From Parabacteroides massiliensis (GTDB lineage: Bacteria > Bacteroidota > Bacteroidia > Bacteroidales > Tannerellaceae): a stretch of 64,000 nt of DNA. The number at the start of each line of letters is the position of its first letter. The first letter of the stretch is position 1. Shown piece by piece: positions 1 to 64,000 of the stretch. The notes under the pieces were generated by a model, which saw nothing but the letters and a program-made list of their open reading frames with translations, was not told the DNA's origin and did not search any database. Where the stretch lies: the NCBI RefSeq assembly GCF_900155425.1, contig NZ_LT700192.1, positions 334,215 to 398,214 of the forward strand, read 5' to 3'. The position numbers and the translations under genes are program-made.

Positions 1-2
1 AA

Positions 3-980
3 ATGCCTTTTGGTGATTTCGGAAGATATCAGAATCAGTCTTTAAATGTTTTTCTTGGCGAGTATGGAACGACAGATAGCGATCAGCTTTGGTTACATGG
101 GAAATTAGGTGTTTTTCTGACAGCTACCGGTTATGCCAATAAGGTGATAGCTTATTACAATCCTGCTTCAAATAGTAATTTCGTTTTTAATACAAACCTT
201 GTGGTGAACGGTGTCAACATCACTTCGGATGTCCGGTTAAAGGATAATATTCAATCGATAGAAGATCCATTGGGAACACTTTCTCAAATAGATGGGGTAT
301 CTTATACTTATCGTTTGTCTGAAATTCAGGAAGCCCGTGAACCCGAAGAGGCTGTATTTTCAGGAACGTCAAACTCTGAGATATCAATATCTGGTGCTAC
401 TTCTTCAACTGATAATACTGCTGTGACAGCAAAGGATGTAGAATATCAGCGTCTCCAACAAGAAATAGATCAACGGGAAGCTGCGGAAGCCAACCGTAGG
501 CGGATCGGTTTTCTTGCTCAGGATATCCAAAAGGTTTTACCTGAACTGGTTCAAACAAACGAAAAAGGAATCATGTCGATTGACTATACCGGCTTTATTC
601 CCCTGATAGTGGAAAGCTTAAAGCAAATGCAACAAACTATTCAAGATCAGCAGAAAGAGATCGAAACACTGCAAAGTCTTTTACCGGCTGAAACAAAATC
701 CATGTTTCGGTCCACATCCAATGAAGAGGTGAGCGTGGTCGAGGGAGCGAAACTATTTAACAGGGCAGGTGCTTCCGTTTCTTATACATTGCCGTCAACT
801 TATAATACCGCCGATCTGAAAATCTTTGATATTTCTGGGAAATTGTTGAAAAAAGTCGTCTTGACTGGCAACAACAGCATTGTTGAAATCAATCCGTCGG
901 AGATAGGGCTTGGGACATTCGTCTATACGCTTTTTGTTGACAATAAGAAAGCTGATATATTGAAAAAGTTTATTAATTAG
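3..980 (+). CDS. S74-type (tail-fibre/endosialidase chaperone) domain protein with C-terminal sorting-like domain
   Basis: The first in-frame ATG is at the window edge, so the 5' end may be missing. Residues 75-83 (SDVRLKDNI) and 167-183 (RIGFLAQDIQ...) are typical of the intramolecular chaperone domain of endosialidases and tail fibres (peptidase S74), followed by a coiled-coil segment around residues 198-227. The last ~75 residues (DLKIFDISGKLLKK ... KKFIN) resemble a T9SS type A sorting domain, which would send the protein to the surface. It precedes a small secreted protein and an RHS toxin on the same strand, so a role in presenting or assembling surface fibres is plausible. Family assignment is fairly sure; the role is inferred. 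Confidence 0.75.
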   Translation: MPFGDFGRYQNQSLNVFLGEYGTTDSDQLWLHGKLGVFLTATGYANKVIAYYNPASNSNFVFNTNLVVNGVNITSDVRLKDNIQSIEDPLGTLSQIDGVSYTYRLSEIQEAREPEEAVFSGTSNSEISISGATSSTDNTAVTAKDVEYQRLQQEIDQREAAEANRRRIGFLAQDIQKVLPELVQTNEKGIMSIDYTGFIPLIVESLKQMQQTIQDQQKEIETLQSLLPAETKSMFRSTSNEEVSVVEGAKLFNRAGASVSYTLPSTYNTADLKIFDISGKLLKKVVLTGNNSIVEINPSEIGLGTFVYTLFVDNKKADILKKFIN

Positions 981-1014
981 AACGATTGACTTTGAATAAT
1001 AATGTAAGATCGGT

Positions 1015-1395
1015 ATGAAGAAAAATATATTTATCAATGCCTGTTTTTTATTGTTTTTACTGTTTTGTTTTTCAAATTCGATAGAGGCAGTGGAACCGGA
1101 AGATACCACACGAGTTTATTCTGCTCGTTCATGCGTGAGTGTTTTTGAAAATCAAACAGTCTCATCTTCGCGTACCATAGCAGGTTGTGATTCTCTTATC
1201 GTGCGTGGTGTGACGGTTTCTGATGTGGGAAATTTAACGCTTACGGCTCCAGACTATGTGGTTCTTTATGGAGCGTTTGAAGTGGTTCAAGGGGGAATTC
1301 TTAGTATTAATGAGAAAGAAGAACCTTTGATCTTTAAATTTTCTTATGATGCGGCAGGAAATAGAATTTTGAGGCAGACACAGGCTGTTCAATAA
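1015..1395 (+). CDS. small secreted hypothetical protein ending in a YD-like motif
   Basis: 126 residues. The N-terminus (MKKNIFINACFLLFLLFCF) is a clear signal peptide. The middle part (TIAGCDSLIVRGVTVSDVG ... LTAPDYVVLYGAFEVVQGG) looks like a short beta-helix found in Bacteroidetes surface proteins. The last residues contain FSYDAAGNRILRQ, a typical YD/RHS repeat unit, although the protein has no other RHS repeat. It lies 34 bp after the S74 protein and 16 bp before the RHS gene, so it is probably in their operon. Function unknown. Confidence 0.7.
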   Translation: MKKNIFINACFLLFLLFCFSNSIEAVEPEDTTRVYSARSCVSVFENQTVSSSRTIAGCDSLIVRGVTVSDVGNLTLTAPDYVVLYGAFEVVQGGILSINEKEEPLIFKFSYDAAGNRILRQTQAVQ

Positions 1396-1411
1396 AAGAT
1401 TGATATAAATT

Positions 1412-4400
1412 ATGAATAAACATATAATATGCATACTGTTATTTTGGGTCGTTTCTGTATGTGGGATGTCTCAGAATACATCGAATATCTCCGGTTCTTT
1501 CGATATTGGTCCTGTCGGCAATGCTACCTACAATATTCCGGTTGATTTACCTTCTGGTACGGCAGGAGTTAAACCTGATGTATCTATTGTCTATAATAGT
1601 TTTTCCGGAGATGGAGTTATGGGAAAGGGTTTTTCTCTTTCGGCTATCTCTTCCATCACAAGGGTTAATTCGACTGTATTTCATAGTGGATATATTAGCG
1701 ATATAGAGTTTGATGATACGGACAAATATATGCTCGATGGAAATCGTTTGATATATGACGGGATGACACAGCAATACAGGACAGAGATAAATCCTTATTC
1801 ACAAATAAAGATATTTTCACCGAATACATCTTCTGCTCATTTTGAAGTGCGGACAAAAGATGGTTTGATTATGGAATATGGGAATACTACGGATTCCCGA
1901 TTATGTGCACAATCTCCTCACACGGATCAGGTTGCGTTCTGGATGTTAAGCAAGGTGAGGGATCGTGTCGGTAATTACTACACATATACTTACGATAAAG
2001 ATGAAACGAATGGAGAAATTCGTTTGAAACAGATTGATTATACCGGAAATGCAGGCAGTATGCCTTATTGTACAGTTAAATTTGTTTATACAAGCCGGAA
2101 CTATGATGTTAATTTGAATTATATTCAGGGTAGCAAATTTAAAGAAAGCAAACTGTTAAGTGAAATCGGTGTTTATTATGGTGCATCGTTATATCGTAAA
2201 TACTCCATGACTTATAATTATGATGGAAATGATTTCACCTATCTTTTATCTAAAATAACAGTGACTGGCCTTAATAATGAAGTCCTGAAACCGATTGTGT
2301 TCGATTGGTATAAGAATACGGATTATACACATGAAGAGGTTATTCATGATCAATCGACTAATGCTCAGAACTATATAAACAAAGCTTATATCTCTTTAGG
2401 GGATTACAATGGCGATGGGAGGACAGATCTTTTGGCTACGCCTATGGAGGATGCCGATTGGACTGGTTGGAAATTGTTTTGTGCAGATACGGATGGAAAT
2501 AAATTATCTTATTTCGGAAGCGGGACTCTTCCGGAAAGATATAAAGAACCGGTAGCAGGTGATTTTAATGGAGATGGAATTACTGATTTTTTGGCTTGCC
2601 GGGAGACCGTTTCTAAAAGTTTTGCTGATGAAGAAGAAATACCTGCTGTTTCAGGAGATTCATTATCGAGTGACTCTGAAGTAAGTCTTGCTTCTGTCAC
2701 TTACTATAATTATTTTATTTATTATGGAACGGGAAGTGGTTTTAAGGCAGGTCCTGCCATTACTACCGAATCTCGTCCTCATAGTGTCCGGGTTGCAGAT
2801 TTTAATGGTGACGGAGCAATGGACTTGTTCATCTATTATACAAGTAAAAACGGATCTGAAGATTATAAAATATATATGTCAGGCTATTCTTCCGGAACTA
2901 TGACTGCATTTAAAACAACTTCGACCGGGCGAATCCTGTCGGAGATGAATTGGGATCAAGTCGAGGTTTGGGATTTTGATGGTGACGGACTGGCCGAGAT
3001 TATGAATTTGCGGGATGATGGCTATGATTACTTGGATAATAGCGGGAATGGTTCTATGTATCGAACCCGTACCGGAAGCTTGCCAACGAAAAAACACAAG
3101 ATCTGCTTCGGAGATTTCAATGGTGACCGGAAAATCGATTTGTTGTTGACTGGTTGGAATAATACGGAATGGAGTGAATGGTTGACTCTGTTGTCGACCG
3201 GGGCTGAATTTGAGAGATATTATTTCCCTAAAAAATTCGCGGCATATTCTAAGGATATATATGTGTGTGATCTGAATGGCGATGGTTGCGATGATTTTTT
3301 TGCGGTTGATAAAACATCAAATCAATTAAGCGCTCTCAAATGCTTTATCGGATATGATAATGGCCGTAACTTTAAGGAATATGCGAGTGTTACCACGTAT
3401 GGATCCGACAAATGGAATTTTTATCCTATAGACACGAGAGGAGATGGCAAATTGGGATTTTTAGTCGTTTCAGCACCTTTTACCTGGAAAGGATACCAAT
3501 TGTATATGCCGAAGGCCGATTTATCCAATTTGTTGAAAACTGTAACGGATTCACATGGTAATGTGACTACTGTCTCTTATAAAAAAATGGCCGATTCTTC
3601 CGTCTATGCGAAAACATTGCCAGTTGGAGGCTCGGCCGATGTTTCTGATTATGACTGTATGTCTTTTACTGCACCATTTAAGCTGGTTTCAAGTGTAAGT
3701 GTCAGTAACGGTATCGGAGGAATGAACACGATTTCATACAATTATGAAAATGCAAAAGTCTTTAAACGAGGACGTGGCTTTTTAGGCTTTACGAAGACGA
3801 TCATGAACGATCAAAGTACTTCGGTAAAAACAACTATTACACAAGAATTTTCTGATACCTATTGTCAGGCTGCTATAAAAAATGTGGAAAAGGTGCATGT
3901 CCCGACAAATCGGAAATTGATGCAATCTGATTATACGAATACATTGGTGAAATTGGAGGATGTATTTGGAACTTTTGCTTATCAGGCCACATCATCCAAA
4001 GAGCAAATCTATGAGCCGACCGCAAACAAACTGATTCAGTCGGTTTCAATGGATTATGCCTATGATAAATATGGTAATGTATTGATGCAGACGGTTACTT
4101 ATGGGAATGGAGATGTGCAGAAAGTTACGAATACTTATAGTAATAATACGACGGACTGGATGATTGGTTTGTTGACCAGAAGTGTGAGTGCTAGCACGGT
4201 GGGAGGAAATTCGTTAACAAATACAGTCGATTATGTGTATAATAATACAAACGGGTTGTTGCAAACGCAAACAGTCGAACCGAATCAGGCTGCTTATAAA
4301 TCGGTAACTACTTATGCTTATGATACATTTGGGAATGTATTAACTAAAACTGTGACAGTAGGAAATGTATCTCGATCTGAATCTTATACGTATGAAAACG

Positions 4401-7400
4401 GACGGTTCGTAAAAACGCACAAGGATGTGTTAGGGCAGGTTACGACTTCTGTTTATGATCCTGTCTCGGGGTTACTGTCTTCCAAGACAGATATAAACGG
4501 GGATGTAACCTCTTATACCTATGACGGGTTTGGAAAAATAAAAACGATGTCTCAAAGTTCGGCTTCCGATAATTCCATATCTACCGGTTGGACTTGGAGC
4601 AATGGCAGCCCTGCAAACTCGATGGTTTTGCGTACTGAAACAACGGGAGACGGTCAGGTTGTGAAGACTTGGTATGACGCTATGGGACGGGAAATCCAAA
4701 CGAGTCATAAAAACTTTTCCGGTAAAGAGGTGTACACGACAACATCGTATGATGCGCAAGGGCGTGCCATCAAAGTGTCTGAACCGTATTTTTCCGGTGG
4801 AGCATCATCTTCTGTCCAATACCACACAAGCCAATATGACGACTATGGCCGGATCAGCAAACAGATAACACCATTAGGTACGATCTCATATAATTATTCA
4901 GGAAACCAGACGACTATTGTTGATGGAACAAAAGGATATACGACTGTTCGGGAAACGGATGCCGGTGGTAAATTGAAGACTGTAACCGATCCGGGTGGTA
5001 AAATAACCTATACTTATGGACCTACGGGTGATGTCGCCAAGGTCGTTTGCGGCTCGGCCGTTTATTCAATGGAATATGATTTGTTAGGCAGGCGTACGAA
5101 GTTGGTAGACCCCAATGCCGGAACTATCTTGTATGAATATGACGGTTGGGGGAATCTGAAGAAGCAAACGGATGCTCGCGGAGAGGTTGAAGAGTATACT
5201 TATGAAAATAGTGGTCGGCTCCAGTCGTATAAAAGAGGGACGGAAACTTTTTCTTATGCATATGACCCTACTTATAAGGGACAGGTCGGTTCGATCACTT
5301 ATGGTGGTGCCAAAACAGAGTTCCGCTATGGTACTTACGGACGGTTAACTTCTAAAATAGAGACTGTCGATAATCGTTCTTTCCAGTTTTCATACGTTTA
5401 CAATAGTAAAGGACAATTGGAAACAACGACCTACCCGAATTCGAAGTCGATAAAATACGAATATGTCAATGGCGATTTGTATAAAATAATCTGGCAGCCG
5501 AGCCAAACAACGGTTTGGCAAAAAAATGACGAAAATGCCAAAGGTCAGGTTCTGACAACTGCCCTGGGAAATGGTATGCAAGGGATTTATGCTTATAATA
5601 CGATAGGGGTTCCTACATCAATAAAGGCTACAAAGGAGACGACATCTTTATTGAATATCGGCTATCAAAATATAGATGCTCGTGGTAATATAATGAATCG
5701 CAACGAGCAAAGCACTTCCCAAAGCGAGAATTTTACTTACGACAGTATGAACCGTTTAACAACAGGGGTTGAGTATGATGAGAATGGCAATATCCTGTTC
5801 AAGGCAGATGCCGGAACCTATCAGTATGAGGCTTCCCATCCGCATGCGATCAGCAGCCTTTCTCCCACTTCCAATGAAGTGTTACCGAAATTGGATTTAT
5901 CCGTGACTTATAACAGTGTCCGCTTGCCGGTACGACTTTCCGAAGGGGATAAGACTTATACGCTGACCTATAATGGTGAGAATAGTCGTGTGAAAAGCCA
6001 ATTTGTACAGAATGGTTCGACCGTATTTACCAAATATTACTGTGGACCCTATGAAGAAATCCAAAAAGGCGGGACGACCCGTAAAAATTACTATATTTAC
6101 GGCGATGGACAGATTGTGGCTGTTTATACGGAAGGAACGTCCGATGCCGGAATGTATTATTTCCATAACGACCACCTGGGATCTCCCTGGTTGATAACCA
6201 ATGCTTCCGGAAACGAAGTGCAGCGACTGAATTTTAATGCTTGGGGGCTTAGGCGCGATGCTACGAATTGGGATAATTATTCCGATTTACCGGAGATGAA
6301 GTTCGATCGTGGTTTCACAGGACATGAACATCTGGAAATGTTCGGCTTGATCAACATGAATGCGCGTTTGTATGATCCTGTGTTAGGACGTTTTCTAAGT
6401 CCGGATCCAGTTATCCAGATTCCGGAGTTTACACAGTCTTATAATGGATATTCGTATGCGTTGAATAATCCGTTGTCGTATAAAGATCCTAATGGGGAAA
6501 GCTTTATACTTGTAGCAGCTATTATTGGTGGTTGGATCGGTATGGGTACAGCAATGGTTTCCAGTGACAAGGGTGGCTGGGGATTGGCTGGTGATATGTT
6601 GAAGGGACTGTTTGTCGGTGCTGCATCGGGTGCTGCTGGTGCTTGGGCCGGAGGTGCTGTGGCCGGATCGATAACAGCTGGAGGTTTTATCAATGGTAGC
6701 CTTTCTGGTTTGGCTGGTGGTTTCAGTGGAGGTTTTGTCGGTTGTTCTGGAAATGCCTGGTTGTCTGGTGCTGGTTTTGGTGCAGGCTTGAAGGCGGGAC
6801 TGATAGGAGGAGGTCTTGCTGCTGCTTTTGGTGGTGTTTCTGGAGGGTTGATCCGTGGTTTTTCGGATATGGCGAAAGGATATAGTTTTTGGGATGGGCG
6901 TAATACCTCTGGATTTGTTATTGGCACATCGGCAGATGGAAATGTTATGAAGCAAGCGGAAAATTATAATTCAAGTATCTCTGCTGATGTAAATGATGAT
7001 ATATTAAAAAGTCGATATTTGGAGGAATTTAATATAAAGGAAGGAGATCTTGGTATAAAAGAGATTACAACGAAAGCGGGGAGAAATATAGGCATGTCTC
7101 AGAATGGAGAATTTGTAGATGTAAGGGGGGTGAAAATGTCTGGTTATATAGATCGATATACAACAGGGAAGAGTACTATCCATATCTCTCATAAATATGT
7201 GATGGGAGATATTGTTGACTTTAGAGCTGTTGCTGGACATGAATTAACTCATTCTTATCATGCTCATTTTTTTAAGAGTAAGTATGTTAAATCTTTTTCA
7301 GAAAGTGTCGCTTATAGATATACGGCACAAGTTTATATGAATGCAGGTCGATATCAAATGGCGAATAGTGTGATGAATATAGCAAAACAATATGGATATT

Positions 7401-7453
7401 ATCCCCAGTCATATAGTTTGCAAGGAAAAATTAAATCAATGTGGTTTTATTAA
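1412..7453 (+). CDS. SpvB/FG-GAP/RHS polymorphic toxin with putative metallopeptidase tip
   Basis: 2013 residues with a signal peptide (MNKHIICILLFWVVSVCGMS). Residues ~27-120 match the SpvB/TcaC N-terminal region. Six Asp-rich FG-GAP/VCBS-type calcium motifs (e.g. DYNGDGRTDLL, DFNGDGITDFL) lie at ~330-630. Many YD/RHS repeats follow at ~710-1560. The conserved RHS core (HNDHLGSPWLI ... GRFLSPDP ... NPLSYKDPNGES) lies at ~1585-1693. A Gly/Ala-rich hydrophobic stretch (~1696-1830) leads to a variable tip. The tip carries GHELTHSYHAHF near residue 1941, an HExxH zinc-metallopeptidase-like motif. RHS proteins enclose and deliver C-terminal toxins in competition between bacteria, so the tip is the likely effector. 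The next gene is the likely immunity partner. The architecture is certain; the peptidase activity is inferred from the motif. Confidence 0.9.
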   Translation: MNKHIICILLFWVVSVCGMSQNTSNISGSFDIGPVGNATYNIPVDLPSGTAGVKPDVSIVYNSFSGDGVMGKGFSLSAISSITRVNSTVFHSGYISDIEFDDTDKYMLDGNRLIYDGMTQQYRTEINPYSQIKIFSPNTSSAHFEVRTKDGLIMEYGNTTDSRLCAQSPHTDQVAFWMLSKVRDRVGNYYTYTYDKDETNGEIRLKQIDYTGNAGSMPYCTVKFVYTSRNYDVNLNYIQGSKFKESKLLSEIGVYYGASLYRKYSMTYNYDGNDFTYLLSKITVTGLNNEVLKPIVFDWYKNTDYTHEEVIHDQSTNAQNYINKAYISLGDYNGDGRTDLLATPMEDADWTGWKLFCADTDGNKLSYFGSGTLPERYKEPVAGDFNGDGITDFLACRETVSKSFADEEEIPAVSGDSLSSDSEVSLASVTYYNYFIYYGTGSGFKAGPAITTESRPHSVRVADFNGDGAMDLFIYYTSKNGSEDYKIYMSGYSSGTMTAFKTTSTGRILSEMNWDQVEVWDFDGDGLAEIMNLRDDGYDYLDNSGNGSMYRTRTGSLPTKKHKICFGDFNGDRKIDLLLTGWNNTEWSEWLTLLSTGAEFERYYFPKKFAAYSKDIYVCDLNGDGCDDFFAVDKTSNQLSALKCFIGYDNGRNFKEYASVTTYGSDKWNFYPIDTRGDGKLGFLVVSAPFTWKGYQLYMPKADLSNLLKTVTDSHGNVTTVSYKKMADSSVYAKTLPVGGSADVSDYDCMSFTAPFKLVSSVSVSNGIGGMNTISYNYENAKVFKRGRGFLGFTKTIMNDQSTSVKTTITQEFSDTYCQAAIKNVEKVHVPTNRKLMQSDYTNTLVKLEDVFGTFAYQATSSKEQIYEPTANKLIQSVSMDYAYDKYGNVLMQTVTYGNGDVQKVTNTYSNNTTDWMIGLLTRSVSASTVGGNSLTNTVDYVYNNTNGLLQTQTVEPNQAAYKSVTTYAYDTFGNVLTKTVTVGNVSRSESYTYENGRFVKTHKDVLGQVTTSVYDPVSGLLSSKTDINGDVTSYTYDGFGKIKTMSQSSASDNSISTGWTWSNGSPANSMVLRTETTGDGQVVKTWYDAMGREIQTSHKNFSGKEVYTTTSYDAQGRAIKVSEPYFSGGASSSVQYHTSQYDDYGRISKQITPLGTISYNYSGNQTTIVDGTKGYTTVRETDAGGKLKTVTDPGGKITYTYGPTGDVAKVVCGSAVYSMEYDLLGRRTKLVDPNAGTILYEYDGWGNLKKQTDARGEVEEYTYENSGRLQSYKRGTETFSYAYDPTYKGQVGSITYGGAKTEFRYGTYGRLTSKIETVDNRSFQFSYVYNSKGQLETTTYPNSKSIKYEYVNGDLYKIIWQPSQTTVWQKNDENAKGQVLTTALGNGMQGIYAYNTIGVPTSIKATKETTSLLNIGYQNIDARGNIMNRNEQSTSQSENFTYDSMNRLTTGVEYDENGNILFKADAGTYQYEASHPHAISSLSPTSNEVLPKLDLSVTYNSVRLPVRLSEGDKTYTLTYNGENSRVKSQFVQNGSTVFTKYYCGPYEEIQKGGTTRKNYYIYGDGQIVAVYTEGTSDAGMYYFHNDHLGSPWLITNASGNEVQRLNFNAWGLRRDATNWDNYSDLPEMKFDRGFTGHEHLEMFGLINMNARLYDPVLGRFLSPDPVIQIPEFTQSYNGYSYALNNPLSYKDPNGESFILVAAIIGGWIGMGTAMVSSDKGGWGLAGDMLKGLFVGAASGAAGAWAGGAVAGSITAGGFINGSLSGLAGGFSGGFVGCSGNAWLSGAGFGAGLKAGLIGGGLAAAFGGVSGGLIRGFSDMAKGYSFWDGRNTSGFVIGTSADGNVMKQAENYNSSISADVNDDILKSRYLEEFNIKEGDLGIKEITTKAGRNIGMSQNGEFVDVRGVKMSGYIDRYTTGKSTIHISHKYVMGDIVDFRAVAGHELTHSYHAHFFKSKYVKSFSESVAYRYTAQVYMNAGRYQMANSVMNIAKQYGYYPQSYSLQGKIKSMWFY

Positions 7454-7475
7454 ATTGAATTTTAAGTTTTGAAGA

Positions 7476-8165
7476 ATGGATCGTTATCTTGTTAGTCAAT
7501 TTGAATTAGAAAATCCTTTTCCGAAAATCGACATATCTTGTTATTTGGAGATATTTGATAAGAAAAATGAATATTATATTACAATTGTTGAAAATGGGGA
7601 TTGTGATAGGTATATCTTGTTTTTGTCTTTTGGAGTCATTGAATTTGAGGAAGACAAGATCATATTTAAAGATATTCGGACTGGATGTGATTTGGTGATG
7701 ACTAAAGTGGGCAAGGAACTTTTTGTTAATAAAGGATATTACTTTATGAAGAATAAATGTTTTATTGACCGGGGAAAGTCTAACTATTCTGAAAATTATT
7801 CAATGTTGGATATGAAAAAAGAATGTCAGAGAAAAATAAGGAAAAATAATTCTTATTTGAATGCCCTGAATTTAAATCAAATACCATTGCAGTTGGGAGA
7901 TTATAAGAATGGATGTGTTCATATTGATTTGGATATAGCTTTTTCTTATCGGATTTATTATTTGGTTGGTAAAACTAAGATTCATTTGTCTTTAGGGAAA
8001 TGGGCAAAACAAGGAAATAAGTTGTTATTACAAGATTTGTCTTTAGATTGTAATTTCGTATATTTAATCAAGAATAATTATTTGTATTCTATTTATTCTC
8101 CCAATGAAATAAATGATACGGATCGTTATTCATTGGATCGACTGTTCCCTTTTATTATGCGATAG
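7476..8165 (+). CDS. hypothetical protein, probable immunity partner of the RHS toxin
   Basis: 229 residues, very AT-rich, with no signal peptide or membrane segment. It starts 22 bp after the RHS stop codon and is the last gene before a strong hairpin. A small AT-rich cytoplasmic gene directly after a polymorphic toxin tip is the standard position of its immunity gene. I recognise no domain; the sequence suggests beta-strand repeats (e.g. YITIVENGDCDRYILFLSFG and a similar later segment IHLSLGKWAKQGNKLLLQDL). Function is inferred only from context. Confidence 0.6.
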   Translation: MDRYLVSQFELENPFPKIDISCYLEIFDKKNEYYITIVENGDCDRYILFLSFGVIEFEEDKIIFKDIRTGCDLVMTKVGKELFVNKGYYFMKNKCFIDRGKSNYSENYSMLDMKKECQRKIRKNNSYLNALNLNQIPLQLGDYKNGCVHIDLDIAFSYRIYYLVGKTKIHLSLGKWAKQGNKLLLQDLSLDCNFVYLIKNNYLYSIYSPNEINDTDRYSLDRLFPFIMR

Positions 8166-8597
8166 TGTATTGAGCGGATGACATGAGCCTGTATGGAATG
8201 GAACTGGTTGTGGCATTGGTAAAACAGAAGACGGTGAAGGATGGCGGAAATGCTTTGGCGTTAACGGATCACCGGAAGCCGTCATTACTTGGTAGCAGTT
8301 GCCATCATATCGCCGGCGATATGCTTTGGATCGGTGACACAGCAAATAGGGAAACGGGGACGGTTGCTTATTTGTCTGCTCCAGTCGGTGATAAAATACC
8401 ACCGGTGTGGTTGAGGGCACTGAAAAAGTCATCACTATTCAGTCCCCGACAGAGTACCTAAAAAATAGAGTTCGCCAATTCCTTATCCGAGGTTTTGACG
8501 AACTCTAATTTTTATTGATTGGTCGGTCGGTTATATGGTCCTGTATTGACTCTAAACAACTGTGACAGTCTTATTTTGGGATAATAAAGGGCTGTCC
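8166..8597. other. intergenic stretch with palindrome and terminator; no credible gene
   Basis: About 430 bp. It is richer in GC than the preceding immunity gene. Short open frames exist on both strands but none looks like a real protein; it may be decayed RHS or cargo sequence. It holds an 18-bp perfect palindrome at 8306-8323 and a hairpin at 8461-8513. Near 8589 the sequence changes to the terminal region of the following IS element. Confidence 0.5.
8461..8513. terminator. bidirectional terminator-like hairpin
   Basis: A 9-bp perfect stem (TAGAGTTCG at 8466-8474 with CGAACTCTA at 8499-8507) is flanked by an A-run before and a T-run after, so it could stop transcription in both directions. 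It closes the RHS/immunity operon. Confidence 0.65.
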
Positions 8598-10080
8598 TCA
8601 ACTCAATCGGAGGATTCTTTTTATATTTGCGGCAAAAATCACCATTGCCCCTTGCATACGCATACAATCAAGTCCATACGGGTCTGCGCGGTCGTATCCA
8701 AATACATTCTTCAATTCTGCGTTTTTTGCCTCTATCTTGTATCTGACTTTTGCCTTTGCTTTAAACTCCTCCGTCTTTTCAAAGTCAGCTTGCCGCTGAT
8801 GCTCCTCTGATTTAATCTGCACGGCATAAGACTTGCTTTTGGCACCTTCTTTATAACACCCGTTTCGCTTGGAACAGGTTCTGCATTTCTCAATATCAAA
8901 AAAGAAAACCAGAGCCTGGTTCTTTCCCTGCCGGGCTTTTCTTATTGCCATATGCCCTACCGGACATACGAACATTCCGGCATCCTTGTTATAGTCAAAC
9001 CGGCCTTCTTCCTTACGTGTGCCATTGCTGATTGTCGGATTTAACTTGGCAACCAGATCAAAACCATTTTCTTTGTCATTTGAAAGTATGATGTTGTCTT
9101 TGCCCGAATATGCAGTATCGCCGACTATGGTGTCAACGGCCATGCCGTTAGCGTGGCTTTGTTCTACAAGTTCCTGAAGCTGCGGACCGTCTCCTTTCTC
9201 CCCGGAGGTGACTGTTGCTGCCGTTATAATACGTTCATCGCTCATTGCGATATGGGTCTTGTATCTGAAGAATGAGGATTCCTTGCTTTTATGGCCGACT
9301 CTGGCATCCTTATCTTTGGACGTTACATAATGATCCTCAATATCCGAAAGTACTTCCTTAAGCATGTTGAGACGCTCTTTGATTTTAGGAACTTCTGCAA
9401 GCATCTGATTGGAAGATACGACATTCAGCAAATCTTTGGTGTAGTCTAATTCGTGTTCCAAATCATCATCGGGGTTCTTTTCAGGGAGTGTATTCTTGAT
9501 TGCCTCGTCCGATTCATACAGGCATTTGCGCAATTGCTTCGAGCGAAGCCGCAATATATCAACCGGGGAATAAGGATTGCTTCTCGAACCTGTATGGGTG
9601 GCGTCAACGATTATAGTACGGGATTTGATTATTCCTTTCTCAATCGCAATTTCAACAGTTTTGCCAATCAGCAGATTCAGCAGATTCTTGTCTTTTAGTC
9701 TAAGTTTACGGAACTTGCACAGTGAACTGGGATTTATCAAATCCGTGTTTTCAGGACTCATCCCAAGAAAATACTTGAATGACATATCATAACGGGATCT
9801 CTCTACAACGTCAACATCGGATATATCATAAATAGTCTTCAACAGGAGATATTTGAACATCATTACAGGACTTTCAGCCATACGGCCATTGTCATGGCTG
9901 TATTTATCCATAAGTTCTTTTTGAATGAAAGAGAAGTCCACAAGGTCATTAATCCTGCGCAGAATATTTTCGTGAGGGACTATCAAATCATATAAATCAC
10001 TGTAATTGCTGAACTGTATCGTCTGTTGAGTTGGTAGCATATGTATGTGTTTTATACTGGAAAGTGATAGGCTACGCAAG
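8585..10080 (-). mobile_element. IS1182-like insertion sequence, probably truncated at its upstream end
   Basis: It contains the full transposase frame. One end, near 8589, starts with GGGCTGTCC as expected for a terminal repeat. A complementary end (GGACAGCCC) is not present between 10040 and 10350, where the integrase-bearing element begins. Boundaries are approximate. Confidence 0.55.
8598..10040 (-). CDS. IS1182 family transposase
   Basis: 480 residues from the start MLPTQQTIQFSNY at 10040; an upstream in-frame ATG at 10079 would add 13 residues and is less likely. It has the N-terminal DUF772-like region (DLVDFSFIQKEL ... RYDMSFKYFLGM), the DDE core (IIVDATHTGSRSNPYS, VGDTAYSGKDN), a Cys cluster (CRTCSKRNGCYKEG) and the C-terminal NAELKNVFGYDRADPYGL region of IS1182-type transposases. 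The reading frame is intact. The downstream IS end seems to start near 8589 (GGGCTGTCCTCAACTC), but I found no matching inverted repeat upstream of the gene, so the other end may be cut by the neighbouring element. Confidence 0.85.
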   Translation of the reverse strand: MLPTQQTIQFSNYSDLYDLIVPHENILRRINDLVDFSFIQKELMDKYSHDNGRMAESPVMMFKYLLLKTIYDISDVDVVERSRYDMSFKYFLGMSPENTDLINPSSLCKFRKLRLKDKNLLNLLIGKTVEIAIEKGIIKSRTIIVDATHTGSRSNPYSPVDILRLRSKQLRKCLYESDEAIKNTLPEKNPDDDLEHELDYTKDLLNVVSSNQMLAEVPKIKERLNMLKEVLSDIEDHYVTSKDKDARVGHKSKESSFFRYKTHIAMSDERIITAATVTSGEKGDGPQLQELVEQSHANGMAVDTIVGDTAYSGKDNIILSNDKENGFDLVAKLNPTISNGTRKEEGRFDYNKDAGMFVCPVGHMAIRKARQGKNQALVFFFDIEKCRTCSKRNGCYKEGAKSKSYAVQIKSEEHQRQADFEKTEEFKAKAKVRYKIEAKNAELKNVFGYDRADPYGLDCMRMQGAMVIFAANIKRILRLS

Positions 10081-10347
10081 GAAAAGCAGACAGAAGAAGA
10101 TTAAACGTAAACCGTTTGAAATGAGCATTGTTTCAGTATTTTGCCAAATTGAGAAAATGCAAATGACAACGTAATATTGAGGTTGTTCAGTTACCAGACC
10201 GTTAGCCGGGCAGTTACCGGAACAAGAACAGGTAACGGAAAGCAATGAAAAGAAATCCTCACCGTTTTGTTTGCGCTCATACACAATGTTTTGCATATCA
10301 AGGAACGCTTATACGGCAAGTAATTTTGCACTAAAAAATATAAGCGT
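10041..10347. other. intergenic junction before the recombinase genes with short repeats
   Basis: About 300 bp between the IS transposase and the first recombinase gene. CAGTTACC occurs twice (10188-10195, 10211-10218), with an inverted GGTAAC at 10231-10236, as might be expected of recombinase arm-binding or Xis sites. TAATTTTG at 10321-10328 fits the Bacteroidales -7 box, 20 bp before the integrase start, and overlaps a CGCTTATA / TATAAGCG inverted pair. This is a likely promoter and possible left attachment region of the mobilizable element; the exact att site is not visible. Confidence 0.4.
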
Positions 10348-11577
10348 ATGAAAGTAGAAAAATTCAAGGTGTTGCTCTACCTCAAAAAGAGCGGACTGGG
10401 CAAGTCGGGCAAAGCCCCGATAATGGGAAGAATTACAGTGAACCGCACGATGGCACAGTTCGGATGCAAGTTGTCCTGCACTCCCGAATTGTGGAATCCC
10501 CGTGAAAGCCGTCTGAACGGAAAGAGCCGCGAGGCGGTGGAGACTAATGCCAAGATTGACAAGTTGCTACTGGCGGTAAACATGGCATTCGACAATCTTG
10601 TGGAACGCAAAATTGATTTCGATGCCACCGACGTGAAAGACCTTTTTCAAGGTAGCATGGAAACGCAGATGACCCTTATGAAAATGACCGATGTTGTCTG
10701 TGATGACATCAAGGCACGTATCGGTATTGACCGTGCCAAAAGTACTTATCCCGGCTATCACTATATGCGGCTGGCTCTCGGAGAGTTCATCAAGCATCAG
10801 TACAAGGTCAAGGATTTGGCTTTCGGGCAACTGACGGAACAGTTCATCCACGACTATCAGACATTTGTCACGGAAGATAAAGGACAGGCAATCGATACTG
10901 CCAGACATTATCTTGCCATACTTAAGAAGATTTGCCGTATAGCTTATAAAGAGGGACATGCCGATAAAATCCACTTCCAACATTTCACCCTGCCGAGGAA
11001 AACGGAAACGACTCCACGGGCATTGAGCCGTGAATCGTTTGAGAAAATCCGTGACGTGGAAATACCTGCATACCGCAAATCCCATATGCTGGCAAGGGAT
11101 ATGTTTCTCTTCGGATGTTACACAGGTGTATCTTATGCGGATGTCGTTTCGATTACCCATGCTAATTTGCAGACAGACGGGGACGGGGCATTATGGTTGA
11201 AATACCGCAGAAAGAAAAACGAACTCCGTGCCAGTGTAAAACTATTGCCCGAAGCAATTGCGCTTATCAATAAGTATAGCAGTGAGGACAGAGAAACTTT
11301 GTTCCCTTTACTTCGCTGGCCCAATCTTAGAAGGCACATGAAAGCGTTGGCGGCACTGGCAGGCATCAAGGATGACCTGTGCTACCACCAGGCGAGGCAT
11401 AGTTTCGCCTCGCTGATTACGCTCGAAGCTGGTGTGCCGATTGAGACCATCAGTAGGATGTTGGGGCATTCCGATATTTCCACCACTCAGGTGTACGCCC
11501 GTGTCAGTCAGAAAAAACTCTTTGAGGACATGGACAGGTTCATCAAAGCTACCGAGGATTTCAAACTTACCCTTTAA
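10348..11577 (+). CDS. tyrosine recombinase (element integrase 1)
   Basis: 409 residues. The order is an N-terminal arm-binding domain (KVLLYLKKSGL ... GRITVNRTMAQFGCKLSC), a SAM-like core-binding domain (~110-210) and a C-terminal catalytic domain. The HxxR box is YHQARHSF, followed by the GHSDISTTQVYARV nucleophile region with Tyr. The usual first catalytic Arg position reads TGVSYAD, i.e. Ser, as reported for IntDOT-type enzymes. It is probably responsible for integration and excision of the surrounding mobilizable element together with the following recombinase. Confidence 0.9.
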   Translation: MKVEKFKVLLYLKKSGLGKSGKAPIMGRITVNRTMAQFGCKLSCTPELWNPRESRLNGKSREAVETNAKIDKLLLAVNMAFDNLVERKIDFDATDVKDLFQGSMETQMTLMKMTDVVCDDIKARIGIDRAKSTYPGYHYMRLALGEFIKHQYKVKDLAFGQLTEQFIHDYQTFVTEDKGQAIDTARHYLAILKKICRIAYKEGHADKIHFQHFTLPRKTETTPRALSRESFEKIRDVEIPAYRKSHMLARDMFLFGCYTGVSYADVVSITHANLQTDGDGALWLKYRRKKNELRASVKLLPEAIALINKYSSEDRETLFPLLRWPNLRRHMKALAALAGIKDDLCYHQARHSFASLITLEAGVPIETISRMLGHSDISTTQVYARVSQKKLFEDMDRFIKATEDFKLTL

Positions 11578-11590
11578 TACAGCAAACGAT

Positions 11591-12811
11591 ATGCGAAGTA
11601 CATTTTCACTGTTACCCTATATCAACCGCAGCAAGGTAAAGGCTGACGGTACGACCGCCGTTCTCTGCCGCATAACCATTGACGGGAAACAGACTGTCAT
11701 AAGCACAAGTATCTATTGCCGTCCCGAAGATTGGAATGGCAAGAAGAACGAGATAAAGTCCACAAGGGAAAACAACCGCTTGCAGGAATATCTCCGGATC
11801 ATTTCAGAAGCATACGAGGAAATACTGAAATCGCAAGGTGTAGTCAGTGCAGAGATGTTGAAGAGCCACATCATCCAAAACAACATTCATCCGACTACCC
11901 TCCTGCAAATGGGAGAATGGGAACGGGAGCGGTTAAAGAAACACTCCGAGGAAATAGATTCAACCTCCTCCTATCGAAGTTCAATGTATTACCAGAAGTA
12001 CCTGACAGACTATATTGTGTCATCGGGTAAAAAGGACATCTGTTTTGAAGAAGTTACAGAGGACTTCGGCAAATCTTATAAGGCATATCTGAAAAGATGC
12101 AAGAACTTCGGGGCATCTCAGACCAACCATTGTCTGCGATGGTTGAACCGCCTGTTGTATCTGGCGGTCGATAAGGAGATAATCCGAGTGAATCCCTGCG
12201 AGGAGTTGGAATATGAAACCAAACCGGAGGCAAAGCACAGATACATCAGCCGCGATGAGTTCAAGAAGATACTTTCCACCCCGATGTATGACAACAGGCT
12301 GGAGTTGGCGAGACGGGCTTTCATATTCTCCTGTCTGACGGGATTGGCGTATGTGGATATACAGTTGTTGCATCCCCACCACATCGGGATGAATGCGGAG
12401 GGCAGACGGTATATCCGTATCAACCGCAAGAAGACAAAGGTGGAAGCGTTCATACCCCTGCATCCCATAGCGGAACAGATATTGTCGCTGTACAACACGG
12501 CCGATGACGAACAGCCCGTATTTCCGCTTCCTAACCGTGACGCCTTGTGGTTTGAAATTCATGAGTTAGGTGTAATCATAGGCAAAGAGGATAACTTGTC
12601 CTACCACCAAAGCCGACATAGTTTCGGAACTTTCCTTATTTCAGCGGATATACCGATAGAGAGTATCGCCAAGATGATGGGGCACTCCAATATTCGGACG
12701 ACACAGGGATATGCACGTATAACCGATGACAAAATCTCAAAGGATATGGACAAACTGATGGAACGCCGGAAGAAACAATCTACCGGCGAAAAGACAAACA
12801 AAAGTAACTAA
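11591..12811 (+). CDS. tyrosine recombinase (element integrase 2)
   Basis: 406 residues from the ATG at 11591 (MRSTFSLLPYINRSKVKADG), 13 bp after the previous stop; the frame is open further upstream but that part overlaps integrase 1. It has an arm-binding N-terminal domain, a core-binding domain and a catalytic domain with YHQSRHSFGTF and GHSNIRTTQGYARI (Tyr nucleophile). The position of the first Arg reads TGLAYVD. Tandem recombinases of this type are common in Bacteroides mobilizable and conjugative elements and may act together. Confidence 0.9.
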   Translation: MRSTFSLLPYINRSKVKADGTTAVLCRITIDGKQTVISTSIYCRPEDWNGKKNEIKSTRENNRLQEYLRIISEAYEEILKSQGVVSAEMLKSHIIQNNIHPTTLLQMGEWERERLKKHSEEIDSTSSYRSSMYYQKYLTDYIVSSGKKDICFEEVTEDFGKSYKAYLKRCKNFGASQTNHCLRWLNRLLYLAVDKEIIRVNPCEELEYETKPEAKHRYISRDEFKKILSTPMYDNRLELARRAFIFSCLTGLAYVDIQLLHPHHIGMNAEGRRYIRINRKKTKVEAFIPLHPIAEQILSLYNTADDEQPVFPLPNRDALWFEIHELGVIIGKEDNLSYHQSRHSFGTFLISADIPIESIAKMMGHSNIRTTQGYARITDDKISKDMDKLMERRKKQSTGEKTNKSN

Positions 12812-12814
12812 ACA

Positions 12815-13207
12815 ATGTCAATGCAATATATTATGGATAGAGGTATAATCACAATCAGTGAAGCGGGTATGGTCACTATTCCGACCGCACCCGTATGGAT
12901 GACACAATTCGAAATCGCCGACCTGTTTGGAGTATTCTCTTGTGACATTCGTAAAGCGATTCATGCTATATATAGGAATAAGGAGTTAAACGAATGTGAT
13001 ACGATGAAATATATCAAGCAACCAGATGGTATCAGTTATGATGTTTATAATCTTGAAATGGTTATAGCCATTGCATTCAGGATATGCAGTAGAGAAAGTA
13101 TCTTGTTCAGACGGTTTGTGATAAATGAAATCTACGCCACCAAGAAAGAGAACTCAATAACATTGTTTGTATCTTGTGGCAGAGGAAGCAACCTATGGTA
13201 TAGTTGA
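12815..13207 (+). CDS. hypothetical protein downstream of the integrases, RhuM/Bro-N-like
   Basis: 130 residues, starting 4 bp after integrase 2, so probably co-transcribed. The segment PVWMTQFEIADLFGVFSCDIRKAIHAIYRN resembles the N-terminal DNA-binding-like part of RhuM/virulence-type proteins found on Bacteroides elements, but the C-terminus is short. No firm function. Confidence 0.6.
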   Translation: MSMQYIMDRGIITISEAGMVTIPTAPVWMTQFEIADLFGVFSCDIRKAIHAIYRNKELNECDTMKYIKQPDGISYDVYNLEMVIAIAFRICSRESILFRRFVINEIYATKKENSITLFVSCGRGSNLWYS

Positions 13208-13553
13208 GGTTCATCCCATCAGTCACCTGTTCCCGATGCTCGGATGCAAAGGTAGCGCATGGCACTGATGGCAGTGGCAAGGTCAGGCGGCAAAGCCGTT
13301 TCGGGCAGAATCTTCCTCCTGCGGAGCGTATTCAGCCCGAAAACCTTGCCTCTGCCGACCATACGCTCGAAAGGCATCCGGCAACGGAAACAAGCGACTG
13401 ACGGGAAATCAGAAGACAAAGAAAAGGAACGGCTAACAGACGAAGCGGAATCTTGATGCTTCATCCGTAAACCGTTCCTTTTTCTTTTTGCTGTCAAGTC
13501 CATTACTACCGCAAATTATAGGGCAGACGGCAAACTGCACTCTTTCAAGAAAA
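13208..13553. other. intergenic stretch between convergent genes
   Basis: About 345 bp between the integrase operon (+) and the excisionase-like gene (-). Small frames occur on both strands but lack family features. The only clear element is the long hairpin at 13422-13482. Confidence 0.4.
13422..13482. terminator. bidirectional terminator-like hairpin
   Basis: An 11-bp perfect outer stem (AAAAGGAACGG at 13422-13432 with CCGTTCCTTTT at 13472-13482), an inner GAAGC/GCTTC pair, and a following T-rich tract. It lies between convergent operons. Confidence 0.65.
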
Positions 13554-13859
13554 TCAGATTGCCTTCTGTCGGTAGGCGGAGCGGTAGCCGTCAGTTAGCA
13601 TCTTCTCTATGTCCGATTCACGGTAAAGGATTTTACCGCCCAATTGGATATAGGCTATCCGTCCTTCATTGCGGTAATCTTGAAGTGTTCTTCGGCTCAC
13701 TTTCAACCGTGCCGATACCTCTTTGTCTGTGAAGAAACGTTCTCCGCCCAATGTCGGGCGGTAGTTGGCGGTCAGGCGCTCGTAGTTGTCCAGCAGACGG
13801 TCAAGGCTGCCCATGAAGTGGATTATCCACTCGTTGTCTTTGTTAATCAATTCGTTCAT
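13554..13859 (-). CDS. helix-turn-helix (excisionase/MerR-like) DNA-binding protein
   Basis: 101 residues. The C-terminal half (FFTDKEVSARLKVSRRTLQDYRNEGRIAYIQLGGKILYRESDIEKML) is a clear HTH_17/excisionase fold. Proteins of this kind in Bacteroides elements act as recombination directionality factors or regulators of excision genes. It lies next to a second, disrupted HTH gene of the same type, transcribed in the same direction. Confidence 0.8.
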   Translation of the reverse strand: MNELINKDNEWIIHFMGSLDRLLDNYERLTANYRPTLGGERFFTDKEVSARLKVSRRTLQDYRNEGRIAYIQLGGKILYRESDIEKMLTDGYRSAYRQKAI

Positions 13860-13912
13860 GTTACTTTGTATTTAGTGGGTATTGTTATTATACTTTATTT
13901 ATTGCACTGAGA

Positions 13913-14143
13913 TTATATCGTCCGTCCTTTGAATCTCGCTTCTTTTCGTCTATCCTCCACAACGGAAACGATACGTTGCACATCTTCGGGACGGTAATAC
14001 GTCTTATGGTTTATTTGTGAGTAGGCAAGCGTACCGTTGTCCCGCAGAGTCTGCAACGTGCGGGGACTGATGTTCAGCATCCGGCACACGTCCTGATTGT
14101 CCATCCACTCACTTATTCTTCTATGGAACACATGCATTGCCAA
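13913..14143 (-). pseudogene. C-terminal part of a second HTH/excisionase-like gene, cut by IS110
   Basis: The 76-residue frame contains the HTH core SEWMDNQDVCRMLNISPRT and the downstream TYYRPEDVQRIVSVVEDRRKE, typical of the second small HTH protein of Bacteroides mobilizable elements. The first ten residues (MAMHVFHRRI) come from the end of the IS110 element, not from the HTH gene. The missing N-terminal part lies on the other side of the IS at 15747-15875. A protein from the IS-supplied ATG is possible but unproven. Confidence 0.75.
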
Positions 14144-15506
14144 TTTCTATATGTGTGCCTGTAATTCGTTCTAATTCACGTTTGTATCTTGTAATCCGTT
14201 TTTCGAGTAATACTTTCTCGTCTATACCTACTCTTTCCGGATTATAAGTTGTTTGGTTTGCAACCATGGCAAAGAATATCTCGGCTACCTTGTGGGCAGT
14301 GGCAATGACTGCGGCTTTACCTCCGGCCCGTGAACGTATTCTGCGGTAGAAGTTCCCCAATTGGTTCTTCGCATTGGCGAGCGAAGAAGCGATACTTCTA
14401 AAAATCAACCCGACATTGTTCCGACGGTGTGGCACGTGGCTTGATATTCTTTTTCCTCCTGATATCTTGGTGTTCGGTGAGATGTTGCACCAACAGCAGA
14501 ACTGTTTGGAAGACGGGAACTTCCGGGTAAAGTCGTGCCCCAGTTCACTCATCAGTTCAAGTGCGGTCAGGTGGCTTATGCCCGGTATCTCAAAAACGTT
14601 CACTCCCCACATTTCGTATGCTTTCCTTTCCACGTCGAAGCTCACGGTATGCCTGGTCTTTTTATAATCGCGGCGTTTTTTTGCCGGGCTATATGAAGTA
14701 TCTTCCACTTTGGCAACCTCCGCACGGTAGTTTTCCATGAGTTTCTCCAGTTCTGCATCGCACTCGCCAAGTTGGGTACAATAATGTTTGAAAGTATCAT
14801 AGTTTTGTCTGAGGACAAACATGAGGTCTTCTTCCCAGTTGCCCTCAAGTGCCTTGGCTATTTCCTCTTTCGGGGTTTTGCACTGGATGTCAGCCAATTC
14901 CGCAAGTTTCTTGGGGTCACGTTCACCTGCAAGAATGGCCTCGATGATACGTATGCCGGATTTTCCCGTGATGTCAGACAGGACAAGCGTAAGTTTTATA
15001 TTCATCTGCTGCATGGCTTTCTGCATACGCAGGACCATGCTTGAGGCTTCACGGGAGAGGGTGTCACGATGACGGGTAAGTGTCCTCATCCGTTTGGCGT
15101 CGTTGTGCGGTTGGAAACTTGCCTTGAGCAACCCGTACTGGTGCAGCAACATCAGCCATTCGGCATCCGACTCGTCGGTTTTCCTCTCCGTTATGTTCTT
15201 CACATCCCTTGCGTTGGTCAATACGACATCCAGCCCGTCCTCCTGAAGACGACAGAACAGCGGTATCCAGTACACCCCGGTGGATTCCATTGCGACTGTC
15301 TTTATGCCACATTCCCTAAGCCATGCCGAGATGGCATGCAGGTCGGATGTATATGCTCCGAACGCACGGTTGTTGTCCTTGGAGCGGTCAGCAGGGATGC
15401 AGACCTGCATGATACCGTCCGCGATGTCTATCCCAGCCGCATCGGGATTGACTATCCGAAGTTCCGCACCTTTGGCGCTCTTGACTTTTTTTGCTTTCTT
15501 TGCCAT
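14121..15506 (-). CDS. IS110 family transposase (DEDD recombinase)
   Basis: 461 residues from MAKKAKKVKSAKGAELR at 15506; upstream frame extension would run into the IS non-coding end. The N-terminal DEDD RuvC-like domain shows PDAAGIDIADGIMQ, then VAMESTGVYWIPLF and TDESDAEWL. The C-terminal Tnp20-type domain shows VNVFEIPGISHLTALELMSE and CNISPNTKISGGK. The stop codon lies only ~10 bp from the IS right end, and ~240 bp of non-coding DNA precede the gene, as in the IS110 group where that region encodes the bridge RNA. Confidence 0.9.
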   Translation of the reverse strand: MAKKAKKVKSAKGAELRIVNPDAAGIDIADGIMQVCIPADRSKDNNRAFGAYTSDLHAISAWLRECGIKTVAMESTGVYWIPLFCRLQEDGLDVVLTNARDVKNITERKTDESDAEWLMLLHQYGLLKASFQPHNDAKRMRTLTRHRDTLSREASSMVLRMQKAMQQMNIKLTLVLSDITGKSGIRIIEAILAGERDPKKLAELADIQCKTPKEEIAKALEGNWEEDLMFVLRQNYDTFKHYCTQLGECDAELEKLMENYRAEVAKVEDTSYSPAKKRRDYKKTRHTVSFDVERKAYEMWGVNVFEIPGISHLTALELMSELGHDFTRKFPSSKQFCCWCNISPNTKISGGKRISSHVPHRRNNVGLIFRSIASSLANAKNQLGNFYRRIRSRAGGKAAVIATAHKVAEIFFAMVANQTTYNPERVGIDEKVLLEKRITRYKRELERITGTHIEIGNACVP

Positions 15507-15549
15507 GGTAATATCGTTACTCTTGTTGATGGATAAATGGCATAAGCCA

Positions 15550-15724
15550 TGTCCTGTCGATGAGCATTCTTCTATACGGCCTCTGACGACCAATCTTCGA
15601 TTCGCAGGACAAGGAGCCATACTCTTTTGTGGGATTGAAAACCCAAGAAAAAAACGGCTTGCTTCTTATGCCTACAGCAAAGGTAACTAAAAACGTTTCT
15701 GCCGCCATAGGCGGCGGAAACGTT
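15550..15724 (-). ncRNA. candidate IS110 bridge RNA
   Basis: This is the non-coding region upstream of the IS110 transposase, read on the minus strand. It starts with a very strong hairpin (AACGTTTC-GCCGCC arms, 15692-15724). It ends with a loop closed by a 7-bp stem (15550-15556 with 15605-15611). Inside that loop, 15566-15575 (ATTCTTCTAT on the plus strand) is identical to 14115-14124 at the right end of the IS, the relation expected of a donor-binding loop. The RNA itself is inferred; its ends are guesses. Confidence 0.5.
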
Positions 15725-15746
15725 CTGTGTTCCACTCTGATTTCAA

Positions 15747-15875
15747 TCAAGACAAAGGCTTGGCTTTACTCTTTTCGCCGTGCCGCTGGCAGATTGCTTC
15801 CATACGGTGAACGAAGCGGTCGAACTTGGCGACCATCGCCTCAAAGGTTTGTCTTTCGATAGATACGATTTCCAT
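15747..15875 (-). pseudogene. N-terminal part of the HTH gene split by IS110
   Basis: A 42-codon frame starting at 15875 (MEIVSIERQTFEAMVAKFDR ... KAKPLS) ends at a stop codon supplied by the IS. Its last codons join naturally to the SEWMDNQ codons at the far side of the IS, so both pieces form one gene of ~110 residues. Confidence 0.75.
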
Positions 15876-16290
15876 ATACGTTATTCTTTGATGTTATTGT
15901 TTCTTTTGCCGCAAAGGAATATATAATCAGTTATCCGACAATGGATTTTCTAAAAGTGGAAGCATGTGGCACCGGTATGGCATAGGTTGTCCGGGGTGCT
16001 GTTTATCGTTATCATCTTAATTGGGGATTTTAGCAAGAATGCCAAGAACAAAATAAGGACTTAATTCAAATTTACCCGTAAATACATCTTTGTTCTTCCT
16101 GTGATCCATATCCGGCAAATCGAAGAAGTCTGCACCATTGTTCATACCGCCATAAGGCAAAACTACACAAAATTGCCTAACAGAATCCAAGTACTTGACT
16201 GACTGAACTAAAGCCTCTTACTTTGCTCCCGACAAACGGTCAACTATGCGCATACAGACCAACAAGTATTCACTTAAAAAAGAAACAACA
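15876..16290. other. intergenic region between divergent genes
   Basis: About 415 bp between the start of the broken HTH gene (-) and the DUF3408 gene (+). No gene is visible. TACTTTG at 16219-16225 is a near match to the Bacteroidales -7 box and may serve the DUF3408 gene. A frame extension to 16246 exists but a start at 16291 fits the family better. Confidence 0.35.
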
Positions 16291-16794
16291 ATGAGCAAGA
16301 AATTCAAAAACATTGAGAACGATGAAGCGTTCAAAAACTTCAAGTTGGAAGACTATATGCCTTCCATGCCCAAACACGAACCGGAAGAGAGTTCTTCCGT
16401 AGCAGAACAAGAACCTGTTGTGGAAGCAGGCAATCTCTTTCCTATATTGGATGAGCCGGACACATCCGCAGAACAGGTAACTGAGTCGGAAACAAGCGCA
16501 GGGTCAGACAATGAGGCAAGAGAAACAGAGGCGGATAACGTTACCGTGGAACGAACTGTCGCCAGACGTATCAGCAGCAAACAGCGCAGGCTGTCATTGG
16601 ACGAATACCGTGCCACCTATCTGCGAGTGCCCAAGATTGCCGACCGCAAGCCCGTGTTCGTCAGTGGGGAGGTACGTGACAGGCTGGACGAGATTGTGCG
16701 CCGCCTCGGTGGACGTGGCATGAGTGTATCGGGGCTTATTGAGAACCTCGCACGGCAACACACATTGACCAATGGCGTAAATTGTAGGAATTAA
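16291..16794 (+). CDS. DUF3408 domain protein of mobilizable elements
   Basis: 167 residues from MSKKFKNIENDEAFKNF. The N-terminal half is acidic and probably disordered. The C-terminal half (RRISSKQRRLSLDEYRATYLR ... RKPVFVSGEVRDRLDEIVRRLG) is the DUF3408 region, which is ribbon-helix-helix-like and common in Bacteroides elements upstream of mobilization genes. It is probably a DNA-binding accessory of transfer or maintenance. Confidence 0.75.
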   Translation: MSKKFKNIENDEAFKNFKLEDYMPSMPKHEPEESSSVAEQEPVVEAGNLFPILDEPDTSAEQVTESETSAGSDNEARETEADNVTVERTVARRISSKQRRLSLDEYRATYLRVPKIADRKPVFVSGEVRDRLDEIVRRLGGRGMSVSGLIENLARQHTLTNGVNCRN

Positions 16795-16857
16795 GACAAA
16801 ACCAACCGAGTGTCTTTAGGGCATCTTTCAGAGTTGCTCTAAATCACTTGTAACGAA

Positions 16858-16915
16858 GTTTGGAGGGGCAAGTTTATGTTTCGGGCAGACCGAAACCACT
16901 TGCCCCGCTCCAAAC
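16858..16915. other. candidate origin of transfer (oriT) of the first mobilization system
   Basis: A large imperfect inverted repeat: GTTTGGAG-GGGCAAGT (16858-16873) pairs with ACTTGCCCC-GCTCCAAAC (16898-16915) with a 2-nt bulge. It surrounds a second inverted pair GTTTCGG/CCGAAAC (16878-16884, 16890-16896). It lies 80 bp upstream of mobC, the usual place of oriT. The nic site cannot be assigned by eye. Confidence 0.5.
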
Positions 16916-16995
16916 ATCGCAGGGAAGGCACATCCCGTTGGTCTATCTTATGTACAATTATTACAATCAGTGATTAAACTAAAGAATAGGAAATC

Positions 16996-17385
16996 ATGGA
17001 CAACGAAAAAAGGAAGAATAATGTAAAAGGCAACAGACGGGAGCGAGCCAACAAGGGAGGCCGTCCCGTTAAGGGAATCACCGAGAAACTGAAATACCGT
17101 GTTACGGTGAAAATGGCAACAGAGGACTACTACCTATTGAAATCCAAAGCAAAGTCAGCAGGTGTTTCTGCCAGCGAGTTCATTCGGGGTTGCATCACAG
17201 AGGGCGGTGTGAAAGAACGGCTCTCGAAAGAGCATGGCGACCTTATCCGCAAACTCTGCGGTATGGCGAACAACTTGAACCAACTGGCACGGAAAGCGAA
17301 TGCGGAAGGGTACGCCTCCGTGTTTATTCCCTGCCGCACACTGATGATTGAGATAGACAATCTTGTAAATCGGATACGCCTATGA
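16996..17385 (+). CDS. mobC: MobC-type relaxosome accessory protein
   Basis: 129 residues, basic N-terminus (RRERANKGGRPVKGITEKLKY), then the MobC-like region (YRVTVKMATEDYYLLKSKAKSAGVSASEFIRGCI ... LCGMANNLNQLARKANAEGY). Such ribbon-helix-helix proteins bind oriT and help the relaxase. The stop overlaps the relaxase start by 4 bp (ATGA), showing translational coupling. Confidence 0.85.
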   Translation: MDNEKRKNNVKGNRRERANKGGRPVKGITEKLKYRVTVKMATEDYYLLKSKAKSAGVSASEFIRGCITEGGVKERLSKEHGDLIRKLCGMANNLNQLARKANAEGYASVFIPCRTLMIEIDNLVNRIRL

Positions 17386-18305
17386 TAGCAAAAATTATGA
17401 AAGGCTCGGACTTCAAGGGTGTAGTTTATTACATTCTGAACGATGAGAAAGGTACTCAAATCATAGATTCAGACGGCTTATTTCTGGAAAATAATGACAC
17501 GATAGCACAAGGATTTATCGGGCAGGCACAAATGAATCCGAGAGTGACAAAGGCTGTCGGGCATATCGCTTTGAGCTTCTCAAAGGAAGATGCGCCACGA
17601 CTGAACAATGTGGTCATGACGCAGATTGCCCGGGAATATATGGAACGCATGGGTATCAAGGATACGCAGTACATCATCGGGCGGCACTTTGACAAAGAGC
17701 ATCCGCACGTGCATATCGCTTTCAACCGCATCGACAATAACGGTAAGACCATATCCGACAGGAACGACCGCTTCCGCAGCGAGCGTATCTGTAAGGAACT
17801 TACCAAGATGTACGGGCTTCATTTTGCCAATGACAAGGAGCAAGTGAAGACAGACCGATTGCGTGAGCCGGATAAGACGAGGTATGAGTTGTACCAAATC
17901 TTGAAGACGGAGGTCAGCAGATGCAAGGTTTGGAATACCCTGCTTGAAAGATTAGAACGGCAAGGCGTAGATGTGCAGTTCAAATATAAGGGACAGACGA
18001 CTGAAATTCAAGGTGTCATCTTTACGATGAACGGCTATCGTTTCAATGGTTCAAAGGTGGACAGGCAATTCAGCTACTCCAAGATTGATGCGGCATTGAA
18101 CCGCAACAATTACGGGGAGTGGAAGATGCAAACTCAATCGCAGACTAATCGGGAAGAAATAAGCCCGACTTCAAGTGTCGGCGGCGAACTTATCAATGGC
18201 TCATTAGGCTTGTTCACACCAACCAATATGCCGGAGGAGCAACAACCTTACGACCCGTATCTGAAAAACAAGAAAAAGAAGAAACAACGTAAAATCAACT
18301 GGTAA
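17382..18305 (+). CDS. relaxase/mobilization nuclease
   Basis: 307 residues. The N-terminal relaxase domain carries the metal-binding HxHxH triad at 107-111 (EHPHVHIAFNRI) and the upstream region MIAKIMKGSDFKGVVYYIL, with a candidate catalytic Tyr there. It nicks oriT and leads the transferred strand. It is shorter than large conjugative relaxases, in line with a mobilizable element that uses another element's secretion machinery. Encoded directly after mobC and followed 2 bp later by a membrane-anchored accessory gene. Confidence 0.9.
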   Translation: MIAKIMKGSDFKGVVYYILNDEKGTQIIDSDGLFLENNDTIAQGFIGQAQMNPRVTKAVGHIALSFSKEDAPRLNNVVMTQIAREYMERMGIKDTQYIIGRHFDKEHPHVHIAFNRIDNNGKTISDRNDRFRSERICKELTKMYGLHFANDKEQVKTDRLREPDKTRYELYQILKTEVSRCKVWNTLLERLERQGVDVQFKYKGQTTEIQGVIFTMNGYRFNGSKVDRQFSYSKIDAALNRNNYGEWKMQTQSQTNREEISPTSSVGGELINGSLGLFTPTNMPEEQQPYDPYLKNKKKKKQRKINW

Positions 18306-18307
18306 TC

Positions 18308-18952
18308 ATGGCAGACAACAATGTATTCATCCTCTTTGAGGAAATCAAGACCGCCTTAAAAGGCATAAATGGCAAGCTGGAAGCATTGCCCAAGGTGGCA
18401 GGACAACAACCACAAATAGAAAATAATGAACCGGATTTATCTCCAATTAAGGAGGCTATTGTGGAAACGGCAAAAGCTCAGTCTGGAGAAATTAAGGGCT
18501 TGTTGGATAAGCACTGGAAGGCTTACGCACAGATTTCCACCCTGATACTGCATCACCTTGATACAATCAAGAAGTCGCAGGATGAACAAGGTGTGCAACA
18601 AGAGCCACAACCGCAGGAGCATATCCACCGGCATAGTTTTGACATCAAGTCAAGCAAGGTTTTTTCTTTCGTTGTGGGATTGGGTGTGGCATGTGTCTTA
18701 TCCCTGTGGGGCAATATCTCGCAATGGCAGTCCAATAGGAAGTATTCCGATGATGCGTTGAGGTTCCGTGCTATCCGCTCTTGGGGTGGATGTGATGCCA
18801 ATGATTTGCTTTGGTTGAACAAGGTGTTTGACATCCACCGAGACGAGAAGGCCATTGAGTGGATACGGAAGCAGGCTGATGGGTATGAAACATCCCTGAA
18901 AGCGGTTTCCGACAGCCTGATGCAGGAGAGTATCAAATCAAAATCCGATTGA
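18308..18952 (+). CDS. mobilization-operon membrane protein, hypothetical
   Basis: 214 residues with one central transmembrane segment (VFSFVVGLGVACVLSLWGNI) and a preceding Q/E-rich region that may form a coiled coil. It sits between the relaxase and the third recombinase in a tight operon (2 bp and 1 bp gaps). Proteins like this accompany relaxases in Bacteroides mobilizable elements; the function is not established. It might link the relaxosome to the membrane. Confidence 0.65.
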   Translation: MADNNVFILFEEIKTALKGINGKLEALPKVAGQQPQIENNEPDLSPIKEAIVETAKAQSGEIKGLLDKHWKAYAQISTLILHHLDTIKKSQDEQGVQQEPQPQEHIHRHSFDIKSSKVFSFVVGLGVACVLSLWGNISQWQSNRKYSDDALRFRAIRSWGGCDANDLLWLNKVFDIHRDEKAIEWIRKQADGYETSLKAVSDSLMQESIKSKSD

Positions 18953-18953
18953 T

Positions 18954-20162
18954 ATGGCATCGGTAAAGGTCAAGTTTCGTCCCTCCACCGTGAACGGCAG
19001 GGAGGGTACACTCTACTATCAGGTCATCCACAACCGTGTGGTCAGACAGATAAACACCGAGTATAAACTTTTCGTTTCGGAATGGGACCGCCATTCCGAA
19101 ACGGTTGTCTTACATCATATATCAACAGGACAAGAGCGGAACAACTATCTACTTTCAATCGGTTCACGCATCAAGTGGGACAAGGACATGCTGAACAAGA
19201 TTATACATGCGTTATCCCAGTCCGGCACATTTGTGACGGATGATATAGTCATGCGCTTTCACGACAACAGGCAAGAATTATCGTTCAACGCTTACATCAG
19301 CCAGCAAATAGCAAGGCTGAAACGCTTGGGGAAGATACGTACTTCGGAAACCTACACTGCCGCTCTCAGGCGTTTCAGCGGTTTTATGAATGACAAGGAG
19401 GTCTTGTTTGACCAGCTTAATGCAGATTTGTTTGCTGAGTACGAGGCTTATTTGAAAGGCAGGGGAAATACGTCCAATACCATATCCTTTTATATGCGTA
19501 TCCTGAAAGCGGTTTATAACCGTGCGGTGGAAGACGGATTGACCGAGCAACGGCATCCGTTCAAGTCCGTTTATACAGGAGTGGAGAAAACCATGAAGCG
19601 AGCCTTGTCGCTCAATGACATTAAACGCATCAAAGGATTGGACTTGTCATTGAAACCCAACCTAGATTTTGCCCGTGATATGTTCCTGCTCTGTTTCTAC
19701 ACAAGGGGGATGTCGTTCATTGATATGGCTTATCTGAGAAAGAAAGACTTGGAGAATGGCACTCTTTCTTATCGCAGACGTAAAACGGGGCAACAGTTAT
19801 TCATCAAATGGGAAAAGTGTATGCAAGAGATTCTTGACAAATATCCGATAAACGAAACAGAGTATCTTTTACCCATTATTACACAACGGGACACAGATTA
19901 TCGGAAACAATATACCAACGAACTTCATCTGGTGAACCATTTGCTGAAGAAAATCGGGAAGCAGCTGGATTTGCCGATACCCTTGACAATGTATGTCGGA
20001 CGACATTCATGGGCAAGTGTTGCCAAGAGCCGTAATGTGCCTATCTCTGTCATCAGTGAAGGAATGGGGCATGATTCCGAGAATACCACGCAGATTTATC
20101 TTGCATCATTAGATACTACAGTGGTGGATAAAGCCAATAAGAAGATACTGGATTTGCTGTAA
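18954..20162 (+). CDS. tyrosine recombinase 3, candidate DNA invertase
   Basis: 402 residues. The catalytic domain shows YVGRHSWASVAKSRNVPISV and GHDSENTTQIYLASLDTT with the nucleophile Tyr; the first Arg position lies in CFYTRGMSFIDM. It differs in sequence from the two upstream integrases. The gene ends 31 bp before a 17-bp perfect inverted repeat flanking 162 bp, the typical arrangement of a Bacteroidales tyrosine invertase next to its invertible promoter. Element integration is the alternative role. Confidence 0.85.
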   Translation: MASVKVKFRPSTVNGREGTLYYQVIHNRVVRQINTEYKLFVSEWDRHSETVVLHHISTGQERNNYLLSIGSRIKWDKDMLNKIIHALSQSGTFVTDDIVMRFHDNRQELSFNAYISQQIARLKRLGKIRTSETYTAALRRFSGFMNDKEVLFDQLNADLFAEYEAYLKGRGNTSNTISFYMRILKAVYNRAVEDGLTEQRHPFKSVYTGVEKTMKRALSLNDIKRIKGLDLSLKPNLDFARDMFLLCFYTRGMSFIDMAYLRKKDLENGTLSYRRRKTGQQLFIKWEKCMQEILDKYPINETEYLLPIITQRDTDYRKQYTNELHLVNHLLKKIGKQLDLPIPLTMYVGRHSWASVAKSRNVPISVISEGMGHDSENTTQIYLASLDTTVVDKANKKILDLL

Positions 20163-20193
20163 AGTCGTGAATGTTTTACGAATCAGTCCAACG

Positions 20194-20389
20194 CTTACCA
20201 AGAGACGGATATTACAATGCAAAATTACGCAAAATAATGATTTTTAGGATATAAAATGCTAAAAATCTTACTTATTGCCATGCTTTTGTTTTGCGAGGAA
20301 TATCGGATGTTTTGCGAAATTATCCATAAAGAGGAAAAAATACAACTCAATATCAATGGAATAAGGCAACTCATCCGTCTCTTGGTAAG
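20194..20389. promoter_or_regulatory. candidate invertible promoter segment (inverton), currently pointing away from the R-M genes
   Basis: Two perfect 17-bp inverted repeats, CTTACCAAGAGACGGAT at 20194-20210 and its reverse complement at 20373-20389, enclose 162 bp. Inside, next to the left repeat, the minus strand has TAATTTTG (20220-20227), a match to the Bacteroidales -7 box directed toward the recombinase. On inversion it would face the gene starting at 20444. A -33 box is not clear. Layout and recombinase neighbour fit a phase-variable switch. Confidence 0.65.
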
Positions 20390-20443
20390 AGAAGAACCTT
20401 TTTCCCTTATTTCTATAAGAGACGGGCGTAAACTTGAAATAAA

Positions 20444-21460
20444 ATGCCCGTTGAAGTTGACATATTGGAAGATAGTATCTTTCGGCTTTCGCCCGAACTG
20501 TTGAATATCCTGCTCAAAGACCATACCACGAGCAGGGAGGACGTTCAGCGCAATATCTTTTGGGCTACTTCCGATTATGAAAGTCTTGGCGAAGGGTATC
20601 AATATGACGCTCCCATCCTTCCACATCTGATTACCGGGGACAACGGCCATGTCATTATGCCCCGTGTACTTAAAAGCCGTGATACCCAGACTGCACGTTC
20701 CCGTGACATGGCGGAGGTCTTCACGCCTTCATGGATATGCAATGCACAGAACAACCTTATTGATGAAGCATGGTTTGGAAGAAAGAATGTGTTCAACACA
20801 GAATACACAGATGAACAGGGATGCCATCGCTGGAAATCCACTGATGACAACATAGTATTCCCCGAAAACAAGACTTGGAAAGACTATGTACGTGACAATC
20901 GTTTGGAGATAACCTGCGGGGAAGCCCCTTACATCATCAGCCGATATGATACCACAACCGGAGAGGCTATTCCCTTAGAGCAACGTATAGGTTTGCTTGA
21001 CCGCAAACTGCGGGTCGTAAGTGAGAATACGGAGACCTCTGGCGAATGGCTGGAGTGGGCACAGGAAGCGTACAAGAGTACATACGCATACGAATGGCAG
21101 GGCGACAATCTACTGATTGCCCGTGAAGCCATGCTTATCTCCTTTATCGAATACTACCAACAGAAGTTTGGCAAGCGTCCGTTGTTGAAATCCATCAACT
21201 ATATCGCCTACATCATTTCATGGAATGTGTGGCAGATGGACGGGCTAAAGGGTGTTGTACCGAACAGTTGCGGTGAACGGCGTACTACCGTGTACGACTT
21301 ATTTGAAACGAGAGAGGAAGTTAGCCAATGCGAGGGTTGTGCGAAAGACGACATCCGCAGGCATAATGGCACGTATTGCCTCATTAAGGACTGGCGGGCA
21401 AAAGACCCGGAAACGGGAAAGATGGGAAAACGAATCCGATTTATCGACCTCATAAAATAG
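20444..21460 (+). CDS. DNA methylase-like subunit of a two-gene restriction-modification-type system
   Basis: 338 residues. The segment DMAEVFTPSWICNAQNNLIDEAWFG matches the TP motif region at the start of Type I/IIG adenine methylases. EITCGEAPYIISRYD and WQGDNLLIAREAMLISFIEYY resemble methylase core segments. A typical DPPY motif is absent here; an NPPY motif is present in the next protein, so the two may form one enzyme. The start is fixed because an in-frame stop lies three codons upstream. It lies 6 bp before the large helicase gene. The candidate invertible promoter lies directly upstream. Confidence 0.6.
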   Translation: MPVEVDILEDSIFRLSPELLNILLKDHTTSREDVQRNIFWATSDYESLGEGYQYDAPILPHLITGDNGHVIMPRVLKSRDTQTARSRDMAEVFTPSWICNAQNNLIDEAWFGRKNVFNTEYTDEQGCHRWKSTDDNIVFPENKTWKDYVRDNRLEITCGEAPYIISRYDTTTGEAIPLEQRIGLLDRKLRVVSENTETSGEWLEWAQEAYKSTYAYEWQGDNLLIAREAMLISFIEYYQQKFGKRPLLKSINYIAYIISWNVWQMDGLKGVVPNSCGERRTTVYDLFETREEVSQCEGCAKDDIRRHNGTYCLIKDWRAKDPETGKMGKRIRFIDLIK

Positions 21461-21466
21461 TGGAGT

Positions 21467-24400
21467 ATGAAATTCACATCTTCACTAAAACTGAAACTGA
21501 TATATGTGTTCCGCATCAACGATGCTGCACACAAAGGCTGTCTGAAGGTGGGCGAGGCCACTTGTGACAATGATAGTGTCTCCGGACTTGGCCCCAATAG
21601 CAAGGCACTCAACGAATCCGCGAAGAAGCGCATCAATCAATATACGCAAACGGCGGGTATCGCATACGACCTGCTCTATACGGAACTGACGATATACAAC
21701 AGCAAGAAGGGCTTATGCTCTTTCAATGACAAGGAGGTGCATAGCGTTCTGGAGCGTTCCGGCATCAGGAAAAAGGTCTTTGATACCGAAAACAAGGCCA
21801 ACGAATGGTTCATCACTGACCTTGAAACGGTCAAGCGGGCGATAGCGGCGGTAAAGGAAGGTCGGAAGTCATTATCCTCCGCAGAAGTTTCGCACGACAA
21901 AAGCCCGATTGTATTCCGTCCCGAACAGCGTGAGGCCATAGAGAAGACCAAAAAGCAGTTCAAGAAAGGCAATCAGATGCTGTGGAATGCCAAGATGCGT
22001 TTCGGAAAAACCTTATCGGCTTTGCAAGTGGTGAAGGATATGGATTTCAGCCGTACTTTGATTCTTACTCATCGCCCTGTGGTGGATAGCGGCTGGTTCG
22101 AGGATTTCGGCAAGATATTCTATGACTGTCCCTGTTTTGCATACGGCTCAAAGAACAATGGTGACAGCCATGCTTCACTTGAAACGAGAGCGAAGCAGGG
22201 TAAATGCCAATATGTGTATTTTGCTTCCATGCAGGATTTGCGTGGTTCGGAGCTGGTAGGCGGCAACTTCGGCAAGAACAATGAGGTGTTTGCCACCGCA
22301 TGGGATTGCATCATCGTGGACGAGGCGCACGAAGGTACGCAGACGGAATTGGGCAAGGCGGTGATGCAGGAACTGACCAAGGACAATACCAAGATTCTGC
22401 GTCTTTCAGGTACGCCCTTCAACCTGTTGGACGATTTCAAGGATGAGGAAATCTATACCTGGGACTATGTGATGGAGCAGAGGGCAAAGGCTTCATGGGA
22501 TTTGACACATTTCGGTGATCCGAATCCCTACGCCTCACTGCCAACGATGAACATCTATACCTACGACCTCGGACGGTTGCTTCATGAGTTCGTGGATGAA
22601 GATATGGCCTTCAACTTCCGCGAGTTCTTCCGTGTAAACGAAAACGGGACCTTTGTTCATGAAAAGGATGTCCGTGCTTTCCTGAATCTCCTGACCGAAG
22701 AAGACAAGGAGAGTTGCTATCCGTTTGCAAACGAAGAGTACCGCAACATCTTCCGCCACACGCTGTGGATGCTGCCTGGCGTAAAGGAGGCCCGTGTCAT
22801 GAGTACCTTGCTACAATCGCACCCCGTGTTCCAACACTTCAAGGTGGTGAATGTGGCAGGAGAAGGTGACGAGGACGAAGAGAGCAAGGATGCACTGAAG
22901 GCGGTAGAGGAAGCGATTGGCAAAGACCCGGATGCCACACGTACCATCACCTTGTCATGCGGACGTTTGACTACGGGCGTGAGTGTCAAGGCGTGGACGG
23001 GTGTGTTCATGTTGTCCGGCTCGTACAATACTGCGGCATCAAGTTATATGCAGACCATCTTCCGTGTGCAGACTCCTGCGACCATCAACGGACGTGTCAA
23101 GGAGCAATGTTATGTGTTTGACTTTGCTCCCGATCGCACGTTGAAAGTCATTGCAGAAACGGCAAAGATTTCGGCAAAGGCCGGAAAGACCAGCGGTAAC
23201 GACCGCAAGATTATGGGCGAGTTTCTGAACTTCTGCCCGATTATCTCCATCGAAGGTTCAAAGATGAAGCAGTTCGATGTACCGCGGATGCTGGAGCAGC
23301 TCAAAAAGGTGTATGTGGAGCGGGTGGTCCGCAATGGATTCGAGGACAAAAGCCTCTATAATGACGAGTTGATGAAACTCAACGACTTGGAATTGCAGGA
23401 GTTTGACGACCTCAAGAAGATTATCGGTCAGACGAAAGCCATGCCCAAAACCAATCAGGTGGACATCAACAATCAGGGACTGACGGACGAGCAATACGAG
23501 GAACTGGAAGACCTTGAAAAGAAGTCTAAGAAACGAGGCAAGGACAAGCAGCCATTGACAGAGGAAGAGAAACTGCGATTGGCAGAACTGAAGAAGAAAA
23601 AGGAAAACCGTGAGGCTGCCATTTCCATCCTTCGTGGCATCTCTATCCGTATGCCCTTGCTCATCTATGGTGCGGAACTGCAAGACGAGAACCAAGAGAT
23701 AACGATTGACAACTTCGCCTCGCTCATCGACCCACAGTCATGGGAAGAGTTTATGCCCAAGGGCGTGACCAAGCAGAAGTTCAACAGTTTCAAGCGGTAC
23801 TACGACCCGGAGATATTCTGTGCAGCAGGTAAGCGCATCCGTGCCATGACCCGTGCTGCGGACAAATTGAGCGTGGAGGAACGCATCGAACGCATCACCG
23901 ATATATTCAGCACGTTCCGCAATCCGGACAAGGAAACCGTCCTCACCCCGTGGCGTGTGGTGAATATGCACCTTGGCGATTGTTTGGGCGGATATAACTT
24001 CTTTGAGAAGGACTACGAAACCACATTGTCCGAGCCTCGCTTCATTGACCACGGCGAGGTGAGCGCCAATGTGTTTGCAGAGGATTCCCGCATCCTTGAA
24101 ATCAACTCTAAGTCCGGCTTGTACCCTCTCTACATGGCATACAGCATTTACCGCACACGAGTAAAGAACTCTTTGTTTTCGGTGTCAAGCATTGAGGACG
24201 AGCAGCGCATTTGGGATAAGGTCGTGGCAGAAAATATCTTCGTTATCTGCAAGACTCCGATGGCAAAGAGCATTACTAAACGCACTCTCATCGGTTTCCG
24301 CGATGCGAAAGTAAACACCAGATACTTCGAGGACTTAATCAATCAAATCAAGAATAAGCCGGAAAACTTTGTGGCTAAAGTAGCCAAAGGAAAATCTTAT

Positions 24401-25417
24401 TGGAAGGCAATAGACAACGATAATATGAAATTCAGCGCAATAGTAGGAAATCCACCGTATCAAATTATGGATGGCGGAACTGACAGAGGAGCTATTCCTG
24501 TATATCATCATTTTATGAACATTTCCAAACGAGTCCGTCCAAATTATATAAGTATGATTATGCCTGCTCGTTGGTACGCAGGTGGCCGAGGTTTAGATGA
24601 GTTTCGTTCAGACATGATTTCTGATACTCATTTGTTCCGATTGCATGATTATGAACTGAGTAAAGACCTGTTTCCAACAGTTGATATAGCAGGAGGATTG
24701 TGTACTTTTCTTTGGGATAACAACTATAATGGCCCATGTATGGTTACAAATTACAATGCGATAAAGGATATTAACATCAAACGATATTTGAATCAGTTTG
24801 ATACCTTAATTCGCTTAAATGCTGCGGTTTCTATCCTTGAAAAAGTCATTTCTATATCTACATCATACCTCAAAGATTCTGTTCTTTCTATAAATCCATT
24901 TGGCTTTAGAACTTATTTTAGAGGGAAAGACAATGGTGATATAAAGATACTTACGAGCAAGGGATGGTCCAAAGTTAATAGAACGGAGATAACTAAAGGA
25001 ATTGAATATATTGACCAATATAAGATAATTGTTGGTCGTTTTGTTCCGAGCAATGGAGAAATGAGTGTCAAACCTGGGGAAGGGTACAGGGTATTGACAG
25101 AACCTCAGATACTATCACCAGCAGAAATCAATACAGAAACGTATATTGATACTGCTGTCTTTAGCACTCCAGAAGAGGCTACAAATTACAAGAAATATCT
25201 TCTATCTAAATTTGCTCGTTTCCTTCTTCGTCAGGGAATCACTTCTGTGAATGTGACAAGAGAATGCTTTGCTTTTGTCCCACAGCAGGATTTCACCTCT
25301 TCGAGTGATATTGATTGGTATAAATCTGTCTCTGAAATAGATAAACAACTCTACATGAAATATCATCTGACCAACGAAGAAATCTCATTTATAGAATCAA
25401 TGATAAAGCCGATGTAG
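21467..25417 (+). CDS. large helicase/methylase fusion with GIY-YIG-like N-terminus (Type ISP/IIG-like restriction enzyme)
   Basis: 1316 residues. Residues ~8-110 (KLIYVFRINDAAHKGCLKVGEA) resemble a GIY-YIG/T5orf172-type nuclease. A superfamily 2 helicase follows: motif I AKMRFGKT (~177-184), DEAH (~283-286), SGTP (~315) and QTIFRVQ near the motif VI position. A Lys/Glu-rich coiled linker is at ~680-715. The C-terminal third contains ILEINSKSGLYPL (~876, methylase motif I-like) and NPPYQI (~995), an adenine methylase active site. The product could be a single-chain restriction-modification enzyme that translocates DNA. The IS1182 copy inserted just after its stop leaves the frame intact. Confidence 0.75.
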   Translation: MKFTSSLKLKLIYVFRINDAAHKGCLKVGEATCDNDSVSGLGPNSKALNESAKKRINQYTQTAGIAYDLLYTELTIYNSKKGLCSFNDKEVHSVLERSGIRKKVFDTENKANEWFITDLETVKRAIAAVKEGRKSLSSAEVSHDKSPIVFRPEQREAIEKTKKQFKKGNQMLWNAKMRFGKTLSALQVVKDMDFSRTLILTHRPVVDSGWFEDFGKIFYDCPCFAYGSKNNGDSHASLETRAKQGKCQYVYFASMQDLRGSELVGGNFGKNNEVFATAWDCIIVDEAHEGTQTELGKAVMQELTKDNTKILRLSGTPFNLLDDFKDEEIYTWDYVMEQRAKASWDLTHFGDPNPYASLPTMNIYTYDLGRLLHEFVDEDMAFNFREFFRVNENGTFVHEKDVRAFLNLLTEEDKESCYPFANEEYRNIFRHTLWMLPGVKEARVMSTLLQSHPVFQHFKVVNVAGEGDEDEESKDALKAVEEAIGKDPDATRTITLSCGRLTTGVSVKAWTGVFMLSGSYNTAASSYMQTIFRVQTPATINGRVKEQCYVFDFAPDRTLKVIAETAKISAKAGKTSGNDRKIMGEFLNFCPIISIEGSKMKQFDVPRMLEQLKKVYVERVVRNGFEDKSLYNDELMKLNDLELQEFDDLKKIIGQTKAMPKTNQVDINNQGLTDEQYEELEDLEKKSKKRGKDKQPLTEEEKLRLAELKKKKENREAAISILRGISIRMPLLIYGAELQDENQEITIDNFASLIDPQSWEEFMPKGVTKQKFNSFKRYYDPEIFCAAGKRIRAMTRAADKLSVEERIERITDIFSTFRNPDKETVLTPWRVVNMHLGDCLGGYNFFEKDYETTLSEPRFIDHGEVSANVFAEDSRILEINSKSGLYPLYMAYSIYRTRVKNSLFSVSSIEDEQRIWDKVVAENIFVICKTPMAKSITKRTLIGFRDAKVNTRYFEDLINQIKNKPENFVAKVAKGKSYWKAIDNDNMKFSAIVGNPPYQIMDGGTDRGAIPVYHHFMNISKRVRPNYISMIMPARWYAGGRGLDEFRSDMISDTHLFRLHDYELSKDLFPTVDIAGGLCTFLWDNNYNGPCMVTNYNAIKDINIKRYLNQFDTLIRLNAAVSILEKVISISTSYLKDSVLSINPFGFRTYFRGKDNGDIKILTSKGWSKVNRTEITKGIEYIDQYKIIVGRFVPSNGEMSVKPGEGYRVLTEPQILSPAEINTETYIDTAVFSTPEEATNYKKYLLSKFARFLLRQGITSVNVTRECFAFVPQQDFTSSSDIDWYKSVSEIDKQLYMKYHLTNEEISFIESMIKPM

Positions 25418-25423
25418 TACATA

Positions 25424-27265
25424 GGAGGATGTGTCAAAATGATGCATCCTCTTTTTCGTTATAGAACCATGGGGTTCTCATTTTTCATAGAGTATGATTT
25501 ATTTTCCCCTGTGTCCATGCTTTTTAGTGGTATAATATGCCATAGATGGCTTATGCCACCCTGATATTTTGATAATTTTTGTCTGTCATCTTCTCATTCT
25601 TGATTTTAGCACACATTTTCTTTATATTAAAAGCAATGGCAAAGAAGGCAAAGTCCATTGTGACCTTGTCTTTTCCAAAATGCCTGAACCTTTTGTATCC
25701 CATGTTGTATTTGATTTGTCCAAAGACAGCTTCAGGCTCTATGCATCTTTGCCCTCTATGTCTGATACCTTTCTCTGAGGTAAGCCTTTCACACGCTTTT
25801 TGTTTATATTCTTTCAGCCTGTGATTGACTTCTATGGTACGTCCTGGTGATTTTGAGCTGAAGCACATACATCTGAGAGGACATCCCTCACATCTTGCAG
25901 CCCTATAGGCGGCGCTTTCTGCAATATATCCACTTTCCGTTTTATAATGCCGTACACCTGTCCGGTTCATATGTTGCCCCATGGGACAAACATAATAATC
26001 TTTCTCCTTGTTATAATACAGGTTTTCCTGTTTGAAAGGATTTGTCACATATTTGTCTGCTCTTTGCTCCTTATGAAAGAAATTGTACTTGACATATGCT
26101 TCTATTCCGTTTTCTTCCATAAAACTATAGTTCTCCTCCGAGCCATAACCGGAATCGGCAACCCCTTCCAATGGGAAACGGTTATAACGTTCATGAAACG
26201 AATTTTCAAAAGGAATCAATGTAAGAGTGTCTGTAGGATTAGGGTAGAGTCCGAAGTCGAGCATGAACTGGTTTTCGGTTCCGATTTGCAGATTATATCC
26301 CGGTTTTAACTGCCCGTTTCCCATAGGGTCTTCCTTCATATGCATAAATGTAGCATCAGGATCTGTTTTGGAATAAGAATTTCGTTTGCCGAGTATTCTC
26401 ATGTGACTGTTATATTCGGCAAGTTTCTCACAGTGCGATTCCAATTGCTTGATTTGCTTCATCTTTTGTTTCTCAGCTTTCTTTTCTTCCTTATCCGATG
26501 CGGCTGGTGCATTTTCAATGGAGGCTTTTAACTCTGATATCATATCCGCCAGCATGGAAGGGGTAAACTCGGTAGCGGTATTTTCAATGCAGGCATTCTC
26601 CTGTGCCACGACCTCATCAATCTGCTGTAGAAGAATACGTATCTTCTCAAGAAGCCTGGCACGGTTACGTTCTACGTTCTTACGCCATACGAATGTGTAT
26701 CTGTTGGCTTTTGATTCAATCTTTGTGCCGTCAACATATTCAACGTCAAGGCTTATGAATCCTTTTGATGCCAGAATGAGGACTATTTGTGTGAATATTC
26801 CGTTTATCTCATCCTTGACACGGTTACGGAAACGGTTTATAGTCCGGTAATCCGGCTTCTCATAACCGGCAAGCCAGATGAAATGGATATCCCGCAGCAA
26901 GGACTTTTCTATCTTACGGCAGGAATAGATATTGTTCATATAGGCATACAAAACAGCCTTGAGCATCATTCGTGGGTCATAGGGAGAACGCCCCTGTTCT
27001 TTATACAACTTGTGAAATGAACTGAGGTTAAGGGTGTCTACCATAGCATTCAGGATGCGTACAGGATCGTCCGAGGGAATATTTTCATCTATTCTTTGTG
27101 GGAAAAGGACGATTTGATTGGGATTGTAAGAACGAAAATGTATCTTTGCCATATTACTTTGCTTATGCTTAAAGATACAAAATCTTTAGGTAATAACAAA
27201 GCCTCGGCTTGGGAAAGTCGGGGCTTTGTCATAAAAAAAGAGGGTATGCATTTTGACACACCCTC
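25424..27265 (-). mobile_element. complete IS1182-family element
   Basis: The terminal inverted repeats are clear: GAGGATGTGTCAAAATG at 25425 and, reverse-complemented, GAGGGTGTGTCAAAATG at 27265, both followed by a CCTC-T5 type segment. ACATA occurs on both flanks (25419-25423 and 27266-27270) and may be the target duplication. It inserted 2 bp or so behind the stop of the helicase gene. Confidence 0.85.
25551..27152 (-). CDS. IS1182 family transposase
   Basis: 533 residues, intact. The N-terminal part (RIDENIPSDDPVRILNAMVD ... YSCRKIEKSLLRDIHFIWLAG) and DDE core (EYVDGTKIESKANRYTFVW, VADSGYGSEENY) fit IS1182. The C-terminus has the ...RGQRCIEPEAVFGQIKYNMGYKRFRHFG motif with the catalytic Glu. 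A His/Cys cluster (CEGCPLRCMCF) is present. It is unlike the first IS1182-type transposase in sequence, so the two are separate elements of one family. Confidence 0.92.
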   Translation of the reverse strand: MAKIHFRSYNPNQIVLFPQRIDENIPSDDPVRILNAMVDTLNLSSFHKLYKEQGRSPYDPRMMLKAVLYAYMNNIYSCRKIEKSLLRDIHFIWLAGYEKPDYRTINRFRNRVKDEINGIFTQIVLILASKGFISLDVEYVDGTKIESKANRYTFVWRKNVERNRARLLEKIRILLQQIDEVVAQENACIENTATEFTPSMLADMISELKASIENAPAASDKEEKKAEKQKMKQIKQLESHCEKLAEYNSHMRILGKRNSYSKTDPDATFMHMKEDPMGNGQLKPGYNLQIGTENQFMLDFGLYPNPTDTLTLIPFENSFHERYNRFPLEGVADSGYGSEENYSFMEENGIEAYVKYNFFHKEQRADKYVTNPFKQENLYYNKEKDYYVCPMGQHMNRTGVRHYKTESGYIAESAAYRAARCEGCPLRCMCFSSKSPGRTIEVNHRLKEYKQKACERLTSEKGIRHRGQRCIEPEAVFGQIKYNMGYKRFRHFGKDKVTMDFAFFAIAFNIKKMCAKIKNEKMTDKNYQNIRVA

Positions 27266-27337
27266 ACATATTTTCTTAAACGTAATGTTATCATGTGGAA
27301 GTTCATGAAATGAATTTAGTAGATGCTTTGTTATAGG

Positions 27338-27889
27338 TTATAGAAATTTTGCAAGAGGAAATACTCCAGCACTCTTAAATAATATAATCTCCTGATTTTT
27401 ATCTACTCGTGTGCCTTGTGTTCCTGACTTATTTGATTTAACCTCCTTGACAATGATTTTCCTTAATACGATATTCTTTCTATTAAAACTAAAATCACCA
27501 AAATCTTGGTGCAATCTTTCTGCTGTTTTGTGAAGGAACTCTATAAATACTTCAGATGCTCTTAGTTGCTTATCTGCACCTGAAATATCTCCTCTTTTCA
27601 ATTCTATAAGTAAAATAAACGTTTTCCCATCATGCTTCACTAGTAATACATAGTCACAAAATTTACGTAATCCCTCTGGTGAGTTATCTGTTTTGTTGAA
27701 GAAACACAAGAACTCTTTTTCATCTAAATCAAATCGATATAAATTTCTTATCAATCCTCTTTTCCCATCATCAATATGGACACGTTGCGCCACCTTCTGA
27801 GTTGCTTCCTTTGTTTCAGTCATTATATCTTGAGAAACAGCAAGAAACTCATCACTTATAATACTGCATAACTGTTCGTATTCCGTCAT
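27338..27889 (-). CDS. PD-(D/E)XK nuclease-like partner of the upstream ATPase
   Basis: 183 residues. A likely PD-(D/E)XK active site is D79 (FCDYVLLVKHDGKT) with E96-L-K98 (FILLIELKRG) and a downstream Gln in DKQLRAS. The spacing of a strand, short turn and ExK strand is typical. The gene starts 1 bp after the stop of the ATPase gene (27891-29261), so the two are coupled. An ATPase plus a small nuclease is a common format for phage-defence systems (compare Septu, PARIS, Gabija), but I do not recognise this pair as one of them. Function inferred. Confidence 0.65.
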   Translation of the reverse strand: MTEYEQLCSIISDEFLAVSQDIMTETKEATQKVAQRVHIDDGKRGLIRNLYRFDLDEKEFLCFFNKTDNSPEGLRKFCDYVLLVKHDGKTFILLIELKRGDISGADKQLRASEVFIEFLHKTAERLHQDFGDFSFNRKNIVLRKIIVKEVKSNKSGTQGTRVDKNQEIILFKSAGVFPLAKFL

Positions 27890-27890
27890 A

Positions 27891-29261
27891 TTATATCTCC
27901 TGCAAGCGGTCGAAAAGAGTTTCTGTTATTCTGTTTTGCTCATTAATTGTATTATCAATGCTTTCTATTGCAAACCCGTCATCTTCAACTTTGACATCAA
28001 CCACATCAAGCAAACGCTTTAACCTCCCATAATTAAAATACTTAACAGCAATATCATTTTTATTCAAAAGCATACTTTCTTCATAACCTAACTCTTTTAC
28101 CAGTTGTGCATCCTTTTTATAAATAGTTCCTGCCATAATGAGATTGTTTAACTCACGAATCATGTAATCGCTATGGGTACTAATAATAATTCGCAAATCA
28201 AGCTTGGTCAGGATCGTAAATATCCGCAGTAATGAAATTTGAACATTGGGATGAAAATTCATCTCTGGTTCATCAATAATAAGCAAATCACCCTTACGAG
28301 CAATATGCTTTAGATAGATGACAAGGCTAGACATCGTTTTTACAATAGATGATGTCAGATGTATTGGTAAATGTTTCGTCTTGCCTACTTTATCTGAAAT
28401 AAATTCCACATCGCCAGTTCTAGTTATTTTAACCTCTCCCTGTAAAATACCCTTTTCTATTAGTTCTGCTATATTATAGTAAGGACTATTAAATTTTTGA
28501 ACATTATCCAAATCGTTGGCTATACGAAGACTACTTCTGACAGCCAAAGGGTATCTACGTGAACTGCTATTAACTATATCCAGAATATCCAATTCAGAAC
28601 GACCACTCTTTTGTTGTATGCGATCAATCAACTCATTTCGTCCAAGAGACAATTCTGTCTTAAATGTATATATAGAGTTTCGTTCTACGGTTAGCATTCT
28701 CACACCGCCAGAATTACGAAAACACAATAGACGGAAAAAATGATTAATCATCAATCTCAACTCCACTAAGCTATCACGTTCAATGCCGGAAGTCTCACCA
28801 TTAATCTGGTAAATTACTTTATCAGACGAAGCATCCTTTACTATACCTATTTCTTTTTCACCATTTTTTGATATAAGACGACAAGGGAATTCTATTATTC
28901 GTTCATAATCGCCCTCTGACAAAATCAAAGACAGTTCAAACTGTGAAAAGAGTTTATCTACAGCGGTATCACCGATACCAAAAATGCTACCTAGATTTGA
29001 TTTCATACTGGTAGCAACATCTTGAATAAAGCCTTCTACCAATTCTTTGCTTATGGTAAATTCTTTATGCTCAGAGAAATACTTAACTATTTTATCTAAC
29101 CCCTTTGATTCTACATAATCACCATTTTCCAAGATTGCATACAAAAGGTAAGAGAGGTAGGTTTTCCCCGTACTATTAGGTCCGCAAAATAATGTTAGAG
29201 GCTTTTGTAAATCTACAACAGCCTTCCGTATAGCCCCCAAGTAAGATATTTCAGCAATCAT
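27891..29261 (-). CDS. AAA15/OLD-like SMC-type ATPase
   Basis: 456 residues. Walker A GPNSTGKTYLSYLL is near residue 27. Walker B LLIIDEPEMNFHPN is near 328 with the D-loop after it, and ISTHSDYMI is the switch His. The insertion between them is long and helical. Unlike OLD nucleases it has no TOPRIM domain at the C-terminus. It is therefore likely to be the sensor/motor of a two-component system whose effector is the downstream PD-(D/E)XK-like protein. A TATCTTTG -7 box lies ~130 bp upstream. Confidence 0.8.
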   Translation of the reverse strand: MIAEISYLGAIRKAVVDLQKPLTLFCGPNSTGKTYLSYLLYAILENGDYVESKGLDKIVKYFSEHKEFTISKELVEGFIQDVATSMKSNLGSIFGIGDTAVDKLFSQFELSLILSEGDYERIIEFPCRLISKNGEKEIGIVKDASSDKVIYQINGETSGIERDSLVELRLMINHFFRLLCFRNSGGVRMLTVERNSIYTFKTELSLGRNELIDRIQQKSGRSELDILDIVNSSSRRYPLAVRSSLRIANDLDNVQKFNSPYYNIAELIEKGILQGEVKITRTGDVEFISDKVGKTKHLPIHLTSSIVKTMSSLVIYLKHIARKGDLLIIDEPEMNFHPNVQISLLRIFTILTKLDLRIIISTHSDYMIRELNNLIMAGTIYKKDAQLVKELGYEESMLLNKNDIAVKYFNYGRLKRLLDVVDVKVEDDGFAIESIDNTINEQNRITETLFDRLQEI

Positions 29262-29390
29262 ACAAAAAACACATTATTATGTTTGTAAAGAACAAGAAAA
29301 GCAAATAACATTTAGTAGTCTAAAAACATCATTTGGGACTTTCCTTTTTCTGTTTTCATTTTTTTATTTATTATAGAGTTATCTATCTTG

Positions 29391-29398
29391 CAAAGATA
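29391..29398 (-). promoter_or_regulatory. -7 promoter box of the ATPase/nuclease operon
   Basis: TATCTTTG on the minus strand fits the TAnnTTTG consensus. It would leave a leader of about 125 nt before the ATPase start. Confidence 0.45.
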
Positions 29399-29816
29399 AT
29401 ACTTTTCTTGCAGATATAGCATTTTTAACCAGAATCTTTTCTTTTAGGGATTCAACTAATGAATTTAATTTTGTACTTTTGCATTCAGAAGAAGCGTTCT
29501 TTTAATGTAATGCAAGACAATGCAGAATACAGAACCTCGCTCGTTTCTAAATCGTTACCTGTCAAGAAATAGTTTTCTGCAATCTATTCATTTTCAAAGG
29601 TAAAGACAATTCGTTGTGTCTCTTATACTGAAAAAGGTACAAAAAATCGGCATATAACCAAAATATTTGTTGGGTATATGCCGATTATATTAGTCTGTTA
29701 TCCTTTGAAAGGACTTTTTCAGTGCCCTCCGTATTTTAGGGGGCTTTTTTAAGGTTGACTGCCTCTGCTTTCTGAGAACATAAATAACGAATAAAGACTC
29801 CACCATCCTTAGCAAG

Positions 29817-29864
29817 ATAATTAAAATGGCCGATAAGGATATCTTTACCGGCCATTTTAATTAT
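29817..29864. terminator. bidirectional terminator-like hairpin
   Basis: A 16-bp perfect stem: ATAATTAAAATGGCCG (29817-29832) with CGGCCATTTTAATTAT (29849-29864). It sits 3 bp after the stop of the following minus-strand gene. Confidence 0.75.
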
Positions 29865-29867
29865 ACT

Positions 29868-30101
29868 TTAATACTCATTATCAGGACTGTCATTTTCCTC
29901 TAATACCTTTTTGAGCCTATACAGGCTACGAATATCAGGTTCAAATGTAGGGTTACTCCAATTCCTTTTAACTGAATTTACCTGTACTTCAATAAATTTA
30001 CGCAAGTCAAATATATATTCGTAATTGCTTAATCTTATTTCGTTAAATCTTAATTCATATGCCTGAAACCAGGCTTTTAGTTGTTTAATTTCTTCAGGCA
30101 T
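29868..30101 (-). CDS. small DUF6965-like protein
   Basis: 77 residues, cytoplasmic, with the pattern EEIKQLKAWFQAYELRFNEIRL ... DLRKFIEVQVN ... NPTFEPDIRSLYRLKKVLEE, which I associate with small Bacteroidetes proteins of the DUF6965 type. Function unknown. It is followed by a strong terminator. Confidence 0.6.
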   Translation of the reverse strand: MPEEIKQLKAWFQAYELRFNEIRLSNYEYIFDLRKFIEVQVNSVKRNWSNPTFEPDIRSLYRLKKVLEENDSPDNEY

Positions 30102-30231
30102 ATTTTAATCTCCTTCCTAGGGACAAAGATAAGGAGAAATGGTTCACATATTTCACAAAATGAACCTAACCGACTACAAATCAGGCGAAAGATTTAGAAG
30201 TATTAACTACTGTTGCATGAAACAGCTTGAT

Positions 30232-30486
30232 TCAATCCATGAACAGTTCAGGATTCTTGCGTTTGAAGAATCTCCGTCGGTAGTACAATCGACGTACAGC
30301 AGACCGGTTGTAGGAACGGTATCTGCCCTCGTTGTAGGGATCCCTTTCGGCTTTGCTGCCTTTAACAGTTGGAAGTATCATGTCCAGGAACAGGATAATC
30401 CATGTGATAGCCAACCAGCACAACAGTAATACCCTGAACGGGAAATACAGTATTTCCAGAATGATAGTTTTAGTTTTTGGGCTCAT
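30232..30486 (-). CDS. small single-pass membrane protein, hypothetical
   Basis: 84 residues. A hydrophobic segment (ILYFPFRVLLLCWLAITWII) is followed by a basic Tyr/Arg-rich tail (YNRSAVRRLYYRRRFFKR). The start overlaps the end of the upstream 354-residue gene by 17 bp, which supports the reading on this strand and suggests coupling. A plus-strand frame over the same DNA is less convincing. Function unknown. Confidence 0.55.
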   Translation of the reverse strand: MSPKTKTIILEILYFPFRVLLLCWLAITWIILFLDMILPTVKGSKAERDPYNEGRYRSYNRSAVRRLYYRRRFFKRKNPELFMD

Positions 30487-31534
30487 AAGTCAATTTCTTT
30501 TGGAAAGGCAATGTCCTTCCGTATTTGGTTAATTTCTTGTTTATGTATGACAAAATACGTGCCTTTGTTTCCGCATCCGCATCCTGATACCAGCAGATAG
30601 GGTATAGGGTGAACCCGTTGCCGCTCAGAACGACCTGCACATCCGCATAAGGGGGAGCAAGGTACTTGCAAATGAGTTTGCTGTTATCCATTTTCAGGGA
30701 CATTTTCACTGCATTGCATTTGAACCGCTCTATCAATTGGTCGGCTTGTTTGGTGGCCTTGTACTCTGTCAGTCCTTCAAAACAGCGGGAACATCCATTG
30801 TCGAACTGTTGGCTGACCATGTTTGTCTCACAGAACCGGTATACGCTGGAATGCGTTCGGTATTCCACCAGGTCCACAGTCCCGACACCGGCAGACTTGA
30901 CCACGTTGCAAAACCGGTTGTCCGGCAGAAGCCGTGTATGGTGCTGTACGGTCGCTCCGATATAGTCCCTTATTTCCGGAACAGGCATATAGAACCAGTC
31001 AGACCGATAGATTCCCACCTTGTCCCTTTTCTGGGAGATATAGAATCCCGCATTCCCTTTCTTCTTGTGTCCTGACTCAATGTTGATCTGTACTTCAAAA
31101 GGGAAAAAACAACGCAAGTACGCAGCAACGGCCTCCATTATCGCCTTGCGTACGAACGGGTGGCTCGCAAGATATTGTAGGGAATTATGCTCGTAGCGTA
31201 CGCTGTCGAAATAGACATCATTCATGAACTGTCCGGCAAGCGGTTGTATGTATTCGTTCAGTCTGCTGATAGACTGGATATACCCGTCAGATTGTCTTTC
31301 TGTCAACGGGCATTCGAAAGCGTTGGAAAGGAATAGCTCTGTGTCCGATTCAGCCACCTTTTCAATAAAACCGTTCGGGATGCAAACCACGTCCGTAAAT
31401 AGGCAATGAAAAGACTCTGCAACAGCATCCTGCTTGAATATGGCATTAATGGCCTGTCCAAAAGGACTCCCTTTTGTTAGGACGATATCTGGCCGTTCGT
31501 TTAGGAATTGGCTGTTTGGTTTGAGCCTGGACAT
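30470..31534 (-). CDS. hypothetical protein (354 residues)
   Basis: No known domain is recognised. It is soluble, with several Cys (e.g. NGCSRCFEG) and a conserved-looking core (VQHHTRLLPDNRFCNVVKSAGVGTVDLVEYRTHSSVYRF). A good promoter precedes it (-7 TAATTTTG at 31560-31567; -33 TTGG ~20 bp further upstream). It is the first gene of a two-gene unit with the small membrane protein. It lies among the Dam, TnpB-like and protease genes and may belong to the same cargo block. Confidence 0.65.
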   Translation of the reverse strand: MSRLKPNSQFLNERPDIVLTKGSPFGQAINAIFKQDAVAESFHCLFTDVVCIPNGFIEKVAESDTELFLSNAFECPLTERQSDGYIQSISRLNEYIQPLAGQFMNDVYFDSVRYEHNSLQYLASHPFVRKAIMEAVAAYLRCFFPFEVQINIESGHKKKGNAGFYISQKRDKVGIYRSDWFYMPVPEIRDYIGATVQHHTRLLPDNRFCNVVKSAGVGTVDLVEYRTHSSVYRFCETNMVSQQFDNGCSRCFEGLTEYKATKQADQLIERFKCNAVKMSLKMDNSKLICKYLAPPYADVQVVLSGNGFTLYPICWYQDADAETKARILSYINKKLTKYGRTLPFQKKLTYEPKN

Positions 31535-31559
31535 AATTTCTATAATTTTACTCTTTTTG

Positions 31560-31567
31560 CAAAATTA
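31560..31567 (-). promoter_or_regulatory. -7 promoter box for the 354-residue gene
   Basis: TAATTTTG on the minus strand with a TTGG -33-like box 20 bp upstream and a 25-nt leader; the spacing is good for a Bacteroidales primary-sigma promoter. Confidence 0.55.
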
Positions 31568-31793
31568 TAAATTCCTGATAAATATTCCAATCATTTCTTG
31601 GTATTTACGCAAAAGTATATCCTTTTTGCAGGCAAAAGAGACCTTGTTGCCAAAATCTCACAGCCAGACTACATGTGCGGTGTGTTTGGAGAAATATAAC
31701 CAGCTGTGGGGATTTTGCCCAAACTCCTTATTCGCACAGAATGAATCAGATGCCTTTCATTGAAAGGACAGGCTATTCCTATACAAGCCTGCC

Positions 31794-32652
31794 TCAGACA
31801 GTGTAGTTGCATATCAGCAGTTCGTCTATACCGCTACGACCGGAGCCTTTACTGTTGATGGATCGTGTCGCTTTGACCACATGGACGGTGAAATCCTGAT
31901 AAATTTCCTTGATAAACTGTGCCGAAGAGTTGGACATCAGAAAACGGATACCTCTTTTATCCAAAGACCTGCAAGCGTCCCTAAGACGAAGCTGGTCTTC
32001 CTCGTTCCATCCTTTAGGGGTATAGGAGGTGAACGATGAACTTGCCGTGATGGGATGGAGGATCCAGATAGACAAACGCATCTGAAGGCAGCTGCTTCAG
32101 GACGATGGAATAATCTCCGCAGACAATCTTCACGTTTGCAGTGTTGAGATATTCGCTGACAGCCATTATCACCGGCTTGTTGGCGATAACCGGATGTTTG
32201 TACTGTCCGAACGGTGTGTTGAAATATCCCTGACTGTTTACTCTGTACAAACCGTTGAAACAGGTTCGGTTCAGGTAGATGATGCGTGCCGCCCGTTGGA
32301 TGTCGGTAAGCGCATGAAGTCCCGGTTGCTGGTCCAGTGAGCGAATTGAGTAAAAGAACTCCGGGGTGTTTTCGTATGTCTCTAACTCCTTAACCAGCTT
32401 TTCCGGACTCTGTTTCACCATCTGGAAACAGTTGATCAACTCACAGTTGCAGTCATTGATAATGGCCCTTTTCGGTTGCAGATCCAACAATACCGCACCG
32501 CCGCCGATAAATGGCTCACAGTACAAGCAGTCCTTTATGTCTTCCGGCAATCTCTTGCGGATTTCAGGAAGAAGCCGGCGTTTCCCGCCAGCCCATTTTA
32601 AAAATGGTTTGATATAACTTTCGTCGTTCATAGGATATGGTTTTGGTTTCAT
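31794..32652 (-). pseudogene. Dam-type DNA adenine methylase, frameshifted at the catalytic motif
   Basis: The first frame (to ~32054) has the D12/Dam motif I region FLKWAGGKRRLLPEI, then EPFIGGGAVLLDL, AARIIYLNRTCFNGLYRVN, up to YLDPP. The following residues (SHHGKF...) are out of frame and soon reach a stop. The other frame continues the protein with HPITASSSFTSYTPKGWNEEDQ and a full C-terminal part to 31794. The join point lacks the nucleotides that would encode DPPYHPI; a 5-nt deletion near 32054-32058 explains the shift. The DPPY active site is destroyed, so this copy is probably inactive. Confidence 0.8.
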
Positions 32653-32767
32653 ATATTTATTCCATTAACGCACGTCATTTACCTGTCCGGTTAAATGTTC
32701 TGGAGTGGTCGTACCCTCCAGCCAAGGCGTGTGCGCCCACCCGTATTCATTTGCTACACTGTATCTG
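32653..32767 (-). ncRNA. candidate structured RNA downstream of the TnpB-like gene
   Basis: Three hairpins lie within 62 nt on the minus strand: GGCG-CACA-CGCC (32726-32737), CTGGAG...CTCCAG (32700-32721), and CATTTAaCC...GGTAAATG (32676-32697). The guide RNA of TnpB-type proteins is encoded directly downstream of the protein gene on the same strand, exactly here. No guide or target can be assigned. Alternative: an attenuator or leader of the dam gene. Confidence 0.4.
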
Positions 32768-33850
32768 TCAGACTTCCGTGACCTTCAATCCGTTTATGGA
32801 TGCCTTGTATTTTATCAGCCGGGTCAGTTCTCCGGGAGACCAATACCGGTACTGAGCCGTTATCTCTTCACTGTCTGTATCATCTTTGGACGCTTCACCC
32901 TTTGTCTTGGTCAGTACGATAGTGCCGTATCCCTTACGAATGCAGTTACCCACCAGTGCTGCGCTGTACTTGTGCAGCTTGTCCTGCACATAATTGCTTT
33001 CTTTCTCGTTGAACCGGTCGATAGCCTGTAGCTTTTGTCCCCGTCCGTGGCCGCCCCGTGAGAATCGGGAGTCCATCTGGAGCCTTCGCAGCTTCTCGCT
33101 CAGCTGCTGTCTCCGGTACTCAAACTCTTCCGCATTGCCAATTCCTATATTCTCATTGCCAAAGGTGGCCATGATAGGGATGTCCGGATTCAGTTCTGCA
33201 TAACATATCAAGTCGGGATCAACTGTCGGTCTTGCCTCCTGAACAGGGATAGGCAGCAGCAGGAACCATTTCCGGTTATGCTTATTGAAGTACAACGAGG
33301 CGTTGCAGTGGGATATATTACCTTCGATAATCTTGTCCAGTCTGTAACTGTAACCGGCCTTGTCTTTGCCTAAGATGCAGATGAACCTATGCTTGAAAAG
33401 TCGGAACTTATAGATTCTCCGGCTTCCTTTCTCCGCATAGAATGAGATGCTTTGCTTGGAGAACGGGATGGGAGTGTTGTTCTTGTAGTAGGGGATACGC
33501 ATCTGGCCCTTGAATATCTCCTTTTTGTTCTTGTTGAAGAACGTTACCGTCCGGGTGTTGATGTTTGCGATGATGTCCGACGGGAGATCGTGCTTGGCCA
33601 TAATCCTGTATGTCGCATTCTGGCGTGATGTGTTGAATATGGAGTTCTCCCCTTGGTTGCCGAGCTTGACTTTTGTCCCTTCGGTCAGGTAGAACATATT
33701 AGCGATGTTCTCCTGTGTCAGCAGGTGCATCATGATCAGGTTGCTCATAGACATGCATGCTTGTCTCCATCCGTCAAGAACTTGATAGACGGAATCCCTG
33801 GTCTCTTTGTCTCCTTCGGGCGCAATTTGTATCGTTAGTGTGATATCCAT
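32768..33850 (-). CDS. TnpB/Cas12-like protein with lost RuvC catalytic residues
   Basis: 360 residues from MDITLTIQIAPEGD at 33850; an alternative ATG at 33874 overlaps the protease gene. The C-terminal half follows TnpB closely: YRRQQLSEKLRRLQ, RGGHGRGQKLQAIDRFNEKESNYVQDKLHKYSAALV, then YWSPGELTRLIKYKASINGLKV. The position of the first RuvC Asp (GxDxG in TnpB) reads YAELNPD (Glu/Asn). The second catalytic Glu (xxE-x-L) reads IVLTKTKG (Thr). The protein stops before the zinc finger and the third catalytic Asp. The N-terminal half looks like the wedge/REC part. It is probably an RNA-guided DNA binder without cleavage, similar in logic to TldR repressors. Fold assignment is strong; function is inference. 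Confidence 0.7.
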   Translation of the reverse strand: MDITLTIQIAPEGDKETRDSVYQVLDGWRQACMSMSNLIMMHLLTQENIANMFYLTEGTKVKLGNQGENSIFNTSRQNATYRIMAKHDLPSDIIANINTRTVTFFNKNKKEIFKGQMRIPYYKNNTPIPFSKQSISFYAEKGSRRIYKFRLFKHRFICILGKDKAGYSYRLDKIIEGNISHCNASLYFNKHNRKWFLLLPIPVQEARPTVDPDLICYAELNPDIPIMATFGNENIGIGNAEEFEYRRQQLSEKLRRLQMDSRFSRGGHGRGQKLQAIDRFNEKESNYVQDKLHKYSAALVGNCIRKGYGTIVLTKTKGEASKDDTDSEEITAQYRYWSPGELTRLIKYKASINGLKVTEV

Positions 33851-33861
33851 GTTCCAGAATC

Positions 33862-35052
33862 TTAGTGAGACCATTTATACCAAGCCAAGTTCTGATAGTA
33901 TTCGTCCAGCCCGGAAACAATGCTGGGTCCTGGAACATAGACAGACAGGCCGCATGCCCCTCTCAAATTGATGCTCATAAATCTGTCTGTATGTCTGGTG
34001 TAGACCTTGCAAGCGTTGTAAGCCTTCAGAAAGTTGTCATGCAGGTTTTCGGCTTTCTGTTCGTCATCAGCCGCAATCTTGTCGTGACACATCCGGGCGA
34101 ACTGTTTGAGGTCGAAAAACAGGTGAACATTTTCGCGGTCATATGTCATTGCTGTGATGGAAGGCAAATGGGCGTCGCTATAGGATGCAGCCTTCAGCCG
34201 TCCGAATTCCTCTGCCAGCTTGTTTATGCCTGAGAGTTCAACTGCCGTCAATATGCCCGATTTGTATTGTTCGGAGAGTGAGTTATAGTATGCGTAATAC
34301 AGGTCCACAATCTTGTGCATATCCGGATTGGGAGTACAGAGTGCCGGAATGATTGTGTGATAAGGGAAACTGGTGGTCAGTATCTCTGCAGGAGAAGCCA
34401 CCAGAACATCCGCAATCCCGGCGAACTCTGCCGCCACTTCGACGCTGCCCATCAGACATGCGTCAAACATCAGGTTGTTTATGGACAGACCTTTCAAGGC
34501 CGCCGCCATCTCGGGGATGTTGATTTCGTCGGCATTGTCTTTGCCGAAGGAGCGACTGCCTTTGTTGTCCGGTGCCGGGAACCAGTTCGTTCCATGCGAC
34601 CAGAATATGACGGAGTTTACAGAGTTCGTGCGTCTGCCGCTGTTGAATGCCTGTGTGCATACATGCCTGATAACGGAAGGGGAAACAGAGTTCTGTTCCT
34701 GATAGTTGCTGATTTGGGTAATCCCATATTCCGGGTCAAGCCAGTATAAGGCCGGCAGTTCGTCGTGATTGTCCAAGTAAACGAATATGTTCCCGTCCTT
34801 TTTATTTGGGGCATTGTAATAAGCCTTCTGTATCCGTTCGAAGCTGTCCTTGCCGTAGTCGGACAGGTTGTTGTCCGCTACAATATAAATCAAGGTGGAG
34901 TGATCGGCAAGTGCTCTGTTGTTAATTGCCCGGTCATCTTCATCAGAATCTCTGCAGCTGTTCAAGCAGAGAGTAAACATGATGGCAAAAGCTATTCTTG
35001 AGAGAATCCCCCATGCCCTTTTGCCTTTTCTGATAATGTTTTTGGTAGTCAT
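33862..35052 (-). CDS. clostripain (C11) family cysteine protease, lipoprotein
   Basis: 396 residues. A lipobox (TLCLNSC, Cys33) marks it as a lipoprotein. The caspase-like core has the catalytic His in IFWSHGTNWF (H153) and Cys in MFDACLMGSVEVAAEF (C199). The N-terminal strand STLIYIVADNNLSDYGKDS is typical of C11 peptidases. These enzymes cleave after basic residues and, in Bacteroides, can activate other secreted proteins. The stop lies 11 bp before the ATG of the TnpB-like gene, so the two could be co-transcribed. Confidence 0.88.
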   Translation of the reverse strand: MTTKNIIRKGKRAWGILSRIAFAIMFTLCLNSCRDSDEDDRAINNRALADHSTLIYIVADNNLSDYGKDSFERIQKAYYNAPNKKDGNIFVYLDNHDELPALYWLDPEYGITQISNYQEQNSVSPSVIRHVCTQAFNSGRRTNSVNSVIFWSHGTNWFPAPDNKGSRSFGKDNADEINIPEMAAALKGLSINNLMFDACLMGSVEVAAEFAGIADVLVASPAEILTTSFPYHTIIPALCTPNPDMHKIVDLYYAYYNSLSEQYKSGILTAVELSGINKLAEEFGRLKAASYSDAHLPSITAMTYDRENVHLFFDLKQFARMCHDKIAADDEQKAENLHDNFLKAYNACKVYTRHTDRFMSINLRGACGLSVYVPGPSIVSGLDEYYQNLAWYKWSH

Positions 35053-35087
35053 AAACGTTTCGGTTTTGATTAAGTATATAGTTTTCG

Positions 35088-35693
35088 TTATGGTAGATCC
35101 GGTATTTCAGGGTCCCTAAGAAGTTCGCGCAATTCTTTCGATTCACGGTTTTCGCGCCTCAGACTGTCTATTGTCCTTTCCTTCTCCAGTCCTTTTTGTG
35201 CGATTCGGTCGAGATATTCGGTGACATCCTCGATTAGTCTCTGTTCATCGGCGTTCAATATGGAATCCTGTACCTCGTTGAACAGGGAGTCATTTTCCCA
35301 TACAAGCGTATCCTGCTGTGCAATCTGGTCCTGTTGCCTGGAATAGTCCAACAGTACAGTGTCCCCATTGTTGTTCAGGTAGTATTGGTAGGAGCATATT
35401 GAGTCGTTGGCATATCTGACTTCTATCTGGTCAGGAATGGTGTCACCGTGAATGTCTATCCGGCAGACAAAGTACATGGTGTCAAGTGTTATCGTGTCAA
35501 TGTACCGGATGAAGAACTTACTGTTTCCACCAGTATCCATGTTCTCAGAATCCTTTGGGAATTTAAGAGTGTGGGCCTGTTTATCTGTCCCTCCTTCTTT
35601 GGTTTGGACGGACCGGTAAATAACGCAGGCGAAAGCGACCACTGTCAGCACAAGTGACACTACCCAAAGTGATATCTGATGATTTTTTCTCAT
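35088..35693 (-). CDS. membrane-anchored hypothetical protein
   Basis: 201 residues from MRKNHQISLWVVSLVL at 35693; the frame is open to 35747 but the shorter start gives a clean signal anchor. One N-terminal transmembrane segment (SLWVVSLVLTVVAFACVIYR), an extracytoplasmic beta-rich domain (KFFIRYIDTITLDTMYFVCRIDIHGDTIPDQIEVRY) and an acidic C-terminal coiled coil (DRIAQKGLEKERTIDSLRRE). It lies 35 bp upstream of the C11 protease and probably shares its operon. Function unknown. Confidence 0.65.
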   Translation of the reverse strand: MRKNHQISLWVVSLVLTVVAFACVIYRSVQTKEGGTDKQAHTLKFPKDSENMDTGGNSKFFIRYIDTITLDTMYFVCRIDIHGDTIPDQIEVRYANDSICSYQYYLNNNGDTVLLDYSRQQDQIAQQDTLVWENDSLFNEVQDSILNADEQRLIEDVTEYLDRIAQKGLEKERTIDSLRRENRESKELRELLRDPEIPDLP

Positions 35694-36033
35694 GAATGTT
35701 TTGGTTATAATATCTGCAAAAATAGGAATAATCTCTGTGAATACCAAATATTTGTATTTTTTGTAATTGTTGCAATTCTATGTTTTTTAGTAGGTAAATT
35801 TAGATTATGTGCATATATATTGGATTAAAATGAATGCGAATTGTGGAATAACATCAATTTTTTGTTTCCATTCACGTTTGGTATCATCCATGGTGTTCTC
35901 TCTTTCCTCCGTCAGAGGCAGGCGGGACACATTATTATATTCATCGGCGGCATACGAAGTACGGTCGGGTACTTGTGTCTCGCCGATGTGTGTGTTGACT
36001 GATTGCGAAGTTTTCGCGGTAAAAAGATAGATG
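35694..36033. other. intergenic stretch, no clear feature
   Basis: About 340 bp, AT-rich near 35750-35830. Only short frames; no promoter box or repeat of note seen. Confidence 0.4.
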
Positions 36034-36345
36034 ATGAAGCGTATGAATAGAATACAGAATACCCTGCTGGCTTTTGCCTGTTGTGCCTGAGCCTTGTTGC
36101 AGCTGTGCGGCTGCAACAAGGACGTCGGAGCCGTATTCAGGCTGATGGGCGAGGAGTGTGCCATGGCTCCGGCATCGCGTGCGGCCTGTTTCGAGGCCGG
36201 CACCTGCTATGCGCTGTGGGCCATCTCCGATGACAAATGGGCCGATCCGGTGCTGAACTATGTCCTTACCCAGAGTGATCAATATCCGTTTGGTGAAGAA
36301 CGGAGACTGTTCTATGTGTCAGTGAACTACCGCAAAACTAACGAT
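36034..36345 (+). pseudogene. remnant of a small lipoprotein gene with in-frame stop
   Basis: Reading from ATG 36034 gives a signal peptide MKRMNRIQNTLLAFACCA, then an in-frame TGA (36088-36090), then ALLQLCGCNKDVGAVFRLMG and a Cys-rich continuation (EECAMAPASRAACFEAGTCYALWAI). The second piece fits the first as one lipoprotein with lipobox LCGC. It is GC-richer than its surroundings. After ~36345 the frame runs antisense into the truncated R-M gene, so the 3' end is cut too. It may be debris of a conjugative element. Confidence 0.5.
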
Positions 36346-36566
36346 TTAGCGGCTTCGGAGATACCAATACCTCCTCTCTTTTCCTGCTTCTTCCTGCCAT
36401 TGCTTTTTAGGACACGAGGTCGATCATCCACCCATTTAGTATCAGGAGGGAACATTGTTCTCAGATATGATGCAAAGTTTTCTCTTACCCTTGCTTCAAT
36501 AGCCCCACTATCAATGAGTGATTTTGCTTGGGCTATAAATTCTTTAGTTTGAGAGATGTAACTCAT
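36327..36566 (-). pseudogene. truncated start of a restriction-type gene after the methylases
   Basis: 79 codons (MSYISQTKEFIAQAKSLIDS ... VRENFASYLRTMFPPDTKW). The start overlaps the stop of the upstream methylase (ATGA), as expected for the next gene of an R-M operon. The frame ends shortly after in unrelated DNA. The beginning resembles the N-terminus of restriction endonuclease subunits, so the nuclease of this locus is probably lost. Confidence 0.5.
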
Positions 36567-38401
36567 TGTCTTGCTTCTTTATAATGTTGAAGTTTTTGCT
36601 TTAATTCGGCTAAAAGCTGTCTTGCCCGTTCTTTGTCATCTATAAATGACATGAGCAAGCATAAGTTAATTTTATTAATTATTTCCGAACTCTCAGAAAT
36701 CTTTGAACGACACAATTCTTCTCCATATCTATTTAGTTTTGTTAATGTCGGTTCTGCAAAATTCGGTATTTTTACCTTTCTCAATTGGACAGCTTCCAAT
36801 TTTAAGGCACCTCCACCCATGACTGTTCCTAATTGCTCATATTGAATCTGACACCAAGTCGAATTCAAAATAGCGATAAGAACATTGTTTGTCCAAGATT
36901 CGATATTTGAATTATCAATTGTTGAGAAATTTGCATCTATTGCAGCATTATTTACCTCACTTTTGTAAGCACATACTGAATAACTATTAACGCGAGGAAT
37001 AAATACCTTTGCCACATGCCGACTTCTCAGTTTAGGAATCATGTACCAGAATCTGTGCAAGCCTTTTGAGGGTTTGCTAACATTCGTTTTTACAGAAGAT
37101 AGTTGCGGAACTAAAGTTCCTTTTATCTTTAGATAATTAGCTTCTGATATATAATCTTGTATATCCTGAGGAAGAAGATCATAGCCATTTCTATGTTCCT
37201 CTATTGTGTTATCAAAATCTTGTTGTGTCAAACAATTTTGAATATACAATAATACAGTCGGAGGTGTTCCTTTAACTGTATAACTATTCGTCAAATCTGA
37301 TTGCCCTTGGATAACTGGTAAAAACATACCATCCATGTGACGAATAAATGCAGCTGAAATATCCGATTGGTAAACATCTCCACTTACGTGCTTCAAATAG
37401 AAAAAACCATTTGCACCTGTTCTTAAGCCTTGTGAAATCTTTAATCCAACATCTTCCAGTGTAGTCATAGATTCGTATTCTTCGTTTTCAGAAGAAACAG
37501 ATTTCAGACACTCTTTGAATTTTTCTGTCTGCACACCAAAAATGGTGTTTGTAGAAAGTTGTTTGATTTCGCATACATTTGGTATTGAGTCACCTTTTGA
37601 TATGAAGTTGGCGAAATTTGCATTGCTTGTGACATTACCAAATAATGATTCCTCATTCATTGCGCTTTCATATAAATCCACAATAATAGTATTTGTTTCG
37701 CTTGCAAATCGACGTGAGGCAATTATGATGGAAGTTCTCACCAAAGCATTCCCTTTGAACCATACTCCACTTACATCATTTAGGATATATTTGACTTCAA
37801 ACAGTTCATCAATCAACCTTAATACTGGTTGCGAATATTCGCGTGAAAGCCATGAATTAGGCAGTACAATTGCAAACTGTCCTGTCTTATTAACTAGCAT
37901 CATACATAGAAGCCATGATGGAATCGATAAATCTGCCAATCCAGATATTTCATCTATAGCTCTATGTACTCTTTCTTTTTCATTCGCAGTTAATGTGTTA
38001 AACTCATCTGCGAAGAAATGTAAGTTGCATGTTATGTCAGCAAGAGAAAATTTGGTCTCTTCCGCTTTGCCAATAAGTTCTTTACGGACATACGGAGGAT
38101 TGGCTACAACTAAATCATAGCCTTCGTAATTTAAACATGAAAGGGTCTGCGCAGCAAAAGCATTGGCACATATACAGTTAATAGACGGAATTCTTTCGGA
38201 AATTGTGTCAAACAATTGTGTATCAATCTCAATTCCAGTAACACTATGGACGTTACAATATGGTTGTAGTAAATCGCCAATGCCACACATTGGGTCTATT
38301 ACACTGTTAACACTTTGTGAAGGAACCAGTGTTTCAATCATATCGGCAATCTTACTTCCTGAGAAAAATTGACCAAGTAGTTTTTTCTTATCAACTTGCA
38401 T
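36563..38401 (-). CDS. N6-adenine DNA methylase (Eco57I/TaqI-like)
   Basis: 612 residues from MQVDKKKLLGQFFSGSKIAD at 38401; earlier in-frame ATGs overlap the upstream gene. Motif X (LGQFFSGSKIADMIE), motif I (VIDPMCGIGDLL) and motif IV (VVANPPYVRKELI) are all present. The C-terminal half is a target-recognition region (LEDVGLKISQGLRTGANGFFYL). It overlaps the upstream methylase end by 11 bp and is followed by the truncated R gene, forming one operon. Confidence 0.85.
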   Translation of the reverse strand: MQVDKKKLLGQFFSGSKIADMIETLVPSQSVNSVIDPMCGIGDLLQPYCNVHSVTGIEIDTQLFDTISERIPSINCICANAFAAQTLSCLNYEGYDLVVANPPYVRKELIGKAEETKFSLADITCNLHFFADEFNTLTANEKERVHRAIDEISGLADLSIPSWLLCMMLVNKTGQFAIVLPNSWLSREYSQPVLRLIDELFEVKYILNDVSGVWFKGNALVRTSIIIASRRFASETNTIIVDLYESAMNEESLFGNVTSNANFANFISKGDSIPNVCEIKQLSTNTIFGVQTEKFKECLKSVSSENEEYESMTTLEDVGLKISQGLRTGANGFFYLKHVSGDVYQSDISAAFIRHMDGMFLPVIQGQSDLTNSYTVKGTPPTVLLYIQNCLTQQDFDNTIEEHRNGYDLLPQDIQDYISEANYLKIKGTLVPQLSSVKTNVSKPSKGLHRFWYMIPKLRSRHVAKVFIPRVNSYSVCAYKSEVNNAAIDANFSTIDNSNIESWTNNVLIAILNSTWCQIQYEQLGTVMGGGALKLEAVQLRKVKIPNFAEPTLTKLNRYGEELCRSKISESSEIINKINLCLLMSFIDDKERARQLLAELKQKLQHYKEARQ

Positions 38402-40163
38402 ATTCAAAGAAATATTTAGCATCAAGTGTAATAACAAAATTATGCTCTATACACATCATTATATACTTAGAGAATGTTTTGACAGCCACATCTTTGTTAT
38501 ATGGCATTGGAGCTTGTTCTACTAAATACTTAGCTAATTCCTTATCATCTTGAAATGACTCATTATATTGAACATTTTCGTTCTCTTTTTTGAGAAGAAT
38601 CAAAGGGTCACCTTTAACCGTAACACTTGAATTCGTCTGCTTAAACGAAGGTTGCACTTTGTCTAAAATGCTAGCCTTGATAGAAGACAGCCCAGCCTCC
38701 TTATAGGCATCGACAAGTGCCCTCCAAATTACAGATTTTGCGGAATGAAAGACCAGCGTACAAGAAGCTGCCGGTTTCATGATTCTGCTAATCTGTCCAA
38801 ACACAGCGGTCATTAAATTTGAATATTCTTCAATTGCTTTACCTTGAGCTGGATTGATTATTGCTTCCTCTGCATCGTCAGTAACAATGCCCATCCATGC
38901 TTCATTCAATTGGTTGATTTCAGAATATGGAATAAAGTCTCCAAAGGGAGGATCTGTAAATACGTAATCAACTGAGTTATCCTCCAAAAGAACATTTGTG
39001 CTACTACCATTGACAAATTGCACTTCACCTTTTGAAGATTCGATTTTTTCAAAGGCTTCAACAAAAGTCTTTAGTTTCCTTTGTAATCCAAACAAAATAT
39101 TCTTCTCGACAGGAAGTCCACTGATATATAAAACCCCAGGTTGTGCACCAGTGATAACAAAGTCTGGATTGTTTTTCTTTGCCACAACTCGTGTCATTAA
39201 TGTAGAATGAGCAGAATTATAGCTAAGAAGAAAAATCTTGAGTGCATCACGGATATCTTCTGGATATTGGGATATTTGACTCCATAGTGTGTTAAAAACA
39301 AACCAATTCCTAGATGTGTAAAAGTGATGCAGATGAGTTATGCCATAATGATAACCCTGTCGATACAGTTCACCCCATTTAATTGGGTAAATAGGCGAAG
39401 AAGTTATATCGCGGTTTGCCATTGTAGAGTTATAGCTCGTTTGGTCATTCTCTGTTGCATAACGAGACCATCTCTTTTTCCCTGTTATTCCATAAAGCTT
39501 ATACAATCTGCGTTTTTTTACTGAAATCTCTCTATGCAGTAATGGATCATTAACAGTTTCTTTTACTCGCTCTGCATCTGCAAGATGAACACTTTCCCCA
39601 CAATGAGGACATAGTGAATCTTCTTTGAATGTCAAAGGGTTATCTTGGACAGCTAATTGTGCATAAGGAATTTCCATACCACAATGTGGACAAACAACAA
39701 TATCGCTCCATATTGCATGACGCAACAATCCGATGTTTCCTTCTGGATCTACAATTGAATAGACTTCATTGCATATGTCAGATGTTACTTTCAAAAGAGT
39801 TTCAGTATACTTTTTGAAAATAACAGATTTAGTCGAGCACATGGCTCTACCAAGCAAACATCCCACTGGACTAAGCTCATATACAACAGCCTTTCTTGGT
39901 CCCCAAATAGGTTCCAGTCCAAGTTCTTTTACTTTCTTAAGCATTGATTCTGTTGGACTATCGGTCAACATTGTTGCAATTCCTGTTGTTCCGCTTCCTC
40001 CGAATGGATCAAATATTGTATCACCAATATTTGAATGGCATGCAATAAAAATCGCTTCTGCCTCAGGAGAGATTTTTGTAGGATACGAAAAGGCATTAAA
40101 CAATGCACCTGTTCTCGTTGAAGGGAACGGTGAACTATATAATATATCAATCGATTTGCTCAT
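38391..40163 (-). CDS. DNA methyltransferase with zinc ribbons (beta-class-like)
   Basis: 590 residues. Motif I is TIFDPFGGSGTTGIA at ~49-63 and motif IV is YVFTDPPFGDFIPY near 410. Between them are two CxxC pairs (VVCPHCGMEIPY, SLCPHCGESVH) that probably form a zinc ribbon inserted in the target region. The order suggests an N4/N6 methylase that works together with the second methylase. It is the first gene of the minus-strand R-M operon. Confidence 0.82.
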   Translation of the reverse strand: MSKSIDILYSSPFPSTRTGALFNAFSYPTKISPEAEAIFIACHSNIGDTIFDPFGGSGTTGIATMLTDSPTESMLKKVKELGLEPIWGPRKAVVYELSPVGCLLGRAMCSTKSVIFKKYTETLLKVTSDICNEVYSIVDPEGNIGLLRHAIWSDIVVCPHCGMEIPYAQLAVQDNPLTFKEDSLCPHCGESVHLADAERVKETVNDPLLHREISVKKRRLYKLYGITGKKRWSRYATENDQTSYNSTMANRDITSSPIYPIKWGELYRQGYHYGITHLHHFYTSRNWFVFNTLWSQISQYPEDIRDALKIFLLSYNSAHSTLMTRVVAKKNNPDFVITGAQPGVLYISGLPVEKNILFGLQRKLKTFVEAFEKIESSKGEVQFVNGSSTNVLLEDNSVDYVFTDPPFGDFIPYSEINQLNEAWMGIVTDDAEEAIINPAQGKAIEEYSNLMTAVFGQISRIMKPAASCTLVFHSAKSVIWRALVDAYKEAGLSSIKASILDKVQPSFKQTNSSVTVKGDPLILLKKENENVQYNESFQDDKELAKYLVEQAPMPYNKDVAVKTFSKYIMMCIEHNFVITLDAKYFFEYAS

Positions 40164-40433
40164 AACTATTGTAACTTAAGTGAATCTCTTTCGCTTCTAT
40201 CAATTACAAGCTCCTTTATATCCACATGCAATCATTATGATAAAGAATAGGTGTCCCAACGAGAGTGGCTAAAAATAGTAGAGAGATGATCTTGTACAGC
40301 CCTATTTTCTATGCTGTCTTCACTGTTTGTATATAAATACGCTGTGAATCTTATAACGGCTCTTTCCAAACATGGTTAATCTTTACTATATGCCTGAATG
40401 TCAGGTTCAACATCAACTTTACAATTTGATATT
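40164..40433. other. intergenic stretch upstream of the methylase operon
   Basis: 270 bp, AT-rich, no gene or clear repeat seen; presumably holds the promoter of the methylase operon. Confidence 0.35.
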
Positions 40434-40682
40434 CTATTGCAAGAACATATAATTTGCGAGAGGATGATGGTAACTATTAGGCGCAAATAATTTATGGTTA
40501 TTCTTTTGGTGATTGTTCTGTAGAATCATTGTAATTCTTATTATTCTAAGAAAGGTTCTTTTTGTTGTTAGTTGAACACAATGGACTATGCTGAAAAACA
40601 GGACTGTTATTGCAATTATTTCAAGAATAAACAACATTCCTTGTATAATTTCATTCATTGGAAGTTCAGTAAATATATTCAT
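40434..40682 (-). CDS. possible small membrane protein
   Basis: 82 residues, with one hydrophobic segment (IIQGMLFILEIIAITVLFFSIV) and a basic remainder. An A-rich sequence lies upstream of the ATG. No family recognised and no conserved neighbour, so it may be a chance frame in AT-rich DNA. Confidence 0.3.
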   Translation of the reverse strand: MNIFTELPMNEIIQGMLFILEIIAITVLFFSIVHCVQLTTKRTFLRIIRITMILQNNHQKNNHKLFAPNSYHHPLANYMFLQ

Positions 40683-41040
40683 AGTTATTCTTTTGGATAT
40701 TTTTGAATAATAAAAATACTAAATCATTCACAATTAACCAAATATATCGTCCATAATAATTTCTGTTCCTCTAATTATTACCGAATTTAGTGGTTGTATT
40801 CACCAAATTCCACCGAAATTGGCGGTCGTCCACCAGAATCATGTTTCAAGCCGCGATATACCTTCATTATTCGGGGCAGAAACCTGTATGCCTCAATTTG
40901 GATTTGTGAATGTACGGGACCCCAATTTTATCAATGCACAAGCTACGATCGGCTGATCGCCCGTTTGGTTCGTTTTGTGGTATTTTGGGGCTAAAATCAG
41001 TATTCGTCCAGGGAGGACGTTTTTCATTTGTAAAGAATTA
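40683..41040. other. intergenic region with IS-end-like repeats
   Basis: At about 40790-40842 there are two imperfect copies of a unit like TGGTTGTATTCACCA / TGGCGGTCGTCCACCA, recalling the multiple terminal repeats of IS21-type elements. No transposase remains. The rest is the upstream region of the porin-like gene. Confidence 0.3.
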
Positions 41041-41048
41041 TATATTTG
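41041..41048 (+). promoter_or_regulatory. -7 promoter box of the outer-membrane protein gene
   Basis: TATATTTG matches TAnnTTTG perfectly, 13 bp before the chosen ATG, which would give a very short leader. No -33 box at the right distance is visible. Confidence 0.4.
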
Positions 41049-41061
41049 CATAAAAAATTCG

Positions 41062-41748
41062 ATGAAAATGAGAATGATAACAAGCATTTTAGTAGCACTG
41101 ACCTTCATGTGGGTGGGTGTGAATGATACCTTGGCCCAAGGCCTTCATTTTGGAGTGAAGGGTGGTGTTTTAGGCAATAAGGCATCAGTTAGTGGGGTGC
41201 GTGACAACATTAGGGAAGAAAGCCTGACGGGATTCCAGGTGGGCCCCATGTTGCAGTACCAGACCGGTTTTTATGGTTTTGCCTTTGACTTTTCACTCTT
41301 GTATGCCCAGAGAGGTGTTAAGTTGACAAATACCAGCAACAGCCGGAGTACGGATATACGAACACAGAGTATAGACATACCGATTGAGGTGAAGTGGGAG
41401 ATGTGTATATCTCCGATGTTTGATCTGTTTCTAGGGCTGGGCCCGTCTTTCTCGTTTTTAATAGACAAAGACAACTGGGGACGCGAACTTGCTCATATAG
41501 CAGTAGATGTACTGGACAAAGACTTGCCGTCTATGGGATGGAGATCCACTGAAGTCGGGTTGAATTTGGGCGGTGGTGTCAAACTGTTGAACCATCTTAT
41601 TCTTAGCTGCTATTACAATATCGGTCTTACTGAATCATCACGTTACAGATTCGGGAACAAGCATGATGCTATTGACCAGATATTTGACGGGAATGTCTTC
41701 AAGTCCCGCAACAAGTATTGGCAATTGTCTTTAGCCTATGTATTTTGA
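41062..41748 (+). CDS. outer-membrane beta-barrel (porin family) protein
   Basis: 228 residues from MKMRMITSILVALTFMWVGV, with signal peptide ending ...TLAQG. The mature part has alternating strands (GLHFGVKGGVLGN, GFQVGPMLQYQTGFYGFAFDFSLLYAQRG, EVGLNLGGGVKLLNHLILSCYYNIGL) and ends ...WQLSLAYVF with the terminal aromatic residue of outer-membrane barrels. This fits the PF13568-type barrel family. The upstream open frame without signal peptide was rejected as start. Transport or structural role unknown. Confidence 0.8.
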   Translation: MKMRMITSILVALTFMWVGVNDTLAQGLHFGVKGGVLGNKASVSGVRDNIREESLTGFQVGPMLQYQTGFYGFAFDFSLLYAQRGVKLTNTSNSRSTDIRTQSIDIPIEVKWEMCISPMFDLFLGLGPSFSFLIDKDNWGRELAHIAVDVLDKDLPSMGWRSTEVGLNLGGGVKLLNHLILSCYYNIGLTESSRYRFGNKHDAIDQIFDGNVFKSRNKYWQLSLAYVF

Positions 41749-41774
41749 ACCCAGTTCATGTTCTGAACATTTGA

Positions 41775-41990
41775 CATACTCCCGCTCCTAAAGAAGCGGG
41801 ATTCGGTCGTCACCGACAACTGCTTGCCGTGGCAAGACTCACATTGTCTCTTACCGGAGTAGATGTCCCTACTCGCAAAATATTCTTCGCCGCATTTACA
41901 TTACGGTCGTGGAGTGTACCACACTCAGGACACGTCCACTTCCGTATGTCCAGCGGCATTTCATGCGTAAAATTCCAATTTTTTCATAAG
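41775..41990 (-). pseudogene. C-terminal remnant of an IS200/IS605-type TnpB with its right end
   Basis: On the minus strand, KWTCPECGTLHDRNVNAAKNILRVG matches the zinc-finger CPxCG and the third RuvC Asp region (HDRNxNAAxNI) of TnpB, ending at a stop at 41810-41812. Behind it comes a CCCGCTTCTTTAGGAGCGGG hairpin (41781-41800) typical of the TnpB right end/guide-RNA scaffold. The rest of the gene is missing; upstream it is cut just before the Sel1 gene. Confidence 0.75.
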
Positions 41991-42017
41991 TTTGTCATAT
42001 TACTAATTCATAGCATC

Positions 42018-43331
42018 ATGGACAAACATTTCAATCCCAATACTTACGGTGTTTATGCCGCACCTACTGCTTACCAGATTTGGCGTAATGCCCTAGCTGC
42101 GCTTGAAAAAGACAAACACTTTGCCGCTGCCGCTTTAATGAGGCTTCAATGGGAGACTGAAACAGAATTTCTTTCTGTGGAGGAAACTGCCACCTGTTTA
42201 TTATTTCTTGCGGAGAGTGACAGGAGTTTCTTTCATTATCAGCAAGCCCGTTTGTCATTAGCAAAAGGGGATGTACATGAGTTCTTCAGTGAAGTTTACA
42301 GCCGTCAGGAAGACCCTGCTGTATGCTATGCCTTACAGTATGCTGCTGAAGTGCTTCTTTACGAATATGTGGATGACGTTTATTTCTTCTGCATAGTGGA
42401 AGCCCTTGAAGAAATGGCGCCTACTGATGCTAGATTGTATTACTGGTTGGGTCGGTTGTATTTTTCTGAGAAGAATCCAGGTCGTGACATCCGTTTAGGA
42501 ATGATGGCTTACTCAAAGGGAGCGATGGAAGGATCCGAACGTTGCTGTCAAGCGTTGTATTATGTGCGCAACTATGCAGCTGGTGTGGCATGTGATGCAA
42601 AATTGGCTATGGAAATGTTGCAGTCTTATGTAGAAGACGGTAATGGACGTGCCATGGTGACTTTTGCCTGGCATCTGTTAAAGAACCCGCATCGATCTGA
42701 AGAGGATGTCAACCGTGCGCTCCGGTTCTTGGAAAAGGCACTTGACTATCCCAATCCTGTCAAGGCATTGTTGTTGCTAGTTTGCCACTATCTTGACTGT
42801 GGTGATACGGAGAAGGCATTGTCTTATTGTATGAGGGTGGAGGAATGTACGGAGGCCTGCCCTTGGTATTCTAACTTGTGGATTTTATCAGATATGTTGC
42901 GTCGAGAAGTCGATCCGTCCCTTCCCATACCACCGGACAGCGCTCTTCCCTGTGATGTCCAGCGAGCCTATGTGATGTGGTTAAAAATAGGAATGCCTGA
43001 GTACAGAGCTGACAGGTTTCAACTTATTTGCCGACTTCAGGGGTTGGCTAAAATAGATTCTAGTTCCGCTTATTACTGGGGGTTGCTGTTAGAGGACGGC
43101 AGAGTTCTTTCTTTTGGGGAAAATCCCAGCCAAGCGGCAGAAGCTATGAGGCAAGCGGATTTAGTCGGTTTCATTCCTGCCGTCATCAGATTAGGCGAGT
43201 ATTTCGAAAAAGGATACGGAGTAAAGAAAGATTTGACAAAAGCCGTTGAACAATATGATTTGGCAACTGAACTGGGTAACTACCGTCTGTCCTATCTTAG
43301 CAAGAAGATTAAAGAGCTTGAAAACCATTAA
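42018..43331 (+). CDS. Sel1-repeat/TPR-like protein
   Basis: 437 residues from MDKHFNPNTYGVYAAPTAYQ at 42018. The frame is open further upstream but that part is antisense to the TnpB remnant, so the later ATG is chosen. Helical repeats run through the protein; the C-terminal PAVIRLGEYFEKGYGVKKDLTKAVEQYDLATELGN is a textbook Sel1 unit, and LAMEMLQSYVEDGNGRAMVTFAW and VNRALRFLEKALDYPNP are similar. No signal peptide. Such proteins act as scaffolds; the partner is unknown. Confidence 0.78.
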   Translation: MDKHFNPNTYGVYAAPTAYQIWRNALAALEKDKHFAAAALMRLQWETETEFLSVEETATCLLFLAESDRSFFHYQQARLSLAKGDVHEFFSEVYSRQEDPAVCYALQYAAEVLLYEYVDDVYFFCIVEALEEMAPTDARLYYWLGRLYFSEKNPGRDIRLGMMAYSKGAMEGSERCCQALYYVRNYAAGVACDAKLAMEMLQSYVEDGNGRAMVTFAWHLLKNPHRSEEDVNRALRFLEKALDYPNPVKALLLLVCHYLDCGDTEKALSYCMRVEECTEACPWYSNLWILSDMLRREVDPSLPIPPDSALPCDVQRAYVMWLKIGMPEYRADRFQLICRLQGLAKIDSSSAYYWGLLLEDGRVLSFGENPSQAAEAMRQADLVGFIPAVIRLGEYFEKGYGVKKDLTKAVEQYDLATELGNYRLSYLSKKIKELENH

Positions 43332-43400
43332 TATCTTATACCTTTTCGAACGTCATTTAAACGGCGTTCGAACGGTGTTCAAACGGTATTAAAATGGATA

Positions 43401-43440
43401 TGGCCTCTCCAACAAATAAGGACTCCCGTTGGAGAAGCCA
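43401..43440. terminator. hairpin between convergent genes
   Basis: TGGCcTCTCCAAC (43401-43413) pairs with GTTGGAGAaGCCA (43428-43440), 12 bp with one mismatch. It separates the Sel1 gene (+) from the secreted protein gene (-). Confidence 0.6.
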
Positions 43441-43445
43441 TGTGC

Positions 43446-44015
43446 TTAGATTTCTTTCAAGTCTTTTTCTCTTTTACCTTCCTTACTCTTAGCGTCCTCA
43501 TAGACAATCTTCACAACGCCTTTTAAGCTCTGATGGAAGCTTTCGATGGAAAGTCTTATTGTGCCTCCTGTTGCAGCCCATGTACAGTCGTATTCAATCT
43601 GGCCGTCTCTGAGTTGATACATTATTGTATTGCTGTTGTTTTCCGATTTATGTTTTTTCTCAGTGTTAACTTTTGGAGTACCATACTTTTCTGTGTACAG
43701 GTCCTTGTAATAATTGTAAGTGTCAATCAGAGGTTCCCAGAATCCGAGCGGTTTGAATCTTACAATAACACCCAATACCTCCTTGTTGTCATCCGTGGCC
43801 ATTACACCTAATCTGACTTGTTTGCCTGTAAAGGTACCTGAGAACATAGAGATATTGTTTTCCTGGCCAACCCAAATAAAATCGTTCGTTTTCAGTTTCT
43901 TTTTGAACTCAGCCAAACTTCCCTCGATGGGGATTCCTTTGAATGTCAAAAGGTCTTGTGCCATGATGTTCAGTGTCGTAAGAAATGCGACAAACGTAAT
44001 CAATACTTTCTTCAT
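43446..44015 (-). CDS. secreted hypothetical protein under a candidate invertible promoter
   Basis: 189 residues from MKKVLITFVAFLTTLNIMAQ, a clear signal peptide. The mature part begins DLLTFKGIPIEGSLAEFKKKL and has a repeated beta layout (NISMFSGTFTGKQVRLGVMATDDNKEVLGVIVRF). Such proteins are frequent and uncharacterised in Bacteroides. The region upstream carries a 15-bp inverted repeat pair with a -7 box facing this gene, suggesting phase-variable expression. Confidence 0.72.
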   Translation of the reverse strand: MKKVLITFVAFLTTLNIMAQDLLTFKGIPIEGSLAEFKKKLKTNDFIWVGQENNISMFSGTFTGKQVRLGVMATDDNKEVLGVIVRFKPLGFWEPLIDTYNYYKDLYTEKYGTPKVNTEKKHKSENNSNTIMYQLRDGQIEYDCTWAATGGTIRLSIESFHQSLKGVVKIVYEDAKSKEGKREKDLKEI

Positions 44016-44065
44016 AATCATTTTTTCATTAGTTGTGCCAATATGGTGTAGGTTTTATCATAGTC

Positions 44066-44241
44066 CTGCAAGAACTGCGGCTCAAATATAGGCAAATATC
44101 CACAACTTTCTATAAAAAAACACACAATAATTTAATCAATTCGATAAAAAGTATATTAGATTCTTTGTATCATACAGATATAACCAAGATTCTACAACTT
44201 ATATATTAAATAATCACTCCAAATCACCGCAGTTCTTGCAG
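44066..44241. promoter_or_regulatory. second candidate invertible promoter (inverton), facing the secreted-protein gene
   Basis: Perfect 15-bp inverted repeats CTGCAAGAACTGCGG (44066-44080) and CCGCAGTTCTTGCAG (44227-44241) enclose 146 bp. Directly inside the left repeat, the minus strand has TATATTTG (44083-44090), a perfect -7 box pointing to the gene that starts at 44015. In this orientation the gene would be on. No recombinase lies next to it. Confidence 0.6.
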
Positions 44242-44515
44242 AACTTAATGTAAATATAAAGAATGTATAATCGTGTAAAATTATAAGTCTTTGTGTTTTA
44301 GGATCTTTAGGCTATTTTTTTTATTATAAAATAAAAATGTTAACTTATGAATTGAGCATCTAAAGTAAGAGCTACCAAAGGGCTGTTGGTACATACCTTT
44401 GGAAAGTTGGCTATTGCTCTACTTACATTTGTTAATTTTTAATTTTTGAATCAGAAAGCCAACTGCTGATTCGCATTATTAATAAATTGTTAGTTATAGT
44501 TTCTATTTTAGAATG
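44242..44515. other. intergenic stretch, no gene seen
   Basis: About 275 bp between the second inverton and the first FecR gene. AT-rich, without a gene, repeat or promoter of note. Confidence 0.35.
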
Positions 44516-45532
44516 TTACATTCGGTCATGAATCGTAAATTCATTTCCATTCTGCTTCCATTCATATTTACCATCGATATTAATTTCATGCAAGATATCA
44601 TATATCGTATGTTCTGATGTAAAACTTCCTGTGTACTGCTCCTGTAATAAAGCAGAAGTCTCGACTTTCAGTTTTACATTATACTTCCGTTCAAGCTCTT
44701 TTATCAATGAAGAGAACGGTGCTTTCGTAAATTTCATTTCACCTGTTACCCAAGCACATATATCGGCTGCTTCAACTTCTCTTTTGAACACTTTCTCACT
44801 ACCCTTTTCATACGTCAATTGCTCATTTGGATTCAGATGGACAGGATGTTTCAAGACAACCGGACGATTCATATAGACATCAACTTTACCGGATAATAAC
44901 ACGACATCAACCTCTTCCTCATCCTCGTAAGTCCTAATATTGAAGCTCGTCCCCAATACCTTTACGGCCAATTCTTCCGATTTCACCACAAACGGCTTCA
45001 AGGAATCAGGAGTCACTTCAAAAAAAGCCTCTCCTTTCAAATATACTTCACGTTTCTCTTTAAGGAAATTTTTGTCATACCGCAAGGAAGAACCAGCATT
45101 CACCCAAACAACAGACTGGTCAGGTAAAACAACCTTAGAACGAGCCCCCAACGGAACGACCGTCTCAAAGCAAACAACCTCATCTGTCCAATCTTGAGAA
45201 GAATATCCCGAATAATAAGACAAACCACTAACAACCAGTAACACCAATATTGCCACTGCCAACCGTTTCCAATGCAGAAACAGACTAAAACGCTTCTGCG
45301 AAAGCTCCTGTCTTTGATTAAGGGACATACCAAAGTTTTCATGCAAATCTGCATCAATGTGCGAAGCAAAATAGGGTAAATGAGCTATACCCCAATAATC
45401 GGCCATTTCAGCAAACACTTTTCGGTTTTCATCTGAAGCCTTTAACCATTGAACCAATTCCCGCTTTTCAACTCCGGTCAAATTACCTTCAAAATGCCCT
45501 ATGATTAGTTCTTTTATTTTCTCTATATCCAT
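44516..45532 (-). CDS. FecR family anti-sigma factor (pair 1)
   Basis: 338 residues. A short cytoplasmic N-terminal domain (KELIIGHFEGNLTGVEKRELVQWL), one transmembrane segment (LAVAILVLLVVSGLSYYSGY at ~91-110), a periplasmic FecR domain (VPLGARSKVVLPDQSVVWVNAGSS ... GEAFFEV) and a C-terminal DUF4974 region (MKFTKAPFSSLIKELERKYNVKL). It should hold the sigma factor encoded 81 bp upstream and respond to a TonB-dependent receptor. No such receptor follows in the window. Confidence 0.9.
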   Translation of the reverse strand: MDIEKIKELIIGHFEGNLTGVEKRELVQWLKASDENRKVFAEMADYWGIAHLPYFASHIDADLHENFGMSLNQRQELSQKRFSLFLHWKRLAVAILVLLVVSGLSYYSGYSSQDWTDEVVCFETVVPLGARSKVVLPDQSVVWVNAGSSLRYDKNFLKEKREVYLKGEAFFEVTPDSLKPFVVKSEELAVKVLGTSFNIRTYEDEEEVDVVLLSGKVDVYMNRPVVLKHPVHLNPNEQLTYEKGSEKVFKREVEAADICAWVTGEMKFTKAPFSSLIKELERKYNVKLKVETSALLQEQYTGSFTSEHTIYDILHEINIDGKYEWKQNGNEFTIHDRM

Positions 45533-45613
45533 AAAACTTCTTCAATCAAACAATCGTATACATTGATTACATACACACATTTGAATGAAACCGTTTAAGG
45601 AAAACTTGTTTTT

Positions 45614-46204
45614 TCATAAAAAGTCAAATAAAAAACAGACAAGCGGATACAAATCGCTCAGCATATCTTTCAATTTAGCCAGACCTAATCGAATCTGCCC
45701 CCTTACCGTACTGGAACTGATATTTTTGATTTTCGCTATTTCCTCGGAATTCAGTCCCTGATAGATATGCAACATGAAAATCTCCCGGCATTTCTCCGGT
45801 AAACGGCCTATAGCCTCACGTACTTTTTCCTCAATTTCCTTATTCTCCAAACAAGCAAGCGGATCCGCATCTGTAAAAACCAGACTTTCTTGATATAGAC
45901 TCAAATGTTCTTCCCCCTCAGTAAGTGGCATTTCCTGGATCCGCTTCTTACGCAAATAGTTCAGGCTACGGTTTTGCACGGCACGCACCAAATAACCATC
46001 AACAGGGAAAGTCAGAGAAAAGCGGTTATTCCATACATTCAAAAAAACATCATTCACAATTTCCCTGGTCACCTCCGGATCATAGACATATTTTACAGCA
46101 ATACTACAAAGAAGAGCATAACGAGCTCTATATAGATGCTCGAATGCATCTGATTCTCCTTGCCGGACATGATTTATTATATTATCATTAATTATAGGTA
46201 TCAC
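45614..46204 (-). CDS. ECF RNA polymerase sigma factor (pair 1)
   Basis: 196 residues. Region 2 (FEHLYRARYALLCSIAVKYV ... EIVNDVFLNVWNNR) and region 4 (IGRLPEKCREIFMLHIYQGLNSEEIAKIKNISSSTVRGQIRLGLAKL) are complete. It belongs to the Bacteroidetes sigma-70 family that pairs with FecR proteins to control SusC/SusD-type uptake loci. It lies downstream of the sulfatase operon on the same strand but separated by ~500 bp and a terminator. Confidence 0.92.
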   Translation of the reverse strand: MIPIINDNIINHVRQGESDAFEHLYRARYALLCSIAVKYVYDPEVTREIVNDVFLNVWNNRFSLTFPVDGYLVRAVQNRSLNYLRKKRIQEMPLTEGEEHLSLYQESLVFTDADPLACLENKEIEEKVREAIGRLPEKCREIFMLHIYQGLNSEEIAKIKNISSSTVRGQIRLGLAKLKDMLSDLYPLVCFLFDFL

Positions 46205-46605
46205 TATAAATCCAAAAGGTCAAGATCAATTTTCTCAAACCGTAACTCATATTAACATACAATATTCGTAAATAATTTTAATATCTGCAAGTAAACAACA
46301 GGAAACTATTTATTCAAGCCATAAACCCCAAAAGCAAACCTATTCCTCTCCCAAGAAAGAAATATCATTTTGTCACCTTCAAACCAATAAAGCAATGCAC
46401 TTTGGAAGATTAAAAAATATTACCCGCTATACTAATTCCCAATACATGAGGTACTAATTCCATTTTTATGGGGGAGGCAGTTACATTTCAACTCTGTTTA
46501 AACACCGTTTAATCAGCACTTAAAGAATAAAAAATCCTTTTGACAAGGTTACTCCCCATCAAAAGGACTCTATCTAATATACTTTTCTTCCACGATTCCG
46601 AATCC
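46205..46605. other. intergenic region between sigma gene and sulfatase operon
   Basis: About 400 bp. Contains the terminator of the sulfatase operon (46525-46567). The rest is AT-rich and presumably holds the sigma gene promoter; no gene seen. Confidence 0.4.
46525..46567 (-). terminator. terminator of the sulfatase operon
   Basis: On the minus strand TCCTTTTGA (46559-46567) pairs with TCAAAAGGA (46535-46543) and is followed by a T-run (ATTTTTTATTC). Confidence 0.7.
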
Positions 46606-46704
46606 TCATCTCCCCAAATTGAAGATCAGGGATTCCGTGCGGGCATTGTCCATGACCGTGACCAACTCTGCCACTTTCTCCAAATTGTTTTTCCAGACTA
46701 CAAG
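46606..46704 (-). pseudogene. C-terminal remnant of another sulfatase
   Basis: Beyond the stop of the last sulfatase, the same frame continues with NNLEKVAELVTVMDNARTES and LIFNLGR before a stop at 46606. This is the typical end of an arylsulfatase (AEL..IMD.ARTES..F.F). It suggests that a fourth sulfatase was deleted and its tail kept. Confidence 0.45.
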
Positions 46705-46707
46705 GTG

Positions 46708-48231
46708 TTAATAATCAGTCTTCTTTCCGGTCTCCCGTTTCAATGCTTCAAAACGCATCATCATCTGGCGAAGGCGGCGCGGTTCCTTGGTTGCCAGGTT
46801 GTTCTGCTGGCCGACATCTTCCTTTACGTTATAGAGCTGGTAGCAATTGCTCATGCCGGAGAAAGAAGGGCCGTCCGGATCCTTGTAGTAACTTGGATAA
46901 GGTGGAATCATAACCCAATCGCCTTGGCGGAAAGCGTAGTTGAACATACCTTCTATGACCAATTCTTCGCGTCCTTGGTTGCTTTGCCCCAAGAAGGCGG
47001 GTAACGTGTTCTGGCTATCCGTCTTATCGGCGTATGTTTGTCCGGCCAATGCCGCCAACGAGGCCAACAAGTCCATCTGGCAGACAAAAGCATCTGACAC
47101 GGCCGGTTTCACCACCTTCGGCCAACGGAGCATGAAGGGAATGCAAGTTCCGCCGTTATACATACTGGTCTTCCCGCCTCTGAGCGGCCCGGCCACCTTG
47201 TGGTTGCCGACCATCTCTACAGCCTGGTCTTGATAGCCGTCGTCCAGCACCGGCCCGTTGTCGCTGGTCAGGATAACCAACGTGTTCTCGGTCAATCCCA
47301 AGCGGTCCATCTCTTTCAAAAATTCTTCCACACACCAATCGGCTTCCAGGATGACATCGCCACGCGGCCCCATGCCAGACTTGCCGACAAACCGTTCGTT
47401 CGGTACACGTGGCACATGCGGCTGGTGCAGGCCGTAATACAAGAAGAAAGGCTTGTCTTTATTTTCGCGCATGAATCCTTTTGCCTTTTCCAAGAACAAC
47501 TCTGCCATATCTTCATCTCTCCATTGTGCGGCCTTTCCCCCTTTTTGGAAACCGATACGTGGCACACCATTCACGATCGAACCGGCATGTCCCACGCTGG
47601 GGTGCATACGCAACATTTCCGGGTTATCCTTACCGGTAGGCTCGCCCTCGAAGTTTTTCCTGTAGCTGACGTACAAAGGATCTGCCGGATCCAACCCGAC
47701 ACCTTTTCCGTTTTCAATGTAGATACAGGGGACACGGTCATTGGTTGCCGCCTGGATAAAGGAGTAGTCATAACCGACCTCCTTAGCTCCCGGATAAACC
47801 TTGTCGTTCCAATCCACGCCACCATCGCCCAAGCCCAAATGCCATTTGCCAACCGACCCGGTCACATAGCCGGCTTTCTTCATCACCTTAGGCAAGGTGA
47901 CTTGCTGCTGGTCAATGATCAAAGCGGCATTTCCAGGAAGGATCTTCGCGCCTTTATTCGTCCACGGATACATACCGGTCAAAAGAGAATAACGGCTCGG
48001 CGTCGATGTAGCGGCGGTGCAATAGCCCTGCGTAAAACGAATCCCCTCGTTTGCCACCCGGTCCATACCCGGTGTCTTGATGGCAGTAGCGCCATAGCAA
48101 CTCAGATCACCATAGCCCAAATCATCGGCCACGATAATCACCACGTTCGGCTGCTTCACCTCTGTCTGTGCAAAAGCCATTGCCGGCAATGCACCGACAA
48201 AGACTCCAAAAGTCTTAATTAATTGTTCCAT
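46708..48231 (-). CDS. secreted arylsulfatase-type sulfatase (serine type), third gene of operon
   Basis: 507 residues with signal peptide (to ~AMAFAQ). Metal-binding ADDLGYGDLSCYG is near 35. The active-site signature is S76-T-P-S-R80 (CTAATSTPSRYSLLTG), so the formylglycine comes from Ser and needs the radical enzyme anSME. SVGKWHLGLG and LTSDNGPVLDDG hold further metal and substrate residues. It should remove sulfate from host or dietary glycans in the periplasm. Last gene of a three-sulfatase operon (4-bp gap to the previous gene). Confidence 0.92.
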   Translation of the reverse strand: MEQLIKTFGVFVGALPAMAFAQTEVKQPNVVIIVADDLGYGDLSCYGATAIKTPGMDRVANEGIRFTQGYCTAATSTPSRYSLLTGMYPWTNKGAKILPGNAALIIDQQQVTLPKVMKKAGYVTGSVGKWHLGLGDGGVDWNDKVYPGAKEVGYDYSFIQAATNDRVPCIYIENGKGVGLDPADPLYVSYRKNFEGEPTGKDNPEMLRMHPSVGHAGSIVNGVPRIGFQKGGKAAQWRDEDMAELFLEKAKGFMRENKDKPFFLYYGLHQPHVPRVPNERFVGKSGMGPRGDVILEADWCVEEFLKEMDRLGLTENTLVILTSDNGPVLDDGYQDQAVEMVGNHKVAGPLRGGKTSMYNGGTCIPFMLRWPKVVKPAVSDAFVCQMDLLASLAALAGQTYADKTDSQNTLPAFLGQSNQGREELVIEGMFNYAFRQGDWVMIPPYPSYYKDPDGPSFSGMSNCYQLYNVKEDVGQQNNLATKEPRRLRQMMMRFEALKRETGKKTDY

Positions 48232-48235
48232 GTAT

Positions 48236-49744
48236 TTATATGATAGGTTTCAACATATTTCCATCCTTGTCTTCCGGATAAAGTGCCCCCTCGGCTTCCA
48301 GTTGTTTCACCATCGCTTTCATCATCTCGACAACACGTCTCGTATCGGTGGTTGCCAAATTATGGATTTCGATTGGGTCTTTCTTCAGATTATACAACTC
48401 GTAGGCAGGTCTATCCGGACGTTCCGGGTTGTAATAATAGATCAGTTTGTAATCACCCTCCCGATAGATAGTGAAATAGCTACCCCGGTGTTCATGCGGA
48501 AAGTGCATCAGGAACTTTTCCGGACGTGCCTCATTTCGCTCTCCGACCAGCTGTGTCGCCAAGTCGAAACCATCAAGCACATAATTCTTCGGACGTTCCA
48601 CTCCGGTAACCGCCAATACCGTAGGATAAATGTCCATCACCGTCCCCATCTGCTGTTGGACAACTCCTGCCTGGATCGGCAATTTCTTCTGCTGCGGGTA
48701 TCGGGCATCCTGTTTTGCCCAACAAGCGATAAACGGTACACGCATTCCGCCCTCATATTCACTACCCTTCTTCCCTCTCAACGGTGCTGAAGAGGTATGT
48801 CCCTTTTCATCTCCTAACGGAGCGTCCGATCCATTGTCACCTAAGAAAAGGATCAAAGTATTTTCAGCTATCCCCAATTCTTGGAGATGATCCATGATAT
48901 CGCCCAATGACTTGTCCATCCCTTCAATCAATGTGGCAAAAGCCTTTTCCTTATTGGACATATTAGAATCTGTATAGTTCCCGATAAACCGCTTGTCTGT
49001 CTCAAATGGGGCATGAACAGCATAATGGGCCATATATAAGAAGAAAGGTTTTCTTTCAGCGACAGCCTTGTCTATTTGGTCATTCGCTTCAAGCGTCAAA
49101 GCATCGCTCAGAAAGGTATTCGTTCGATGATATTTTTTCAAACCGGGTACCGCACGTGCTTTTTGCCCTTTGATGTGCCCATAGCCGTGCTCACCGTAAT
49201 AACTTCCCGCATGCCCAATAGAAGAACCGGCAATGTTCACATCGAACCCGACATTCAGCGGGTCCTCACCTTCGCTCCCAATGCGCCCGAAATGTGCCTT
49301 CCCCACATGGATCGTCTTATATCCTGCCTGTTGCAAAACACGCGGTAAAGTCGGTGTCTTCTTCGAAATACCGTCCCAGTTCCAGCCTCTTGGCCCGAAA
49401 GGCGTACGGTTGTTGTTTTCTGGATTGATCCAATTGGTTGTGCGATGACGTGCGGCATTCTGCCCCGTTATAATGGATGCACGCGAAGGCGAGCTTACAC
49501 TTTGCGCATAAAAAGTGGAGAAACGGATTCCCTGCCGTGCCATCCGTTCCATATTGGGTGTTCGATACCATTCGTTCAATGAATGACGAACTTCATTTCC
49601 ATTCTTGTCTGTCAAAAAAGGTAATGAAGTGTCCATCAACCCCATGTCGTCCACCAAAAACACAACCACATTCGGCCGATCGGTCTGCGCAGCCAACGAT
49701 GGCCCTACCAAAAATAACATCGGTACATATCCTATATGCTTCAT
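48236..49744 (-). CDS. secreted sulfatase (serine type), second gene of operon
   Basis: 502 residues with signal peptide (MKHIGYVPMLFLVGPSLAAQ). VDDMGLMDTSLPF gives the metal site, and S84-S-P-S-R88 (AQSVSSPSRASIITGQ) the serine-type formylglycine site. HVGKAHFGRIGS and FLGDNGSDAPLGDEKGHTS complete the active site. The sequence differs clearly from its two neighbours, so a different substrate position is likely. 26 bp after the first operon gene. Confidence 0.92.
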   Translation of the reverse strand: MKHIGYVPMLFLVGPSLAAQTDRPNVVVFLVDDMGLMDTSLPFLTDKNGNEVRHSLNEWYRTPNMERMARQGIRFSTFYAQSVSSPSRASIITGQNAARHRTTNWINPENNNRTPFGPRGWNWDGISKKTPTLPRVLQQAGYKTIHVGKAHFGRIGSEGEDPLNVGFDVNIAGSSIGHAGSYYGEHGYGHIKGQKARAVPGLKKYHRTNTFLSDALTLEANDQIDKAVAERKPFFLYMAHYAVHAPFETDKRFIGNYTDSNMSNKEKAFATLIEGMDKSLGDIMDHLQELGIAENTLILFLGDNGSDAPLGDEKGHTSSAPLRGKKGSEYEGGMRVPFIACWAKQDARYPQQKKLPIQAGVVQQQMGTVMDIYPTVLAVTGVERPKNYVLDGFDLATQLVGERNEARPEKFLMHFPHEHRGSYFTIYREGDYKLIYYYNPERPDRPAYELYNLKKDPIEIHNLATTDTRRVVEMMKAMVKQLEAEGALYPEDKDGNMLKPII

Positions 49745-49770
49745 ATTTTTTTCATTGTTTCGTTTCTTTA

Positions 49771-51174
49771 TTATTCATGTTTATACTTTGGATTCGGTTG
49801 CGTCGGTTCAGGCGCACCTACTTTCTTCTTCCAATTCTCCAAAAGTTCATGAAGAGTTTTTGTTTTCCGGGGATTGTCAGCTGACAAATTTCTCTTTTCC
49901 GAAACGTCCTGACGGATATTATACAGTTCAAGTTTACCTGTTTCATAATGTTCGATCAGTTTCCAGGCTCCTTGCCGGACCACCGAAACCGGACGAGTCC
50001 GAAAATGCGGTGTTCCCGATTCACGCGTATCCACCTTATCTCCTTCAAGGTAAGCCGGGAAATGCCAAAATAAAGGACGTTTGTCATACCCTTTCGTCTG
50101 TCCCCGTAACAACGGAAGCAAGCTCCTGCCATCCATTTGCAAGCTGCGAGAATCAACACCGGCCAACTCCACGAATGTCGGGAAGAGATCGAATTGTAAA
50201 ACCGGAATATCCCTTATCTCTCTCTTCTCAAAACGTCCCTTCTGATAAATGACCAGCGGTACGCGGATTCCCCCTTCAAAGAAAGAGCCCTTCCCAGCAC
50301 GAAGTGGCCATTGGCGGGAGATCTTATATACACCTCCATTGTCCGAAGTGAAAACAATCAACGTGTTTTCCTCGATACCCATCTCACGGACGGCGACCAA
50401 TACCTTGCCCACATTGCGGTCCATCGCTTCGACCATAGCTGCATAAACCGGATTATCATGCGCTTCCGTCACCGGTTTCTTTTTGTATTTGTCTATCAGT
50501 TCAACTTCAGCCTGCAAAGGAGTATGCACCTCGTAGGTCGCATAATACAAGAAGAACGGACGTGTCTTGTCCACCTGCTTCAAGTAGTTTACCGCCTCAT
50601 TGCCTAATCGATCCATCAGGAATTCCCCTTCTTCCCCATCCTTCAAGCCTGGGTTTTTATAGGGAGAGAAATAACTCTTCGGATGTCCGGCATGATTACC
50701 ACCGATATTCCGATCCATACCATTTTGAAGCGGATCATCCGTCACGTGCCACTTCCCAATATGACAAGTCTGGTAACCCGCATCCTTTAGGACTTGCGGA
50801 AGCATCTGGATGCCAGATTCGAGTACCTCTCGGTTTGGAATGGCAATCAACTTGCGCTCGGAAGCCTTCCCCCGATTCGGCTCCCCGACAGTATAGATGC
50901 CATGCCGCGGAGTATATTGCCCTGTCAACAGACAAGCTCGACTCGGGGCACTGTTTGCCGCGCCTGCATACGCTTCATTGAACCAAACGCCTTGCTGCCT
51001 AAGCCGATCAATATTGGGAGTCTCATAATAAGAACTTCCATTGGAGCTCATATCCGTCCATCCATAATCATCAATATTGATCAATATGATATTGGGACAT
51101 TCTTGCTGCGCCATACCCTTCAAAGGAAACAAAAACAAATATCCGGTTGTTAAAATGCCCAAATTCGTATTCAT
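49771..51174 (-). CDS. secreted sulfatase (serine type), first gene of operon
   Basis: 467 residues with signal peptide (MNTNLGILTTGYLFLFPLKG). NIDDYGWTDMSSNGSSYYETP gives the metal site, S75-A-P-S-R79 (AGAANSAPSRACLLTGQY) the serine-type formylglycine site, and HIGKWHVTDDPLQNG and FTSDNGGVYKISRQWPLRAGKG the rest of the pocket. It lies 245 bp downstream of the second FecR gene, and the region between may contain the operon promoter. Confidence 0.92.
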   Translation of the reverse strand: MNTNLGILTTGYLFLFPLKGMAQQECPNIILINIDDYGWTDMSSNGSSYYETPNIDRLRQQGVWFNEAYAGAANSAPSRACLLTGQYTPRHGIYTVGEPNRGKASERKLIAIPNREVLESGIQMLPQVLKDAGYQTCHIGKWHVTDDPLQNGMDRNIGGNHAGHPKSYFSPYKNPGLKDGEEGEFLMDRLGNEAVNYLKQVDKTRPFFLYYATYEVHTPLQAEVELIDKYKKKPVTEAHDNPVYAAMVEAMDRNVGKVLVAVREMGIEENTLIVFTSDNGGVYKISRQWPLRAGKGSFFEGGIRVPLVIYQKGRFEKREIRDIPVLQFDLFPTFVELAGVDSRSLQMDGRSLLPLLRGQTKGYDKRPLFWHFPAYLEGDKVDTRESGTPHFRTRPVSVVRQGAWKLIEHYETGKLELYNIRQDVSEKRNLSADNPRKTKTLHELLENWKKKVGAPEPTQPNPKYKHE

Positions 51175-51419
51175 GGTATATTGTTACTCTTACAAGTGAT
51201 AAATGTAAATAAAAAAGTATTCTCAATCATCACAAAATATAATCATCCAAATATTACAAGCCTTAAATTTAATGCAATTAACAAGTTTATATTAGGGAAG
51301 ACGATAGAATATTTCATTCGTACCGAAGAAAAACCATGTTATGCAACATATAACATCCTTAAAACGATATTTTAAACCGATCAAAAGAGGCTGTAAGTAA
51401 GTTTCTTCAATACTCTGTT

Positions 51420-52400
51420 TCAAGAACTTGCAGGAGCTGACACAAAAATCACTTGCCCCTTCTTTTCATACTTGAAACCATAACTCTTATGAAGTATCTC
51501 GAGAATTTCACCAAGATCACGAGCCGGAAGCGTACCTGTGAAGCAATCTTTACCAATCGTATCACATCCAACAAAATGGAAAGTAACATCAAAATTTGTT
51601 TCAACGGCCCTGATCACTTCTTTCAACGGCCTATTTCGGAAAACAAGCTTTTCTGACAACCAAGGAATCTCCATCTTCTCCAACTCGTCCATAACTGTAA
51701 ACATCCCCGTCTCTTTACACAATCTTGCACACTGATTTTCGAAAAGTTCCAACTTATTGTGAGACGAGCAGGATTCTAAAAGAACATGACCTTCGAGTAG
51801 AAGGACCTCTATGTCATCTTCATACGTACGGGCTTTCAAATTGAACACAGTTCCCAACACTTCCAAATCCATATCTTCGGTAGAAATTAGAAATGGCAAC
51901 TCTTCATTATGGGCAACCTCGAAAAAAGCCTCTCCTTCGAACTTGATCTGACGGCTTTCTTTATTAAATGTCACCGGATTATATCGAAGCATAGACAACG
52001 CGTTGATACGGACTTTTGATCCGTCAGGCAAGACAATACTTACCCGTTCTCCTTTACCTACTGAAATAATCATGTCGTGCGAAGCGGCAACAAACGAATG
52101 ACGATAAAAATAGAACATACTAAGTACCAACAAAGGGATGAGCAAAACCGCCGCAATACGCAATAACGAAAGCACGAAACTCATTTTAGATTGAGGCTTC
52201 AATTTAACAGTAATCCTTTCACCGATCTCCCGGAGTTTGACAACTGGAACTTCATCGACTTCCATCTCATTGGAAAGCCACTCCTGTTCCATCCGATGAC
52301 CGATCTCTTCATCAGACAGACAATTTATTTCTTCACGAAGACGACACAATTCCTCTTGTGTCAAGCTGTTTTTCAAATATTTAGTGTGTAAATCTTCCAT
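51420..52400 (-). CDS. FecR family anti-sigma factor (pair 2)
   Basis: 326 residues from MEDLHTKYLKNSLTQEELCR at 52400; the frame extends to 52454 without a good start. One transmembrane segment (LLRIAAVLLIPLLVLSMFYFY), a FecR domain (GKGERVSIVLPDGSKVRINALS ... GEAFFEVAH) and a DUF4974-like end (LVFRNRPLKEVIRAVETNFDVTF). It follows its sigma factor by ~75 bp and precedes the sulfatases on the same strand, so it is a likely regulator of that operon. Confidence 0.88.
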   Translation of the reverse strand: MEDLHTKYLKNSLTQEELCRLREEINCLSDEEIGHRMEQEWLSNEMEVDEVPVVKLREIGERITVKLKPQSKMSFVLSLLRIAAVLLIPLLVLSMFYFYRHSFVAASHDMIISVGKGERVSIVLPDGSKVRINALSMLRYNPVTFNKESRQIKFEGEAFFEVAHNEELPFLISTEDMDLEVLGTVFNLKARTYEDDIEVLLLEGHVLLESCSSHNKLELFENQCARLCKETGMFTVMDELEKMEIPWLSEKLVFRNRPLKEVIRAVETNFDVTFHFVGCDTIGKDCFTGTLPARDLGEILEILHKSYGFKYEKKGQVIFVSAPASS

Positions 52401-52474
52401 GTTCAATATATACTTTATCATATTTAAGACACGATTTTTGCTTATAAATGCCATGAATCTTACATTTTTTACAT

Positions 52475-53053
52475 CTAAAAAAGTCCAATTAACAAAGTTA
52501 ATGCTTTATACCTTTCAAGTCTTTTGCGGAAAACCTTCAAGGCAAGTGATAATTGATTTTTAACAGTTTGCTCACTGATGCCAAGCAGTCCAGCTGTTTC
52601 ATGAGAAGAAAGTCCTTGCTCCTTGCAGCATTCATATACGTTCCGTTGCGTAACTGGCAAACAGCCTTTTATTTGTTCCAACAGTTGACAAAAATCATCA
52701 AATTCTACCTTTCGACTTGTATCGTCAACTGACAAAGCCGAATCATTACAAAAGATCACATATTCTTCATAAACAGGAGAGTTGACCTGAGTGCGAAATT
52801 TATTTATAAGTCGGTTCTTTGCAATTTGAAACAGGAAATGAGCTACTGTATTCTCATCACGGATCATGCTACGATTTATCCAAAGAGAGGTAAAAACTTC
52901 CTGCACGATATCTTGTGCATCCTCATGCGATTTTGTATAACGATAACAGTAACCGTTTGTACGGTTACTGTATATGCCATATATGGCATTGAAGGCCTGA
53001 TACGAACCAACTTTTAGATTTCGAATATAAATACCCTCTGCAACCTTCTGCAT
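52475..53053 (-). CDS. ECF RNA polymerase sigma factor (pair 2)
   Basis: 192 residues. Region 2 (YCYRYTKSHEDAQDIVQEVFTSLWINR) and region 4 (GCLPVTQRNVYECCKEQGLSSHETAGLLGISEQTVKNQLSLAL) are complete. First gene of the sigma/FecR unit upstream of the sulfatases. A -7 box (TATTTTTG, 53094-53101) overlaps one arm of a 15-bp perfect inverted repeat just upstream. Confidence 0.9.
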   Translation of the reverse strand: MQKVAEGIYIRNLKVGSYQAFNAIYGIYSNRTNGYCYRYTKSHEDAQDIVQEVFTSLWINRSMIRDENTVAHFLFQIAKNRLINKFRTQVNSPVYEEYVIFCNDSALSVDDTSRKVEFDDFCQLLEQIKGCLPVTQRNVYECCKEQGLSSHETAGLLGISEQTVKNQLSLALKVFRKRLERYKALTLLIGLF

Positions 53054-53066
53054 ACAGAATTATTAT

Positions 53067-53111
53067 AAAAATCAACTATTTAAACAATTGATGCAAAAAT
53101 AGTTGATTTTT
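53067..53111 (-). promoter_or_regulatory. sigma-gene promoter overlapping a perfect inverted repeat
   Basis: AAAAATCAACTATTT (53067-53081) and AAATAGTTGATTTTT (53097-53111) are perfect inverted repeats separated by 15 bp. The minus-strand -7 box TATTTTTG lies at 53094-53101 inside the right arm. This could be an operator or a leader hairpin controlling sigma factor 2. Confidence 0.45.
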
Positions 53112-53406
53112 CATTATCATCGCTCATTATGCCTAGCAAAAACAGAAAATCATAATCACTTCAAATAATATACTCTCCCAAGCTAATGCTCAATGTCATT
53201 AAGTTATTAAGCAATAAGCCCCTGATAGCCTAGTGGTCTGATAACAATGATGACAAGCTTTATAAGGGAGTGAAAATGCTTATTGCCAGTATTTTGCGGC
53301 ACATTGACCTCCCCCTTCCTATCCCTGCAATGCGAGCTAGTGCATTGCCCTGACAAATATCTGTGACAGGTTCCTTTCAAATTGAGCATTAGATACACCC
53401 TCTTCC
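53112..53406. other. probable junction between chromosome and plasmid-like module
   Basis: About 295 bp with no credible gene. It separates the sulfatase regulators from the mobilization genes of the plasmid-like element, so an element end may lie here, but no repeat or att site was recognised. Confidence 0.3.
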
Positions 53407-54420
53407 TTATCCCAACAAATGCACCTCCTGTAACCTCACCAATCCCAAATACATCTTCAAAAACACCTCCTGATACACCTTCAGATCCGGGAAATAGACG
53501 AAAGACTTCCGGGCAAAAGAGAGGCACGTGAATGGCCGTTCATTCTGAACCTCCATTTCCGGATAGTGTTTCTTCGCCTGGTCAACCGCCATCTTGTTCA
53601 GTGAAGCCACGAAGTTGGCCTGGCGTATCGGATTCCATTTCGGGGTTTCAAGAATCACCATCCCATCTTTCCGCTCAGGAATAACCAAATATTCATCCTG
53701 CACGTTACGGGCGTAATAGCACAAAAAAGACAAAGCTTCATAGACATTATCCCCTACATGAATGCCGATAACCCGTTCTTCAGCCGGCGTACCGGCAAAG
53801 CATTCTGCAATCTGCTTCATGGCATACCCATGCAACAAGGCTGCATCAGAAGCCAACAGATAAGCCGGTGCGGTACGCTCTCCTCCCTTATCGATGGCAG
53901 CAAAGAGAAAAGGACTCCAACAGAGATGGATGAGCTTTCCTTTCTCTTTCTCACGAAAAAAAGCGACACATAACCGGTTGTCAAAGACCAAACGGGCTTC
54001 TTTCGTTTCCGGATGAAACTGGAACACGTTCCGTACTCTGTCCGGCTTATGGATATCCACCATCAGATAACCTTGCCACCCGGACACATGTTTTATCTTT
54101 AAAGCAGTGTTGCTTTCCTCCACATCGAAGAGATAAGACAAGAGCTTTTCTTTATTACAGCATACGGAAAACGCAAACTCATCCTGTTCTCTCATCTGTT
54201 GCATATCCAATGAAAGAACAAAAGCCAATTGCCAAGGAGTAAGTTCGAAAAAATCATGCAATTCAATACAAGACAACACATCCTTCTCCGGTGAGTAAAT
54301 GACATATCCTCGGCCACCTACCTCATATCTCAACATGAAATCCCCCTGTTCAGTGGGATGATAATTCTGTAAAACGGTCTGATAATTCATAAAGCAATGT
54401 ATTAAGTTAATATTCATCAT
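53407..54420 (-). CDS. hypothetical protein coupled to the relaxase
   Basis: 337 residues, soluble. The start ATG overlaps the relaxase stop (ATGA). No domain recognised; there is a conserved-looking DKGGERTAPAYLLASDAALLHGYAMKQ segment. Location as last gene of a mobC-relaxase unit suggests an accessory role in transfer. Alternative starts occur at 54417 and 54390. Confidence 0.65.
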   Translation of the reverse strand: MMNINLIHCFMNYQTVLQNYHPTEQGDFMLRYEVGGRGYVIYSPEKDVLSCIELHDFFELTPWQLAFVLSLDMQQMREQDEFAFSVCCNKEKLLSYLFDVEESNTALKIKHVSGWQGYLMVDIHKPDRVRNVFQFHPETKEARLVFDNRLCVAFFREKEKGKLIHLCWSPFLFAAIDKGGERTAPAYLLASDAALLHGYAMKQIAECFAGTPAEERVIGIHVGDNVYEALSFLCYYARNVQDEYLVIPERKDGMVILETPKWNPIRQANFVASLNKMAVDQAKKHYPEMEVQNERPFTCLSFARKSFVYFPDLKVYQEVFLKMYLGLVRLQEVHLLG

Positions 54421-55817
54421 AAAGAGAAATCGGGGCCACTCTTGCGTTTCCGTTTCTTCTTGGACGGTATGAGATCATCCTCTTGCGACCTCTTGCCGCT
54501 GCCGGTGATGTCAATATCCGGAATGGACATAACTCCCCCACCCTGCATATAGAAAGCCTCACGATCCACCCGTTCACGGAACTCCCCTACCCTATCGATA
54601 TGCGGTGAGAGAACGACTGCCATGCCATCGAAATGCTTCTGGATATTCTGATAAGTGAGCTGGCGGGAAAGTTCCGCCCCCTTGAAGATATGAGGATCTT
54701 CCACGTTTTCCATATAGAAAGAAATCCCGTATGCGCCTTTGCTGTTTACATGTTCCGTCACCCGGATCGATTCTTCCGCCAAGTTCTTCTTGAAATCCCC
54801 ATATCCGGAAGAAGCGTTCAAAGCCTTGAACACATGGTCATAGAGATAATGCTTCTGTTCATCGGCGCTCATGCTCCTGCCATCAAAACGGATATCGCCA
54901 AAACGATATTTCTGAGGAAGCGAAATGTCCTTCAAGTAAAAGCCAGAATCCTTGATGCCATAGACATAATAGGATTTGTCTTTCTTGGTGACCAGACGCA
55001 TATACAATCCTTCTTGCTCCAGGTTTCTTCGGAAATCGGATGTACTTTCGGAAAAAGAGTAGATACGGTCAAGCTGTTGTAACAGTTCATCCTTGAACAA
55101 GGGTTTGAAAAAGCCTCCTTTTTCCAGCAATGTGAAAAGGTTGTCATAGCTTTCATCACCCAGCAGGACACGCCACTCTTCATTGGCCAGTTTTATTTCT
55201 TGCAAGGGTTTATCCAAAGACCGGTATGTATCGGATTGTTCCAAGATAGCCGATACCTTATCCTTGTAATTATAACTACGCATGGCTTTTTTCAAAGCAG
55301 AATCAAAATAATAGTTACGGTACAGCGATTCCCCCAATGTGGTTTTCCGACTGTTTCCCTTTACCAAAGGCAACAATCCATACTTCTGCTCCAGTGCCCT
55401 TGATATCTTTTCGGAACGGCTGTAATTATTCCTAGAAGGAATGCTTTTGCCTTCTTCATCAATCGTAGTCAGCAGCACATGCACATGGCTGTGCGCCTTG
55501 TCGGTATTCAGGACAACGGCATAACAGGACTTTCCGTACCCCATCCCCTCAATGTATTCCCCGGCAAGAGAAAGCCACTGTTCATTGGAAAGGCTTTCTC
55601 CCGGATAGAGACTCAGAATAAATTCCGTATAAGGTAGTTTTACCCGGTCGTTCAACTGGGATATGAGTTTCATATAGGTAGGCATAGCGGCCAGTTCGTC
55701 ATCGGTGGAGGTGCAAAGCACTTTGCCGTTTCCTTCCTTGACTTTGGAAAGCTGATATTCAATTTTTCGGCTCATGGAAAGGTGGGACGAAAAAGAAGGC
55801 TGTATCTCGGCTATCAT
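54417..55817 (-). CDS. relaxase/mobilization nuclease (second system)
   Basis: 466 residues. The N-terminal relaxase domain has the triad H109-S-H-V-H113 (DKAHSHVHVLLTTI) and N-terminal MIAEIQPSFSSHLSMSRKIEYQL. It is followed by a long C-terminal part ending in a basic tail (PSKKKRKRKSGPDFSL). Distinct from the relaxase at 17.4-18.3 kb. The start overlaps the mobC stop by 4 bp. Confidence 0.88.
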   Translation of the reverse strand: MIAEIQPSFSSHLSMSRKIEYQLSKVKEGNGKVLCTSTDDELAAMPTYMKLISQLNDRVKLPYTEFILSLYPGESLSNEQWLSLAGEYIEGMGYGKSCYAVVLNTDKAHSHVHVLLTTIDEEGKSIPSRNNYSRSEKISRALEQKYGLLPLVKGNSRKTTLGESLYRNYYFDSALKKAMRSYNYKDKVSAILEQSDTYRSLDKPLQEIKLANEEWRVLLGDESYDNLFTLLEKGGFFKPLFKDELLQQLDRIYSFSESTSDFRRNLEQEGLYMRLVTKKDKSYYVYGIKDSGFYLKDISLPQKYRFGDIRFDGRSMSADEQKHYLYDHVFKALNASSGYGDFKKNLAEESIRVTEHVNSKGAYGISFYMENVEDPHIFKGAELSRQLTYQNIQKHFDGMAVVLSPHIDRVGEFRERVDREAFYMQGGGVMSIPDIDITGSGKRSQEDDLIPSKKKRKRKSGPDFSL

Positions 55818-56122
55818 AACAATTTCCGGTTAATGGTTTCGACTTCCAAAAGATATTGGTTAATCCGATCCAATGAATACAAGATATTTTCATCGGATGG
55901 AAGCATATTGATATGTTTGGCAAGCTGGTTGATATTGGCTCCTATTTTACGAAGTTCATATATCATTTGCACATCGGTTTTCGATATACTTCTACCTTTC
56001 AAGGCAGACTCTCTGATAAAGGAAGAAAGGGATTTTCCCTCTTCCTTTGAACGCTGGAGGAGTTGTTCTTTCTCGGCTTCCGTCAAGCGAATCTTTATAC
56101 TTATATTTCGGTTCTCTTTCAT
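55814..56122 (-). CDS. mobC: MobC-type relaxosome protein (second system)
   Basis: 102 residues from MKENRNISIKIRLTEAEKEQ at 56122; an upstream extension to 56152 is less typical. Ribbon-helix-helix start, then KSLSSFIRESALKGR and IYELRKIGANINQLAKHINM, typical for MobC. It overlaps the relaxase start (ATGA). Confidence 0.85.
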   Translation of the reverse strand: MKENRNISIKIRLTEAEKEQLLQRSKEEGKSLSSFIRESALKGRSISKTDVQMIYELRKIGANINQLAKHINMLPSDENILYSLDRINQYLLEVETINRKLL

Positions 56123-56172
56123 ATATACAGAGTATGTGAGTGTAACGAACATCGGTCGGCAGCTCGGCTACC

Positions 56173-56207
56173 GCAAGGTTTTTTGTACCTACAAAAACAT
56201 ACCTTGC
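56173..56207. other. candidate oriT of the second mobilization system
   Basis: An extended hairpin 50 bp upstream of mobC: GCAAGGT-TTTTTGTA (56173-56187) pairs with TACAAAAA-cat-ACCTTGC (56190-56207), with a 3-nt bulge. Inverted repeats in this place upstream of mobC are typical for oriT. The nic site is not assigned. Confidence 0.45.
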
Positions 56208-56563
56208 ATTAGCAAATATATGCAATAATACTCAGCTGTGAAACAAAACCGGATAAAAGTCTTGATTTCTTAATCCAGATTAATCACGCACTTTGTAACA
56301 AAGTAACAATGTACATTGCAACACAAAAACAGAATACCAATGGCTACAAAATACATAGTTACTAATTACATTATTACAAAGTACGAACATACATACTTAA
56401 TTATAAATTAAAGTGCTTTCGTTATTACATGCGAAAGTATGTATATGTATGATTACTTATTTATATAACAAAGAAAATAAGTGCATAACAAATTAATTAT
56501 AAAAGTATGCGATTATTTAATTTATTATTTATATATTTGCGAACATACTTAAAAACGTACATT
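56208..56563. other. AT-rich region with repeated ACATACTT motifs; candidate ParA operator/centromere
   Basis: CGAACATACATACTT (56384-56398), its inverted counterpart AAGTATGTATATGTATG (56435-56451) and GCGAACATACTT (56539-56550) recur upstream of parA. The last lies directly behind a perfect -7 box TATATTTG (56532-56539), suggesting autoregulation or a partition site. No gene seen. Confidence 0.4.
56532..56539 (+). promoter_or_regulatory. -7 promoter box of parA
   Basis: TATATTTG matches the Bacteroidales -7 consensus and leaves a leader of ~20 nt before the chosen ATG at 56564. Confidence 0.55.
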
Positions 56564-57262
56564 ATGGGACAAATATTACCAGGAGTAGTCGTAGCTTTTG
56601 AGAATCCCAAGGGCGGGGTAGGGAAGTCCACGCTGACAGCTTTGTTTGCAGGTTATATTCATTCGCAGTCAAACGAAGAGGGTGGCTTATCCATTGCCGT
56701 TGTGGACATCGATGACATGCAGAACACTATCGGAAAATTACGTGAGGACGAAGCCGAGGACGGAATCATGAAAAAGGAAGAAGAATATGAGGTTATCAAT
56801 ATCTCTTCCTCTGAGTTCATTAACCAACTGGATTTCCTTCAGGACAATTACGACATTATACTTGTCGATTTTCCGGGTAACCTGAAACAAAACGGTGTGA
56901 TTGAAACGTTACACTTCGTTGATGTGACCATCATACCCTTCGAACCGAACCAGACCGATTTAAGACCTACATTAGTCTTTTACAATAACATTTATGAAGG
57001 GATTATTGAAAGCCGTCAAAAGATTGGCAAAAAGACTACCGTGCGTGGTGTTATGAACCGTGTTCTTCCGAATGTGCTGGAGTTCAAGGAAATTCTGAAA
57101 AATAAAGAATCCCTGCCTTTTGAGTTGATGCAAAACTACATCAAGGATTCAAGGGTTGACTATCAACGCAATTTAAGCACGCTGAGTAAAGCGTACCATC
57201 ATCCCTGTGATGCGTTCTGTGAAGAAGTATTGGAATTAATCTGTAACCATATAGGAGAATAA
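56564..57262 (+). CDS. parA: ParA-family partition ATPase
   Basis: 232 residues from MGQILPGVVVAFENPKGGVG at 56564. The deviant Walker A KGGVGKST is at 16-23, Walker A' is VVDIDDMQNT and Walker B IILVDFPGN. The frame is open upstream but that part is promoter DNA. Together with the following small gene it should segregate the plasmid-like element. The two genes are 4 bp apart. Confidence 0.88.
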   Translation: MGQILPGVVVAFENPKGGVGKSTLTALFAGYIHSQSNEEGGLSIAVVDIDDMQNTIGKLREDEAEDGIMKKEEEYEVINISSSEFINQLDFLQDNYDIILVDFPGNLKQNGVIETLHFVDVTIIPFEPNQTDLRPTLVFYNNIYEGIIESRQKIGKKTTVRGVMNRVLPNVLEFKEILKNKESLPFELMQNYIKDSRVDYQRNLSTLSKAYHHPCDAFCEEVLELICNHIGE

Positions 57263-57266
57263 AGCT

Positions 57267-57731
57267 ATGGCAACTCAAAAAGAAAAGACATCATCAGCCG
57301 CCATGAAAAAGCTATTGCTTCAAAGTGCCAGTAAAAAAGAGCAGGAAATCCAGCAAATCGGAAGCGTTGCGGAAAATACCGTTTCTCAGCCTGCGGTTGG
57401 GCAGCTTGTTTATGAAGAAGTGAAAGAATCGGTTCCGGTCACAGAAACCGTCCAAGAAGTTCAGTCTGAACCCAAACCCTCTGTACAGTCTTCTTCAAAA
57501 ACAGAAGAAAAAAAAGTCGGCCAAAAAAAATTCTCGGAATATCTGGAAGAGCGAAAAATAAAAAATACTGAAGTAATCCGGATATCCAGCGAAACCCACA
57601 GAAAACTGAAACAGATCGCTATTGCCACGGGATTAGGAATGCACAATATCGCCAACAACATTCTTGAAGATGTATTGACCTGCCATAACAAGGAGATTCA
57701 AGCGATACTGAAGAAGTACATGAGCCTCTGA
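57267..57731 (+). CDS. ParA-partner/DUF3408-like DNA-binding protein
   Basis: 154 residues. A disordered Glu/Gln-rich N-terminal half precedes KIKNTEVIRISSETHRKLKQIAIATGLGMHNIANNILEDVL, a ribbon-helix-helix-like region similar to DUF3408 proteins. The place after parA suggests the centromere-binding partner. No ParB nuclease-like domain. Confidence 0.65.
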   Translation: MATQKEKTSSAAMKKLLLQSASKKEQEIQQIGSVAENTVSQPAVGQLVYEEVKESVPVTETVQEVQSEPKPSVQSSSKTEEKKVGQKKFSEYLEERKIKNTEVIRISSETHRKLKQIAIATGLGMHNIANNILEDVLTCHNKEIQAILKKYMSL

Positions 57732-57829
57732 TTCTACTTTCGGAAAAATATAATATACGCCTGTTCGACTGCATCTGTCGGGCAGGCGTTATTTTTGCAC
57801 GCCATTTTAGTGAAGACCGGCATTGAACC

Positions 57830-58270
57830 GGGACACTTTTACACAACTGCGGAAAAATCCCTTTCCCTATTATCCTATACTATATGTTAAAAAACTAAAA
57901 CTCCCACCTGCTTCCACCTCAAAATTTTTTCCGAAAGTAAGAATACCGTGATAAAATCATTTCTTTGTTCTATTTAGGTTTTTTATGAGTTTATGTATTT
58001 GTGGGACACTTTTACACAACTAACAAGGTAGATTTCCTACATAATCAACTATACTATTGTAAATTAACACTTGATACCATCTTCTCGCGACCGGGACACT
58101 TCTGCACAACTAACCGACTATTCAGGATACTTCTGCACAACTAAACAGGAAAGCCGGGACATTTTTACACAACTAGAATCTGCATTCAGGACACTTTTAT
58201 ACAACTAAATCAGTGACCCGGGACACTTCTGCACAACTAAACCTGCCATTCGGGACACTTTTACACAACT
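57830..58270 (+). repeat. iteron array of a replication origin (8 copies)
   Basis: Eight copies of a 19-bp unit, consensus GGGACACTTYTRCACAACT, all in the same direction, start at 57830, 58003, 58093, 58124, 58156, 58188, 58220 and 58252. The last six are spaced 31-32 bp, i.e. three helical turns, which puts the bound proteins on one face. They lie directly upstream of a Rep-type initiator gene, the usual arrangement of iteron plasmids. AT-rich DNA between the first copies could be the melting region. Confidence 0.9.
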
Positions 58271-58350
58271 AAATCAAGAAACAGCACGAAAAAAACGCTT
58301 TGGGATCTTCATTTATAGGGAGTTAGATTCACTATCTCCGTAAAAAAACG

Positions 58351-58358
58351 TATCTTTG
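58351..58358 (+). promoter_or_regulatory. -7 promoter box of the rep gene
   Basis: TATCTTTG fits TAnnTTTG, 26 bp before the rep ATG and 80 bp after the last iteron, so Rep bound to iterons could control it. Confidence 0.5.
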
Positions 58359-58384
58359 CATCAGTAAACAACAAGTGTCCGCCT

Positions 58385-59518
58385 ATGAAGGAAAGTAATA
58401 CACAAAAAGAGTTGAGCAGAGTCCCCAGGACTCTTAGCGAGTCTTCCAACACGAAAGTATTGGAAGTTCTATTTGACGCAGGCGGCACTGTCATGTCTGA
58501 CATTATCATTTACGTGGCATCTTCACAAATGAAAGACCTGTTCGGTGACTGCTGGTTCTCCATCAACGATTTTTGCGAGGTCATGGGGTATGAACGAACC
58601 AGGCTGCAACGGAAACTGACCGAGAAACAGCTTGATTTCCTGTTCAGCAACCAACGGCCGGTATATATCACCGAACAGAACGGGCAAAAGATAGAGCATC
58701 CGATAGAGAACACCTTTGAAGCGGCGTTATACCGTTTAGGGACATCCAACCTCAGTGTAGCATACGCCATGAATGGCAAGACGCAATATAAGTTCATTCA
58801 AATACTGGACCGCTTTGAGATAAAGGATGACTTCGGCACGAAAAAGCGCACCAAGCGGAATTATAATGTGCATCTGAGCAAAGATTTGATGAATACTTTG
58901 CTTACTGAATACAATCTGCTGGAACTGAAAGACTACCGTAACCTACCCAACCGCAAAGGCTACCGCAAGTTTTATCTGAACCTGGCAAAAATGATTTACC
59001 TGATCAAATATAAGATTGACCAAGGACAAGCACCTTATTTCACCATTACGGTAGATCAGCTTGCCAAGGAATTTGATGTAATGGTGAAGAACAACCATGA
59101 TCGGAAGAAAAAAGTGACAAGCATCTTAAACGGTATCAACAAAAAACTGGAGAGAACCAAATTCCAATACCAGTACATCAAAGGGAAAGGGGAGAAGTGG
59201 CCCTACACCGTGCAATTCTTCTTTGACCAAGAGACATTGGAATATTTCGATGAAAAGATAAAGGCGATACTAACCTCGCAATATCACGATGCGCTCAAAT
59301 CATCCTTCTTGTTAAACAAGAAAGGTATTCCCGTGAACAGACATTATCAATATAAGGATTTCTTCAAATTCGGCATTGGTGAATACTACCATGAATTTAC
59401 CTCATGGCTCTACTCAGAAGAGGACAAGGAGGTTAAGGAAAGAATCTACCGGGATACCTATATAAAGGTGGCAGGTATTCGTCCGGAAGATCTCGCCGTT
59501 AATTTGAATCCTCAATAG
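58385..59518 (+). CDS. iteron-binding replication initiator (Rep_3-like)
   Basis: 377 residues. The central part (FSINDFCEVMGYERTRLQRKLTEKQLDFLF ... RNYNVHLSKDLMNTLLTEYNLLEL) and C-terminal winged helix (YFTITVDQLAKEFDVMVKNNHDRKKKVTSILNGINKKL) fit Rep_3-type proteins of Bacteroides plasmids. It lies directly after the iterons. It would open the origin and recruit the replisome. This argues that the module is, or was, a self-replicating plasmid. Confidence 0.82.
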   Translation: MKESNTQKELSRVPRTLSESSNTKVLEVLFDAGGTVMSDIIIYVASSQMKDLFGDCWFSINDFCEVMGYERTRLQRKLTEKQLDFLFSNQRPVYITEQNGQKIEHPIENTFEAALYRLGTSNLSVAYAMNGKTQYKFIQILDRFEIKDDFGTKKRTKRNYNVHLSKDLMNTLLTEYNLLELKDYRNLPNRKGYRKFYLNLAKMIYLIKYKIDQGQAPYFTITVDQLAKEFDVMVKNNHDRKKKVTSILNGINKKLERTKFQYQYIKGKGEKWPYTVQFFFDQETLEYFDEKIKAILTSQYHDALKSSFLLNKKGIPVNRHYQYKDFFKFGIGEYYHEFTSWLYSEEDKEVKERIYRDTYIKVAGIRPEDLAVNLNPQ

Positions 59519-59760
59519 TTGGAAGAAAGATCATAAAATAGTACCTTTGCAGCGGATTGTCAGGCAACTGACAGTCCGTTTTTTACATACGTCCGCCTGT
59601 CTAACAAAAGAGTGGCATCTATACGTTAAGGAATTAACAACATCAGGCGCGTACCTGTACCAGTATGAAACTGGTGCGGGGCGTGCCTTTGTTGTTGGAA
59701 CGCCACGTCCATGTTAGAGGGTACGCTTCCGTACCCTTTATATAACATAAAACAAATCCA
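59519..59760 (+). other. structured intergenic region upstream of the Crp-like gene
   Basis: Contains a terminator GGATTGTCA/TGACAGTCC with T-run (59554-59585) directly behind a TACCTTTG box (59542-59549). A long nested stem-loop follows (59612-59706: GTGGC/GCCAC, AACAACA/TGTTGTT, AGGCGCG/CGTGCCT, ACCAGT/ACTGGT). Last comes a tight hairpin AGGGTACG-CTTC-CGTACCCT (59718-59737) 24 bp before the gene. This could be a regulatory leader, an sRNA or a plasmid single-strand origin. Confidence 0.5.
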
Positions 59761-60354
59761 ATGATTCAAAAAATTGCCTCCCTGATCAATGAGACACTGA
59801 CGGCCATGAACGCCCACCATCACGTGCGGATGACAGATGAAGAATGGGCGTATCTTGATGCACATTTCGAGTTTATCCATATCAAGAAAGGAGAACACCT
59901 CATCACCAGGGGCGAGGAAGTATGCTACCTCTATTATCTGGAATCCGGCATCGTCCGGTTATGGTTTCCGAATAAAGAGAACAGAGAGATTTCAGCACGG
60001 TTTATCCAAGCCAAAGAGTTTATCAATTTTTTCCTTTCACATGAAGAGCACTATGCCCACTACAATGTCAAGGCATTGGAAGAGTGTAAGGTATGGAGAT
60101 TGTCTAAAAAAGACCTCCACCAATTATACGAGTTATCCATCAATTTCAACAAATTGGCCAGGATGCATCTGGAAAAGTCTATCAACTGTAAAATCAAGCG
60201 GGAAGAGGACTTTCACACATTGGATGCCGAAGCACGTTACAAAACGCTTTTGGCTAATGAAAAATGGCTGTTGCGATCAATTCCATTGAAAGACATAGCC
60301 AGTTATATCGGAATCACTCCCCAAGCATTGAGTAATATCCGAAAGCGTATCTGA
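59761..60354 (+). CDS. Crp/Fnr family transcriptional regulator
   Basis: 197 residues. A cyclic-nucleotide-binding-like beta-roll (FEFIHIKKGEHLITRGEEVCYLYYLESGIVRLWF) is followed by a helical dimer region and a C-terminal HTH (SIPLKDIASYIGITPQALSNIRKRI). It is common for such regulators to lie between replication and transfer genes in Bacteroides elements. It may control the downstream tra genes; the ligand is unknown. Confidence 0.85.
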   Translation: MIQKIASLINETLTAMNAHHHVRMTDEEWAYLDAHFEFIHIKKGEHLITRGEEVCYLYYLESGIVRLWFPNKENREISARFIQAKEFINFFLSHEEHYAHYNVKALEECKVWRLSKKDLHQLYELSINFNKLARMHLEKSINCKIKREEDFHTLDAEARYKTLLANEKWLLRSIPLKDIASYIGITPQALSNIRKRI

Positions 60355-60367
60355 TTCATCTCAACAC

Positions 60368-60413
60368 AGCCGGATCGGACAGTTTTACACAACTAATCCA
60401 TCCGGCTATTTTT
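60368..60413 (+). terminator. terminator with an iteron in its loop
   Basis: AGCCGGAT (60368-60375) pairs with ATCCGGCT (60400-60407), followed by ATTTTT. The loop holds a ninth iteron copy (60376-60394, CGGACAGTTTTACACAACT). Confidence 0.7.
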
Positions 60414-60663
60414 GTGGAATAATTCTACATCGCAGTTTTTACAGCATGGCTATTTTTAATGCAAATTAAATAAACGCTATCTTCTCTATAAAAGCGTTTT
60501 ATAAAATTTGTCTGTCCGTATATAATCTATATGTTTGAAGCGAAAACGACGCAATGAACGTCATGATTCAAGTCTGATTGCCATGAGCGTAATTTTTAGA
60601 AAGTATTGGATAAAAAAATAAATAAAGAACATAAGAACATTAATAACCTAAAGACAGATTCTC
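60414..60663. other. upstream region of the tra genes
   Basis: 250 bp, AT-rich, no gene. Probably contains the promoter of the tra operon; I see no convincing -7 box. Confidence 0.35.
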
Positions 60664-61242
60664 ATGGAACATCTCAGACTTATCGTCATCAGCGTTACTC
60701 TGCTACTATGTGCTGCAGGCGCCTTTGCGCAACGCCACTATGAAAACATCTCTGCCCTTGATGTAAATTACGGAACCAGCATATTCGGTGATGCGGATAA
60801 TTATTGCGGCTTCTCTTTCTCAAAGTACATCAACCGGAAAAGCTATTGGAAGGCCGGACTTGGATATTTTGAGAAATCATACGAATACATCCTTGCCACA
60901 GCCGAACCCTCCGGCCTGTATGAGCCGGGAACAGCTATCGGAAAAGGACACGACAAGGGCAAGGACTTTTATGTGGACGGCGGTTATTACAGAACCCTTG
61001 CCAGCAATCTGAAATCCGTCTATTGGGGCATCGGTCTGGGAGGATTCATCGGTACAGAATATGTCCGCCACCCCGATAAGGAATACAGCTTCATCATCGG
61101 CCCGAAACTGGAAACGGAACTGGAAGTATTCATCCTGCCCCAAGCAGCATTGCTTGCCCGCATACAACAACATTGGAATCCCCTATCCATTGACAAGTGG
61201 AACACTGTCTGGAACGTAGGAATAAAGTTACTACTCTACTAA
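60664..61242 (+). CDS. traO: TraO-like conjugation outer-membrane protein
   Basis: 192 residues with signal peptide (MEHLRLIVISVTLLLCAAGAFAQ). Beta-rich mature part (ISALDVNYGTSIFGDADNYCGFSF, VYWGIGLGGFIGTEYVRHPDKEYSFIIGPKLETELEVFILPQAALLARI) ending WNVGIKLLLY, the pattern of TraO from Bacteroides conjugative elements. First gene of the tra operon here, an order unlike CTnDOT where traO comes late. Confidence 0.7.
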   Translation: MEHLRLIVISVTLLLCAAGAFAQRHYENISALDVNYGTSIFGDADNYCGFSFSKYINRKSYWKAGLGYFEKSYEYILATAEPSGLYEPGTAIGKGHDKGKDFYVDGGYYRTLASNLKSVYWGIGLGGFIGTEYVRHPDKEYSFIIGPKLETELEVFILPQAALLARIQQHWNPLSIDKWNTVWNVGIKLLLY

Positions 61243-61260
61243 CCGACAAATCACATCACC

Positions 61261-61473
61261 ATGCTTATTATCATATTGTTAGCCGATACAAATGTATCCG
61301 GCCTGATCTCCTTATACCGTGAAATAGGTGCCATGCTGATAGGAGTAGGCTTTCTATGTGCCGGACTAGCGGTACTTAAAAAGCTAATAAACAACCACGA
61401 GCGCACCAAAGAGGCCATCATCACCTATATCATGGCATTGGTCACTTGGCTCATTATCTGGCAACTCTTATGA
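61261..61473 (+). CDS. small two-pass membrane protein of the tra operon
   Basis: 70 residues with two hydrophobic segments (EIGAMLIGVGFLCAGLAVL and IITYIMALVTWLIIWQLL). It overlaps the next gene by 4 bp (ATGA). The size recalls the pilin-like DUF4134 proteins but the sequence does not clearly match; function unknown. Confidence 0.6.
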   Translation: MLIIILLADTNVSGLISLYREIGAMLIGVGFLCAGLAVLKKLINNHERTKEAIITYIMALVTWLIIWQLL

Positions 61474-61802
61474 ACGTAATGGATTTGATACTGCTTGCCA
61501 TACTCGCCTGTGTCACGCTTCACTTTTACTTCCGGAAAAAGAAGAAAGCCCTTTCTTCCGGAAAGCCTGTAAAGGAGGCGGTGCGCAAGGAAGGGCTGGA
61601 GAGAGCCTGTCCGGTCATCTGCGTGGTATTTCAGCCTGAACTGGAAGAAGAGGAACTGGCCGCCGAGATAGCAGATATGTATCTGCATGGAAGAGCCTAC
61701 TACTACTCTGGCAAACCCCTGCCGGAACAACCGAAAGAAGAACCCATATCCATCAAGTATAAGGATGTGCAATGGGAGAAACTGAAAACGATTCATGTTT
61801 AA
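61470..61802 (+). CDS. membrane-anchored small protein of the tra operon
   Basis: 110 residues from MNVMDLILLAILACVTLHFY at 61470, which overlaps the previous stop. One N-terminal anchor, then a basic stretch and a soluble tail (GLERACPVICVVFQPELEEEELAAEIADMYLHGR). No family recognised; the tight packing suggests a part in transfer. Confidence 0.6.
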   Translation: MNVMDLILLAILACVTLHFYFRKKKKALSSGKPVKEAVRKEGLERACPVICVVFQPELEEEELAAEIADMYLHGRAYYYSGKPLPEQPKEEPISIKYKDVQWEKLKTIHV

Positions 61803-61821
61803 TTAAAAAAATAAGAACAAA

Positions 61822-62166
61822 ATGAAAGCAATCGAAAATGTAAGAGAAAAAGCGAACCAAGTCATTAACCGCTACGGAAAGGTTATCTTCACCTTTCTCA
61901 TATTCTTCATGCTGTTGGGAACGACACAAGTGGCGGAGGCACAAAGCGGGCTGAAGATCAACAGCCTATCCGAAGTGACGGACAAAGCCAAAGAGGGTGC
62001 GGATACCATTCTGGACGTAGCCAAATACATTTTGGCGGCGGTACTCGGCATCGCCCTGGTCTTTGTCATCTATTCGCTTGCCACGAACAACCCCCATGCC
62101 AAGGAATACCTGCTCGGCTGGATCATCGCCGTGGTAGTCATCATGGTGGCCTTCCTGATTATCTAA
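61822..62166 (+). CDS. traE: DUF4134 conjugation protein (TraE, VirB2-like)
   Basis: 114 residues, a signal-like segment (VIFTFLIFFMLLGTTQVAEAQ) then two membrane helices (ILDVAKYILAAVLGIALVFVIYSLA and LLGWIIAVVVIMVAFLII). It is the DUF4134 family, thought to be the pilin-like subunit of Bacteroidetes conjugation systems. Followed 12 bp later by DUF4133, the standard order. Confidence 0.85.
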   Translation: MKAIENVREKANQVINRYGKVIFTFLIFFMLLGTTQVAEAQSGLKINSLSEVTDKAKEGADTILDVAKYILAAVLGIALVFVIYSLATNNPHAKEYLLGWIIAVVVIMVAFLII

Positions 62167-62178
62167 AAACGAAGAGCC

Positions 62179-62490
62179 ATGAGAACCATGCGTAAAATCA
62201 ACAAGCCGATCAAGTTCTTCGGTCTGTCATCGGGACAGTTCGCCATCTTCATGCTGCTGACTGCCATCATCATCATCGTGAGCATATTCAAGCAGCTGCA
62301 CCCGATACTGATCATCGGAATCATTTCCGCCATTCTGTTTCTATCCGGTCTGCTGTTCCAAACTTTGAAAAAGGAACACAAGGCCGGCAACCCGGACTAC
62401 CTGACCGGCCTCCGGATCAGGAACGCCACCCCCCCGCAGATAACGGACAAACGGCAGATTTTCAAATTCATTCTAAAACAGCGACCATGA
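62179..62490 (+). CDS. traF: DUF4133 conjugation protein (TraF)
   Basis: 103 residues, MRKINKPIKFFGLSSGQFAIF start, two membrane helices (FMLLTAIIIIVSIF, ILIIGIISAILFLSGLLF) and a basic tail. This is the DUF4133/VirB3-like family that works with the TraG ATPase. Its stop overlaps the traG start (ATGA). Confidence 0.85.
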   Translation: MRTMRKINKPIKFFGLSSGQFAIFMLLTAIIIIVSIFKQLHPILIIGIISAILFLSGLLFQTLKKEHKAGNPDYLTGLRIRNATPPQITDKRQIFKFILKQRP

Positions 62491-64000
62491 CAGGAATTAT
62501 CATACTCATATCACTGCTAATCTGTGCGCTGTGCCTGCTGATTGCCCTGCTGTATATCCGGCAGACAGAGATAGAGGTGAAGGACAAATCCGTGGATCTG
62601 GAAAGTGTCTTGCCTATCCAGACCATCACGGAGAATGCCGTCATCAACGGGAACGGTGACATCACCGTCGGCTACCGGCTGTTTCTGCCCGAAGTGTTCA
62701 CCTTGTCGGAAAGCGAGGCGCAATACATCCACGAGCGATTGGAGGCTCTTTTGAAGATGCTTCCGGCAGGTACGGTCATCCACCAGCAAAACTTCTACTA
62801 TACGGGGCGGTTCCATCATGCGGAATACTCTTCCAATGCCCTGATAGCGGAGAACAACCGTCATTTCAACGGCAAGGAGATACTGAATAGCTACACCAAC
62901 CTGTATGTGACGTTCACGAACGGCAGCCGAAACGGCAAGATACGCAAAAGCGCATCGGGCACCTCGCTGATGCGAAGGCTGCACTACCCGTTCAAGCAAC
63001 CTTATAAGGAATATCAGCAACGGCTGACAGAAATGGAAGCCTTTCTGATGAACTTTGAGAACGGCTTGTCATCCATCCAGCAGTTTGAGATACGCAAGAT
63101 GGATAATACGGAACTGAATAACGCCATCTACGACTACATCAACCTCTCTTACGAGACACCGGAAAACGATGCCACACAGAAGAGCGTCAACCCCATTGCC
63201 GTCAGTGAAAGCGGAAGCATGAAAATAGGGCAGCAGCACGTTTCCATCCTTTCGCTGACCAACGAAGGCGAGCACCTTCAGGAACTTGCCGTGCCGCACA
63301 CCGGCAAGTCGAAGGCATACGGGGGAAACATAGAGATACCGGACAGCATACGGAGCAAATGCTCGATGCTGTACCCCGTAGGACTTGGCCTGCCGTTCAA
63401 CCACATCGTAAACATCGTGATAGAGATAACCGATCCCGATGCCACCGTAACTGCCATCGGCGCGGAGAAAGACGCGCTGAATTACATCACCAACTTCTAC
63501 CCGCCAGCGGCAGAGAAGCAACGCGAACAGGCAGCCTTCTGCGATGAGATTACCCAGTTCGACTACCAGACCGCCTACACCGCCTTCAATGTCGTGCTGA
63601 ACGACACAGACCGCACCTCGCTCATGCGGAAAACCGCACTGGTACAGCAAGGCTTCAGCTTTATGAACCAAAGTTCGTGCTATGTGGAGAACGCCGAGCT
63701 GTGCAACCTGTTCTTCTGCAACATACCCGGCAATGCCAGGGCCAATTACCGGGGTTTCGTCAACACGACCAAGCAAGCCATCTGCTATCTGCAAAAGGAA
63801 GGAATGTACCTTTCGGACGAGAAAGGGCATATCTACCATGACCGTTTTGGTACTCCCGCCAAGATAAATCTCTGGGATTATCCGGCACTGAACAACAAGA
63901 ACCGCATCGTTATCGGCCCGTCCGGTTCCGGTAAATCTTTCTGGCTGAACAATTACATCCTGCAAAGCTATGAGCTGGGCCGGGATGTGATGATCATCGA
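62487..64000 (+). CDS. traG: TraG-family conjugation ATPase (VirB4-like), 3' end outside the window
   Basis: The open frame runs from ATG 62487 past the last base. N-terminal membrane segment (IIILISLLICALCLLIALLYI), then the TraG/VirB4 N-terminal domain, and Walker A IGPSGSGKSFWLNNYIL near 63917. It should power assembly of the conjugation channel. About 505 codons are present; the family usually has over 800 residues. Confidence 0.88.
   Translation, partial: MTGIIILISLLICALCLLIALLYIRQTEIEVKDKSVDLESVLPIQTITENAVINGNGDITVGYRLFLPEVFTLSESEAQYIHERLEALLKMLPAGTVIHQQNFYYTGRFHHAEYSSNALIAENNRHFNGKEILNSYTNLYVTFTNGSRNGKIRKSASGTSLMRRLHYPFKQPYKEYQQRLTEMEAFLMNFENGLSSIQQFEIRKMDNTELNNAIYDYINLSYETPENDATQKSVNPIAVSESGSMKIGQQHVSILSLTNEGEHLQELAVPHTGKSKAYGGNIEIPDSIRSKCSMLYPVGLGLPFNHIVNIVIEITDPDATVTAIGAEKDALNYITNFYPPAAEKQREQAAFCDEITQFDYQTAYTAFNVVLNDTDRTSLMRKTALVQQGFSFMNQSSCYVENAELCNLFFCNIPGNARANYRGFVNTTKQAICYLQKEGMYLSDEKGHIYHDRFGTPAKINLWDYPALNNKNRIVIGPSGSGKSFWLNNYILQSYELGRDVMII

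What the first reader, a model, noticed from the sequence alone, without database searches (positions are those of the whole stretch)
32768..33850. TnpB/Cas12-like gene with all RuvC catalytic residues lost
The C-terminal half follows TnpB residue by residue around the RuvC fold. The first catalytic Asp position reads AEL, the second catalytic Glu position reads T in IVLTKT, and the protein ends before the zinc finger and third Asp. The frame is otherwise intact and long, so it seems to be kept as a protein. Known nuclease-dead TnpB relatives (TldR) act as RNA-guided repressors, and a Bacteroidales version next to a C11 protease would be new to me. The neighbour genes (protease, Dam) would be first candidates for control.
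Basis: partly seen in the sequence, partly recalled or inferred. Interest (0 to 1): 0.88.

Follow-up and report, generated by a model that had tools for sequence, protein, structure and literature searches.

The report
Sigma-less dead Cas12f with guide RNA
A Bacteroidales bacterium carries a naturally dead CRISPR protein (dCas12f) with what looks like its own guide RNA right behind the gene, but without the sigma-factor partner that sits next to most of its relatives, so it probably works as an RNA-guided roadblock on DNA rather than as a gene activator.

Summary
The gene is real and intact (360 aa from ATG 33850). It is not a TldR: it belongs to dCas12f, the nuclease-dead Cas12f family known (recalled) from sigma-E-dependent RNA-guided transcription (PDB 9n9c, E=2e-60; top fold match). 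The losses are family-wide: of 93 rows, 1 keeps the Asp and 0 the Glu.

New here: (1) a guide-RNA scaffold in the 115-nt gap behind the gene; a covariance model built without the window ranks this spot first in 64 kb (E=0.14; 0.00088 in the local 401 nt). (2) No sigma partner: it lies just upstream in 74 of 79 named relatives, but not here, and 44 sigma-like hits in the genome all lack the cognate C-terminal module. The three other Bacteroidales loci examined (L013-L015) lack it too. (3) A mobile defence island around it.

Best reading: an RNA-guided DNA binder that blocks transcription without sigma. No target was found, the gRNA is divergent and the dam gene behind it is broken, so decay remains possible. 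New variant of a known kind.

The parts
32768..33850 (-). dcas12f gene, 360 aa, nuclease-dead Cas12f (an upstream in-frame ATG at 33874 overlaps the C11 gene)
   Evidence: 9n9c E=2e-60; PADLOC Cas12f 1.9e-53; Foldseek top hits 9n9c/9n9m; E219 and T314 at the catalytic columns
32674..32745 (-). predicted guide-RNA scaffold, three hairpins (CM hit itself is 32690-32745)
   Evidence: covariance model hit 15.6 bits, rank 1 in 64 kb, E=0.14; E=0.00088 over 401 nt; fold z=-2.68, 1 of 200 shuffles as stable
32653..32673 (-). predicted guide, register G1 (guide begins at 32673 and runs towards 32653); the boundary is uncertain
   Evidence: alignment by the third hairpin with L104 and other relatives; the CM itself prefers register G2, starting at 32689
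33862..35052 (-). C11 (clostripain-type) protease gene, 11 nt upstream of the dcas12f ATG
   Evidence: PF03415 2.5e-34; coordinates
35088..35693 (-). small membrane-protein-like gene, first of the operon (start chosen at the in-frame ATG 35693; the mechanical ORF starts at TTG 35747)
   Evidence: no Pfam family; membrane segment by eye
35717..35748 (-). Bacteroides-type promoter-like match TTTG-N20-TAnnTTTG (consensus recalled)
   Evidence: 4 such matches in the window on both strands, so weak evidence
31794..32652 (-). dam-type methylase (MethyltransfD12) split in two frames (32014-32652 and 31794-32081): probably broken
   Evidence: best PADLOC match covers profile 4-198 of 284

Best explanation
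The locus encodes a dCas12f protein and, just behind it on the same strand, a natural single-guide RNA. Shown by sequence: family membership, loss of the nuclease site, a structured gRNA-like element at the family's usual place, and no cognate sigma-E found in the genome. Inferred: the protein binds this RNA, finds a matching DNA site next to a short TAM, opens an R-loop and stays bound without cutting. Without the sigma partner it would not recruit RNA polymerase the way its relatives are thought to do, so the bound protein most likely blocks transcription (or replication), as recalled for TldR and reported for Cas12m. The target is probably on DNA not present in this genome, such as another mobile element, or is too diverged to be seen.
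For: dCas12f identity. Dead site: D in 1 of 93 rows (L016), E in 0 of 93. gRNA; in nine sigma-type loci the guide read from the same boundary has a nearby site with 1-2 mismatches of 16 preceded by G. No sigma: adjacent in 74 of 79 named loci but not here; 44 sigma-like hits in the genome end by profile position 214 of 270, while the positive control G613 covers 14-267. Setting among restriction-modification and PD-T4-4-like genes with integrases and a relaxase. Cas12m precedent: PMC11013384, abstract.
Against: No target found for any register (one search hits equal the control). The window gRNA scores 15.6 bits against 25-64 in 22 other loci, four of which trained the model, and the model's alignment drops the third stem. 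A 261-nt context does not fold unusually well (z=-0.83). The protein sits on the longest dCas12f branch and has lost 6 of 32 residues invariant in 27 relatives. The dam gene behind it is broken. Repression itself was not tested.
Confidence: 0.5

Rival explanations
1. Decaying remnant: a dCas12f locus that has lost its sigma factor and its target and has no present function.
For: Longest dCas12f branch; 6 of 32 otherwise invariant residues lost; weak gRNA score; broken dam; no target; found in 1 of 123 family genomes, its own.
Against: 360 codons open; 26 of 32 invariant residues kept; the three hairpins fold better than 199 of 200 shuffles; three other Bacteroidales loci and two of three viral loci also lack sigma yet keep open frames.
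Confidence: 0.27
2. RNA-guided activator after all: it recruits RNA polymerase through one of the genome's ordinary ECF sigma factors or another partner acting in trans.
For: Its closest solved relatives are named dCas12f and come from sigma-E-linked systems (recalled); the genome has many ECF sigma factors (44 hits), two of them in the window 11.8 and 18.6 kb upstream.
Against: None of the 44 hits has the C-terminal module of the cognate sigmas; best 73.9 bits against 404 in the control. Same for G427 (14 hits) and G186 (19 hits), the genomes of the other Bacteroidales loci.
Confidence: 0.13
3. It regulates its own operon: the G2 guide register matches the first gene of the operon and bound dCas12f lowers its expression.
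For: 15 of 18 match at 35609-35626; 2 of 1000 shuffled guides reach this in 33851-36300. Sigma-type relatives have guide sites upstream of their own operon.
Against: Genome-wide 4 non-self hits against 4 for the reversed control; three registers were tried; the base before the site is A, not G; G2 would lack the third hairpin.
Confidence: 0.07
4. TldR: a dead TnpB of an IS605-like element used as repressor.
For: Weak Pfam OrfB_IS605 match, 6e-4, below the cut-off; PHROG 'transposase' match 6e-11.
Against: dCas12f and Cas12f are far closer in sequence and fold; dCas12f rows including the window form one clade apart from three Cas12f-like outgroups, 100/98.
Confidence: 0.03

Closest known systems
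dCas12f-sigma-E RNA-guided transcription systems of Bacteroidota (PDB 9n9c, 9n9m; primary papers recalled, not found in the paper library)
   Same: Same protein family and size (360 against 365 aa), dead RuvC, gRNA scaffold behind the gene.
   Different: No cognate sigma-E beside it or elsewhere in the genome; divergent scaffold; no target found.
Cas12f (V-F) and Cas12u3 effectors
   Same: Shared fold and ancestry (9nzo E=2e-36; PADLOC Cas12f and Cas12u3).
   Different: The three outgroups examined keep D and E and have 72-81 residues after the conserved YK against 12 here; no CRISPR array at the window locus.
TldR (nuclease-dead TnpB repressors; PMC13418256, passages seen)
   Same: Dead nuclease and, if our reading is right, repression by binding.
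   Different: Different parent family (Cas12f, not TnpB); other neighbours; not compared with TldR sequences.
Cas12m, type V-M (PMC11013384, abstract and section list seen)
   Same: Interference by DNA binding without cleavage, as reported in the abstract.
   Different: Only a distant fold match (8hhm, rank 41, E=2.9e-7); no CRISPR array here.

Membership tests
dCas12f (nuclease-dead Cas12f) | Sequence and fold kinship to solved dCas12f | tested here: met
   9n9c E=2e-60; Foldseek ranks 1-2; clade 100/98
dCas12f (nuclease-dead Cas12f) | RuvC Asp and Glu lost, short C-terminus | tested here: met
   E219, T314, 12-residue tail
dCas12f (nuclease-dead Cas12f) | gRNA scaffold behind the gene | tested here: met
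   CM rank 1 in the window, E=0.14; 0.00088 locally; weak score and uncertain guide start
dCas12f-sigma-E RNA-guided transcription system | Cognate sigma-E next to dcas12f | tested here: not met
   nearest sigma 11.8 kb, ordinary type; none with the C-terminal module in 44 genome hits
dCas12f-sigma-E RNA-guided transcription system | Guide site with 5'-G TAM near a regulated gene | tested here: inconclusive
   no convincing site for three guide registers
dCas12f-sigma-E RNA-guided transcription system | RNA-guided activation | not testable with these tools
   needs experiment
TldR | Derived from TnpB of IS605/IS607-type elements | tested here: not met
   nearest relatives are dCas12f and Cas12f; no TldR sequence was in the comparison
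TldR | Association with fliC or oppF-type genes (recalled) | tested here: not met
   neighbours are C11 protease, broken dam and restriction-modification genes
TldR | RNA-guided repression | not testable with these tools
   needs experiment
Cas12m (type V-M) | Close sequence kinship and a CRISPR array | tested here: not met
   only a distant fold match; no repeat array in 31500-36600, no tandem array in 27000-41000

The most novel reading that the evidence does not exclude
There is a sigma-less branch of dCas12f, in Bacteroidales chromosomes, T6SS-like loci and phages, that works as RNA-guided repressors or as binding-only interference. The sigma-E activator systems would then be a later add-on to an older RNA-guided binder that mobile elements already used.
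Probability: 0.42. Interest if true: 0.78.

Novelty: new variant of a known kind. Interest (0 to 1): 0.58.

Why it matters
dCas12f is known (recalled) as the core of RNA-guided transcription activation together with sigma-E. Loci that keep the dead Cas12f and a gRNA but have no sigma ask what dCas12f did before, or does without, sigma. They also offer a natural, compact RNA-guided DNA binder in Bacteroidales, phages and T6SS-like loci that can be tested directly as a repressor.

Tried and rejected
Scans of named genomes and viral contigs with the single protein found no relative; the alignment query worked. Plasmid records held one and phage records two distant hits. Rfam found nothing. No CRISPR-like array at the window locus.

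Guide targets. G1 in the own genome: none but itself with up to 3 of 20 mismatches; 2 non-self hits with 2 of 16 against 3 for the reversed control; only itself in 123 family genomes; 0 exact in viral contigs. G2: 4 non-self hits against 4 control, 0 exact in viral contigs. G3: 1 non-self hit with 2 mismatches against 2 control. L014 guide in G427: 1 non-self hit with 3 mismatches, 0 control. L104 guide: exact 18-mer in five other viral contigs that share the surrounding sequence and have no dcas12f in the stretch held; one was looked at gene by gene and has no match among phage records. I take it as chance, since about one 18-mer match is expected in a collection of that size (my estimate). 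L106 spacer 1: only its own contig. L015 spacer 1: none.

TldR membership rejected. A CAST-like reading of L015 was looked at and left open: no clear transposon ends found. The searches did not find the dCas12f-sigma-E papers, so statements about them are recalled.

Full report
Observation. ORF 32768-33874 on the minus strand is open; the start that fits the family is ATG 33850, giving 360 aa. The neighbours were read correctly, except that the dam-type methylase is split into two frames.

Identity. Against PDB sequences the best match is 9n9c, 'Nuclease-deactivated Cas12f', E=2e-60 over residues 15-356; next come two Cas12f entries at E=2e-36. A profile of 23 rows, window included, gives 9n9c E=3e-180. 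PADLOC names Cas12f (1.9e-53) and Cas12u3 (1.9e-51). AlphaFold2 on 28 rows gave mean pLDDT 79.2 and pTM 0.55, a moderate model; Foldseek's first two matches are the dCas12f-gRNA and dCas12f-gRNA-DNA complexes, TM about 0.6, with ISDra2 TnpB at rank 27. A tree of 33 dCas12f rows with three Cas12f-like outgroups puts the dCas12f rows in one clade, 100/98. At the two RuvC columns, 1 of 93 dCas12f rows keeps D (L016) and 0 of 93 keep E, while 3 of 3 outgroups have both; after the last conserved YK, 92 of 93 rows have 11-13 residues, L106 has 36, the outgroups 72-81 (a few of the 93 rows are duplicates, and L060 gave no ORF and is not among them). So the dead nuclease is a family trait.

Distribution. 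Matches were found in 1 of 123 family genomes (the own one), in 3 of 393 order genomes (own, G186, and G427 with two copies) and in 9 of 395 phylum genomes: the own one, seven dCas12f loci and one weak TnpB-like hit (the sets overlap). A scan of named genomes found 309 relatives and kept the best 80, all Bacteroidota by title or tree label; viral contigs gave three. Divergent and sigma-less rows are the kind that such a cut would lose.

Guide RNA. Behind the stop codon of many relatives lies a conserved element; some, among them Sphingobacterium loci, have it elsewhere. Of 42 scaffolds extracted I picked 30 for spread, window left out. RNAalifold gives three stems; 12 of 18 pairs have changes on both sides that keep the pair in at least one sequence. 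The covariance model R1, run over the window with filters off, has its best hit at 32690-32745 (-), 15.6 bits, E=0.14; the next has 12.0 bits, E=0.79. Over 401 nt around the place E is 0.00088. The hit lies in the 115-nt gap between dcas12f and dam. Folded alone, a 75-nt stretch forms three hairpins, z=-2.68, with 1 of 200 shuffles as stable; a 261-nt context is not unusual, z=-0.83. Against it: 42 hits in 22 other loci run from 25 to 64 bits, though four of those loci also trained the model, and in the window the model's alignment drops the third stem. Aligning by the third stem starts the guide at 32673 (register G1), which I prefer; the model's own register is G2.

Sigma factor. A profile from five cognate sigmas was run on the ORFs of all loci. 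It finds one within 500 nt upstream on the same strand in 74 of 79 named loci (L060 gave no ORF; L058, L077, L079, L080 and L096 lack it), in 7 of 7 loci L016-L022 (five of the seven gave the profile), in 1 of 3 viral loci, and in 0 of 3 Bacteroidales loci L013-L015. L079 and L013 look like one record, as do L069 and L018. In the window the nearest are 11.8 and 18.6 kb upstream and of ordinary ECF length. Genome-wide there are 44 hits, best 73.9 bits, all ending by profile position 214 of 270, so none shows the C-terminal module; the control G613 scores 404 bits over 14-267, but its sigma was in the profile; G427 has 14 hits and G186 19, none covering the module. On the larger tree the sigma-less rows other than L077 and L096 branch outside the sigma-bearing group, with support 93/66 for that group and the root at the midpoint; on the rooted tree the deep order is unresolved and the window branch is long. 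Gain or loss of sigma is therefore open.

Targets. In nine of 46 loci with a guide read out (L017, L051, L053, L064, L066, L078, L087, L098, L101) there is a site with 1-2 mismatches of 16, preceded by G, about 144-209 nt upstream of the sigma gene (distances worked out). This supports the guide boundary in those loci. For the window no register has a convincing site. One G2 match of 15 of 18 falls in the first gene of the operon, 35609-35626; 2 of 1000 shuffled guides do as well within 33851-36300, but genome-wide the hits equal the control.

Setting. Order on the minus strand: promoter-like match 35748-35717 (four such matches in the window), small membrane-type protein, C11 protease, dcas12f, gRNA, broken dam. 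Around it are a type IIG restriction-modification pair 20444-25417, a PD-T4-4-like pair 27338-29261, methylases 36563-40163, and integrases and a relaxase at 10-20 kb. I read this as a mobile defence island; its ends were not mapped.

Mechanism. Membership in dCas12f and a gRNA-like element at the usual place rest on sequence. RNA and DNA binding follow from the family (PDB titles). Blocking of transcription is inferred from the lack of both nuclease and sigma. Cas12m is reported to protect by binding without cleavage (PMC11013384, abstract). Decay is the main rival.

Novelty. The family is known. A dCas12f locus with gRNA and without sigma in Bacteroidales did not turn up in the paper searches, but these did not find the primary dCas12f papers either, so priority cannot be judged.

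Noticed in passing
L014 9463-10584 and L013 9489-10577 (genome G427; L013 looks like Dysgonomonas sp. PF1-14); L080 (Dysgonomonas sp. 521): Sigma-less dcas12f in T6SS-like loci: next to ClpB/ClpV-like AAA ATPase genes, and in L014 also next to a VgrG-like gene. In L013 and L080 a 290-aa protein with trypsin-like motifs lies upstream (motif by eye; Pfam below cut-off).
   Followed up: partly
L015 9432-14329 (genome G186): Sigma-less dcas12f with a tracr-like CM hit and a 3 x 36-nt CRISPR-like array, next to a TniB-like AAA ATPase and a Mu/TnsB-type transposase. CAST-like gene set; no TniQ and no transposon ends seen.
   Followed up: partly
L104 5360-7265 (IMGVR_UViG_3300031998_005371): Phage contig with sigma-less dcas12f between terminase large subunit and portal genes and four gRNA-like CM hits, the weakest at E=0.007.
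   Followed up: partly
L106 2342-4110 (IMGVR_UViG_3300019852_000034): Phage contig with sigma-less dcas12f followed by a tracr-like CM hit and five 36-nt repeats of an array, the last one or two degenerate; RecT and replication-initiation genes nearby.
   Followed up: partly
L052 9123-9990 (Pedobacter suwonensis): Five gRNA-like CM hits in a row behind one sigma-linked dcas12f, as if one protein served several guides.
   Followed up: no
L017, L051, L053, L064, L066, L078, L087, L098, L101: Guides close to GCGTGGGCTCTCTTAT recur in many Flavobacteriaceae and have a near-match with 5' G upstream of the system's own sigma gene, suggesting self-activation.
   Followed up: partly
L016 9464-10558: The only one of 93 dCas12f rows that keeps an Asp at the RuvC-I column, with the Glu and C-terminal part still lost.
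   Followed up: no
window 27338-29261: Two-gene pair matching PD-T4-4 A (1e-71) and B (4e-9) defence proteins.
   Followed up: no
window 30470-31534: 354-aa protein without a convincing Pfam or PADLOC family (best Pfam E=0.15) inside the island.
   Followed up: no
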